A stretch of 38,351 nucleotides of DNA. It comes from a virus. Shown one piece after another: positions 1-38,351 of this stretch (position 1 is its first letter; each line of letters starts with the position of its first letter). The notes under the pieces were generated by a model. That model worked only from the letters and a program-made list of their open reading frames with translations, made no database searches and was not told the DNA's origin. The stretch is from positions 1 to 38,351 of IMG/VR virus record IMGVR_UViG_3300010151_000040; one strand, written 5' to 3'. Position numbers and translations under genes: made by a program.

Positions 1-66
1 ATCTTGTAATGAGTCTAGAAATTTAGTTACTGACTCTAGCATATCTAAAGAATAATCGATAATCAC
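1..66 (-). CDS. Small acidic protein, 3' end cut by window edge (left copy)
   Basis: The GTG at 66-64 overlaps the TAG stop of the upstream gene by one base (TAGTG), after a GGAGGGTG ribosome binding site. The 22 visible codons read VIIDYSLDMLESVTKFLDSL and on, and match exactly the start of the complete copy at 38012-38143. The gene runs off the left edge. Function unknown; the overlap shows translational coupling to the gene at 66-368. Confidence 0.5.
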   Translation of the reverse strand, partial: MIIDYSLDMLESVTKFLDSLQD

Positions 67-274
67 TATTTCACCCTCCTTAATTTTAATTGTTCTTTAA
101 ATTTAAACAATTGATCGGTCAATGAATTGTTAACATCTAAAATCAGATCTTTATCTTGCGCCATGTCTTTCAATTCTCCAAAATGAGTATCGGAAATTTG
201 AAAATTAATATCATTAATCGAGTCATTTATGCTAGATAATTCACTAGAATAGTTAAACAAGATCGCGTGTTCTA
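1..274. repeat. Left copy of imperfect terminal direct repeat
   Basis: Aligns without gaps to 38078-38351 with 13 mismatches in 274 bases (about 95% identity, counted by hand). All mismatches lie between positions 77 and 201; the first 76 and last 73 bases are identical. The repeat covers the start of a small GTG-initiated gene and most of the gene at 66-368. The simplest reading is that the contig closes on itself through two strain variants. A real tandem duplication is the alternative. Confidence 0.9.
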
Positions 275-368
275 AACTATTCAATTGAATATCATTTAGC
301 TCATCAACAAGCTTTGAAATTTCTTCTAAATTTCTACGTATTTTTGATTTAGTACTAGGAGTAATCAT
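66..368 (-). CDS. Hypothetical 100-aa helical early protein
   Basis: No family recognised. The protein is charged and predicted mostly alpha-helical, with heptad-like leucines and isoleucines (LEEISKLVDELNDI near residues 14-27), so a coiled coil is likely. It has no cysteines and no membrane segment. It is the first minus-strand gene next to the divergent control region 369-634 and is followed, with a one-base overlap, by a GTG-started gene. A second, diverged copy starts beyond the right edge of the window (38143-38351). In the 64 residues shared by the two copies, 7 differ (for example Q/E, F/L, R/G), mostly conservatively. Confidence 0.6.
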   Translation of the reverse strand: MITPSTKSKIRRNLEEISKLVDELNDIQLNSLEHAILFNYSSELSSINDSINDINFQISDTHFGELKDMAQDKDLILDVNNSLTDQLFKFKEQLKLRRVK

Positions 369-384
369 TTTTATTCTCGCTTTC

Positions 385-410
385 GAGCCTTTGGCTCTTT
401 ATTTTTTTTG
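385..410 (+). terminator. Weak terminator-like hairpin
   Basis: GAGCC at 385-389 pairs with GGCTC at 393-397 around a TTT loop and is followed by TTTATTTTTTTTG. This has the form of a rho-independent terminator for plus-strand transcripts, yet no plus-strand gene lies upstream. It may block antisense reading from the early block, or be a leader element. The stem is only 5 bp. Confidence 0.35.
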
Positions 411-547
411 TTTACTTTATTTTTGATTCGGTTCTGTGACCGACCATTAAATATAGAGCTTTTTTTAGGTTATTTCCTAGCTATTTCTAGAGGGTGGCGA
501 GAGGGGAAAATGAGAAATCCAGGGAGGGAGTATCCCTGACATAGAAA

Positions 548-634
548 AACGTAAAAACAACGTTTATAATAATGTTGAAATTACATAATGTTAAAAATAT
601 ATAGATTAACGTTTAAATTAACGTAAATTAACGT
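548..634. promoter_or_regulatory. AACGT box array upstream of terS
   Basis: AACGT occurs five times, ending at 552, 563, 612, 624 and 634. The last three are the longer ATTAACGT (605-612, 617-624, 627-634), spaced 12 and 10 bases, close to one helical turn. The last box abuts the terS ATG. Such phased boxes suggest a protein-binding site: an operator for the late operon, or a recognition site for the small terminase. No Shine-Dalgarno sequence is visible between the boxes and the ATG. Confidence 0.5.
575..603 (+). promoter_or_regulatory. Candidate late promoter
   Basis: TTGAAA (575-580), a 17-base spacer and TATATA (598-603) form a sigma70-like promoter pointing into terS. Transcription would start near 610, inside the ATTAACGT array. 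Another TATAAT at 565-570 could serve as an alternative -10 box. Inferred from sequence only. Confidence 0.4.
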
Positions 635-1312
635 ATGGATAAACTTAAAAGAACTAATGGTCTACTTAAAAAGCAGACTGCAATAGAAATAATAGCAAGT
701 AACATTGGTGTTGATCAAAAGATAGTAGCAGAAAAGATAGGAATATCTACTCCAACTATGAGGTCATGGCTTTCTGATCCTGATTTTATTGAAGATATAT
801 ATACAAGATACATGGAGATAGCAGGTTTTGAAATTCCTTCAGTAATTCAAGCAACTATTGGTGAGGCAAAGAGAGGTAATGTTCATGCTGCAAGACTCAT
901 ATTAGAGCATTTTGGCAAATTAGAAAATAAATTAAAGATACAAGTTGAAAGTAATTTTGAAAAGTTTATGAAATCTGATGCAAAGGAGGCAGAGTTTTTT
1001 GAAGTTACAAATGAGCAGAGTGAGACCTTAGATTTACTTTCAGAGCATGTAGGAACTAAAATAAAATTACCTGAGAGAGATAATTCTAACAATGATCCTG
1101 ATGAACGTAGAAAACAGGAGAAAAAACGTTTAAATAGTAGAATTAGCACATATAATCGTGCAAAACGTTCAATTGATAAGAAGAAACAAAATGAAAGATA
1201 TGCAGTTCGTCAAAGAGCTTCTAAAGTTGGCTTAGATTTATTACCTCCCGGAAGACATACTAAAACTGTTAGAGATGAATGGATGAAAAAACTAGAAGAA
1301 TTGGAAAAATAA
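635..1312 (+). CDS. terS: Terminase small subunit-like DNA-binding protein
   Basis: The first 60 residues form a helix-turn-helix (GVDQKIVAEKIGISTPTMRS, about residues 25-44). A middle segment follows (IPSVIQATIGEAKRGNVHAA, about 68-87) typical of phage small terminase proteins, in which a repeat-like helical part precedes oligomerisation. The C-terminal 90 residues are strongly basic (RRKQEKKRL, KKKQNERY). It would recognise phage DNA and load it on TerL. Position before terL and at the start of the late block supports this. The ATG has no visible Shine-Dalgarno sequence and directly follows an ATTAACGT box; an in-frame TAA at 629-631 rules out a longer start. The assignment rests on domain pattern and synteny. 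Confidence 0.7.
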   Translation: MDKLKRTNGLLKKQTAIEIIASNIGVDQKIVAEKIGISTPTMRSWLSDPDFIEDIYTRYMEIAGFEIPSVIQATIGEAKRGNVHAARLILEHFGKLENKLKIQVESNFEKFMKSDAKEAEFFEVTNEQSETLDLLSEHVGTKIKLPERDNSNNDPDERRKQEKKRLNSRISTYNRAKRSIDKKKQNERYAVRQRASKVGLDLLPPGRHTKTVRDEWMKKLEELEK

Positions 1313-1353
1313 AATTCATAAAGACTCTTATTCTTTTTTTAATTATTTAAAAC

Positions 1354-1403
1354 ATATATTATATTATATATTATATATATTATATATATATATTATTAAT
1401 ATA
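1354..1403. repeat. Pure A/T dinucleotide-rich tract
   Basis: Fifty bases of only A and T, made of runs of TATATA and ATTATA, lie between terS and the next small gene. The tract is largely self-complementary, so it could form a cruciform or a weak RNA hairpin. A similar tract lies inside the exonuclease gene near 31200-31235. The rest of the 129-bp gap (1313-1441) holds nothing else I can name. Confidence 0.6.
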
Positions 1404-1441
1404 GCAGGATTTTTCAAAAAAACAAGGATTATTTTAATAAA

Positions 1442-1594
1442 ATGATGAAATTTGTAATATTTTCGATGTTATTAACACCAAATGATAGTAATATTTACCC
1501 CATGCCTCCATCAAATGAAATAGAAGTAGATGTATCTAGACGTAGAGGCAAAGGAAACAGAGGAAAACGTAGAGGTGGAGGTGGTTTAAGATAA
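1442..1594 (+). CDS. Small basic RGG-rich peptide (50 aa)
   Basis: An open frame between terS and terL that is not an overlap of another gene. The N-terminal dozen residues are hydrophobic (MKFVIFSMLL). The C-terminus is rich in Arg and Gly (RRRGKGNRGKRRGGGGLR). Internal ATGs at 1466 and 1502 are alternative starts; no strong ribosome binding site precedes 1442. The tail resembles nucleic-acid-binding RGG tracts, so a role with DNA or RNA during packaging is possible but unproven. It ends four bases before the terL start. Confidence 0.4.
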   Translation: MMKFVIFSMLLTPNDSNIYPMPPSNEIEVDVSRRRGKGNRGKRRGGGGLR

Positions 1595-1597
1595 TAT

Positions 1598-2938
1598 ATG
1601 CTAACATCTCAACTAGATCAGTCTAAAGTTTGGGAGTTTAAGAAGAAATGGTTTAATTTTACGAACTATGTTCCTCATAGTGGTCAAGAGAAACTACATT
1701 TCCCAGATAAAAGAGCTAGATTTACCGTTGCTGTATGTGGAAGAAGATGGGGCAAGTCTGTATCTGCCTCCAAAGAGATAGAAATTATGCTGAATATCCC
1801 TAAGACTAGGTCTTGGGTAGTAGCTCCAACCTATCAAACTGCTGAAAAAGTATTTAGAGAAGTTTGGCATAGTATTATTCAAAATCGTGATCCTGAAAAA
1901 AACCTACCAACAAGAAGAGCATCTTATAAAGATATGTATATCGAGACTGCTACAGGCTCTATCTTTGAAGCAAAGTCAGCAGATAATCCAAATTCTCTAG
2001 TTGGAGAAGGTTTAGATTTACTTATTCTTGATGAGGTTGCTAAACAAAAGAAAGTTGTATGGGAAATGTATCTAAGACCTACTCTTTCTGACAGAAAAGG
2101 CAAAGCAATTTTTATTACTACACCTGAAGGATACAATTGGGTATATGATTTATATTTGAAAGGACAGACAGATGAAGAATGGCTCTCTTTTAACTCGCCT
2201 TCTTGGGAAAATCAGTTCGCTTACCCTCAAGGCTTGGAAGATTCTGATCTCATTGAAGCAAAAAGGAATCTCTCGCCTGAAGTCTATGAGCAGGAGTATG
2301 GGGCAAAGTTTACCAGTTTCGCAGGTCGTGTATACTCTTTTGAAAGAGATATCGATATGGGGAACTTTAGTTATAATCCTGATTTTCCAACTTATTGCTC
2401 TATCGACTTTGGCTATAGGATGCCTGCTGTCGGATGGTTTCAAACTAATATGGTCGAAGGTCACTGGCATATTAACATCATAGATGAAATCATTCATCAG
2501 GAGAATATAAAAACAGATGAGCTTGTTAAACAGATTAAGCAGCGACCTTATAACGTTCAAACTTACTTTGGAGATCCAGCAGGAAAATCGGTCCAGGGAC
2601 AAAGTGGTTTGGGAGATATAGAAATCTTTCGTAAATTTGGAATAGGTATACGCTCTATTAGAGACAGGGTAAGTACCAACATTGCATCAGGAGTCTCTCA
2701 CGTTAGAGGTTTTATAGAGAATGCTAATGGAGAAAGATTCGTTCATTTAGATCATAAATGTAAAGGACTAGCAGAAGACTTTGAAAATTACCGTTACCCA
2801 GAGCATAAAGAGGGATCAAACTTGAAGTTAGACCCTGTAAAAGATGGCTACCATGACCATGGTATGGATATGGTTAGGTATTTCTTTATTAATAGATTTC
2901 CAATCCGAAACACTAAACTGAGGCTAGAACCGAGATGA
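1598..2938 (+). CDS. terL: Terminase large subunit (packaging ATPase-nuclease)
   Basis: The motor that cuts concatemeric DNA and pumps it into the prohead through the portal. At 446 residues it is a full-length two-domain terminase. The N-terminal ATPase domain shows Walker A CGRRWGKS (47-54), an adenine-side VVAPTYQ (74-80), Walker B LLILDE (141-146) and the coupling segment FITTPEG. The C-terminal RNase H-like nuclease shows the acidic residues expected in CSIDFGY, TYFGDPAG and HDHGMDMVR. It overlaps the portal start by four bases (ATGAGC within the stop). Confidence 0.95.
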   Translation: MLTSQLDQSKVWEFKKKWFNFTNYVPHSGQEKLHFPDKRARFTVAVCGRRWGKSVSASKEIEIMLNIPKTRSWVVAPTYQTAEKVFREVWHSIIQNRDPEKNLPTRRASYKDMYIETATGSIFEAKSADNPNSLVGEGLDLLILDEVAKQKKVVWEMYLRPTLSDRKGKAIFITTPEGYNWVYDLYLKGQTDEEWLSFNSPSWENQFAYPQGLEDSDLIEAKRNLSPEVYEQEYGAKFTSFAGRVYSFERDIDMGNFSYNPDFPTYCSIDFGYRMPAVGWFQTNMVEGHWHINIIDEIIHQENIKTDELVKQIKQRPYNVQTYFGDPAGKSVQGQSGLGDIEIFRKFGIGIRSIRDRVSTNIASGVSHVRGFIENANGERFVHLDHKCKGLAEDFENYRYPEHKEGSNLKLDPVKDGYHDHGMDMVRYFFINRFPIRNTKLRLEPR

Positions 2939-4275
2939 GCTATGCAGAAGATATTATAAGACAAGCGGTCAAAGATAAAAAATTAGATAATTCAAGAGGA
3001 AGAAGAAGGCATATTGAAAAGCTCTTAGATTATTATACAGGAACTGATACTTGGAAATATATTGCAGGTAGAGAGGGGAACTATTTTGATTCTCAATCTT
3101 TTAATGAAGTCCCTCCTTACAATATGAACCTTACTAAAAAATTTGTTGACAAGAAATCAAGAATTTATACACTTTCTCCAAATCGTGACCTTGGAAACAA
3201 AAGTTCAAATAAATTATACGATGGACTATTGTTTTATAAAAATCTTAGAATGAAGCATATCGAGAGGATGACTAATTTAATTGGAACACCTGCAGTTCGT
3301 GTTATGTGGGAAGAAGATGAGAATAAAAAATGTTTTGAATATCGTGTAGTGTACTATTACGATGCTTATTTTTCTCCAAATAATCCTTATACTCCTACTG
3401 CAATTATTTATCCAATTTTAAATCCTACGCAGCAAGTTGATTATTCAGACCCACCGGAATTTTCCTATTGGGACAGTCAGGTAAATATAATTTATAATGA
3501 ACATGGAAATATAAAAGAAGAATATCCAAATCCTTATGGAGTATTGCCATTTGTGTTTCCAAGAGATACAGAACAAATTGACGATTTTTACGGAGAAGGC
3601 TCGACAGATGTCGTTGCTACCAATGAACATTTGAATATTCTAATGACTGAGCTTATGCTAGGTCTAAGATTTCAGATGTTCGGACAATCCTGGGCATCTG
3701 GTGTCTACGAGGATCAGCCGATTGCCAGAGTTGGCTCTGATAAGCTGATCAACTTACCTGTTGATGGTCGATTCGGTATAGAGTCCCCAGGAGGCGATCC
3801 TCAAAAAGTATTAGAAATTGCTAAAGGTATGATTGAAATGTTAGCAATCTCAAAACATATGTATGTAACATTTGATTCTAATCAAGATAGACCTTCTTCC
3901 GGTCTTGCTCTTCGCATCAAAGACTTTGAGTTCGTAGAAGATTATAAAGATGATATAGAAACTTGGAGAATCTTTGAAAACGATTTATACAAGTTAGAGA
4001 AAATTATAGCAGAAATAAATGATGTTAATCTTCCTGATAAATTTTCAGTAGATTTTAAAGAACCTGAATATCCTCGTTCAATTAGTGAACAAATCCAAAA
4101 AGATGATTGGGAATTATCTAACGGATTGCTTACATTAGAAGAGATTCTAAAGCGTAATAATTCAGATTTATCTTTAGAACAGGCAAGAGAAATTATAGCT
4201 AAAAATAAAGAATCCATAGAGCCAAAAGAAGAGGATATTATAGAACAGGATGTCAGAAGCGAAGGAAAGAATTAG
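2935..4275 (+). CDS. Portal protein (SPP1 gp6-like type)
   Basis: The dodecameric ring at the capsid vertex through which DNA enters and leaves. At 446 residues it has usual portal length. The N-terminal part (RRRHIEKLLDYYTGTDTW and the following NLTKKFVDKKSRIYTLSPNR) and the central QPIARVGSDKLINLPV segment fit the gp6-like portal family. The C-terminus is acidic (KEEDIIEQDVRSEGK), as often seen. It starts inside the terL stop and overlaps the next gene by 26 bases, giving a tight packaging module. Confidence 0.88.
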   Translation: MSYAEDIIRQAVKDKKLDNSRGRRRHIEKLLDYYTGTDTWKYIAGREGNYFDSQSFNEVPPYNMNLTKKFVDKKSRIYTLSPNRDLGNKSSNKLYDGLLFYKNLRMKHIERMTNLIGTPAVRVMWEEDENKKCFEYRVVYYYDAYFSPNNPYTPTAIIYPILNPTQQVDYSDPPEFSYWDSQVNIIYNEHGNIKEEYPNPYGVLPFVFPRDTEQIDDFYGEGSTDVVATNEHLNILMTELMLGLRFQMFGQSWASGVYEDQPIARVGSDKLINLPVDGRFGIESPGGDPQKVLEIAKGMIEMLAISKHMYVTFDSNQDRPSSGLALRIKDFEFVEDYKDDIETWRIFENDLYKLEKIIAEINDVNLPDKFSVDFKEPEYPRSISEQIQKDDWELSNGLLTLEEILKRNNSDLSLEQAREIIAKNKESIEPKEEDIIEQDVRSEGKN

Positions 4276-4723
4276 ATGGGAACAGGCATTTAAAGATGCC
4301 TTGCAAGAAATTGCAACTGGTACTGAAGCTAGTATCTTAAAAGCCTTTGATAGTGAACATGGCTATAATTCAAAAGGTGTTAAAGTAGCTTGGCCGGAAT
4401 TAAATACTGAATATGTAATCAATAGCCCTCCTAGGGGTAGAGGTGGGTCAGCACATCCTATATTATTTGTCAAAGGAGACCTCCGATCCTCTATTAAAGC
4501 AGTTGTTGAAGGATGGGTTCTTAGCACAGATGTTACTAGCCAAAAAATGAAACCTAGAGGTAAAGGCTCTATATCTGTTGCAGAAATTTCTTCTATTCTA
4601 CATGGAGGAAGACCTCATACAAATCCATCTTCAGATTGGATAGAAGGTTCTCAAAATATAGAAGATATTTTTGAAAAACATCTTAAACAAGCATATAATG
4701 ATATTCTTGAAGGGAATATATAA
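4250..4723 (+). CDS. Virion morphogenesis protein, neck or tail-completion like
   Basis: A 157-residue protein with the pattern of phage virion morphogenesis or tail-completion proteins (Mu gpG / P2 gpS-like). It has a helical N-terminus, then PPRGRGG...HPILFVKGDLRSSI (about 61-84), a beta-rich middle and ISSILHGGRPHTNPSSDWI near the end. In that family such proteins mature the head or complete the head-tail joint. The place between portal and scaffold matches Mu-like head modules. The start overlaps the portal end by 26 bases. Moderate certainty; no catalytic motif is expected. Confidence 0.5.
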   Translation: MSEAKERIRWEQAFKDALQEIATGTEASILKAFDSEHGYNSKGVKVAWPELNTEYVINSPPRGRGGSAHPILFVKGDLRSSIKAVVEGWVLSTDVTSQKMKPRGKGSISVAEISSILHGGRPHTNPSSDWIEGSQNIEDIFEKHLKQAYNDILEGNI

Positions 4724-4737
4724 AACAAGGGAGCATT

Positions 4738-4917
4738 ATGACTAAAAAAGATATGAAGAAAATAGAAGAATTAGTTAAAGAGATATTAGACGATATGCTA
4801 TATGAAGTAGAGCCATTAGAAGTACAAAGCTATGGTGATACAACGTTTTCTGTAACAGTATTACAGGAAATGGAGGCATATCTAGGACATGAAATAGACT
4901 TTATGGCAATTTCCTAG
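4738..4917 (+). CDS. Hypothetical 59-aa acidic protein
   Basis: An open frame with a good ribosome binding site (AAGGGAGCATT-ATG) in the gap between the morphogenesis and scaffold genes. The protein is acidic and helical at the N-terminus (MTKKDMKKIEELVKEILDDM), then beta-like. No family recognised; conserved position would support a structural or assembly role. It was too short for a standard length cut-off but fills an otherwise empty 250-bp stretch. Confidence 0.55.
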   Translation: MTKKDMKKIEELVKEILDDMLYEVEPLEVQSYGDTTFSVTVLQEMEAYLGHEIDFMAIS

Positions 4918-4973
4918 TTGCATAGTATTTCTAGAATAGTTTAACTTTACCACGAAAAAAACCAGGAGAAATT

Positions 4974-5507
4974 ATGACAGAAGAAGGAGTTCAGATGAAC
5001 GAAGAAACAAAGTCAGTACAGGAAAGTACGCCTGAGATTCAAGATGAATCTGTTGATTATAAAGCACTCTATCTTGACGAAGTGCAGAACGCAAAAAAAC
5101 TTCGCAAGAGAGCGCAGGATGCAGAGACAACAATTCAAGAAACTACGAAGATACAGGAAACTCAAAAAGTCAAACAAATGAAAGAGCAGGATAAATATAA
5201 GGAATTATATGAATCTGTTGCTCCATTTAAAGACAAATGGGAATCTCATGAGTCTAAGCGTAGAGAAACGTTGCTCTCAAAGCTGCCAGAGGAAGATAGA
5301 GAGAGTTTAGGTCAGAAAGATTTAGATACTCTCGAATATATTGTTAAATTAAAAGACGAGGCAAAGCCAGTTAATCCGCAGCATTCGCCTAACCAATCTC
5401 GCAACATAAACTCCAATAATATTAATAAAGATTGGACAAGTTTAGAGGGCGAAGAAGGTAAGAAGAATTATGAGGCGTATTTAACTGAACTCGCTAAAAA
5501 TAGATAA
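4974..5507 (+). CDS. Capsid scaffolding protein
   Basis: A 177-residue, highly charged, mostly helical protein with coiled-coil character (LYLDEVQNAKKLRKRAQDAE, about 32-51) and a Gln/Asn-rich low-complexity stretch (NPQHSPNQSRNINSNNINK, about 131-150). It ends in a short basic-acidic helix, the usual coat-binding element of scaffolds. It precedes the major capsid gene, the standard position. It would template prohead assembly and then leave. The ribosome binding site CAGGAGAAATT precedes the ATG; a second Met eight residues in is also possible. Confidence 0.7.
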   Translation: MTEEGVQMNEETKSVQESTPEIQDESVDYKALYLDEVQNAKKLRKRAQDAETTIQETTKIQETQKVKQMKEQDKYKELYESVAPFKDKWESHESKRRETLLSKLPEEDRESLGQKDLDTLEYIVKLKDEAKPVNPQHSPNQSRNINSNNINKDWTSLEGEEGKKNYEAYLTELAKNR

Positions 5508-5571
5508 TTAAAATCCTACTTGAAGGTCTTTATAGGCAGCTGATAGAGGATAAAATATAGGGAGTTAGAAA

Positions 5572-6441
5572 ATGGCAAATTTAGATAGAGCTACAGGTGC
5601 TAATTTTATACCTGAACTATGGGCAGAGCCTATTTACAAGTTTTTCACGAGACAGAATAAATTAAGAGGTTCTGTTGATGATTATAGTTCAATGGTTAAA
5701 GGGCAAGGGGATACAATTCACATCCCTAAGATTGCATTAAAAGCTGCAGTAGCAAAGGAAAATTCAACAGCAATTACCTTTGGAACAGCAGCTACAGCAG
5801 GTAAAGTTGATTTATCTATTGATAAGCATTATGTTGTCCCTGAACTGTTTGAAGATATTGCCCTTATTCAGAGCAACTTTGAACTTATTTCCAAATATAC
5901 TAAAATGATGGGTGAATCTATTGCTCGTCAAGTTGATGAAAATATGTGGGATGAGTTAGATGGCTTTCAAACAAGGCAGGATTTATCAGCAAATAATACT
6001 TTTGCAGCTAATGATTTGGAAACTACACTTGCTAATTTATATGCATCAGACTTAGAGCCTAATATGTGTTCTATGGCAGTTAATAGATTGATATTAGCTG
6101 ATATTATGCATCCTTCAAGTGGTGTTGCTAGTTACTTTGTCCGTGCTGATGCTGTTGCCGGAAGTGGGCAGGAACTTAAAACAGGTGCTGTTGGTCTGAT
6201 CTACGGCATGGATGTTTTTTATTCAAATGCAATTAGTATTGCAACAGATAATGACAAGTCTGTTGGTGCTGTTTATGTGCCAAGTGCTTGTGCATTTGCA
6301 GCCCAACAAGATGTAAGAGTCCAAGCTGATTATAGTATTGATCATCTTGGAACAAAGGTAACTGCAGATATAATCTATGGAATGAAATTACTTGATGAAT
6401 CAGGTGATTTGCGTGGTTTACAGCTAGTTAACCTTGGTTAA
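5572..6441 (+). CDS. Major capsid protein (HK97-fold)
   Basis: A 289-residue protein with the features of short coat proteins of marine siphoviruses. The N-terminus is ANFIPELWAEPIYKFF; an extended-loop-like segment DTIHIPKIALKAAVAKEN follows (about 49-66). A long spine-helix-like region (ELFEDIALIQSNFELISKYTKMM) and a C-terminal A-domain ending ADIIYGMKLLDESG follow. It builds the icosahedral shell. It follows the scaffold gene with a GGGAG ribosome binding site. A strong hairpin lies directly after its stop, compatible with high and separately tuned expression. Confidence 0.85.
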   Translation: MANLDRATGANFIPELWAEPIYKFFTRQNKLRGSVDDYSSMVKGQGDTIHIPKIALKAAVAKENSTAITFGTAATAGKVDLSIDKHYVVPELFEDIALIQSNFELISKYTKMMGESIARQVDENMWDELDGFQTRQDLSANNTFAANDLETTLANLYASDLEPNMCSMAVNRLILADIMHPSSGVASYFVRADAVAGSGQELKTGAVGLIYGMDVFYSNAISIATDNDKSVGAVYVPSACAFAAQQDVRVQADYSIDHLGTKVTADIIYGMKLLDESGDLRGLQLVNLG

Positions 6442-6459
6442 TCTTAGCGATTAATAACT

Positions 6460-6487
6460 ATAAGGGGTGGGGAAACTCACCCCTTAT
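6460..6487 (+). terminator. Strong hairpin after the major capsid gene
   Basis: ATAAGGGGTG (6460-6469) pairs perfectly over 10 bp with CACCCCTTAT (6478-6487) around an 8-base loop, 18 bases after the capsid stop. It is followed by TTATATGG, a poor U-tract, so it may be a partial terminator or an mRNA 3'-end stabiliser rather than a full stop. It raises capsid mRNA relative to downstream genes in many phages; that role here is inferred. Confidence 0.6.
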
Positions 6488-6502
6488 TTATATGGAGAAA
6501 TT

Positions 6503-6676
6503 ATGATATATTTAAAAAATTTAAATGGTCAGATCAAAGAGATGAAAGATAGGGATGCGAGAGCTATTGATTCGATGGTGGATTCAGGTAGATGGGTAAG
6601 AGTTCAAAGTATAAAAGATTCGACACCATATTCAGCCCCTAAAAAGTCTACTAAAAAAACTACTAAAAAGAAATGA
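6503..6676 (+). CDS. Small structural protein with Lys-rich tail (57 aa)
   Basis: The start is set at the ATG at 6503, preceded by TGGAGAAATT. A longer frame begins with GTG at 6467, but that codon lies inside the hairpin and lacks a binding site. The protein begins MIYLKNLNGQIKEMKDRDA and ends KKSTKKTTKKK. Short proteins of this kind commonly follow the coat gene in siphoviruses. Head-tail or decoration roles are possible, but none is proven. The stop overlaps the next ATG (ATGA). Confidence 0.55.
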   Translation: MIYLKNLNGQIKEMKDRDARAIDSMVDSGRWVRVQSIKDSTPYSAPKKSTKKTTKKK

Positions 6677-6831
6677 GAAATCCAAATGAAAATACTGTAA
6701 CAGGTCAGAATAGAGTTATTCGCAAAAAAGGCGATTTAACTGGTGTTGGTAAAGGCGACTGGTTACGAGTAGATCTTATGGATGAGCAGTATAAGAAAAA
6801 CTACGATAAGATATTTCGTAAAGAAAAGTAG
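6673..6831 (+). CDS. Hypothetical basic 52-aa protein
   Basis: The frame starts in an ATGA overlap with the preceding stop and reads MRNPNENTVTGQNRVIRKKG and on, ending YDKIFRKEK. Basic and soluble, with no cysteines or membrane segment. No family recognised. The coupling and its place right after the capsid region suggest a virion or assembly protein. A terminator-like hairpin overlaps its stop codon. Confidence 0.5.
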   Translation: MRNPNENTVTGQNRVIRKKGDLTGVGKGDWLRVDLMDEQYKKNYDKIFRKEK

Positions 6832-6846
6832 GTTAATTCTACTTTT
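6824..6846 (+). terminator. Intrinsic terminator-like hairpin before the lysis cassette
   Basis: AAAAGTAG (6824-6831) pairs with CTACTTTT (6839-6846) around GTTAATT, followed by ATTATCCCC. The stem is A/T rich, so termination may be partial. It separates the head genes from the lysis-like cassette. Confidence 0.45.
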
Positions 6847-6877
6847 ATTATCCCCTGGTAACCCTTAAATTATAACA

Positions 6878-7342
6878 ATGATTAAAGAGATAAAAGAGAT
6901 AGTAGAGTATGCTCTCTATAAAATTGATTCTTATAGTGATGATGCTCTAGCAATGGTAGTTCGTACAGGGATGGCAGAATCAGGATATAGGGCATTGAAA
7001 GGCTACGGTGAAGGAAACCCTGCAATTGGATTTTGGCAGATTGAACCAGCTACTATGAATGACATGATAAATAATTATATACACTACCGATCACATTATA
7101 AGAAGAATCTTATTTCCCTAGGAATGAATTTTGAAAACGATACAATTATGTCTGTTATGTCGAATATGGCAGTACAGGCAGCACTATGTAGACTTCATTA
7201 TCGTAGAGACAAACACCCAATACCATCTTGGGATGATTTGGAAGGTCAAGCAAGTTATTGGAAGCGAGTATATAATACTGTTGAAGGCAGAGGAACAGTT
7301 CAGCATTTTATGAAGACCAATAACGATGTTGGATTCGATTAA
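6878..7342 (+). CDS. Peptidoglycan lytic transglycosylase / lysozyme-like endolysin
   Basis: The 154-residue protein shows the goose-lysozyme/SLT pattern: catalytic glutamate in GMAESGYRAL (E34), then GNPAIGFWQIEPATM (46-60), equivalent to the GLMQIMPAT motif of SLT enzymes. A later helical part has YWKRVYNT near residues 127-134. It would cleave the glycan backbone, either for host lysis or as a virion-associated entry enzyme. There is no signal peptide. Membrane-protein genes follow immediately, which favours lysis. No clear ribosome binding site precedes the ATG. Confidence 0.7.
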   Translation: MIKEIKEIVEYALYKIDSYSDDALAMVVRTGMAESGYRALKGYGEGNPAIGFWQIEPATMNDMINNYIHYRSHYKKNLISLGMNFENDTIMSVMSNMAVQAALCRLHYRRDKHPIPSWDDLEGQASYWKRVYNTVEGRGTVQHFMKTNNDVGFD

Positions 7343-7562
7343 ATTAATATTCATTAATAGACCATTTTCTAGTTTAAGCACATCCTTTGGTGGTTACCTG
7401 CTATCGTTGACAGAATTTTTAACTCCTCTTTTAAGATTTTTAATCCTAGTTTTTAGTACCGTGACAGCATTTTCCGTAGCATACGTTCATTATAACAGAG
7501 CAAGGAGAGAATGGCATGGCGAAAAAAACTCCGGTAAGAAGGACAATAGTAACACCAGATAA
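7326..7562 (+). CDS. Small membrane protein, holin candidate (78 aa)
   Basis: Overlaps the end of the transglycosylase gene by 17 bases and the phosphoesterase start by 47. Hydrophobic segments SFGGYLLSLTEFLTPLLRFL and ILVFSTVTAFSVAYVHY (about 20-58) give one or two membrane helices, followed by a charged tail (ARREWHGEKNSGKKDN). Size, charge pattern and position beside the endolysin-like gene suit a holin or a spanin-like partner. No named family is certain. Confidence 0.5.
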   Translation: MLDSIKLIFINRPFSSLSTSFGGYLLSLTEFLTPLLRFLILVFSTVTAFSVAYVHYNRARREWHGEKNSGKKDNSNTR

Positions 7563-8292
7563 GCATTTTCCTTTAGCCTATATGCCGGCTATCAAAGTTG
7601 TTTGCAAAGCTATAGAAATTTTAAAACCTGATTCTTATATTGATTTAGGAGATACAGGTGAATGGGAATCCTGTTCTCATTGGAAATGGAAGAAGAAGAA
7701 AAGACCTCCCCTTGAATATCAAATGCCTTCAATTGAAAAAGACATAATAGATGTTAATAAAGGTATGGATATTATTGATGAATCTTTAGATAAGGTCAAT
7801 TGCTATAATAAGCATTTTTGTGAGGGAAATCACGAAGATTGGCTTAATCGCTTTAATTACGAGCATCCCTATTTAAATCTTTCTGTATATGATGCATTGC
7901 AATTAAAAGATCGTGGCTACAGCTATCATCCTCTAGGAAAATATTTAAAGATAGGTAAATTGCATTTCTATCATGGACATCATTATGGTACTATCAATCA
8001 TGCTAGGAATCATCTTATGAAACTAGGTGTTAATATTATGTATGGTCATCATCACGATGTACAGCAGGCATCTGTTACACATATGGATGGACAGAAGTCT
8101 GCCTGGTCAATTGGATGCCTGAAAGATATGAGTGATGAGGAAAATAAATGGCTAGGATATCGTAAAACTAATTGGAGTCATGCTTTTTCTATTGTAGATT
8201 TCTTTGAAAGTGGGTATTTTACGGTACATGTAATTCAGATAATTAAGGGCAAAACCTCCCTTTGGGGCGAGATTATAAATGGGAATAAGTAA
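7516..8292 (+). CDS. Calcineurin-like metallophosphoesterase
   Basis: The 258-residue protein carries the full metal-site set in order: DKH (D15, H17), GDTGEWE (45-51), GNHED (104-108), YHGHHYG (152-158) and GHHHD (177-181). The family hydrolyses phosphomono- or diesters at a two-metal centre. Substrates in phages include nucleic acid ends, 2'-3' cyclic phosphates and cyclic nucleotides, and cannot be told from the motif alone. It sits inside the lysis-like cassette with a good AAGGAGAG binding site, and its stop overlaps the next ATG. Confidence 0.85.
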   Translation: MAKKTPVRRTIVTPDKHFPLAYMPAIKVVCKAIEILKPDSYIDLGDTGEWESCSHWKWKKKKRPPLEYQMPSIEKDIIDVNKGMDIIDESLDKVNCYNKHFCEGNHEDWLNRFNYEHPYLNLSVYDALQLKDRGYSYHPLGKYLKIGKLHFYHGHHYGTINHARNHLMKLGVNIMYGHHHDVQQASVTHMDGQKSAWSIGCLKDMSDEENKWLGYRKTNWSHAFSIVDFFESGYFTVHVIQIIKGKTSLWGEIINGNK

Positions 8293-8552
8293 TGGACATC
8301 TTTCAGGTTATAGAAACATTAGGAGTTCCTATTGCTGTATCAGTAGGTTTAGGATATGCTCTTATGTACTTGATAAAGTTTATTACTAAGGATATCAAGG
8401 CTGATATAAAGAATTTATATGAAATTACCGTGAAACTTATAGATAGTAATAGACAGGCTAAAGATGAAACTAAAAAAACTATGACAGCAGTTAACACAAT
8501 TAAGGATATGTTTATAAAGTTTATCAATGGATTCAGAAGCGGAAAAGATTAG
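8292..8552 (+). CDS. BhlA/UviB-like holin
   Basis: The 86-residue protein has one N-terminal membrane helix (VPIAVSVGLGYALMYLIKFI, about 12-31). A charged coiled-coil tail follows (DIKADIKNLYEITVKLIDSN and KDETKKTMTAVNTIKDM). This is the layout of BhlA/UviB-type holins, which sit at the membrane and release or assist the endolysin. It starts in a TAATG overlap with the phosphoesterase gene. Assignment rests on layout and position. Confidence 0.55.
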   Translation: MDIFQVIETLGVPIAVSVGLGYALMYLIKFITKDIKADIKNLYEITVKLIDSNRQAKDETKKTMTAVNTIKDMFIKFINGFRSGKD

Positions 8553-8694
8553 GTGGGAGAAAATAGAGAAAAGATTGTCTCATTTAGAGGCTCTTTCACA
8601 TCCTTCTGTAAATTGGGAGAGAAAAATACGATCTGTAGAAGATGCCTATAATAGATTATATGATTTAATAAAAAATAAAATAGGAGATAAGTGA
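8527..8694 (+). CDS. Hypothetical 55-aa helical protein
   Basis: The frame begins 26 bases before the preceding stop and reads MDSEAEKIRWEKIEKRLSHL and on, ending LYDLIKNKIGDK. Charged, helical and soluble, with heptad-like spacing. Its start resembles that of the protein at 4250-4723 (SEAKERIRWEQ against SEAEKIRWEKI), but I treat this as chance or a short shared helix. It is coupled by ATG/TGA overlap to the next gene. Function unknown; perhaps a lysis-cassette partner. Confidence 0.5.
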   Translation: MDSEAEKIRWEKIEKRLSHLEALSHPSVNWERKIRSVEDAYNRLYDLIKNKIGDK

Positions 8695-8846
8695 TGCCAC
8701 AAATAATTGCATTCATAACAAAAACATTGTTAACTGAAAAAATAATGAAAGTAGTTGTAATTGCTTTAGGAGATTATCTAGTAAGGAGTTCAAAAAACAA
8801 ATTAGATGATATAGCTTGGGCGCAGGTTAAAAAAGCATTAAAATAA
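8694..8846 (+). CDS. Small amphipathic or membrane-associated protein (50 aa)
   Basis: Starts in a TGATG overlap with the preceding stop. The N-terminal half is hydrophobic with scattered lysines (MPQIIAFITKTLLTEKIMKV then VVIALGDYLV); the C-terminal half is charged (KNKLDDIAWAQVKKALK). It could be membrane-active or an amphipathic helix pair. It closes the lysis-like cassette. No family recognised. Confidence 0.5.
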   Translation: MPQIIAFITKTLLTEKIMKVVVIALGDYLVRSSKNKLDDIAWAQVKKALK

Positions 8847-9617
8847 ATGAATGATATAAAATTACAAGAGGGACATCCTATTGATGAGAATCTACGACCT
8901 TTAAAAGTAGGGGATAAAAGTAGTAGCTTGGAACTTGCTGATACAGATAATGGTGCAAGAGTAAGAGGCGATCTTGAAATAACAGGAAGCATACCAAGAG
9001 TAAAGACTAATCGTATAGTATCACATAACCTTTATATTGCTGATGATACTTCTATATATATGGATTCAAGAAGGGGCGAGTTCTATATGTTGGAAAATGG
9101 AAGAGAATTTAGTTCTTCAGGTAGTGCTTATGCAGGTATGATCTTGGGTTATACAAGAATACAAAATGATGGGACAAATTCTCCTGATAATGTAATATCA
9201 TTAACTACCACTATGACAGTTCTCCAAACAGCATCAGGAACAGATGTTGGAGTTACCTTTGTAGCACCACCATCAGGAAATGTAGAAATTCAATTTAGTT
9301 GTTATTTTTATTCAAGTTCAACAACAGTAGGGTTTGCATTATCTGATAATGCAAGTTTTAATGAAGTAGATGAAACCCACACTTACGATCAGGGTGCATA
9401 TAGAATGGATGAAACAGACTCCAATACAATAAATATTCCATTTGCAGTTACAGGCTTGACAAGTGGAACAGAATATACATATTATATTGGGGCAGAAGAA
9501 GTGATAGGTTCAACGGCAAAAATATATCATGGCAGATTTAGATTAACTGGGAGTCATTATCCACCAATAATAGTTAAGGCAATAGCATTGCCTGATACAA
9601 TAAGAACAGGAGAATAA
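8847..9617 (+). CDS. Beta-rich virion protein, fibre- or decoration-like
   Basis: The 256-residue protein begins with a segment common in tail-fibre-like proteins (PLKVGDKSSSLELADTDNGA then RVRGDLEITGSI, about 18-49). A Ser/Thr/Gly-rich beta-sandwich-like region follows (TMTVLQTASGTDVGVTFVAP, GLTSGTEYTYYIGAEEV). The latter part resembles a fibronectin-III or carbohydrate-binding sandwich. No cysteine network and no signal. It starts just after the preceding stop and is followed without gap by the next gene. A decoration, whisker or fibre role is inferred. Confidence 0.5.
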   Translation: MNDIKLQEGHPIDENLRPLKVGDKSSSLELADTDNGARVRGDLEITGSIPRVKTNRIVSHNLYIADDTSIYMDSRRGEFYMLENGREFSSSGSAYAGMILGYTRIQNDGTNSPDNVISLTTTMTVLQTASGTDVGVTFVAPPSGNVEIQFSCYFYSSSTTVGFALSDNASFNEVDETHTYDQGAYRMDETDSNTINIPFAVTGLTSGTEYTYYIGAEEVIGSTAKIYHGRFRLTGSHYPPIIVKAIALPDTIRTGE

Positions 9618-10442
9618 ATGCCTACTTTTACAGGACAAGCATTTGCGAATTTTTATAAAAGAATTTTACAGGTAAGCCAAACTACCAATACAGGTGTTGA
9701 TTCTACAACTCGTTTTATTGAGGATGGTACAGGTGTTAAAACTGCTATAGGAATAGCCGATGACCAACTATTAGTAAAGCCGATAAATGATAATTCTATT
9801 TCTACTTTCGATGTTCAAAATAATGCAGGCAATGGGATATTAAAGGTAGATACAACTAATTCACTTGTTAAAGTAGGAGCATCACAAGTAAGTGCCACTA
9901 CTCAATATGCTCATTTTGGATGTTCATCATCAGAAGTGGTTTCATTAAATTTTTTAGCAGATACACATTATGCTATACCATTTACTAATACTCAATATGG
10001 TGCAACTTCTGCAAATTATGCAATGGGTACTTCTACAACAGGCAGTTTTAATGACACAAATCCTGCTACAACTTTAACTATATCAGGTACAGCACACGAA
10101 ATTGTAAGAACATATTGGTATGTAATGGACAACATAACAATAGATGCAGTTAAATGGCTTCATGCTGCTGATGCTGCAGCAGGAGAAGCAACAGCAGGGC
10201 ATTTAATGGCTTATACAGTTGATATAGCCAATGGTTCAACAAGTGGTGATTTAACATCAGGTACTGTTGTAGCAGATGGTGCAAATATAACCAATGCAGG
10301 TTATGAACAGATATATTATCAATCAATGACAGTTCAATCAGCAGATGTAGATGCAGGAAAAGTTATTCTATTTACTTTTGCATCAGATACAGTTAATAGT
10401 GATTATTCAATTAATGCAACAGTTAAATATCATATTAGATAA
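9618..10442 (+). CDS. Beta-rich virion protein (274 aa)
   Basis: The N-terminal part (FANFYKRILQVSQTTNTGVD) looks like a fibre anchoring segment. The repeat-rich middle and the C-terminal TGSFNDTNPATTLTISGTA and AGKVILFTFASDTVNSDYSI parts suggest a beta sandwich like those of surface fibres of marine phages. It follows the preceding gene without gap and precedes another virion protein. It may form the same appendage as its neighbours. No enzymatic motif seen. Confidence 0.5.
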   Translation: MPTFTGQAFANFYKRILQVSQTTNTGVDSTTRFIEDGTGVKTAIGIADDQLLVKPINDNSISTFDVQNNAGNGILKVDTTNSLVKVGASQVSATTQYAHFGCSSSEVVSLNFLADTHYAIPFTNTQYGATSANYAMGTSTTGSFNDTNPATTLTISGTAHEIVRTYWYVMDNITIDAVKWLHAADAAAGEATAGHLMAYTVDIANGSTSGDLTSGTVVADGANITNAGYEQIYYQSMTVQSADVDAGKVILFTFASDTVNSDYSINATVKYHIR

Positions 10443-10454
10443 GGAGAAATAATT

Positions 10455-12164
10455 ATGCCAAACGGACAACCTGGTAACGGATTTGGAGGAGGGGGTGGAT
10501 ATTCACCTCCACCAAAAGGTACTTACGAAGGATCAGCAAGAAGAAATGGAAAGAAAAAAGAGCCTGTAACAAGTGTAAAAAAATCTATTGGTCATGTTGC
10601 AAGTGGCTCAGATTCAAATAAATTAATGTCATTTAGCCAATCTTTAAATACTGCAAGTGATGATGCTACTCTAACTTCTGTTAATGATGTTATACCAAGT
10701 AAAGTTGTTGTAACAAATACAGGTAATATTCCTACTCTTGCTATCTTTGTTTATGAAGAATATACTGATACTGATACAGATGCAGGACAAGCAACTGTTC
10801 AGACAATGTTACTACCAAATGAATCTGCAACTCCTCCGATAAAAGCAGCGATAGTTGAGGCAGGAAATAATCCATTAAGAGCATTAAATGGAACTGCAAC
10901 TGATTTTACTACAACACTTGGCGATACTTCTAATACAACAGCAGATTTTGAATCTGATTCAGGTGATAATGTTGCATCAGGTGAATTTAACAATACAGAT
11001 GATCCTGTTGTTTTTCAAATTGACAATGGGCATGAGAAATATCGTGTAGGAGATTATCTCCGTTGCGAAAATGAAATTGTAAAAGTAGAAGGCACTTATG
11101 ATGATAATCCAACTACATCAGCAGTTGCAGATGATCATATTGTAGTATCAAGAGGACATTTTGGTAGCACAAATGCAGTACATAGTGGAACTCCTGATTT
11201 AATGTTCCCTTGCACTAATGAATACCATGATTATGATATAAAATTACAAGGTAATTCACAGCTTGTTTCAACTGATGGTTTAGGTAGATTTAAATTATCT
11301 AATTTCTTTGGATATGGGAGAAAAAATGCTACTGCTGATAATGAAACTTTTGGTGTTGTTGCAGGTTCGGTTTGCTTCAGATTTTGGAGTAAGGCATACC
11401 AAAATGTATTTATGGGTGGAACAGGTGCAACAGGTGGAACAGGTGGTTCTAATATTCCAATTTCCCCCTCAACAGATTCAAAATTAACTGCATCAACTGC
11501 TTATGCTTTTAATCTAACTATTGATGATTCAAGTGCTGTTACTGTTAGTTTTACAACTGATAGTTCAAATACAAACTTTGGTGGCTCTAATGGAGTAATA
11601 GCAAAGATACAAGATGCTATTAATACTGCTACAAGGACAGCAGGGAATAATCTATATGGTTATGGATGTACAGTTTCTATTAAAAATGGTGGATTAAGAT
11701 TCACATCATCATCAAACTTATCACCACATGATGGAACAAATGGATCTAAAATATTACTTGCTGATGCAGGTAGTGGAACTAATCTTTTTGAAGGAACATC
11801 AGGAATATTCACTGATATATTAAATGTTCCATCAGCAGTTGCTCCTGTTATATCTCCTGTTTCTGTTTATGATCCTATTACTTATACAAAGACACCAAAT
11901 ATAGGTGCGATGTGTTATGATAATGGGGAAGGAGATTTAATATATAATAATAATAAAGTGGGGAAAATTAATTATGAAACAGGTGCTTTCGATATGACGA
12001 TTCCATCTTTACCAAATGCAGAATTTGAATTTTCACTTTCTCACAGTTCTGTTTTTGCAGGTAAATTAGACAATGCAAAAGAAGATTCTAATAGTCTTAT
12101 TGGAATCTATGGCAATGTAACAAATAAAAATATGACAGGTGAATTAAGGATAGAGGTCTTTTAA
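10455..12164 (+). CDS. Multidomain virion protein, possible head fibre or whisker
   Basis: A 569-residue protein. The N-terminus is Gly/Pro-rich (NGFGGGGGYSPPPKG), then basic (RRNGKKKEP). A beta domain follows (SKVVVTNTGNIPTLAIFVYE), then an acidic middle, a short Gly-rich hinge (GGTGATGGTGGS near 325-336) and a segment near 340-445 (STAYAFNLTIDDSSAVTVSF ... SIKNGGLRFTS). That segment has the look of the flagellin-hook IN motif of flagellar hook-associated proteins. The C-terminus is again beta-rich. It probably lies on the capsid or neck surface. Domain calls are by eye and tentative. Confidence 0.45.
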   Translation: MPNGQPGNGFGGGGGYSPPPKGTYEGSARRNGKKKEPVTSVKKSIGHVASGSDSNKLMSFSQSLNTASDDATLTSVNDVIPSKVVVTNTGNIPTLAIFVYEEYTDTDTDAGQATVQTMLLPNESATPPIKAAIVEAGNNPLRALNGTATDFTTTLGDTSNTTADFESDSGDNVASGEFNNTDDPVVFQIDNGHEKYRVGDYLRCENEIVKVEGTYDDNPTTSAVADDHIVVSRGHFGSTNAVHSGTPDLMFPCTNEYHDYDIKLQGNSQLVSTDGLGRFKLSNFFGYGRKNATADNETFGVVAGSVCFRFWSKAYQNVFMGGTGATGGTGGSNIPISPSTDSKLTASTAYAFNLTIDDSSAVTVSFTTDSSNTNFGGSNGVIAKIQDAINTATRTAGNNLYGYGCTVSIKNGGLRFTSSSNLSPHDGTNGSKILLADAGSGTNLFEGTSGIFTDILNVPSAVAPVISPVSVYDPITYTKTPNIGAMCYDNGEGDLIYNNNKVGKINYETGAFDMTIPSLPNAEFEFSLSHSSVFAGKLDNAKEDSNSLIGIYGNVTNKNMTGELRIEVF

Positions 12165-12229
12165 TGCCTAAATCTAAATATAAAAAGAAACCTATGAAGT
12201 CAAAGAAACCTAAAAGAAGGAGATATTAA
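12164..12229 (+). CDS. Lys/Arg-rich micropeptide (21 aa)
   Basis: An open frame exactly bridging two genes through TAATG overlaps at both ends (12162-12166 and 12227-12231), a sign of real coupled translation. The peptide begins MPKSKYKKKPMKSKKPK and ends RRRY; 12 of 21 residues are Lys or Arg. The AAGGAGATATT inside its end is the ribosome binding site of the next gene, so the frame may exist partly by chance. If real, it could bind DNA. Confidence 0.35.
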   Translation: MPKSKYKKKPMKSKKPKRRRY

Positions 12230-13191
12230 TGGCTACTTCATCTACATATTGTACACATAGAGATTTAAAAGATATATATCCTAATCTAGATGAGTTTGAT
12301 GCTAAAACCCCTATATATGGATGGTCAACAGTATCAAGTAATAAATATGCTGCCCATAATAGTGGCTTAGTTACCCAACTATTTGCAGATGGAGAGGATT
12401 TGGGTCCAGCACAATCTGCTCATACTGATTTAAATGTTGAAGGAGAATGGTTTTATAATTCAGCAGAGGATATATGTTATTATTACTCAGCAAGTACACC
12501 GGCAGATAAGTTAATGGAGGCAGGAGAAGAATTTTCAACACTAATAACACGAATTATGAAAAATGGATCAAGATATGTTGATTCTCGTATTGATAGTGGC
12601 GTTCCAAGAGATGCATTTAAAGACAAAGAGGGTAATTATGATTATTTTCTAATTAGAACAGCATCCTTAGTTTCTATATATTTTCTTATAAATTCTCATA
12701 ACCCTGGATCAGATGTTGCAGAAAAATTCTTAGCAGAGGCTAATTTTAATATTGATCAGATAAATACTGGTAAAACAAAACTATCTTATCAAGTTACAGC
12801 AGATTCCGCAGGTGGAGTTGTTAGAGAGGTAACTTCTCCTCAAGCAGGCAATCCTTTATATATAGTAGATACTAGGGGTAGATATGCAGGTGTTTATGAT
12901 TTAATGAAGATAATTATAACTACTGCAGGGGCGATAGGAACTGCTAAGTTTGATGTATATAATAAAGATGATACAGGTTTAAAGCAAAATAAAGTTTTAG
13001 ATGCAGAGCTTATTACAGGAGATTATCAACATATAGGTGGAGGTCTTCAGGTTAGATTTTCAGGTAGTACAGATGCTTCTGCTGCAACCGTTAACGATGA
13101 ATGGGAAATAGAGTGCTGGGGTCAATATGAATCTCTAGATGATTCTCCTGGTAGTGGTACAAATACTAGATTGACTCGTAGGACTTATTAG
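12229..13191 (+). CDS. Head-tail connector (adaptor) protein with inserted beta domain
   Basis: The N-terminal YCTHRDLKDIYPNLDEF and the helical part TLITRIMKNGSRYVDSRIDS (about 105-124) followed by DYFLIRTASLVSIYFL resemble the helical head-completion adaptors (gp36/DUF1320-like) that sit under the portal. A beta insertion (residues about 28-95) and a C-terminal beta domain (about 195-320) enlarge it beyond the usual 120-150 residues. Position before other neck proteins and the tail tube supports the role. Moderate certainty. Confidence 0.5.
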   Translation: MATSSTYCTHRDLKDIYPNLDEFDAKTPIYGWSTVSSNKYAAHNSGLVTQLFADGEDLGPAQSAHTDLNVEGEWFYNSAEDICYYYSASTPADKLMEAGEEFSTLITRIMKNGSRYVDSRIDSGVPRDAFKDKEGNYDYFLIRTASLVSIYFLINSHNPGSDVAEKFLAEANFNIDQINTGKTKLSYQVTADSAGGVVREVTSPQAGNPLYIVDTRGRYAGVYDLMKIIITTAGAIGTAKFDVYNKDDTGLKQNKVLDAELITGDYQHIGGGLQVRFSGSTDASAATVNDEWEIECWGQYESLDDSPGSGTNTRLTRRTY

Positions 13192-13200
13192 TTATAAATT

Positions 13201-13635
13201 ATGGCTACAAGTTTTACAAACAATTGGAAGAATATCTTAGATAAGTTGCAAAGTGTAATTAGATCGGAATTTAAAAATACTTTGCCCACTTATAAAGGTT
13301 TTGATAATGATCCAGCTGGATCACAATATCTAAGGCTAATACCTATAGGTAGTGATCTTCTAGGATATAATATAACATCAGAAACAAGGGAATTTAGTAT
13401 AAATATGATTCTACATTTTAAGAGTGCAAATATAAAAGAAACAGCTTTAGATCACATACTTAGGCTAGTTTCTAGATTAGAGTCTCTTATAGTAGACAAT
13501 ATTTCTATGACTCTTACTGATAGTAGTAATTTTTTTAATTGCAGAATTGAGTCTACATCGTTTGATTCAACTAATCCAGAAGAACATATTGTTACCCTTG
13601 ATTTTAAAGGTGTACATATGGGCAATATAAGTTAG
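13201..13635 (+). CDS. Tail terminator / head-tail joining protein
   Basis: The 144-residue protein has an N-terminal helix (NNWKNILDKLQSVIRSEF), a beta region (EFSINMILHF), a helix (ALDHILRLVSRLESLIV) and a final strand (EEHIVTLDFKGVHMG). This is the alpha-beta order of tail terminator proteins (lambda gpU-like), which cap the tail tube. Its place directly before the tail tube gene is the standard one. There is no clear ribosome binding site, and only nine bases separate it from the previous stop. Confidence 0.55.
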   Translation: MATSFTNNWKNILDKLQSVIRSEFKNTLPTYKGFDNDPAGSQYLRLIPIGSDLLGYNITSETREFSINMILHFKSANIKETALDHILRLVSRLESLIVDNISMTLTDSSNFFNCRIESTSFDSTNPEEHIVTLDFKGVHMGNIS

Positions 13636-13645
13636 GAGAAAAACA

Positions 13646-13822
13646 ATGAAATATGTATTAAAAAAAATAACATCAATATCTGCTATAAATGATTGGCAAG
13701 GTCTTGGCAAAGAAGTTGCAGAAAAATTAGAAAAAGGAGAATCTGTTGAAATAAAAGATGCTCCTAAATCCTTGCTTGATGGTGGATATTTAGTAGAGAA
13801 TAAGAAAAAAGGAGATAAATAA
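13646..13822 (+). CDS. Hypothetical 58-aa protein between neck and tail tube genes
   Basis: Good ribosome binding site (TTAGGAGAAAAACA-ATG). The sequence reads MKYVLKKITSISAINDWQGL, then KEVAEKLEKGESVEIKDAPK, ending LVENKKKGDK. The form (short strand, helix, strand) is typical of small joining proteins found between the terminator and the tube gene. It ends in a TAATG overlap with the tube gene. No named family. Confidence 0.6.
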   Translation: MKYVLKKITSISAINDWQGLGKEVAEKLEKGESVEIKDAPKSLLDGGYLVENKKKGDK

Positions 13823-14814
13823 TGGCAACTTTAGACCAGACTGTATATTCAGGTAAACAATATGAAGCATTTATTTCAATTCAGTCAGATGCTTTGGGAA
13901 CAAATGATGTAAGTGGAACATTGTATAAATTAAGAGTTCCAGAAGTTAGCGATATTGATTTTTCAGCTGGGTTTCAAACTGCTGATGTAGAAAGAACTGG
14001 TCAAAGAGTTTTAAGACCTACAGATCATATCAAGGTGTATAAAGGTGGTACTTTCACATGGGCTTTTGATGGCTTGGTAGTTGAAAATGAAGCATTGCTT
14101 CAAACTTTATTACAATTAGTAAGCGAAGATGCTTCTCCATCAGGAACTGTCTCAATACTTGGGAATCAGGGAACTGTAGCCTATGAGCAAGGTGCAACTA
14201 CAGGAGAATATGCTTGTATAGTTTTATCTTCTCCTGATGCCGATAAAGATAGATTAATGCACAGTTCTATATTGCAAGAACTCACTTTGAGTATGAGTCC
14301 TGCAGATAACGGAGGTTTGCTAACAGCAAGTGGAACTTTTTGGAGTGGTTATCAGCCTGTTATAGGGGCTGAAAGCACAGCTGCCGATGCTACTGCTGTT
14401 GATTGGTCTAAAGGATACTTTGATTGTACGACTTCTCAAATAGGTGGAGATGATGTTGTGATGAATAACTTTTCATTAACAATATCTAATCCAGCTACAA
14501 GAGTTGGGTATGAAACAGTAAATAGTATTACTGGAGAACCAACTGCTTATATGAGAGGTGGACAAATATCAGTTACAGGTAGCCTTAGTGCGAAATTAGA
14601 TGATAATGTAGCTCAAATCATTACTGAAGATTTCCTTATTGGAACTTCTACTAATGTTAGCATAGGAGATGGCTCATCAATAGACTTCGATATACCAACA
14701 GCTAAATATACAGGGCATACACATACAAATGTAGATGGAGGTATGTTTGTTGATCTTCCATTTATGGGTACAGCAGATGGCTCTGGTGCATTAGTTACTA
14801 TTATTGCTACTTAA
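13822..14814 (+). CDS. Major tail (tube) protein
   Basis: The 330-residue protein fits the hexameric tube subunit. Beta-rich segments include EVSDIDFSAGFQTADVERTG (about 37-56) and GQISVTGSLSAKLDDNVAQI near 254-273, with a central helix (NEALLQTLLQLVS). The place before a frameshifted chaperone and the tape measure is diagnostic of siphovirus tail modules. It would polymerise around the tape measure. Length is slightly above average, suggesting an added surface domain. Confidence 0.75.
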   Translation: MATLDQTVYSGKQYEAFISIQSDALGTNDVSGTLYKLRVPEVSDIDFSAGFQTADVERTGQRVLRPTDHIKVYKGGTFTWAFDGLVVENEALLQTLLQLVSEDASPSGTVSILGNQGTVAYEQGATTGEYACIVLSSPDADKDRLMHSSILQELTLSMSPADNGGLLTASGTFWSGYQPVIGAESTAADATAVDWSKGYFDCTTSQIGGDDVVMNNFSLTISNPATRVGYETVNSITGEPTAYMRGGQISVTGSLSAKLDDNVAQIITEDFLIGTSTNVSIGDGSSIDFDIPTAKYTGHTHTNVDGGMFVDLPFMGTADGSGALVTIIAT

Positions 14815-14838
14815 TATGAATAAAATTAGGAGTTAAAA

Positions 14839-15147
14839 ATGAGTAAAAAAACCGTAGAACTCAAATCTAAGAGAAAAGTCGATTTAAAAGAAATGTTAAT
14901 AGATGAAGTTGATTTTTGTAACGATGTGGCAGTAATGAAATATGAAAATGGGGAGATTTCTCATATTAGTGGTCTTTCAAAAACTCGTACTGCATGGCTT
15001 AGACGAGGTATTAGTGGTGGAGACTTTAAATCGTTCAAGACTGGGGCAGATGGATATCCGGTTGATTCAGTTTTAAAAGAATTATCTGAAGAAGAAAAGA
15101 ATGAATTGGTTCAGTTGGTACAGGAGTATCAGAGCCTGGGGGAATAG
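14839..15147 (+). CDS. Tail assembly chaperone, short form (G-like)
   Basis: The 102-residue product begins MSKKTVELKSKRKVDLKEML and ends EYQSLGE. It lies between tube and tape measure genes, the position of lambda G. It has a good AGGAGTTAAAA binding site. Ribosomes that slip -1 near its stop would make the longer G-T fusion (see 15141-15596). It would bind the tape measure protein and bring in tube subunits during tail assembly; it is not part of the finished virion in known systems. Confidence 0.75.
   Translation: MSKKTVELKSKRKVDLKEMLIDEVDFCNDVAVMKYENGEISHISGLSKTRTAWLRRGISGGDFKSFKTGADGYPVDSVLKELSEEEKNELVQLVQEYQSLGE
15136..15147 (+). other. Programmed -1 frameshift site
   Basis: The zero-frame codons are CTG GGG GAA TAG (15136-15147). 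The glycine tRNA on GGG (15139-15141) can move back one base and still read GGG (15138-15140) because five Gs run in a row (15138-15142). Translation then continues through GGA ATA GAA in the -1 frame, which stays open to 15596. This is not the classic X-XXY-YYZ heptamer but a poly-G slip next to a stop codon. Confidence 0.65.
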
Positions 15148-15596
15148 AATCCCTCACGCTATCACTAAATGTCTATCTTGACAATTGGTGTGAGGGGTGC
15201 AATTTTCATACATACCCCTATGAGGCTCAAGTTCCTATATCTGGCGAAGCAAATAGAGTTTTCACATGTGACAAGGATGTTTGGGATGTAGTTAAATTGT
15301 TAATAGCTGAAACCAAGGAGATTAATGAACAGATGGGTAAGAGTTTTGATATTGCAACTTCCATATCACAACAATTACCCTTTTTTAGTTGTATGAATGT
15401 TGTATTAAGTAAAGAATTTCAAAAAGATATTTCTAAATATTTATATTGTCAAAAGTTTAATGTTCCTCCTTTTAAAGGTTCTTATGGAGACCAATCTTAT
15501 AAATGGATTTTTAAAATAAATATAATAGATATTGCCAAACATAAGATGGAAGAAATGGCTAGAAAAAAAGCAGAAAAACAATCAAATATAGGATAA
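15141..15596 (+). CDS. Tail assembly chaperone, T extension made by -1 frameshift
   Basis: The -1 frame is open from before 15123 to 15596 and lacks a start codon with a ribosome binding site at its upstream end. The first internal ATG would discard a conserved-looking part (LTLSLNVYLDNWCEGCNFHT). Joined to 14839-15141 it gives a fusion of about 252 residues, like lambda gpGT. The T part has a CEGC pair and a later TCDKDVWDVVKLL helix. It ends nine bases before the tape measure ATG. Confidence 0.7.
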   Translation, partial: GIESLTLSLNVYLDNWCEGCNFHTYPYEAQVPISGEANRVFTCDKDVWDVVKLLIAETKEINEQMGKSFDIATSISQQLPFFSCMNVVLSKEFQKDISKYLYCQKFNVPPFKGSYGDQSYKWIFKINIIDIAKHKMEEMARKKAEKQSNIG

Positions 15597-15605
15597 ATAC
15601 GGAAC

Positions 15606-18134
15606 ATGGCTAAAATAAAGTATGTAAAAACTGTAACTGATGCAGTAGATAAGTTAGTAGGTGTTAAAAAGAAAGAAGTACAAGTTAATAAGGAATCTGC
15701 TAAAGAAAATAAAAAAGTAGAATCTAGTTATCGGTCTCAAGTAGATATATTAAAAGAACTCGTTAAGGGTCAGAATAGAATGATCCAAGGTATGAATAGC
15801 CTTATTGCTGCAACAAAAGGAACTGCTCGATCTACAAAAAGATTAAATCAACAAAATTTATTATGGGTTAAAAATACAAGAATCCTTGGTGGTTCATTAG
15901 CAGTTCTTCGTTCTAAACTTTTAGTATTTACATTTGGTATTGGACTATTAGAAAGAAGTATTGGCAAACTTTTAGAGGCATATGGAGATTTTGAAGAATC
16001 TCAAGAAAGGATAACAAGGGTTATATCTAGCACAGGTGGTGCCGCAGGATTAACTGCTAACGAAGTTTTTGCTATGAATGCTGCATTTGAGAAATCGACT
16101 GGCATTGCAGAAACAACTATTAATCAATCTTCATCAATACTTTTAACATTTACTAATCTAGGGCAAACTATATTCCCTGAAACACAACAAGCAGTTTTAG
16201 ATATGACTGCGGCTCTATATCATGGGAATGTAACAATGGAAGCATTGAAAACTACATCAATTCAAGTAGGTAAGGCTTTAAATGATCCTATTCGTGGATT
16301 AACTGCACTTAGGCGAGTTGGTGTTTCATTTAATGCAAGACAAAAATTAATTATAAAGGCTTTGCAAAATACTAATCGCCTTGCACAAGCACAAGGAATT
16401 ATACTTAAAGAATTAGAGAGAGAATTTGGTGGACAGTCTGAAATTCAAAGATATAATAAATCTGTATTAGAACTTAGTACTGCATTTGGAAATCTTGCAA
16501 AAAGAATAGGTGAAGACCTTAGACCTGCAATAGAACCTATGATTCAGTCGCTAACAAAGCTCGTAAATGCAATAGATGCTAGTGAAGTTATAGATTTTAC
16601 GAAAAGTTTTATAGGTTTAACACTTGCATTAGCTGGTGTTAAAAAAGCATTGCAATTAGGGCTTCTTGCTAGTGGAAGAAGTATAAAATCAATGAAAAGA
16701 TTAGGAAAGGTTGCAAAATTAATTGCCTTTAATATGATTGGTCTTACAAGTAGCGTTAGAAAAGGAACTACAGCAGTAAAAATTATGACTGTTGCGTTTA
16801 GGGCTTTATCAGGTATGACAGGAATAGGTCTTCTTGTTGCCGTTCTTTTGCCACAATTTTTAAGCATGTTTGATGATGTAGAAGAAAAAACTAAAGATGT
16901 AGGTAGTGGATTTGAAGATGCTAAATTAAAATTAAATGTTTTTAATAAATCTTTTGAAGCAGCAGAAGGCAGTAAAGATAAATTAATGAAACTTGCTAGA
17001 AGTTTAAATATGGTAAGCATGTTCACAAGTGCCTATACCCATACTGTTGAGAGCTTAACTGAGAAGCTCAAAGGACATCAAGTTCAACTTGAGAAGGATT
17101 TAAAACTAGAACAAGATTATATAGATGCAAAGAAAAAGGGACAAGGAGTTAATCAGCAGGCAAATTCTGATGTTACCGATATGACTCAAGGTTTTAAAGA
17201 TCAGCTATTTGTCTTGAAGGCATCTGTAGATGAAAATGGTACTGTTATTAAATCTAAACAGACTATGGCTAAAGCAGTTTCAGAACTTGCTGCGCATATA
17301 AATGTTGAAACTGGTGAGAATTTATCTCTTATAGAATCACAACAACTATTAGATCCGGCATTAAGAAATAGTATTGAGGCTTATACCGATTATATGGACA
17401 CACTTGAGTTAGTAAGGCAACAAAAGAAATTAGATATAGCATCTAATAAAGAGACGATGGATTCATATAGTCAAGTATTTTCAACTTTAAGTAGTGGTGT
17501 CACACAATTCCTTGAATTTGACTTAAATAGGTGGGAAGAGGGAGAAATTAGTAAACTAGAAAAGCAAAAAGATAATATAAATAGTACTATTAAAAATGAA
17601 AAAAATAAGGAAAAAGCACTTAAAAAAATAGATGATCAAATAGAAGCAGCTGAGAAAAAGGCACATAATAAAGCATTGGTAATTAAAGGTCTAGATTTAA
17701 CAATGGATCTATTTACAAGTATTGCTAAAATAAATATAGCTACTGCTACAGCCAAAGCAATGGCTAACTTACTTCCCCCTGGACTGAGAGAGGCACAAAA
17801 ATTATTTCTTGAGTCATCAAAAATGAAACAGATAGCTGTGGCTTCGGTACAATATGGCATTGGTATAGCAGGATTAGCTGCACAAAAAGCTGCTCTTGGG
17901 GCAGACTTTACAACTACTGGGCCGCAACTTATGATGGTTGGAGACAATCCTGGTGGTCGTGAACGTGTTCAAGTGACTCCACTTTCTTCTCCTAATGTTG
18001 CTGGACCACAAGGTGAGGCATCTGTAATTGTAAATGTATCAGGCAATGTCTTAACACAAGATTTTGTAGAAGATGAATTAGCAGAACATATAAAAGAAGC
18101 TGTAAGGAGAGGAACTGACTTTGGAATCGGTTAA
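15606..18134 (+). CDS. Tape measure protein
   Basis: An 842-residue, largely helical protein that sets tail length and helps DNA delivery. The N-terminus is coiled and basic (residues 1-90). A segment follows that is typical of tape measures (AMNAAFEKSTGIAETTINQS and ALNDPIRGLTALRRVGVSFN, about 155-245). Hydrophobic stretches lie near 330-360 and 395-420 (MTGIGLLVAVLLPQFLSMF). A second coiled region (about 640-690) and a C-terminal hydrophobic part near 700-770 complete it. By the usual rule of about 0.15 nm per residue, the tail would be roughly 125 nm long. The largest virion gene but one. Confidence 0.85.
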   Translation: MAKIKYVKTVTDAVDKLVGVKKKEVQVNKESAKENKKVESSYRSQVDILKELVKGQNRMIQGMNSLIAATKGTARSTKRLNQQNLLWVKNTRILGGSLAVLRSKLLVFTFGIGLLERSIGKLLEAYGDFEESQERITRVISSTGGAAGLTANEVFAMNAAFEKSTGIAETTINQSSSILLTFTNLGQTIFPETQQAVLDMTAALYHGNVTMEALKTTSIQVGKALNDPIRGLTALRRVGVSFNARQKLIIKALQNTNRLAQAQGIILKELEREFGGQSEIQRYNKSVLELSTAFGNLAKRIGEDLRPAIEPMIQSLTKLVNAIDASEVIDFTKSFIGLTLALAGVKKALQLGLLASGRSIKSMKRLGKVAKLIAFNMIGLTSSVRKGTTAVKIMTVAFRALSGMTGIGLLVAVLLPQFLSMFDDVEEKTKDVGSGFEDAKLKLNVFNKSFEAAEGSKDKLMKLARSLNMVSMFTSAYTHTVESLTEKLKGHQVQLEKDLKLEQDYIDAKKKGQGVNQQANSDVTDMTQGFKDQLFVLKASVDENGTVIKSKQTMAKAVSELAAHINVETGENLSLIESQQLLDPALRNSIEAYTDYMDTLELVRQQKKLDIASNKETMDSYSQVFSTLSSGVTQFLEFDLNRWEEGEISKLEKQKDNINSTIKNEKNKEKALKKIDDQIEAAEKKAHNKALVIKGLDLTMDLFTSIAKINIATATAKAMANLLPPGLREAQKLFLESSKMKQIAVASVQYGIGIAGLAAQKAALGADFTTTGPQLMMVGDNPGGRERVQVTPLSSPNVAGPQGEASVIVNVSGNVLTQDFVEDELAEHIKEAVRRGTDFGIG

Positions 18135-18507
18135 ACAATTATTCCAAGTATTCACAGATAAAGAATTATTTTTAGAATGGCTATTAGCTATAAATCTTGA
18201 TATTGGTCAGAAAATACTTAATGCACAGACAGGAATGAAAGTAGATAGATTTGCAGAGGTAAATGAAGAAATTGATTTGCGAACTGCACCAAAGGCAATT
18301 AAAGATAATAAGATATATAACCAAGAAGTATTAGATATGAGATGGAATTTATGTTCTTCCTGTGAATTTTTAACAGATGGGAAGAAGTGTCAAAAATGTG
18401 GATGTTTCATGACGGTCAAGCATAAACTATCACAGGCTCGTTGTCCTATAGGTAAATGGGGTAAATATAAAGAGGAAGCTATCCATGGCATTGCAACTAC
18501 CGGCTAA
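18121..18507 (+). CDS. Zn-ribbon tail protein, TTG start
   Basis: The 128-residue protein starts with TTG at 18121, preceded by AAGGAGAGG and overlapping the tape measure end by 14 bases. The second half has a treble of cysteine pairs (CSSCEFLTDGKKCQKCGCFM then ARCPIGKW, about residues 79-118), a likely Zn-binding ribbon. Proteins of this pattern are common beside tail tip or baseplate genes in marine phages, where the metal site stabilises a tip component. It overlaps the start of the hub gene by 23 bases. Confidence 0.55.
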   Translation: MESVKQLFQVFTDKELFLEWLLAINLDIGQKILNAQTGMKVDRFAEVNEEIDLRTAPKAIKDNKIYNQEVLDMRWNLCSSCEFLTDGKKCQKCGCFMTVKHKLSQARCPIGKWGKYKEEAIHGIATTG

Positions 18508-21500
18508 TTTTAAATCAGATATAGAATCAAGAGATACACAACTTTCTCCCCTTGTCATTATAGGTAATTGGGATAGAGAATCTTCAATATGGGATGGTGA
18601 TTACTATTATATTAGCACAAATCCTGATTCCGGAGCATTGCCTATTTTATTAGATATTACATCTTTAAAAGAAGGTATTGATTTAGAGGAAAGGACATAT
18701 AAAATGTCTACAGTTAATATTAATATCTCTGACTTACCCTACAATGGGAAAAAATTTACTGATATTATTGAAGGTAGAACAATATTGAATATGGAATGTA
18801 GAGTTTTTTGGAGGTCGCCTTCAACAACTACATTGTCAGTATTTGATTCTCCTTATTCAGAGATGAGAGATACAGATTCTATGCAAATTTATTTTGGATA
18901 TATTCGCAGATACGATCAAAGCAAAGATAGTATTAAGCTAATTGTAGAAGATAAAAGTCAAGATATTCATAAGAAATTACCTCTTGAGGAAACAGGATCA
19001 GGAGAGGATATTCCTGAGAAACTTAGAAATATACCAAAACCAATGGTTTATGGTTGGAATTTTACTCATAGCCCATTAACCTTTGATGGCAAAGAATTAA
19101 CCATTGATCCAAGGCTTGGTGATTATAATGTAGAGCTTGATGAAGATAATAATTATAATGGTGGATTGGTAAGTGAAGGTCTTGATGATACAATACCAAA
19201 TACTCCACCTTGGTCTGAATACGACAAACATTATAAAGGTGTCTACATCGGAGATGAGGAAGCTTTGGCAGTTGTATTAGAAACTCCTGAAGAGGATTTA
19301 GGTACATTAGAAGAAATATATGTAGGGCAGGAAACTAATGAAGATACTGGCGAAGCGGCAATTACTCTACAGGATTTAGAAAATATTTTACATACAAAAC
19401 AATTAGATATTTCTGATAATATAAATGGAATAATTAAAATTGGTTTAAATCCTTTAGTTCAAAAAAAAGTATTGCAATGTAAAGAATTTATTATTCCTGA
19501 TATTACGATAGCAGCCTATAATGGAACAACTGAGCTTGATACAAATCATTTTACTGGCTTTGGAGAATCCTTTGATCTGACGACAGCAGGGAATAATCAA
19601 CAACATAGTGTTGGTCATAATGGTATAAGTAATGAGTTTGAAGATTCTACAAGGTTTAAAATAAAATTTTCGATTGAACCAAAATCAGATTATGAGAATA
19701 AAAATATAAAATATGTTACAATGAATGGATTTATTCTTCCTTTTAGGAATGGAGTAGTTACTTCATTGGGTGGAAATGGTCATTACAATGACAGAGTTTT
19801 CGTATCATATGCATATCCAGATGGTTGGTTTCTAAATTTACATGGTACTGATAATGATGGTGGAATAGGAAGATACCACAGACCTGATGAAGCAGGATTA
19901 TCTCCTTCAGTTATTCCATATAATGGCGAGGCTTACGATACAAGTCCTATAACGGGAAGTTTATTTGGTTATCCACAATTTTATAGAGAAGATGGAAATT
20001 GGGCAGAATTTAATCAAAGAGGTGCAGTTACAAATGATGGAACTTACGCAGGTGTAATACCTGATATATCATTAACTACTGTGATGAATACAAGCTTTAC
20101 TCCATCTGGTACTGTTGGAGGAGGTTGTGGAGATGATCAGTTTTGTTGGAATGAAATTGGTGAAACTGCTGTCATATACTTTTTAGATTGGGCGCAGGTA
20201 GGCTATTATTATCCATCTTTGTCAGAAGGAGGTGATGATACAAGCGTTGCTGAGATAGGTAGACTTGTTGATAATGGTCAATATCAGATGTGGATAAAAC
20301 ATAATTATAAAGGAGTATTAACGCAGTATTTGACAGATAGTGCAACAAGTTCAAGTAAATTAACTATGTCAGGAAAAATAAATACTGCTACTTCAATTTC
20401 AATCGTTGATATACCAAAGATACATAAGAAAAAGTTTTTTGCAAAAATACGAGGCAGGATGATACCCTATGTAAATGGTCAATGGGCAAGTCCGAGAGAT
20501 AGAGCAAAAAATAATCAAGCAGAAATTATTTCAGACATAGCTATTAATGAATTAGGATATGAAGATGATATAGAGATTCCACAAGAATTTCTTTATCCTG
20601 ATGGCGATCTATCTCAAGGTTTTGGTTCTTCATTTACTTTAAATGAAAAAATAGATTCTAAAAAGTTTTTTGAGATTTTATCCTCTACTGCACCATTAAT
20701 TACAAGATTTAATTATTTAAGTAAATTTAAAATGAATACCATACCACATTTAAATCCTGTAGCATCAGATTTAAGTGGGAATCAAACTATAAAAGAAAAT
20801 GACGTTATTGATTTTAGTTTTACTTTATCTAAGATTGAAGATGTTATTACTAAATTAAAAGTGAGGTATGGATATAGCCATGTAACGGATAATTTTAATC
20901 ACGATACAGGTTTTATTTATGCTACAGGTCTTTATGATGGTTATGATATTAACCATTATAATTTAGATGATGATGTTGAAGTAGTAATAGAAGATGATCG
21001 AGCTAAATACATAGGTCAAGCAAGGGCATCAGATGGTTATGTTGAAAATTATGCTCATTGGCTACTAAGTTGGAAATGTAATCAGCATCTTAAAATTAAA
21101 GTTAAGCTTCCTTTGAAATATATGAATATTGAATTATGCGATATTATAGAATTTGAAAGTTTGCTTGGAGGTATTAAGCCTTATGGTATTGATTATCGTT
21201 TAAACAGTCCGTTTGCGAATAGAATAATAAATGGACAGCAGGCATATGATAAATTTATTGTTCATAAAACGAATAAAACACTTGAATATGTAGAAATTGA
21301 AGTTACTATGTTGCACCATACTTCACTCACTTCTTGTCTTTCAGGTATGTATGATTGCCTTGGTGAGTGCCTTGATTCAGCAGATGATCCCAATGGATAC
21401 GATCAATGTGATAATTGTTATGGTGGTTGCACTTATGAGGGCTGTGAAGAAGATTATTGCCCTTGTCAGCAACAATTTAATCCAGATGATCCTGAATATA

Positions 21501-22480
21501 ATGGTTGTAATCCACAAGACGATCCTCCTTGCACCCTAACTGCTGATTGTGCAGGTGAATGTGGTGGTGATGCAGTATTAGATGAATGTGGTGAATGTAA
21601 TGGTGATGGTGCAACTGTAGTATGTCCTGATTCAGACATAATGGTATGCCCCGGTGATGGACATCTATGTCCTACGGAAGGGAGCTTTTGTGATAGCGAT
21701 ACAAGTCTTAATGAAGAGGAATGTTCAAATTGGAGACCTTGCTACACAGTAGATAATTGTAATTGTTATTCTTCTCTTGCAGATGTAGAGTTAGCAGAAA
21801 ATGTAATGGCGTTAGGACTTATTAGAATGAGGGCGAACTTTGATGATGCTAATATAGGATGGCAAACTGATAATTCTTTTAATTCCCATCAGCCATGTGA
21901 ATTTATTAAGAATCAACCTTGTATATCAAGTCCTATATTTGATAACTGGGAAATTTCGTTTTCACATCTTGGTGGTATTCCTAATCTATGGGAAGGTTCT
22001 GAACTTAGAATAACTTTTGAATCAGAAGATAATATAACTTTATTCCCTGAAAATGAGCAATATCAGGATTTTACAGTATCCCTTACCCACCTAACTCCTA
22101 ATATTTCTTTTGGCGATTCACAATTATTTTCAAATGAAGATTTTGATACTATTAAAACAGGCAATGGTGAAACTTTTATTAAAGTAACACTTTATTTAAA
22201 TGCTTCATATGATGGTGTAGATCGTTATATGATATATCAATTTAGAATTAATATACAGGCACGAGATTGTCCTCTTATTGGAGATTTAAATGCTGATGGT
22301 GGTTTTAATGTACTTGATATAGTTGCCCTTGCTAACTGTATTCTTGCTAATAATTGTGAGGATATTCCAAATGCTTGTGCAGCAGATATAAATGGTGATG
22401 ATTACTATAATGTTCTTGATATTGTGCAGTTAGCTAATTGTATATTATTAGGAACTTGTGAGGGTACAGATAATGAGTAA
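18485..22480 (+). CDS. Large tail hub/adhesin with Cys-rich and dockerin-like C-terminus
   Basis: A 1331-residue protein, the largest of the window. Residues 1-180 (GIDLEERTYKMSTVNINISD, MQIYFGYIRRYDQSKDSI) look like the tail hub or distal-tail platform of marine siphoviruses; a long beta-rich body follows. Residues about 950-1093 hold 23 cysteines with D/G-rich spacing, including DCAGECGGDAVLDEC. A beta domain follows (about 1100-1255). The last 70 residues hold two EF-hand-like dockerin repeats, GDLNADGGFNVLDIV and ADINGDDYYNVLDIV, each with the D-x-N-x-D...N-x-x-D calcium ligands. Function: host binding at the tail tip. The C-terminal modules look acquired from secreted bacterial proteins. 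Confidence 0.7.
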   Translation: MALQLPANFKSDIESRDTQLSPLVIIGNWDRESSIWDGDYYYISTNPDSGALPILLDITSLKEGIDLEERTYKMSTVNINISDLPYNGKKFTDIIEGRTILNMECRVFWRSPSTTTLSVFDSPYSEMRDTDSMQIYFGYIRRYDQSKDSIKLIVEDKSQDIHKKLPLEETGSGEDIPEKLRNIPKPMVYGWNFTHSPLTFDGKELTIDPRLGDYNVELDEDNNYNGGLVSEGLDDTIPNTPPWSEYDKHYKGVYIGDEEALAVVLETPEEDLGTLEEIYVGQETNEDTGEAAITLQDLENILHTKQLDISDNINGIIKIGLNPLVQKKVLQCKEFIIPDITIAAYNGTTELDTNHFTGFGESFDLTTAGNNQQHSVGHNGISNEFEDSTRFKIKFSIEPKSDYENKNIKYVTMNGFILPFRNGVVTSLGGNGHYNDRVFVSYAYPDGWFLNLHGTDNDGGIGRYHRPDEAGLSPSVIPYNGEAYDTSPITGSLFGYPQFYREDGNWAEFNQRGAVTNDGTYAGVIPDISLTTVMNTSFTPSGTVGGGCGDDQFCWNEIGETAVIYFLDWAQVGYYYPSLSEGGDDTSVAEIGRLVDNGQYQMWIKHNYKGVLTQYLTDSATSSSKLTMSGKINTATSISIVDIPKIHKKKFFAKIRGRMIPYVNGQWASPRDRAKNNQAEIISDIAINELGYEDDIEIPQEFLYPDGDLSQGFGSSFTLNEKIDSKKFFEILSSTAPLITRFNYLSKFKMNTIPHLNPVASDLSGNQTIKENDVIDFSFTLSKIEDVITKLKVRYGYSHVTDNFNHDTGFIYATGLYDGYDINHYNLDDDVEVVIEDDRAKYIGQARASDGYVENYAHWLLSWKCNQHLKIKVKLPLKYMNIELCDIIEFESLLGGIKPYGIDYRLNSPFANRIINGQQAYDKFIVHKTNKTLEYVEIEVTMLHHTSLTSCLSGMYDCLGECLDSADDPNGYDQCDNCYGGCTYEGCEEDYCPCQQQFNPDDPEYNGCNPQDDPPCTLTADCAGECGGDAVLDECGECNGDGATVVCPDSDIMVCPGDGHLCPTEGSFCDSDTSLNEEECSNWRPCYTVDNCNCYSSLADVELAENVMALGLIRMRANFDDANIGWQTDNSFNSHQPCEFIKNQPCISSPIFDNWEISFSHLGGIPNLWEGSELRITFESEDNITLFPENEQYQDFTVSLTHLTPNISFGDSQLFSNEDFDTIKTGNGETFIKVTLYLNASYDGVDRYMIYQFRINIQARDCPLIGDLNADGGFNVLDIVALANCILANNCEDIPNACAADINGDDYYNVLDIVQLANCILLGTCEGTDNE

Positions 22481-23066
22481 ACTTTATTATGGTAATGGAA
22501 ATTGTAGTATAGAAGGAAATGGGATTAGGGGAATACAGATGAAATATGAAGGTTCTCCTGAGCTAACAGATAATACATCTAATTCATTTACAATAATGAA
22601 TAAAAATAATGGAATTATTATATTTCCAATCGGTGAAGGATACTTAACTAATCTATTTGACTATACAGGAACTATTAAAATACATTCTGTTATTGCTACA
22701 AATGATAATCTCGACAAGATTACAGTTTCTGTATCAAGGATTATGGACTATTCTGAACTATTGGGAGTTTCGGAAAGCTTAACAAGAAATAGTGAAGATA
22801 TGGACTCTACTCATACTATAAAAAAGAGTGGCAAACATATAATTTCATCAAGGATTATTCCAAATTTAAATACCTCAGCACATGATGTCTTGCTATATCT
22901 ATCTGACAAGACCTTGTATTCAGGTTATTTTCATATCCATTTAGATACAGGATCATGTATGACTGGAAAAGAACATACTAAGGAATCTAAAGATTTGTAT
23001 ATTGTTAGACAAGGGAATGATAAATTAGTATCAACAGAATATAGAAGAATACAAAAAGAAAGATAA
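22473..23066 (+). CDS. Tail tip or fibre-associated protein (197 aa)
   Basis: Start set at the ATG at 22473 (MSKLYYGNGNCSIEGNGIRG), with GAGGG upstream; a GTG at 22458 is possible but adds only five residues. Beta strands dominate (IRGIQMKYEGS, GIIIFPIGEGYLTNLFDYTG), with a basic C-terminus. It overlaps the end of the hub gene by eight bases and the next ATG by one. Proteins with this N-terminal pattern accompany tail tip genes in marine phages. Exact role unknown. Confidence 0.5.
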   Translation: MSKLYYGNGNCSIEGNGIRGIQMKYEGSPELTDNTSNSFTIMNKNNGIIIFPIGEGYLTNLFDYTGTIKIHSVIATNDNLDKITVSVSRIMDYSELLGVSESLTRNSEDMDSTHTIKKSGKHIISSRIIPNLNTSAHDVLLYLSDKTLYSGYFHIHLDTGSCMTGKEHTKESKDLYIVRQGNDKLVSTEYRRIQKER

Positions 23067-24130
23067 TGGCATATCAGAATGTATCTAAACCAAGATTTTA
23101 TGTGTCCATACTGCAATGGCTTGATGCAATCGGCAGCCTATCAAGTACATCAAAAGATGATGGAACTTACGCAGGTGGTTTATTAAGTAAAGCTCCAAAT
23201 GAATTAGTACATCTTAATCCATCAAAACAAGCACGAGTAGTAACTTCCTTGGATACTTATTGGCTTCAATTTCAATCAACAGTTGGCAATTATGATACCC
23301 TGATGCCTAATGATAACAATTTTTTTATGGTTCTTGGGCATAACTTTGGATGGAACTCTACTAAATTTCAAATGAGAAAAGCAGCAGAAGATGGCAGTCC
23401 TGTTGCTTCTACTTCAGTTGTTAATTATAATAGTGATGGGTCTGAATATGATGGATTTTCTATTGCAGAAGGCGATAATGCTTATGATCTTAATCATGAT
23501 ACAATAGAGATGTCGCTTTGGGATGTTCAACAGGCAGAGGGTGAAGATATTAAATTTGGTTCTGTATTATATGGCACTTATTATGATATGCCTTACTCTC
23601 CTGATTTATCTTTAAATCTAAATAGAGAATACAAGGGAACAAGCACAATTACAACCTACAATGGAAGTAGTTTTAGTAATACAATATGGACTAAGCCTCC
23701 TAAATGGGGAGCGTTACCAGCGTGGGAATTAAGCTATCATGCCGAATTAGATAAATATATCCTTAAACCTTCAAAATCAGGTCGTAGGGTTTGGGATTTA
23801 AAATTCTCATTTGTATCAGATAACGATATTTTTAGTTCTAATGAATCTATTGGTAAAGAAGGAACTCTTATAACAACTGATCTTGGATACGAAGAAGATG
23901 ATATTGGTGATGTTGGTTTTAAATATAATTTATTAACCGATGATAGCTTTTATTCGCAGGTTTGGCATAAGACACTAAATGGCACTTTGCCTTTTGTTTT
24001 TCAGCCGGATAAAGATAATTCTAATCCTGACCAATTTGCTATATGTAGATTTGTAGATAATTCATTTAAGGTAGAACAATCTGCACATAATATATACAAT
24101 GTTTCATTAAAAATTATGGAGGTTTGGTAG
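23066..24130 (+). CDS. Distal tail protein, paralogue A
   Basis: The 354-residue protein starts MAYQNVSKPRFYVSILQWLD and ends with LPFVFQPDKDNSNPDQFAIC ... SLKIMEVW. It is clearly homologous along its length to the next gene: shared SPDLSLNLNRE / SPDLSLKMTRE, GRRVWDLKFSF / GRRTWDLSFSY, SFYSQVWHKT / TFYSQVIHKT. Beta-rich, no cysteine cluster. Likely forms part of the tail tip or side fibres beside the hub. It starts in a TAATG overlap. Confidence 0.55.
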   Translation: MAYQNVSKPRFYVSILQWLDAIGSLSSTSKDDGTYAGGLLSKAPNELVHLNPSKQARVVTSLDTYWLQFQSTVGNYDTLMPNDNNFFMVLGHNFGWNSTKFQMRKAAEDGSPVASTSVVNYNSDGSEYDGFSIAEGDNAYDLNHDTIEMSLWDVQQAEGEDIKFGSVLYGTYYDMPYSPDLSLNLNREYKGTSTITTYNGSSFSNTIWTKPPKWGALPAWELSYHAELDKYILKPSKSGRRVWDLKFSFVSDNDIFSSNESIGKEGTLITTDLGYEEDDIGDVGFKYNLLTDDSFYSQVWHKTLNGTLPFVFQPDKDNSNPDQFAICRFVDNSFKVEQSAHNIYNVSLKIMEVW

Positions 24131-25216
24131 ATGGCTTATCAAAATGTAGGCACTCCTCGTTTCATAATAGATTGGCTTCAATGGTACAAGTCAATGGGGC
24201 TTATTAGAGGATATTCCATAGTTAATGGCACATCAACTAATCCTTCAGAATCTTCTGCTGTAAATAATTTAATAGGCTTATACCCTAATCCACAAACAGT
24301 AGCTCATGGTGGAGTACATAATGAAATGTGGTATGCTATTGAATCAGATAATTTTTCATTTCCTGCAAAAGATGGAAATGTTGTAGGCATCTTTGGACAT
24401 AATTATAAAGATAGTTCAGTTTATTTTAAAATGGGTTATAAAATAACTGGCTTTGTTAGTGAAAGATGTGTGTTGACAGATGATTTTGTTGTAAATGCAA
24501 ATACAGTAGCTAATGAATTTTCTTGTCCTAATAATGGATTTTCTTTACACTCTTATAGTGGAGTAACTTCAGTTGAACCACCTCATCACAACTCTAATGT
24601 AAGTTTAATGCCAATGGTTAGAAAAATAGATGGAGATCCTACACCTTCTGATGTGAGATTAGGATGTTTATTATGGGGTAAATATTTCGATATACCTCAT
24701 TCTCCCGATCTTAGCCTTAAAATGACAAGAGAAATGGATGGAACTAAGGCAAGTATTACTAAGGGAGGTAGCCATCTTGTAGGGCATAGGTATAAAAAAT
24801 CACCACTTTGGGGAGAATCTACACCTCCATGGGATACACCTAATGATCTTGCGAATTTATCTAAATATGGAAGAAGAACTTGGGATTTAAGTTTTAGTTA
24901 TTTAAGTGATAGCGATTTATTTCCAATGATTTCAAATCAAAGTGCTAAAGAATCTACATCTCCAACAGGAGAACAGTATTCTAATGAAGGTTCAGAATGG
25001 TGGGCAGAGAATACTTTATTAGATTCTGATACATTTTATTCCCAAGTGATTCATAAAACTAATGGTGGACAACTACCATTTATTTTTATGCCTGATAAAG
25101 ACAATCATAATCCCGATGGATTTGCTATATGTAAATTTGACATGAAGAGCTTTCAATTCAATCAAGTAGCCAATGGTGTTTATGACATTAAATTAAAGAT
25201 AAGGGAGGTATGGTGA
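24131..25216 (+). CDS. Distal tail protein, paralogue B
   Basis: The 361-residue tandem paralogue of the preceding gene, starting at the very next base after its stop. It begins MAYQNVGTPRFIIDWLQWYK and ends LPFIFMPDKDNHNPDGFAIC ... KLKIREVW. Central regions have diverged most (residues about 25-180), the two ends least, as expected if ends hold the assembly interfaces and the centre faces the host. It is the last late gene; the stop codon TGA lies in the loop of a hairpin (25207-25224). Confidence 0.55.
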   Translation: MAYQNVGTPRFIIDWLQWYKSMGLIRGYSIVNGTSTNPSESSAVNNLIGLYPNPQTVAHGGVHNEMWYAIESDNFSFPAKDGNVVGIFGHNYKDSSVYFKMGYKITGFVSERCVLTDDFVVNANTVANEFSCPNNGFSLHSYSGVTSVEPPHHNSNVSLMPMVRKIDGDPTPSDVRLGCLLWGKYFDIPHSPDLSLKMTREMDGTKASITKGGSHLVGHRYKKSPLWGESTPPWDTPNDLANLSKYGRRTWDLSFSYLSDSDLFPMISNQSAKESTSPTGEQYSNEGSEWWAENTLLDSDTFYSQVIHKTNGGQLPFIFMPDKDNHNPDGFAICKFDMKSFQFNQVANGVYDIKLKIREVW

Positions 25217-25271
25217 TCCATACCCCCCTCTAGGTTATGCAGGGTAGTTTTCACGGTTTCTACCCTGCATA
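25207..25271. terminator. Pair of hairpins at the convergent gene ends
   Basis: Hairpin 1: GGTATGG (25207-25213) with CCATACC (25218-25224), loop TGAT containing the late stop codon. Hairpin 2: TATGCAGGGTAG (25236-25247) pairs perfectly over 12 bp with CTACCCTGCATA (25260-25271), inside the last codons of the minus-strand resolvase gene. Neither has a U-tract. Placed exactly where the early and late blocks meet, they probably act as bidirectional terminators or 3'-end stabilisers. Confidence 0.6.
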
Positions 25272-25804
25272 TCTGCTAAACTCTTGTAATACATTTCTTT
25301 ATTATAATTGGCAATAAGTAAAGCATCACTAACATTGAATGTCATTTTAACATTAGGGAATAACTTTTCTGCAAGACCTCTTAAATATCTTTTTCTTTCT
25401 CTTCTTTCCATATTAGGCTTACAATCATAATGATACATCCAAGTCTTCGGTCCAGCATAAGTTACATTTAATTCAAATGCACCAAGTATACCTTCCCATT
25501 GTCCTAGATTTTGCCCAAATGAGAACATTGAGACCACTCCATTTTTTGGCATAGCGTGGACATGTTCAACGGTTACAAGCACATTTTCATAAGATATATC
25601 TGTAGGTATTGTAGATGCTAAACTAAAAGCCATTTCTACAGGTGTTTTAGGGCATCTAAAGGACACTACAGCCTCATGATTTGGAATTTCATTTATGATT
25701 GCTACTCCACCATTTTTGCCTGGATCAATACCAATAAATATCTTTGAATGTAATTCGTTATTTATTCTATATTTTTTATCTTTTAGGTTTCCATTAAGTT
25801 TCAT
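25235..25804 (-). CDS. RuvC-like Holliday junction resolvase
   Basis: The 189-residue protein has the RNase H-fold pattern of RuvC-type resolvases: FIGIDPGKNGG (D27 metal ligand), LVTVEHVHAM (E80), a central SMFSFGQNLGQWEGIL, and VSDALLIANY near the end (D160). In phages such enzymes cut four-way junctions before packaging. It is the last gene of the DNA metabolism operon and overlaps the helicase end by 11 bases. The first about 20 residues before the core are extra, so a shorter start is possible. The 3' end forms a 12-bp hairpin. Confidence 0.8.
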   Translation of the reverse strand: MKLNGNLKDKKYRINNELHSKIFIGIDPGKNGGVAIINEIPNHEAVVSFRCPKTPVEMAFSLASTIPTDISYENVLVTVEHVHAMPKNGVVSMFSFGQNLGQWEGILGAFELNVTYAGPKTWMYHYDCKPNMERRERKRYLRGLAEKLFPNVKMTFNVSDALLIANYNKEMYYKSLADMQGRNRENYPA

Positions 25805-27128
25805 TTAATTTATTACTCCTATATTCTTCTTGTGAATTATACATCTTTACTTTATCTCCATCGTAACCAAGTTTAACAGAACCTGACACTCCATATCTTA
25901 CCTTAGAACCTATAAGTTCTATTACATTTGCACCATCTTTAGATTTATTCATATTAACCTTATGATCGTAATATACGAATACTACATTTTCTGCAACTTG
26001 TTCTATAGCACCACTTTCTGCAAGATCAGATAATTTTGGCTTACCATCTCCTCTAGATTCTAAGCCTCTATTAAGCTGAGATAATAGTATACATGCACAT
26101 TTCTGTTTTTTAGCTAACCATTTATAACTATTAACTAATTTTTCTAATTGCAATCTTCTTTCAGGTATTTTTTTATCAGGTACTATAAGTTGAATATAAT
26201 CATCAAATATAACATCTGGTTTAAACTTTTTAACCTGAGCAGCAGATTCGTCAAAACTAGGCATATTGTCAAACATAGCAAACTTATCTGCACTATACTT
26301 TTGCTCTATACTTAGTTTTGTAGCCTCTAATTCGCCCATTTTCAATACATCTCCAACATACCCTAGTCTTACATCCAAATAGGATAATTTGCTCGATTCT
26401 AGGACTATTAGTTTTTTTAGCATTTCAATGTTTGTCATTTCTCTATTAAATACTATAACTTTCAACCCCTGATCTATACACGATTTTACCATATTGAGCA
26501 TTGTAGTTGTCTTTCCATGACCTGGTCTGCCACCAATGACAGTTATTTCCCCCCTCGTCATTCCCCCTGACAACTCATCAATGCCCTTAAAACCTGTTTT
26601 TATAATATTCTTATCACTAGATATAATGTTATCAAATGTTTCATTTAGTTCATCTCTTATATTAAACGTAAGTCCCGGTCTAATATTTATTAACTGACCT
26701 ATCGTAAAATGAGCATCGTCTAATATATTATAAACATCTTGGTTGTTATTATAAGCAGATTGAGAAATCTCTGTAGTTTGAGAGATAACCTGTCTAAGTA
26801 AATGCTTTTCATATATTTGAACTGCATATCGTTTAGCCATTGTTGTGGCAACCATATCATTTGCTAATCCTGATATATAATAAGCATTCACTCCTAGATT
26901 GTTATCTGCTTTTGACAACTTTCCTGTTATAGTAATTAAATCTATCTGTTCTCCATTTTTATACATTCCTACTATTATGGAATATAATCTACGACTTCTT
27001 TCGTAATAGAAGATATCATCTGCTAAATAGGCAGAAACTTCATCTAAAATAGAAGGGGACTCTATAATAGCCCCCAATATAGCATCTTCTGCCTCCTGTG
27101 AAGAAGGCGGCAAATTTACATCTTTCAT
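25794..27128 (-). CDS. dnaB: DnaB-family replicative helicase
   Basis: The 444-residue protein has an N-terminal DnaB domain (PPSSQEAEDAILGAIIESPS, 7-26), a linker, and a RecA-like C-terminal domain. That domain shows Walker A GGRPGHGKTT (199-208), a following VFNREMTNIEM segment, Walker B VIFDDYIQ (306-313) and SQLNRGLESRGDGKPKLSDL with the arginine-finger region. It unwinds DNA as a hexameric ring at the fork. No phage polymerase or primase is seen nearby, so it probably recruits host replication enzymes. Good GAGG binding site before the ATG. Confidence 0.93.
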   Translation of the reverse strand: MKDVNLPPSSQEAEDAILGAIIESPSILDEVSAYLADDIFYYERSRRLYSIIVGMYKNGEQIDLITITGKLSKADNNLGVNAYYISGLANDMVATTMAKRYAVQIYEKHLLRQVISQTTEISQSAYNNNQDVYNILDDAHFTIGQLINIRPGLTFNIRDELNETFDNIISSDKNIIKTGFKGIDELSGGMTRGEITVIGGRPGHGKTTTMLNMVKSCIDQGLKVIVFNREMTNIEMLKKLIVLESSKLSYLDVRLGYVGDVLKMGELEATKLSIEQKYSADKFAMFDNMPSFDESAAQVKKFKPDVIFDDYIQLIVPDKKIPERRLQLEKLVNSYKWLAKKQKCACILLSQLNRGLESRGDGKPKLSDLAESGAIEQVAENVVFVYYDHKVNMNKSKDGANVIELIGSKVRYGVSGSVKLGYDGDKVKMYNSQEEYRSNKLNET

Positions 27129-27136
27129 TCTTTCCT

Positions 27137-27310
27137 CTACGTTTTATCTTTACTTGTAGTAGTTGACTGTTTAATATCATCTTTCGTTGGAATATCAAAA
27201 TTAGAAAGATATTGATCCATACATTTATCATGCACTAAGTTATGTTTTCTATGGTTTGATGGCACTATAGGTTTATCACATATAGCACAGAAAAATGGTA
27301 ATGGTGACAT
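27137..27310 (-). CDS. Small Zn-finger-like protein (57 aa)
   Basis: An open frame filling the gap between the methyltransferase and helicase genes, with AAGGAG before the ATG at 27310. The start MSPLPFFCAICDKPIVPSNH, with a later H and C (NLVHDKCMDQY), gives a possible C-x2-C...H/C metal site. The tail is Thr/Lys-rich. It could be a transcription or replication accessory factor; no family recognised. Its stop lies nine bases before the helicase start. Confidence 0.5.
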   Translation of the reverse strand: MSPLPFFCAICDKPIVPSNHRKHNLVHDKCMDQYLSNFDIPTKDDIKQSTTTSKDKT

Positions 27311-27311
27311 A

Positions 27312-28226
27312 TTACTCCTTTATTAGTTTATCCATAATTGACCTTACTACAGGAACACTAACTGTATTCCCTAATTGTTTATATCTTTGAGTATCTGATT
27401 GTCCTCCTGTCCATCCATCTTCAAATCCTTGCAATCTCTCGCATTCTACAGGTGTAAGTCTTCTTATACCACCTACATCATATAATCCTGTTTTCGCACC
27501 CCATCCACCACCTTCTGCTTTTAGAGTGCAAGATATACCACTTGGGTCAAATACTCTACCTGCGTCTCCATCTGCTACAGAACCTACTTGAACTAGAGCC
27601 ATCTCTGCATTTCCTATTCCTTTATAGTCTCTAGCATTAATGCAGGGCGAAACTTCTCTCCCCAATTCTCTTTTATCCTTTTCAAACTTGCCTCTGATAG
27701 GAAATACTTTTGGTCTACGTTCTCCTCTAAGATGTCCGACAAAGAAAATTCGCTCTCTGTTTTGGGGGAGAAACCACCGTGTATTAAGTAATTGCCATTG
27801 ACCATCATACCCAGCGTTGGCAATCTCTTGTAGACATACGATAAAGTCGTAGCCCCCGTTACTTGAGAGAAGACCTTTGACGTTTTCAAAGATGATATAT
27901 CTGGGTCTTTTAGCCCTGATGATTCGCATTGCTTCAAAGAATAAGCCGCTTCGTGATGCTCTGAGTCCACCTCGTTTTCCAGCAACTGACAAGTCCTGGC
28001 AAGGGAATCCGAAAGTGATGATGTCGAGTCTTGGCAAATCTCTAGGCTGAATAGACTCAATTCCTCCGAGTTTTTTTGCTTCATTAAAATGTCTCCTAAA
28101 TATATTGTTAGCGTATTTATCTATATCTGAATATCCATGCCATTGATGTTTTATTCCTGCTTGTTTCATTGCTAGAGAAAATCCACCAATACCACTAAAC
28201 AGATCAAGATGATTTACTTTTACCAT
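27312..28226 (-). CDS. DNA (cytosine-5) methyltransferase
   Basis: The 304-residue enzyme has all core C5 motifs in order: I DLFSGIGGF (8-16), IV GFPCQDLS with catalytic C76, VI ENV (114-116), VIII QNRERIFF (155-162), IX RRLTPVECERLQGF and X QLGNTVSVPV. It methylates cytosine in a short DNA target using SAM. No matching restriction enzyme is adjacent, so it is an orphan, probably shielding phage DNA from host restriction or marking it. The specificity (target recognition) region lies about 165-250. The start overlaps the preceding small gene by seven bases. Confidence 0.95.
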   Translation of the reverse strand: MVKVNHLDLFSGIGGFSLAMKQAGIKHQWHGYSDIDKYANNIFRRHFNEAKKLGGIESIQPRDLPRLDIITFGFPCQDLSVAGKRGGLRASRSGLFFEAMRIIRAKRPRYIIFENVKGLLSSNGGYDFIVCLQEIANAGYDGQWQLLNTRWFLPQNRERIFFVGHLRGERRPKVFPIRGKFEKDKRELGREVSPCINARDYKGIGNAEMALVQVGSVADGDAGRVFDPSGISCTLKAEGGGWGAKTGLYDVGGIRRLTPVECERLQGFEDGWTGGQSDTQRYKQLGNTVSVPVVRSIMDKLIKE

Positions 28227-28390
28227 AATTTTTGATTTTTTAAATTACCAAGTTTTTTATTATATTTTTTACTATAAGATAATCTACAAGGGTTACACAT
28301 AGGATGATAATAGAACCCTTGTTTTATATAACTATCTATTGATTTTTCTTCTTTGCAACTTGTGCAAACTTTGTATTTCTTTTTCATCAT
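28220..28390 (-). CDS. Small Zn-ribbon protein (56 aa)
   Basis: Reads MMKKKYKVCTSCKEEKSIDS and on, with CTSC and, 19 residues later, CNPC (about 9-12 and 32-35), a typical zinc ribbon like that of Endonuclease VII-type or recombination-associated small phage proteins. The C-terminal half is basic. Overlaps the methyltransferase start by seven bases, so both are probably translated together. Preceded on its strand by a 166-base structured interval. Confidence 0.55.
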   Translation of the reverse strand: MMKKKYKVCTSCKEEKSIDSYIKQGFYYHPMCNPCRLSYSKKYNKKLGNLKNQKLW

Positions 28391-28556
28391 ACTCTATTAA
28401 AATTGTGAGCAGGTAGTTTTGAGGATTGTTAAACATAAGTGCTATGACCGTTGTATTATTCATCAAGGTAGAGAAACGTACCTGCTCAATTTATAAGGGG
28501 AGACACATCATAAGATGTTCCGACATCTCCCCTAGCCACTTAAGGCATTACCCCTT
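28391..28556 (-). ncRNA. Structured gene-free interval, possible leader RNA
   Basis: Read on the minus strand, a first element has outer stem AGGGGAGA/TCTCCCCT (28526-28533 with 28496-28503) enclosing GATGT, ACATC and GATGT. ACATC can pair with either GATGT, giving two exclusive inner hairpins. A second element follows: TGAGCAGGTA/TACCTGCTCA, a perfect 10-bp stem (28479-28488 with 28406-28415) closing 63 nt. It ends 16 bases before the Zn-ribbon gene. No known RNA class matches. Strand is inferred from flanking genes; a plus-strand RNA or a protein site is possible. Confidence 0.4.
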
Positions 28557-28742
28557 TTAATCAGGTAAACAATCCAATATAGCATCAATAGTTTTCTTTG
28601 CTATTCCCATTGGATCATTTGAATTTTTTATTGTCTCTAAGCCCTCTAAGGCAACTTGATACTGACAATCCCTAACAGTAAGTTTAGCCTTGAGAGTAGA
28701 TATTTTTCTAATTAAATCTAAAGTTTCTTCGTCATTTTCCAC
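28557..28742 (-). CDS. Hypothetical helical 61-aa protein
   Basis: Reads MENDEETLDLIRKISTLKAK and on, with a heptad-like N-terminal helix (coiled coil) and an ending IDAILDCLPD. No family recognised. Overlaps the preceding Zn-ribbon gene by 11 bases, so it is part of the same unit. May be a small subunit or regulator in DNA metabolism. Confidence 0.55.
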   Translation of the reverse strand: MENDEETLDLIRKISTLKAKLTVRDCQYQVALEGLETIKNSNDPMGIAKKTIDAILDCLPD

Positions 28743-28941
28743 TTTTTACCTTCTTCCACTCGTTAGAGCCTGCCTCTCTTTTAGCACATGGTGTGCATAA
28801 AACACCTATCCTTCCTTCTCCAAGAAATTTTAATGCTGGATGATGAAACCAATTATAAAATAATGCTTTCATTTTATAAGTGCCGCAAGAGGTGCAGACT
28901 CCTGTTTCTTTTTTACCTCTTGGTGATAACCATCTCTCCAT
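28732..28941 (-). CDS. Small Zn-ribbon protein (69 aa)
   Basis: Reads MERWLSPRGKKETGVCTSCG and on. CTSC (about 16-19) and CTPC (about 49-52) bracket a Trp/His/Phe-rich stretch (LFYNWFHHPALKFLGEG), the form of a zinc ribbon. The C-terminus is basic. It overlaps both neighbours, by 11 bases downstream and 29 upstream. A nucleic-acid-binding accessory role is plausible. Confidence 0.55.
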   Translation of the reverse strand: MERWLSPRGKKETGVCTSCGTYKMKALFYNWFHHPALKFLGEGRIGVLCTPCAKREAGSNEWKKVKSGK

Positions 28942-29071
28942 ACAATTTCTTCTTGTGCCTATAAAATGTTGCTCTAGATATGCCTAATTTACGACAAACC
29001 CATTTAACATCCTTGCCAAGAATTTTTTGGAAAAAGATAGCCACCTTTAGCTTATTAGGGAGACTAATCAT
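28913..29071 (-). CDS. Small helix-turn-helix protein (52 aa)
   Basis: A frame that starts in a TAATGA overlap with the SSB-like gene stop. The core GKDVKWVCRKLGISRATFYR (about residues 19-38) is a clear Fis/homeodomain-like helix-turn-helix, with a basic end (HKKKLYG). Sequences of this size usually act as DNA-binding regulators or as recombination accessory proteins. Overlaps the next Zn-ribbon gene by 29 bases. Confidence 0.6.
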   Translation of the reverse strand: MISLPNKLKVAIFFQKILGKDVKWVCRKLGISRATFYRHKKKLYGEMVITKR

Positions 29072-29658
29072 TAAAATGGAAGATCGTCTTTTTTCTTACC
29101 TTCAGCCCAATCAGAGAAATCCTTAACCTTATAGGACATTTTGGTTTCTCCATCTTTAATATATTCCTGTATATCAATATAACCCATAATAGGAGAACCT
29201 TTTATTTCACTATCTGTCAATTCAGGAAATTGCTTAACCATACGTTTCTCACCATCTATATCAACCTCTATCTCAGGACAATCAACTTTTATAGTTTCAC
29301 AAAATCTTAGATATCTTTCATTAGCACCATTGTTTGCCTCGAAAGTTTCTCCTACTTTTGGGTTAAGAAACATAAAAATTCCAATTCCATAGACTTTTTT
29401 ACCTACAAATGGTTGACCATTGACTTCGCCTTGGTCTGCCAGGAATGTCATTTTACCACATTCTTCTGCTATTTCATAGACAATATTATAAACCTTGGCT
29501 TTATATTTGCCCTTAACATCTACTACTCTAGTTGTTACTTCTTTACAATGCATAGGGTATAGCTGCTTAGGAATAAGACTTACCCTCTGATTTTCTTTTG
29601 GATCATAATAGTTCATATTACTTGTTTCTCCTATATTTATTTCATTTACTGATGTCAT
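29071..29658 (-). CDS. Single-stranded DNA-binding protein-like
   Basis: The 195-residue protein ends in KKDDLPF, the acidic tip ending in Pro-Phe by which SSB proteins bind partners. The middle is beta-rich (KAKVYNIVYEIAEECGKMTF, VYGIGIFMFLNP), compatible with an OB fold. It lies next to the Rad52-like annealing gene and the exonuclease, matching a recombination cassette. It would coat ssDNA in replication and recombination. No close family named; the tail and context carry the call. Confidence 0.6.
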   Translation of the reverse strand: MTSVNEINIGETSNMNYYDPKENQRVSLIPKQLYPMHCKEVTTRVVDVKGKYKAKVYNIVYEIAEECGKMTFLADQGEVNGQPFVGKKVYGIGIFMFLNPKVGETFEANNGANERYLRFCETIKVDCPEIEVDIDGEKRMVKQFPELTDSEIKGSPIMGYIDIQEYIKDGETKMSYKVKDFSDWAEGKKKDDLPF

Positions 29659-29660
29659 TT

Positions 29661-30248
29661 TTATCCTTTCATGCTTTCTAGTTTTCTTATTGATGCCTCA
29701 TAATTTGTAGCATTAATAGACATATTTTTCAACTGAGTCTCGATAACCTCTAGATTACCAACCTCTTTACTTAATTTTAATATGCTATCAATTTCTTTAT
29801 TAGTAAGTTCTATACGAATTTGCTTTCTATAAACATCGTCTGCTATATTGCAAAGTCTATTAACAGCGACTTTAAAGCAATCCGAATTAGCAGCCTTTAA
29901 ATCATTTCCTAGGTCTACATACCCTTTTTGATTTGATGCTATTCTATGTGCCGCTACTGAATCGAAATGTCTTTCTATACTATGATCTATAATAGTTAGT
30001 CTACCATGTATAGAAATTGCTTTATCCCCTATAAACTCATACTTTATAATTTCCCATTTCCATATGGGATAATGAGTATTAAGTTGATGTCTCATATAAG
30101 CCTCATCTACATAGTCAAAGCCACCCTTGTCTTTAATAAAAGCCTTTGGTGTAGAAATATCTGAGACATTGCTATGCTTATCCTGTAAGATAACTTCTGT
30201 AGCCAATATTTCTCCTGTGCCATTTGGTGCTACTATTTCTTTTTTCAT
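29661..30248 (-). CDS. Rad52-like single-strand annealing protein
   Basis: The start is set at the ATG at 30248, because AAGGAG lies five bases before it; a longer frame from 30269 would translate that site. The segment WKWEIIKYEFIGDKAISIHG followed by GRLTI, then DLGNDLKAANSDCFKVAVNR, matches the beta-hairpin and KAA-SD helix of Rad52/Sak-type annealing proteins. It would pair complementary ssDNA strands. Neighbours are an SSB-like gene downstream and two nuclease genes upstream, forming an exonuclease-annealase pair. The last 60 residues are helical. Confidence 0.65.
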   Translation of the reverse strand: MKKEIVAPNGTGEILATEVILQDKHSNVSDISTPKAFIKDKGGFDYVDEAYMRHQLNTHYPIWKWEIIKYEFIGDKAISIHGRLTIIDHSIERHFDSVAAHRIASNQKGYVDLGNDLKAANSDCFKVAVNRLCNIADDVYRKQIRIELTNKEIDSILKLSKEVGNLEVIETQLKNMSINATNYEASIRKLESMKG

Positions 30249-30259
30249 TCTTTCTCCTT

Positions 30260-30745
30260 TTAAGTCCATTTATGTAAATCTGATTGTGGTAGAGCATATC
30301 CTTCTCCACTCAAACCTCTATGATTTTGATGATATTGGTATCCATAGTCACATATAACTTTTTCCGAACCTCTAAATCCAATTATTTGAAATAATGAATC
30401 TGAGTGTTTGATGACTAAAGCATAAATATCTACATCTTCAACCTTCTTTGTCATAGGGACAAGTAGACATCCATTCTTCCTATCAGTTGTCTTAACATCA
30501 ACTGTCGCTCCATCAGACATAATACAATCTGCTTTATCAGTTTTGCCTGTAACAAACGATGGCATAATATTAAATTCCTTACAAAATGCAAATTCTCCAC
30601 CAAATCCATCTAGGTCTATTTTACATTTAGAATGGTCACTAATTTGTTTATCATCAAAACCATTTGCTCTAGCAGAACTATGTCTAGTTTTAGCAATATA
30701 CTCTACAATCTTCTGTTCATTTTCATTAAGTATAATTTCTCTCAC
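30260..30745 (-). CDS. PD-(D/E)XK-like nuclease or fold relative (161 aa)
   Basis: The start is set at a GTG at 30745, after AAGGGATTTAAT and one base below the end of the exonuclease gene; an ATG at 30871 would lie deep within that gene. GGEFAFCKEFN, then DKADCIMSDGATVDVKTTDR, gives the E...D...D-x-K arrangement of a PD-(D/E)XK nuclease. The rest is alternating strands (DIYALVIKHSDSLFQIIGFR). It sits between the Cas4-like exonuclease and the Rad52-like gene, so a second nuclease in the recombination set is likely. Confidence 0.5.
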   Translation of the reverse strand: MREIILNENEQKIVEYIAKTRHSSARANGFDDKQISDHSKCKIDLDGFGGEFAFCKEFNIMPSFVTGKTDKADCIMSDGATVDVKTTDRKNGCLLVPMTKKVEDVDIYALVIKHSDSLFQIIGFRGSEKVICDYGYQYHQNHRGLSGEGYALPQSDLHKWT

Positions 30746-30746
30746 A

Positions 30747-31517
30747 TTAAATCCCTTTACTTGTATCTTCTTCACATCTAGATTTAAAAGCACAATAACT
30801 GCATTCCCAACTAGCCACAGGGGACACTCCCTCTTGAAGAGTAGGTAGGCTATTTTTAGAATGTTCTGCATTTATCCTTTCCCAAAAACCGAGAGCAGTT
30901 AGTAGCCGATCTCTACTAACTTCCTTATACCTCAGCATAGAGGTATCCTTGTTATAATACAGAATTAACATTCCATCAAGCCTACCGAACTCCTTTTCAA
31001 CTGCAAGACCATAAGTAGCCAATTGCAATTCTTGATGTATCGAAGGCTCTCTCCTCTCCTTATACCTAGAAAATATCTTTTTATATTGGAATGAACCAAT
31101 GCTCTTGATATCATATAGGTAAACACGACCATCCTCCAACTCAATTACCAAATCTGCAAAGCCAAAGACTCTTATTTTTTTTAATATTATTTCTTTTTCT
31201 ATATATATATTATTTATATATATATTATATATACTAAAGTAAGAGTCGTTTCTTTCAATTTTTTTGAATGCATTTTGAATATCTTCATGAATCAAATCTC
31301 CTAGGCGAAATAACCTCTGAACTCTTTTATCTATAACTTCGGTTGGCTCTAGTCTCAGTATTGTCTCATAGTAGATTTTTCTAGAACACATACCTGCTGA
31401 TGATGGGCGATAATGAGGATCAGAAGGCTTAGCCTTATTGATTTCTTCTCTTTGTATTTGGTTGATTTCGATCAGATGATCGTGATATGTCGACTGAATG
31501 TCAATCGGGTGTTTCAT
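30747..31517 (-). CDS. Cas4/RecB-like exonuclease with Fe-S cluster cysteines
   Basis: The 256-residue protein has the PD-(D/E)XK order of Cas4/AddB-type nucleases: first cysteine in AGMCSRKIYY (C44), H77 in GDLIHEDI, D122 in FGFADLVIE, D136/K138 in YLYDIKS, QELQLATYGLA (Q-x-Y motif). C-terminal cysteines in ECSYCAFKSRC (C239, C242, C248) complete a four-Cys cluster. It would resect DNA ends to feed the annealing protein. A TATA-type tract in the gene encodes SIYNIYINNIYIEK (about 95-108). First gene of the DNA operon. Confidence 0.8.
   Translation of the reverse strand: MKHPIDIQSTYHDHLIEINQIQREEINKAKPSDPHYRPSSAGMCSRKIYYETILRLEPTEVIDKRVQRLFRLGDLIHEDIQNAFKKIERNDSYFSIYNIYINNIYIEKEIILKKIRVFGFADLVIELEDGRVYLYDIKSIGSFQYKKIFSRYKERREPSIHQELQLATYGLAVEKEFGRLDGMLILYYNKDTSMLRYKEVSRDRLLTALGFWERINAEHSKNSLPTLQEGVSPVASWECSYCAFKSRCEEDTSKGI
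31196..31236. repeat. A/T tract inside the exonuclease gene
   Basis: Runs of TATATATA and TTATATAT give the repeated codons for Ile, Tyr and Asn in the exonuclease (residues about 95-108). The tract resembles the one at 1354-1403. Slippage here would shift the reading frame of the nuclease, so it could be a switch; equally it may be a harmless product of biased composition. Confidence 0.5.
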
Positions 31518-31589
31518 TTATTCTCCACGGTTATTTGGGTTAAAATTGGGTATTCAAATATAATGCCATTTTGATGACATTACAAAAAC

Positions 31590-31616
31590 ATATTTTCAAT
31601 ATTTTCAATATTTTCA
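31590..31616. repeat. Triplicated ATATTTTCA repeat
   Basis: Three exact head-to-tail copies of ATATTTTCA (31590-31598, 31599-31607, 31608-31616), then AC and a T run. It lies in the leader of the exonuclease gene and near the operon promoter. Short exact A/T repeats of this kind often serve as initiator-protein iterons or regulator sites; a role in replication start is speculative. Confidence 0.55.
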
Positions 31617-31677
31617 ACTTTTTTTTCGATGTCTCATAAGATTTATAACTGAATGATACACAAGTGATACATTAAAA

Positions 31678-31705
31678 AATATAATTGAGACATTGAATTT
31701 TGCAA
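31678..31705 (-). promoter_or_regulatory. Candidate early promoter with TGAGAC operator
   Basis: On the minus strand TTGCAA (31705-31700), 16 bases, then TATATT (31683-31678). The spacer contains TGAGACAT (31686-31693), and its mirror ATGTCTCA lies at 31629-31636. Transcription would start near 31671 and read the exonuclease-to-resolvase operon. A repressor on TGAGAC would block it. Sequence inference only. Confidence 0.45.
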
Positions 31706-31762
31706 GGTCAAATTTATAAATTGTAAGGCTAAAAATATACATATAGGAAATTTGAAAATTAC

Positions 31763-31795
31763 AAAAAAAACTCTAGGAGATTTCTCCCCTAGAGT
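31763..31795 (-). terminator. Strong intrinsic terminator of the microgene block
   Basis: ACTCTAGG (31770-31777) pairs with CCTAGAGT (31788-31795); GAG/CTC can extend the stem internally. On the minus strand the hairpin is followed by eight Us (A run 31763-31770). On the plus strand it is followed by CTTATTTTCC, so it may work weakly there too. It ends the transcript of the genes at 36939-31808. Confidence 0.8.
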
Positions 31796-31807
31796 CTTAT
31801 TTTCCTA

Positions 31808-32029
31808 TTATGATTTTACAGGTTTTGCATCAGCCCATGGTTGAAGCTTATTAGGAACTTTTATAGGTACTAGAACAAATTCTCCTTTGTTAGTTCTATG
31901 TGTACCTAAAATAGCATCACCTAATCCAAGTTCTACCATCTCCCAACCATCTTCTGCACCTAGATATGCTACTACCTCTGCATCTTGGTTTTCTGCTTTG
32001 AGTAGTTCTATTAGTTTACTTACTTTCAT
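31808..32029 (-). CDS. Hypothetical 73-aa protein
   Basis: Reads MKVSKLIELLKAENQDAEVV and on, with a later EDGWEMVELGLGDAILG. The helix-then-strand start (SKLIELL ... DAEVVAYL) is a pattern often seen in small phage proteins of unknown role. It ends before the terminator and is the last gene of the block. Start overlaps the preceding stop by one base. Confidence 0.6.
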   Translation of the reverse strand: MKVSKLIELLKAENQDAEVVAYLGAEDGWEMVELGLGDAILGTHRTNKGEFVLVPIKVPNKLQPWADAKPVKS

Positions 32030-32511
32030 TATTCATACTCCTCATATTCATCTATGATTTCACCTCTACCACAAGCAACTCCCTTAAAACACATCCCAGG
32101 CTCATCATATTCTAGTTTGAGCCATAGATTAGGAAAGATTGATCCTAATTTTTCAAGCCAAGGAATAGGCGGAGCATAGGCAGTAAGGAATGTAAACTTA
32201 ATATCTGTAGACTGTGTTACCTTTTTGTACATAATACAATCTACAGCATCCCACTTAGTACCCCAATTATCCCAGCACCATGAATACCACCATATAGTCC
32301 CTCCACTAGGTAGCTTGTATGGTTCTTTTTCAGTTGTATCTCTTAGAACCTCTGGCATAGGTATTATAGAGTCTAGCAGATTCTCTACATAGCTAGTTTC
32401 AGAATCATATTTTAATGTTTCATTGAACAATGCTTCTAGTCCTTTAAAATCATCTAGAGCATCTTTTCCATCTGCTAATATTAGCAGTTTATTTTCACAC
32501 CAATTAGGCAT
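32029..32511 (-). CDS. Api92-like ferredoxin-fold protein (DUF1281-type)
   Basis: The 160-residue protein begins MPNWCENKLLI, has WCWDNWGTKWDA near residues 83-94 and FLTAYAPPIPWLEKLGSIFP (about 112-131), ending with a LKLEYDEPGMCFKG segment. These match the Api92-like/YubB ferredoxin-like domain found on phages and plasmids. The function of the family is unknown; it tends to occur in accessory early regions. Overlaps the HNH gene by eight bases. Confidence 0.75.
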   Translation of the reverse strand: MPNWCENKLLILADGKDALDDFKGLEALFNETLKYDSETSYVENLLDSIIPMPEVLRDTTEKEPYKLPSGGTIWWYSWCWDNWGTKWDAVDCIMYKKVTQSTDIKFTFLTAYAPPIPWLEKLGSIFPNLWLKLEYDEPGMCFKGVACGRGEIIDEYEEYE

Positions 32512-32866
32512 TTGATTTCTCCTTTCTTATCATTTCCTCTATAGCCAATCGAGTTCTACGAGTGGCTTTGTCTTCATTTGTTATTTTACCTGTTCTCTTA
32601 TCTATTATAGGAACACTTATTCCCATATCTTTATGATATATTTCGTGACAAGTCTTACATAGAGTTTGCATATCACCTAAAGAATAGTCCCAAGGTTCTA
32701 CAAATCCATTGCTATCTACATAATATATCTTATGATGTGCTACAAGTGGAACTTCTCTTTTACTAGTCCAACCACAATTAAATTGACAACTCCATCCATC
32801 TCTAGCATATACTTTTTTTGCAAACTCTATCCACCTAGGGTCTTTTAACTTATCTTTATATTGCAT
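32504..32866 (-). CDS. HNH endonuclease
   Basis: Start set at the ATG at 32866 (MQYKDKLKDPRWIEFAKKVY); upstream ATGs lie within the next gene. The core has C27 and C31, LVAHHKIYY (H44, H45), DMQTLCKTCHEIYH (C70, C73, H74, H78), the Zn-bound HNH fold. Such enzymes nick or cut DNA, as homing endonucleases, restriction factors or packaging helpers. There is no intron, and it is far from terminase, so a free-standing homing or host-DNA-degrading role is likely. Confidence 0.8.
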   Translation of the reverse strand: MQYKDKLKDPRWIEFAKKVYARDGWSCQFNCGWTSKREVPLVAHHKIYYVDSNGFVEPWDYSLGDMQTLCKTCHEIYHKDMGISVPIIDKRTGKITNEDKATRRTRLAIEEMIRKEKSNA

Positions 32867-33065
32867 AGTGCTTACCTTTGTTAGTAAAGAATAAAGCCCC
32901 TGGACCATTACCTTCATAGTCTTGTGATGCATATAGTTTAACTCCATTGCTTAGAACTAAAACTCTACATCCATTACTCCTTAGACTCCAATCTTCTGCA
33001 TCTGCTTCCTTCTTAGTCATTTCTCTTACGTTTACTATCTTAGCACCTTCTAGATCATTAGCCAT
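32856..33065 (-). CDS. Hypothetical 69-aa protein
   Basis: Begins MANDLEGAKIVNVREMTKKE and has a beta-rich second half (CRVLVLSNGVKLYASQDYEG). Good GAGGT binding site. This short pattern (an instruction-like strand, then VLVLSNGVKLYAS) recurs in small phage proteins of unknown role. Overlaps both neighbours by about 8-11 bases. Confidence 0.6.
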   Translation of the reverse strand: MANDLEGAKIVNVREMTKKEADAEDWSLRSNGCRVLVLSNGVKLYASQDYEGNGPGALFFTNKGKHYAI

Positions 33066-33201
33066 TATCTACCTCCACACTATCTGTATAACTAGTATTT
33101 CCATTATAGAATTGACTTAGTATATATACTTCAGCATCTTCTCTAGATTCAGCCATTACACCAAAACTTGCTTTTATAGTTACACTATATTCTTTTTCCA
33201 T
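33058..33201 (-). CDS. Hypothetical 47-aa protein
   Basis: Frame with start in a TAATG overlap with the gene before it and end overlapping the next start by eight bases. Reads MEKEYSVTIKASFGVMAESR and on, ending YTDSVEVDNG. The pattern (strand, then SREDAEVYI helix) is common in small phage proteins of the DpnD/PcfM-like type, where it is of unknown function. Dense overlaps support translation. Confidence 0.55.
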   Translation of the reverse strand: MEKEYSVTIKASFGVMAESREDAEVYILSQFYNGNTSYTDSVEVDNG

Positions 33202-33365
33202 TACTTACTCCTTTCTAGGTATTCTGATATTCTTCTAGGTATAACGATATAGTTGTTACACTTTCCACAACATGTCCCACTATTTATAGGCTCTGCGTTG
33301 TGTCCACCATCCCAACCATTAGGATCAGGTTGTATAGATTGTTTACATATGCTACATTTTTTCAT
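33201..33365 (-). CDS. Small Zn-ribbon protein (54 aa)
   Basis: Reads MKKCSICKQSIQPDPNGWDG, then GHNAEPINSGTCCGKCNNYI and a basic end. CSIC and CCGKC plus H form a metal site. The GWxxGHNAxPxxxGxCC pattern is one I recognise from many phage small proteins, always of unknown function. The start is preceded by AAGGAG, and the stop overlaps the next start (TAATG). Confidence 0.65.
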   Translation of the reverse strand: MKKCSICKQSIQPDPNGWDGGHNAEPINSGTCCGKCNNYIVIPRRISEYLERSK

Positions 33366-33376
33366 TGTTCTACTCC

Positions 33377-33505
33377 TTATCTTATTATGTTAGTTATTAT
33401 TAAATACCATACTAGAAAGCATCCACAAGCCATACCTATTAGCACTAGTAACTTGCCTATATTTCCTAGTATTACTGCTATTATATCAATCTGATTTTTC
33501 TGCAT
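33377..33505 (-). CDS. Small single-pass membrane protein (42 aa)
   Basis: An open frame overlapping the end of the next upstream gene by 20 bases. Reads MQKNQIDIIAVILGNIGKLL, then VLIGMACGCFLVWYLIITNI. Nearly all of it is one long hydrophobic helix or two short ones, with a Gly/Cys-rich middle. It would lie in the inner membrane. Function unknown; possibly superinfection exclusion or a toxin-like early protein. Confidence 0.5.
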   Translation of the reverse strand: MQKNQIDIIAVILGNIGKLLVLIGMACGCFLVWYLIITNIIR

Positions 33506-33980
33506 ATTCTAGAGCCTCCATTAATAGGTTGTATTTTTTCTTTTCATTTTGATTTATTATATTACACTCTAGAACAGCATTTAATATATTTTCTTTAGTT
33601 TCAAATATCCCATCTTCTATACTAGATACAGACCAATCTATATAAGGATTCTTATAGATTACTAATTGCTTCTTTAGGCTCTCATTCTCTTTTTCTAGTT
33701 CCCTATTCTCTTCCCATAGTTTACTCCTATATTGATTGCTAGGGATTTGATTGTATGGTCTACGATCATGAATATATACACTAAAAGCATTAGCATTCTC
33801 ACATTTAAGGTTTCCACCATAACCATATTTATGACCTTCTTTAGGTTTTCTATACCTAATACTAAGTCTCCATATAGAATCACTTTCTTTAGATTTTTTA
33901 TTAACATGTTTAATAAACTTTCTATTTTCTTCTGTATTAGGAACATTACTAACTAAATGATTGTGTTTAGTCTGTGACAT
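33486..33980 (-). CDS. Hypothetical 164-aa protein with coiled coil
   Basis: The basic N-terminal half (KHVNKKSKESDSIWRLSIRY, GHKYGYGGNLKC) precedes a clear coiled-coil helix (KLWEENRELEKENESLKKQL, about 87-106) and a helical C-terminus (KKKYNLLMEALEYAEKSD). The coiled coil resembles those of small phage regulators and scaffolding-like host-takeover proteins. Function not known. Start overlaps the next gene by 14 bases. Confidence 0.55.
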   Translation of the reverse strand: MSQTKHNHLVSNVPNTEENRKFIKHVNKKSKESDSIWRLSIRYRKPKEGHKYGYGGNLKCENANAFSVYIHDRRPYNQIPSNQYRSKLWEENRELEKENESLKKQLVIYKNPYIDWSVSSIEDGIFETKENILNAVLECNIINQNEKKKYNLLMEALEYAEKSD

Positions 33981-34251
33981 TATATTTTACTCCTCTTGAT
34001 GTAATACTGCTTATAGTATTTAGGTTAATCATTCTGTATGCTTTTTTTCTAGTATCAAGCACTACTAGATAGCCTCTTTCTAATGGATTAAACTTTAACT
34101 TACCACCCTTTAGATGCTTCTTAACTCCTAGCATACAATTCATACGTCTAATCTCTCCATTCTTTTTTAGAAAGACTACAGAGAATATAGTATTAGGCTT
34201 TCTATTCTCTTGTAATAACTCTAATATATCTTTCCTACTTATTTTTTTCAT
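33967..34251 (-). CDS. SH3-like small phage protein (94 aa)
   Basis: Reads MKKISRKDILELLQENRKPN, then IFSVVFLKKNGEIRRMNCML, GVKKHLKGGKLKFNPLERGY, then AYRMINLNTISSITSRG. The order (helix, strand with FLKKNGEIRRMNC, GVKKHLKGG loop, YRMINLNTI) is a recurrent small-protein family in phages of many hosts. It is beta-barrel-like and thought to bind nucleic acid or protein; the role is unknown. A 10-bp hairpin lies just upstream. Confidence 0.6.
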   Translation of the reverse strand: MKKISRKDILELLQENRKPNTIFSVVFLKKNGEIRRMNCMLGVKKHLKGGKLKFNPLERGYLVVLDTRKKAYRMINLNTISSITSRGVKYNVTD

Positions 34252-34266
34252 ACCTATCCTTTCTAA

Positions 34267-34294
34267 AGAGAGGGGTATATTCCAACCCCTCTCT
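34267..34294 (-). promoter_or_regulatory. Leader hairpin before the gene at 33967-34251
   Basis: AGAGAGGGGT (34267-34276) pairs perfectly with ACCCCTCTCT (34285-34294) around eight bases. On the minus strand it precedes the AAGGATAGGT binding site, and no U-tract follows. It may be a processing or attenuation site within the long microgene transcript. Confidence 0.5.
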
Positions 34295-34315
34295 CTATTG
34301 ATTTACGTTATAACA

Positions 34316-34396
34316 TTAACCTGCTAATATATCAATTACTATATAAAGAGCAAATACTAATAACCCTCCCAAGCATAGCAATTCTATTCCACTCAC
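34316..34396 (-). CDS. Micro membrane peptide (26 aa)
   Basis: GTG at 34396, overlapping the preceding stop (AAGTGAG) and preceded by GGAGGGTTAA. Reads VSGIELLCLGGLLVFALYIV then IDILAG, a single hydrophobic helix. The strong binding site makes it more than chance, but the length is minimal. It may act like other membrane micropeptides of early regions. Confidence 0.4.
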   Translation of the reverse strand: MSGIELLCLGGLLVFALYIVIDILAG

Positions 34397-34656
34397 TTAA
34401 CCCTCCTTCCTGTAGATACTATATCTCTAACATAAGTATCTCCATATTCCCAAGAGCCAAACGTAGCATCACTTTTAGCAGCAGTAAACCATCTAGCAAA
34501 CGGATCTTCTGCTTCACCTTTAGGTGATTTATATTTCTTCAGGACTCTATATTCTATTTCTAGAATATCTCCAAATCCAAAATCCATTCTACATTCCCAT
34601 ACCTCGTAGGGATTATCTATCTTTCTAGTTTTACCACATTCATTTTTATTAGACAT
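34393..34656 (-). CDS. Hypothetical 87-aa phage protein
   Basis: Contains NPYEVWECRMDFGFGDILEI, then EYRVLKKYKSPKGEAEDPFA and RWFTAAKSDATFGSWEYGDT. The order YEVW...W/FRVLKKY...PFARWF.A.KS...YGDTYV is a pattern of a small, widespread phage and plasmid protein family of unknown function. Good AAGGAGAAAGT binding site. Overlaps the next gene by eight bases. Confidence 0.6.
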   Translation of the reverse strand: MSNKNECGKTRKIDNPYEVWECRMDFGFGDILEIEYRVLKKYKSPKGEAEDPFARWFTAAKSDATFGSWEYGDTYVRDIVSTGRRVK

Positions 34657-34837
34657 TACTTTCTCCTTTTTCTTTATTATTAGGATTGATTTTGTACTGT
34701 TCCATATCTTTATATAATATTTCTAGTAGTTCATCTTGCCTACCACTATGTAATAATAATATATACAAAGATATTCTATTAGGCTCATAACCTGCTATGA
34801 GTCCTCTTTTTTTACTAGTTACTTCTTCGAAGGACAT
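34649..34837 (-). CDS. Hypothetical 62-aa protein
   Basis: Reads MSFEEVTSKKRGLIAGYEPN and on; LYILLLHSGRQDELLEILYK is a hydrophobic amphipathic helix, and the end is Asn/Lys-rich. No family recognised. Its end contains the binding site of the next gene. Part of the overlapping early block. Confidence 0.5.
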   Translation of the reverse strand: MSFEEVTSKKRGLIAGYEPNRISLYILLLHSGRQDELLEILYKDMEQYKINPNNKEKGESNV

Positions 34838-34845
34838 AGTATCTC

Positions 34846-35112
34846 CTATGATTTTGTAATCATACTAAATGGAACATTCCATCCTTTTCCATCTATCATA
34901 ACTACTGCTCTAGTTCTATTTACTTTTTCTATAGTGCCAGATTCTACACCTTTTTTACTAGTAACTATAACCTTATCATTTTTACGAAGTTGATACTTTA
35001 CTCTAGAACCAACCTCCTGTATTCTGTCATTTATAGCAGAGCGAATGAGTTTTAGTTCAGTCATATCACTAATCTGCATAAGATTCATTAGTAACTCTTT
35101 TCTTTCTATCAT
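34846..35112 (-). CDS. KOW/SH3-like small protein (88 aa)
   Basis: Start set at the ATG at 35112 (MIERKELLMNLMQISDMTEL), preceded by GAGGTAATAAA; a longer frame to 35178 lies inside the next gene. The first half is helical (ELKLIRSAINDRIQ). The second is a small barrel, LRKNDKVIVTSKKGVESGTI followed by EKVNRTRAVVMI, like KOW or SH3-type nucleic acid-binding folds seen in T4-like and other phages. Function unknown. Confidence 0.6.
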   Translation of the reverse strand: MIERKELLMNLMQISDMTELKLIRSAINDRIQEVGSRVKYQLRKNDKVIVTSKKGVESGTIEKVNRTRAVVMIDGKGWNVPFSMITKS

Positions 35113-35699
35113 TTTATTACCTCTATTATTTGGGTTGTTGTTTCCCCTAGAGTGTAGCACTTCATACAATCTAGGCATTTACTATCACAATTAACATTGC
35201 TAGTATTAGAACTAACATTGCTAAATACTTTATCAAAATGTTTAGGGAGTTTTACATCTAGCTTATCTACATAGCGATTAGAATATATAAGGATTAGATT
35301 CTTAGGTTTATCCCTATTCTTTAGAACTCTACTAACTATATTCTTACGTTTAGTCCATAGAGAGAATGTAGTCATAGGTTGATTAAGACATACATTCATT
35401 AGATTTTCTAGATGATTAGAATTTATAAGTTCCCCATGACTATGAAATCTTCCTATGTTACTAGGACATATTGGAAGATATTCTCTAGAATGTATTTTAC
35501 TAGAGAGATACTTTGAATTATTAAGAAACTTAGGTTTACAATTTTTTCTAAAAGTATTAAGCATACTCATAGAATAACACTCTCTACATATAAGGTTTTC
35601 TTTGCTAGAATTATACATACCCTGGCAGAACTTATTGCTAGTAGTATCTGTATTTAGACTAGGTATACCTAGCATCTTACCACTTCCTACACTCCACAT
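35109..35699 (-). CDS. Gp88-like cysteine-rich protein (196 aa)
   Basis: Strong AAAGGAGGT binding site. Conserved-looking pieces are FCQGMYNSSKENLICRECYS (about 24-43), CPSNIGRFHSHGELINSNHL (about 78-97), TFSLWTKRKNIVSRVL (about 111-126) and a C-terminal cysteine set CDSKCLDCMKC (about 170-180). The pattern resembles the Gp88 family of actinobacteriophages, whose role is unknown; the cysteines hint at an Fe-S or Zn site. Overlaps the next start by four bases. Confidence 0.55.
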   Translation of the reverse strand: MWSVGSGKMLGIPSLNTDTTSNKFCQGMYNSSKENLICRECYSMSMLNTFRKNCKPKFLNNSKYLSSKIHSREYLPICPSNIGRFHSHGELINSNHLENLMNVCLNQPMTTFSLWTKRKNIVSRVLKNRDKPKNLILIYSNRYVDKLDVKLPKHFDKVFSNVSSNTSNVNCDSKCLDCMKCYTLGETTTQIIEVIK

Positions 35700-35700
35700 A

Positions 35701-35949
35701 TTATACCTCCTTTACACATTTTAGGCATAGCTTCTCATATATTCTACGATCTCTACACCATTCAATATGTAGAAATTGATTAGTACCTTCAACAGAGAAA
35801 TTACATCTCTCGCAATTATGCTCTCTGGTTCTGGTTTCTTCCTGGTTCGCTCTTTTTGGCACTTCTGAAAACATAATCCCACTTTTTTTGAATTGCCTAT
35901 TCATCTCTTTTATTGCTTTGGCGTATTTTTCATTAATAGTTTTAGGCAT
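35701..35949 (-). CDS. Small Zn-ribbon protein (82 aa)
   Basis: Basic helical N-terminus (MPKTINEKYAKAIKEMNRQF) followed by HNCERCNFSVEGTNQFLHIE (about 44-63) and KLCLKCVKEV at the end, so CERC...CLKC with a nearby His and Cys. Likely a zinc ribbon in a DNA- or protein-binding role. It uses less CTAG-type sequence than its neighbours, which suggests a different source. Confidence 0.55.
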   Translation of the reverse strand: MPKTINEKYAKAIKEMNRQFKKSGIMFSEVPKRANQEETRTREHNCERCNFSVEGTNQFLHIEWCRDRRIYEKLCLKCVKEV

Positions 35950-35951
35950 AT

Positions 35952-36089
35952 CTAGTCCTCCTCTTCTTCTATAAAACTACTATGTTCTTTACATTCGCTA
36001 CATATCCCTAGACTGTCATCTAATTCTAGATGCCAAGGCAATGCGTTACAACATTCACTTACTAGGTTAGTATATATTCTAGATACCAT
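35952..36089 (-). CDS. Small Zn-ribbon protein (45 aa)
   Basis: Reads MVSRIYTNLVSECCNALPWH then LELDDSLGICSECKEHSSFI. CC...C-x2-C is the pattern of a very short phage zinc ribbon (the CCGA/CSxC type) of unknown role. The frame fits the space between two genes with two-base gaps, and the end is acidic. Confidence 0.6.
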   Translation of the reverse strand: MVSRIYTNLVSECCNALPWHLELDDSLGICSECKEHSSFIEEEED

Positions 36090-36090
36090 A

Positions 36091-36276
36091 TTATTTATCC
36101 TTTATATTAAGAGTGAATGAGTCTAGTATACTTTCTAGATATATAAGAACACTAGCAACATCTTGTCCGTGCTTCTGCATAGTATCTAGAGCTTCTTTAG
36201 GACTCATATTATACTTATTTATTAGATGAAGCCATTGCTCTACTCCATCTCTTATTACTAACTTTTCTCTAGTCAT
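36091..36276 (-). CDS. Hypothetical helical 61-aa protein
   Basis: Reads MTREKLVIRDGVEQWLHLIN then KYNMSPKEALDTMQKHGQDV. Helical throughout with EALDTMQKHG resembling a UBA-like helix; no cysteines. The start overlaps the preceding stop (TAATG), the end nearly abuts the next gene. No family recognised. Confidence 0.55.
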   Translation of the reverse strand: MTREKLVIRDGVEQWLHLINKYNMSPKEALDTMQKHGQDVASVLIYLESILDSFTLNIKDK

Positions 36277-36431
36277 TACTTCTCCTCTTTAAATAAATCG
36301 TTTAGGAATTCTTCTTTATGTTTAGTTTTCATATGTTCTAGTACATTCATATCTTCTACTATTATTAATTTACAATATGGACATTTTTCTCCATATCCTA
36401 TGGCTAGAACACCATCACTTATTAGGCTCAT
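36276..36431 (-). CDS. Single C2H2 zinc-finger microprotein (51 aa)
   Basis: Reads MSLISDGVLAIGYGEKCPYC, then KLIIVEDMNVLEHMKTKHKE. C17 and C20, then H33 and H38, give a C-x2-C-x12-H-x4-H zinc finger with the hydrophobic L before the first His. Starts and ends in TAATG overlaps. Short C2H2 proteins in phages bind DNA or host proteins; here the partner is not known. Confidence 0.6.
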   Translation of the reverse strand: MSLISDGVLAIGYGEKCPYCKLIIVEDMNVLEHMKTKHKEEFLNDLFKEEK

Positions 36432-36637
36432 TATATTATCTCCTCTATGTATTTTGCTAGTATAAATTGATAGTTTTCATAGGTTGCATTGAATAGGTCT
36501 TGTGCATCATTTGTATAAGATAGGTTTTCATCTATATATTTAACTCCTCTAGATTCAAAACTTTCTCTAACAACTTCGTGTGCTAATTCACAAGATAGAG
36601 AGATATAGTCACTATTAGACATTTTTACTCTACACAT
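36431..36637 (-). CDS. Hypothetical 68-aa protein
   Basis: Reads MCRVKMSNSDYISLSCELAH then EVVRESFESRGVKYIDENLS. Helical and acidic; no known motif. AAGGAGAAATA precedes the ATG. Ends in a TAATG overlap with the zinc-finger gene. Part of the coupled early block. Confidence 0.55.
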   Translation of the reverse strand: MCRVKMSNSDYISLSCELAHEVVRESFESRGVKYIDENLSYTNDAQDLFNATYENYQFILAKYIEEII

Positions 36638-36792
36638 TATTTCTCCTTTAGGTTATAGTTATTAGTTATATAATTAAGTGCTTCTGTCCACCCTCTACAT
36701 AGATGATAGTGATTATAATCTTTTATCTTTAGAGATTGTTTTGCTCTCATTTCATTATATTCTATTAGTTTTTTTATATCAGGATTCTTCAT
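36637..36792 (-). CDS. Hypothetical 51-aa protein
   Basis: Reads MKNPDIKKLIEYNEMRAKQS then LKIKDYNHYHLCRGWTEALN. A charged helical protein with a Tyr/His-rich middle. Preceded by AAGGAGGTATTCTCTA and ending in a TAATG overlap. No family recognised. Confidence 0.55.
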   Translation of the reverse strand: MKNPDIKKLIEYNEMRAKQSLKIKDYNHYHLCRGWTEALNYITNNYNLKEK

Positions 36793-36868
36793 TAGAGAAT
36801 ACCTCCTTTATAAGCGATATTGTTATTATTAAGAATGATGCTAGTAGATATACTTCTTCGTAGTTCAT
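36779..36868 (-). CDS. Micro membrane peptide (29 aa)
   Basis: Starts in a TAATG overlap with the previous micropeptide and overlaps the next gene by 14 bases. Reads MNYEEVYLLASFLIITISLI then KEVFSNEES: one hydrophobic helix between acidic ends. It also contains the ribosome binding site of the next gene. Function unknown. Confidence 0.4.
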   Translation of the reverse strand: MNYEEVYLLASFLIITISLIKEVFSNEES

Positions 36869-36939
36869 TAGGAGTACATACTAGTTGAGTTATTTTTTAT
36901 TATTACTAGGATTGATATTATAATAATTAATTCTAACAT
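36868..36939 (-). CDS. Micro membrane peptide (23 aa)
   Basis: First frame after the inferred promoter of the microgene block, with GGGAGAAATAAAA before the ATG. Reads MLELIIIISILVIIKNNSTS then MYS. The Ile-rich helix could insert in the membrane. It is possibly a leader peptide for the coupled gene after it. Confidence 0.4.
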   Translation of the reverse strand: MLELIIIISILVIIKNNSTSMYS

Positions 36940-37034
36940 TTTTATTTCTCCCGAATTATAAGGGTTAAGTAACTACATTTTTTGTGAGGCTAATAATATA
37001 CACAAAATATGGGTTTTTTTACCTAGTTCTGCAT

Positions 37035-37063
37035 TTTCTAGTGAAAATGAGACTCGTTCTCAA
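37035..37063 (-). promoter_or_regulatory. Candidate early promoter with TGAGAC operator
   Basis: On the minus strand TTGAGA (37063-37058), 17 bases, then TAGAAA (37040-37035). The inverted repeat TGAGACTCGTTCTCA (37048-37062) covers the -35 box and half of the spacer. Transcription would start near 37028 and read the microgene block from 36939 downwards. The same TGAGAC element marks the promoter near 31690. Confidence 0.45.
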
Positions 37064-37124
37064 TTGTAATAAATTGAAAAAACTGGGCAAAACTAAAAAA
37101 TATATAATTTCAGATATCAAGACG

Positions 37125-37160
37125 TAAAAAAAGAGAGGGAAATTAATCCCTCTCTTTTTA
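37125..37160 (-). terminator. Bidirectional intrinsic terminator
   Basis: GAGAGGG (37133-37139) pairs with CCCTCTC (37148-37154), flanked by a run of A on the left and T on the right, so both strands show stem plus U-tract. It lies just after the stop codon of the gene at 37181-37624. Confidence 0.8.
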
Positions 37161-37180
37161 CTTGCGAGAATAAAGCCTAA

Positions 37181-37624
37181 TTAATTAGACTCTAATTCTT
37201 TTTGTTGTGCTTTCACTCTAGCGACCTCACGCTTATGACTGATATTGTCATTGTTACACTTGGGAACAATGAATTCATTTAGAGCGTTGTCATATCCAAA
37301 GCCTTCTTTTTCTTCTCTTATCAATTGGGCTTCTTCTTCTGTTATTTTAAGTTTGGCTTCACGTTTTTCAAAGAGTAATTTAGGAACTGAATTGATAAAA
37401 TCCTTAATCTTTCTCTGAATTGGAGAGTGCGTGGCGTCACCTTTGGCAATTGTAATGAATCCGTCATTGCGTAAAACTGCTACTGCCTCCGAACTTATTT
37501 CAGTATCAATATTTCCATATTTGAAAACAAGTTCCAACTCTTTCATTTTCATTTTGTTATTAGAGTCTAGTAATCTGCCGTCATTTTTCAATGCATCTAC
37601 TAAACTTTTTACATCTTTATTCAT
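37181..37624 (-). CDS. Hypothetical 147-aa early protein
   Basis: The protein is charged and helical. Residues about 20-70 (MKMKELELVFKYGNIDTEIS, AVLRNDGFITIAKGD) could form a winged-helix-like fold, followed by a long basic helix region (RKIKDFINSVPKLLFEKREA) and a KEGFGYDNALNEFIVPKCNN part. No family recognised. It is a single-gene unit with its own promoter, an unusual structured leader and its own terminator, as expected for an important early or regulatory product. Confidence 0.6.
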   Translation of the reverse strand: MNKDVKSLVDALKNDGRLLDSNNKMKMKELELVFKYGNIDTEISSEAVAVLRNDGFITIAKGDATHSPIQRKIKDFINSVPKLLFEKREAKLKITEEEAQLIREEKEGFGYDNALNEFIVPKCNNDNISHKREVARVKAQQKELESN

Positions 37625-37649
37625 TTTATTTCTCCTTTTAGGATTGATT

Positions 37650-37667
37650 AAGGTCGTTATTGACCTT
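37650..37667 (-). promoter_or_regulatory. Leader hairpin before the start of the 147-aa gene
   Basis: AAGGTC (37650-37655) and GACCTT (37662-37667) form a perfect 6-bp stem with a six-base loop, two bases after the tRNA-like element and about 12 bases before the AAGGAG binding site. Likely part of the same leader structure. Confidence 0.5.
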
Positions 37668-37669
37668 GA

Positions 37670-37714
37670 GGCTTGGTAGAGATTCGAACTCTAGATCCCA
37701 AAAAAAACCAAACC
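37670..37714 (-). ncRNA. tRNA acceptor/T-arm-like minihelix in a 5' leader
   Basis: On the minus strand GGTTTGG (37714-37708) pairs with CCAAGCC (37676-37670), 7 bp with one G-U. It encloses a 14-base linker (eight Ts, then GGGATC) and TAGAG-TTCGAAT-CTCTA (37693-37677), a perfect 5-bp T stem with a canonical T loop. No D or anticodon arm exists; the 3' end reads U-CAA, not CCA. It looks like half a tRNA or the tRNA-like part of tmRNA. Alternative: a phage attachment core copied from a tRNA 3' end. Confidence 0.45.
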
Positions 37715-37733
37715 TAAACAAACTAAATTAAAT

Positions 37734-37761
37734 TGTATAATTTAGTGAGTATTTTTAACAA
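37734..37761 (-). promoter_or_regulatory. Candidate promoter for the 147-aa gene
   Basis: On the minus strand TTGTTA (37761-37756), 16 bases, TATACA (37739-37734). Transcription would begin near 37727, about 13 bases before the tRNA-like element, so the leader of about 100 nt would consist mainly of that structure. Sequence inference. Confidence 0.4.
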
Positions 37762-37828
37762 GCAAGAAAATGACCAAAAAGAAACAATTACAAAAAGACT
37801 TGGAAGAAATATTTCTTGAAATAGAAAT

Positions 37829-38011
37829 TTAATTGCTCTCATCTTTTCCCCAAACCATTTGTTCAAAGTACGCATTATTTCTTGAGACAGATTCCCAAAA
37901 AAGAATATCAGAAGCTTGTATTAATATTTTTTTCTGATCTTCTGTTAAATTTTCAGAATCATTTTTAACAATATCCTCTATTGAGGCTTGAGTATTTCTT
38001 AAAGCATCCAT
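37829..38011 (-). CDS. Hypothetical acidic 60-aa protein
   Basis: Reads MDALRNTQASIEDIVKNDSE then NLTEDQKKILIQASDILFWE. Acidic and helical, ending FEQMVWGKDESN. No family recognised. It follows the 43-aa GTG gene with a three-base gap region and belongs to the unit that starts at the divergent region (position 368 in the circular map). Confidence 0.55.
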   Translation of the reverse strand: MDALRNTQASIEDIVKNDSENLTEDQKKILIQASDILFWESVSRNNAYFEQMVWGKDESN

Positions 38012-38143
38012 TTAGTTATTCTCCCAAGTTTGAATTATTTCTTCTATTTCATTTTTGATAATTTTAGCTTCTTCATTATCTTGTAATGAGTCTAGAAATT
38101 TAGTTACTGACTCTAGCATATCTAAAGAATAATCGATAATCAC
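38012..38143 (-). CDS. Small acidic protein (43 aa), complete copy
   Basis: GTG start at 38143 sharing a base with the stop of the preceding gene (TAGTG) and preceded by GGGGGGTG. Reads VIIDYSLDMLESVTKFLDSL then QDNEEAKIIKNEIEEIIQTW. Acidic helices; likely a small coiled-coil protein. The left window edge shows the first 22 codons of an identical copy (1-66). Confidence 0.55.
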   Translation of the reverse strand: MIIDYSLDMLESVTKFLDSLQDNEEAKIIKNEIEEIIQTWENN

Positions 38144-38351
38144 TATTTCACCCCCCTTAATTTTAATTGCTCTTTAAATTTAAACAATTGATCAGTCAAT
38201 GAATTGTTAATATCTAAAACCATATCCTTATCTTCTGCCATATCTTTCAATTCTCCAAGATGAGTATCGGAAGTTTGGAAATTAATATCATTAATCGAGT
38301 CATTTATGCTAGATAATTCACTAGAATAGTTAAACAAGATCGCGTGTTCTA
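38078..38351. repeat. Right copy of imperfect terminal direct repeat
   Basis: Counterpart of 1-274, same length, 13 mismatches. The gene order on the two sides continues correctly if the copies are overlaid, which gives a circular map of about 38,077 bp. Confidence 0.9.
38143..38351 (-). CDS. Diverged copy of the 100-aa helical protein, 5' end cut by window edge
   Basis: Homologue of the gene at 66-368; the start lies beyond the right edge. An internal ATG at 38337 matches only the second part of the protein. In the shared 64 residues it differs at 7 sites from the left copy. If the ends are the same locus in two strains, this is an allele of that gene; if not, a tandem paralogue. Confidence 0.6.
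   Translation of the reverse strand, partial: EHAILFNYSSELSSINDSINDINFQTSDTHLGELKDMAEDKDMVLDINNSLTDQLFKFKEQLKLRGVK

Follow-up and report, generated by a model that had tools for sequence, protein, structure and literature searches.

In a 38,351-base IMG/VR virus record from an uncultured, marine-type phage (the whole of which we call the window), a tail-tip hub of 1331 residues ends in a Cys-rich stretch, a variable segment and a pair of type I dockerin repeats, and these dockerins intermingle in phylogeny with those of a single clade of Neomarinimicrobiota. The chances seem to us about even that this C-terminus binds a receptor, as a module of host origin that plugs into a host cohesin.

The window has a siphovirus layout: the plus strand encodes the terminase, the major head protein and the tape measure, the minus strand DnaB and a methyltransferase; a Cas4-like exonuclease (30747-31517, minus strand) lies among the replication genes. 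Tail context comes from the tape measure protein (15606-18134, plus strand; PHROG tail tape measure, 4.7e-29), which a test of gene order found to be followed by a small Cys-cluster gene (18121-18507, plus strand; DUF6171, Pfam PF19668, 6.7e-8) and then by the hub reading frame (18485-22480, plus strand). The Cys-cluster gene is also present in relatives. Overlapping the 3' end of the hub is a conserved gene (MSKLYYGNGNCSIEG..., 22473-23066, plus strand), delineated from an alignment of six relatives; it is a syntenic marker of the phage family and served as search bait.

The hub begins with a large body (residues 1-947; 18485-21325, plus strand), whose sequence had no significant family match in PHROGs, Pfam or the PDB; one member of the hub family weakly matched Phage-tail_3 (0.079). 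An AlphaFold2 model built with 24 phage homologues (mean pLDDT 56.6, confident at residues 1-200 and 640-947 only) gave 22 Foldseek hits in the PDB with E no higher than 0.001, the best of them T5 pb3 (4.5e-9), with DT57C, lambda gpJ, T1, MuSo2 and GTA proteins also found. The match to T5 pb3 and lambda gpJ supports the assignment as a tail-tip hub, which the earlier note had assumed; with such a fold, the C-terminal modules extend beyond the tail tip, at the position where gpJ binds its receptor.

The dockerin pair occupies residues 1264-1327 (22274-22465, plus strand) and was delimited by PF00404, by alignment with relatives and by a tree. Pfam Dockerin_1 scored 25.1 bits on the hub (E 2e-5, residues 1266-1320) and 30.7 bits in the genome search (E 1.5e-8), both over the curated cut-off of 22.9 bits, bearing out the two dockerin-like repeats proposed in the earlier note. 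The two calcium loops are also as it described them: DLNADGGFNVLD (residues 1267-1278; 22283-22318, plus strand) and DINGDDYYNVLD (residues 1301-1312; 22385-22420, plus strand) are both complete, with Asp or Asn at five of five side-chain ligand positions, and ANCIL closes each repeat. Shuffling the C-terminal segment produced two such loops in 5 of 20,000 shuffles. The over-threshold profile match and the two complete loops together place the pair in dockerin type I, and to these we add five cysteines within it that had gone unremarked.

Ahead of the dockerins lies the Cys-rich segment (residues 949-1085; 21329-21739, plus strand), recognised by its Cys count and its matches to Neomarinimicrobiota proteins. 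The segment had been credited with 23 cysteines in about 140 residues; its Cys-rich nature stands, and our recount gives 22 in the 145 residues from 949 to 1093, versus 6 in residues 1-948. Its core motif, DCAGECGGDAVLDECGECNGDG (residues 1021-1042; 21545-21610, plus strand), matches many Neomarinimicrobiota genomes at up to 91% nucleotide identity over 65 bases when the window is compared by blastn with 245 genomes of the phylum. The same Cys repeats fill giant proteins in an unrelated contig (L004, IMGVR 3300030099_007384; 5244-16264), which carries a gene that is baseplate-wedge-like by sequence and gene order and in which one giant protein has a single dockerin repeat; these host modules may thus serve another phage group as well.

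A further segment of about 175 residues, absent from the earlier note, separates the Cys-rich stretch from the dockerins (residues 1086-1262; 21740-22270, plus strand). It is probably beta-rich, has no significant match in Pfam and can barely be aligned between relatives; a model of residues 1086-1331 from three sequences was poor (pLDDT 37). Profile comparison gave no support to the idea that this segment is itself a cohesin (hhalign probability below 1% against host cohesins).

The arrangement is not peculiar to the window. A first scan with the hub C-terminus yielded two more phage contigs plus one near-identical, and a hub scan added another; scanning with three phage dockerins gave more contigs, and conserved peptides from the hub N-terminus gave 26. 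Six contigs stop before the hub end can be read. Counting distinct lineages with a readable hub 3' end, including phage G246 and the window (n=20), we find the dockerin pair in 19, fused to the hub in 12 (among them L152, counted although its 20.8 bits fall under the Pfam cut-off) and in a small gene at the hub end in 7; the only readable lineage without it, L136, has a single degenerate loop. The alignment for the hub scan was seeded with dockerin-bearing phages; among lineages first found through hub or neighbour-gene scans, and not through the dockerin, the pair is present in 11 of 12. With the same arrangement in many independent contigs, a chimeric contig as the source of the dockerin is ruled out. 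Neither the hub nor a related dockerin had a match among isolated phages (50,697 phage records).

The small hub-end gene encodes 186 or 187 residues in two lineages and 217 in at least four. In five contigs (L148, 8835-9485; L154, L147, L140 and L155) the separate gene bears a second dockerin type, its length being exactly 217 residues in four of these lineages and similar in the fifth. In L144, a contig with a 99-base end repeat, the small dockerin gene lies at the opposite end of the contig; G246 closes through a 99-base overlap with one mismatch, and its hub frame is broken between two ORFs (L032, 10904-11009), reflecting either a real interruption or an assembly error. In two relatives (L129, 6654-8471; L130, 4305-5627) a second dockerin pair lies within a downstream structural protein, MAYQNVGTPRFYVN, whose counterparts in the window (23066-24130 and 24131-25216) carry no dockerin. 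Another counterpart of that protein, of 785 residues and with a weak, sub-cut-off CBM_4_9 match, lies in a prophage-like region of the genome G193 (L108, 5659-8013, minus strand).

We turn to the cellular relatives of these modules, which the earlier note had linked to secreted proteins of marine Marinimicrobia and similar bacteria. A scan with six short peptides from the window, to which distant dockerins of other phyla would be invisible, matched the hub C-terminus to 11 cellular loci, of which 10 bear the title Ca. Neomarinimicrobiota and one that of 'FCB group'; this last belongs to a genome within the Neomarinimicrobiota set (G009). All cellular relatives found are thus Neomarinimicrobiota, with no spread across unrelated phyla, and the link made in the earlier note is supported. 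A phage dockerin profile run against the 245 genomes scored 75-120 bits in five (G002, G163, G165, G166 and G167, the likely host clade, hereafter 'host clade') and at most 64 bits in the others.

In a tree of 88 dockerin pairs, ten phage dockerins (that of the window and nine more) interleave with 19 from the five genomes in one clade (support 100/98), the nearest partner of the window dockerin being one from G165 (96/90); the alignment behind the tree has 60 columns, and bootstrapping had not converged. These ten are 60-82% identical to dockerins of the host clade and 45-60% identical to others. For eight of them, a bacterial dockerin is nearer than that of any other phage. The second phage dockerin type falls outside this clade and has no close bacterial set among the genomes searched (at most 40.6 bits), so that the matching of dockerin type to host is seen for one type only.

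Other links between phage and bacteria are of several kinds. Relatives of the hub body occur in four Neomarinimicrobiota genomes (G103, G192, G193 and G194), and in G193 a bacterial gene adjoins the phage genes; the readable hub relatives, those of G193 and G194, are without a dockerin. When the whole window was compared with the 245 genomes by blastn, the Cys motif and the dockerin stood out as the strongest islands, besides portions of the methyltransferase and of another gene, and no spacer-like match was singled out as a CRISPR or other DNA link. Nor did tetranucleotide signatures single out the host clade (G001 0.64, G002 0.57, G165 0.56). We infer that the phage infects a Neomarinimicrobiota clade in which this five-Cys dockerin serves as a tag on the bacteria's own secreted proteins.

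One alternative is that the pair acts purely as a clasp, a cap stabilised by calcium and disulfides that closes the hub or the small downstream protein and engages no host partner. Such a role would fit the five conserved cysteines and the segment that precedes the pair in the same chain in nearly every case, including the separate proteins of 186-217 residues. We consider it unlikely, however: the phage dockerins are closer to one bacterial clade than to each other, although the preceding segment has diverged past alignment, one lineage (L151) has no segment ahead of its dockerin, and the dockerin-free hubs of G193 and G194 do without any such cap.

If the dockerins instead engage a host partner, cohesins, with which dockerins usually pair, are the candidates, and the search of the presumed host for them that the earlier note had proposed was productive. 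The Pfam cohesin profile scores over its cut-off in 136 of the 245 Neomarinimicrobiota genomes, and all five host-clade genomes have matches at E up to 0.1, four of them over the cut-off and the fifth just under it at 23.2 bits. The host-clade genomes hold 1-5 Pfam cohesins each, whereas G002 has about 67 dockerins. A scaffold with several cohesins was not recognised in the clade with PF00963, which may miss the cohesin-like repeats of L007 and L009. Two secreted host-clade proteins, trypsin-like by sequence, run from enzyme through a Cys-rich stretch and a cohesin to a C-terminal dockerin. This order is close to that of the phage hub, whose tip thus mirrors the layout of host surface proteins, although its middle segment showed no profile likeness to a cohesin; in the bacteria, dockerins of this kind may function within their own chain. 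A 271-residue cohesin protein with a T9SS-type C-terminus (L114, L117, L118, L123) is a candidate partner.

A host partner need not be an entry receptor. The dockerin could bind secreted cohesin proteins of the host, leaving virions to linger in the matrix or to carry host proteins, while entry proceeds through some other receptor. The 271-residue protein, with its T9SS-type end, recurs in four of the five host-clade genomes (G002, G163, G166 and G167), in keeping with this role, as is the second dockerin pair that L129 and L130 place in another structural gene. Against it, the pair is kept at the hub tip in nearly all lineages, and it is there that gpJ-like tails usually bind their receptor irreversibly. 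To such a matrix or decorating role we likewise assign a low probability.

The blastn islands also bear on how the modules were acquired. Those of the dockerin, at 72-78% identity over 137-197 bases, lie in the same five genomes, G002, G163, G165, G166 and G167. Identical codons between phage and bacterial dockerins number 17-29, where about 18-22 are expected, mostly without excess; recent DNA transfer of the dockerin is thus unsupported, and the likeness to host dockerins is at the protein level. For the Cys motif, identical codons exceed expectation (17 of 19 versus 9.8, and 17 of 22 versus 11.4), although as the best of many matches this is weak evidence. That excess would suit a passive origin, in which recombination brought in modules from host surface genes and these have persisted with no specific binding function, but we judge this very improbable given the protein-level likeness of the dockerins and their 63-67% identity among three phages whose hub bodies share about 33%, a disparity that speaks for selection.

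Under the receptor-binding reading, the hub body would sit at the tail tip, as do lambda gpJ and T5 pb3, with the Cys-rich stretch serving as a stiff spacer and the variable segment as an adaptor. The terminal dockerin pair would then plug into a cohesin domain at the host surface or close to it, a plausible role already raised in the earlier note, and a hub that is trimeric would display three dockerins, lending avidity. It is plausible, if a shade on the doubtful side, that this phage group infects uncultured Neomarinimicrobiota through cohesin-dockerin attachment, carrying the host's own tag on the tail tip, and that the dockerin has been re-acquired, or has tracked the host, several times to match host cohesins.

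We found no receptors reported in the literature for phages of Neomarinimicrobiota (SAR406, Marine Group A), whose hosts are largely uncultured; a dockerin at the tail tip names a receptor class that can be tested and, on sequence evidence, connects a whole group of phages with one clade of hosts. Should the proposed role hold, the cohesin-dockerin pair, which is among the tightest protein plugs known, would join the modes of phage attachment, and the system would clearly exemplify how a phage can exploit a sorting or anchoring tag of its host. Our literature search found no published dockerin on a phage tail; a gene of VvAW1 has dockerin homology (PMC3558961), and a modelled dockerin likeness is described for vB_EcoS_HSE2 (PMC5967307).

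With the dockerin type I of cellulosomes (PF00404), the window pair shares two D-x-N-x-D-x3-N-x2-D loops, each followed by helices, a C-terminal position and a score over the cut-off. It differs in lying on a phage tail hub, with five cysteines and no attached enzyme, and in that loop positions 10-11 are Val-Leu in place of the Ser-Thr typical of clostridial dockerins. With lambda gpJ and T5 pb3 the window hub has the fold of its body in common, and its C-terminal extension stands at the site of gpJ's receptor-binding tip; gpJ, however, ends in Ig-like domains, whereas the window hub ends in Cys-rich and dockerin modules. Ig-like tips of the gpJ type are fused in some phages and encoded in others by separate ORFs downstream of tail spikes (PMC12309495), the same pattern of fused and separate modules that we see here, although those are Ig-like phage modules and not host dockerins; the pattern fits a role in receptor binding. 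Nearest in kind among known systems is the BACON repeat of crAss-like phage tails, likewise a domain typical of the host phylum carried on phage tail proteins, and spread in part by horizontal transfer (PMC6949934). BACON is a repeated domain for which host binding has been suggested, whereas the dockerin plugs one protein into another, and the class of its partner is known.
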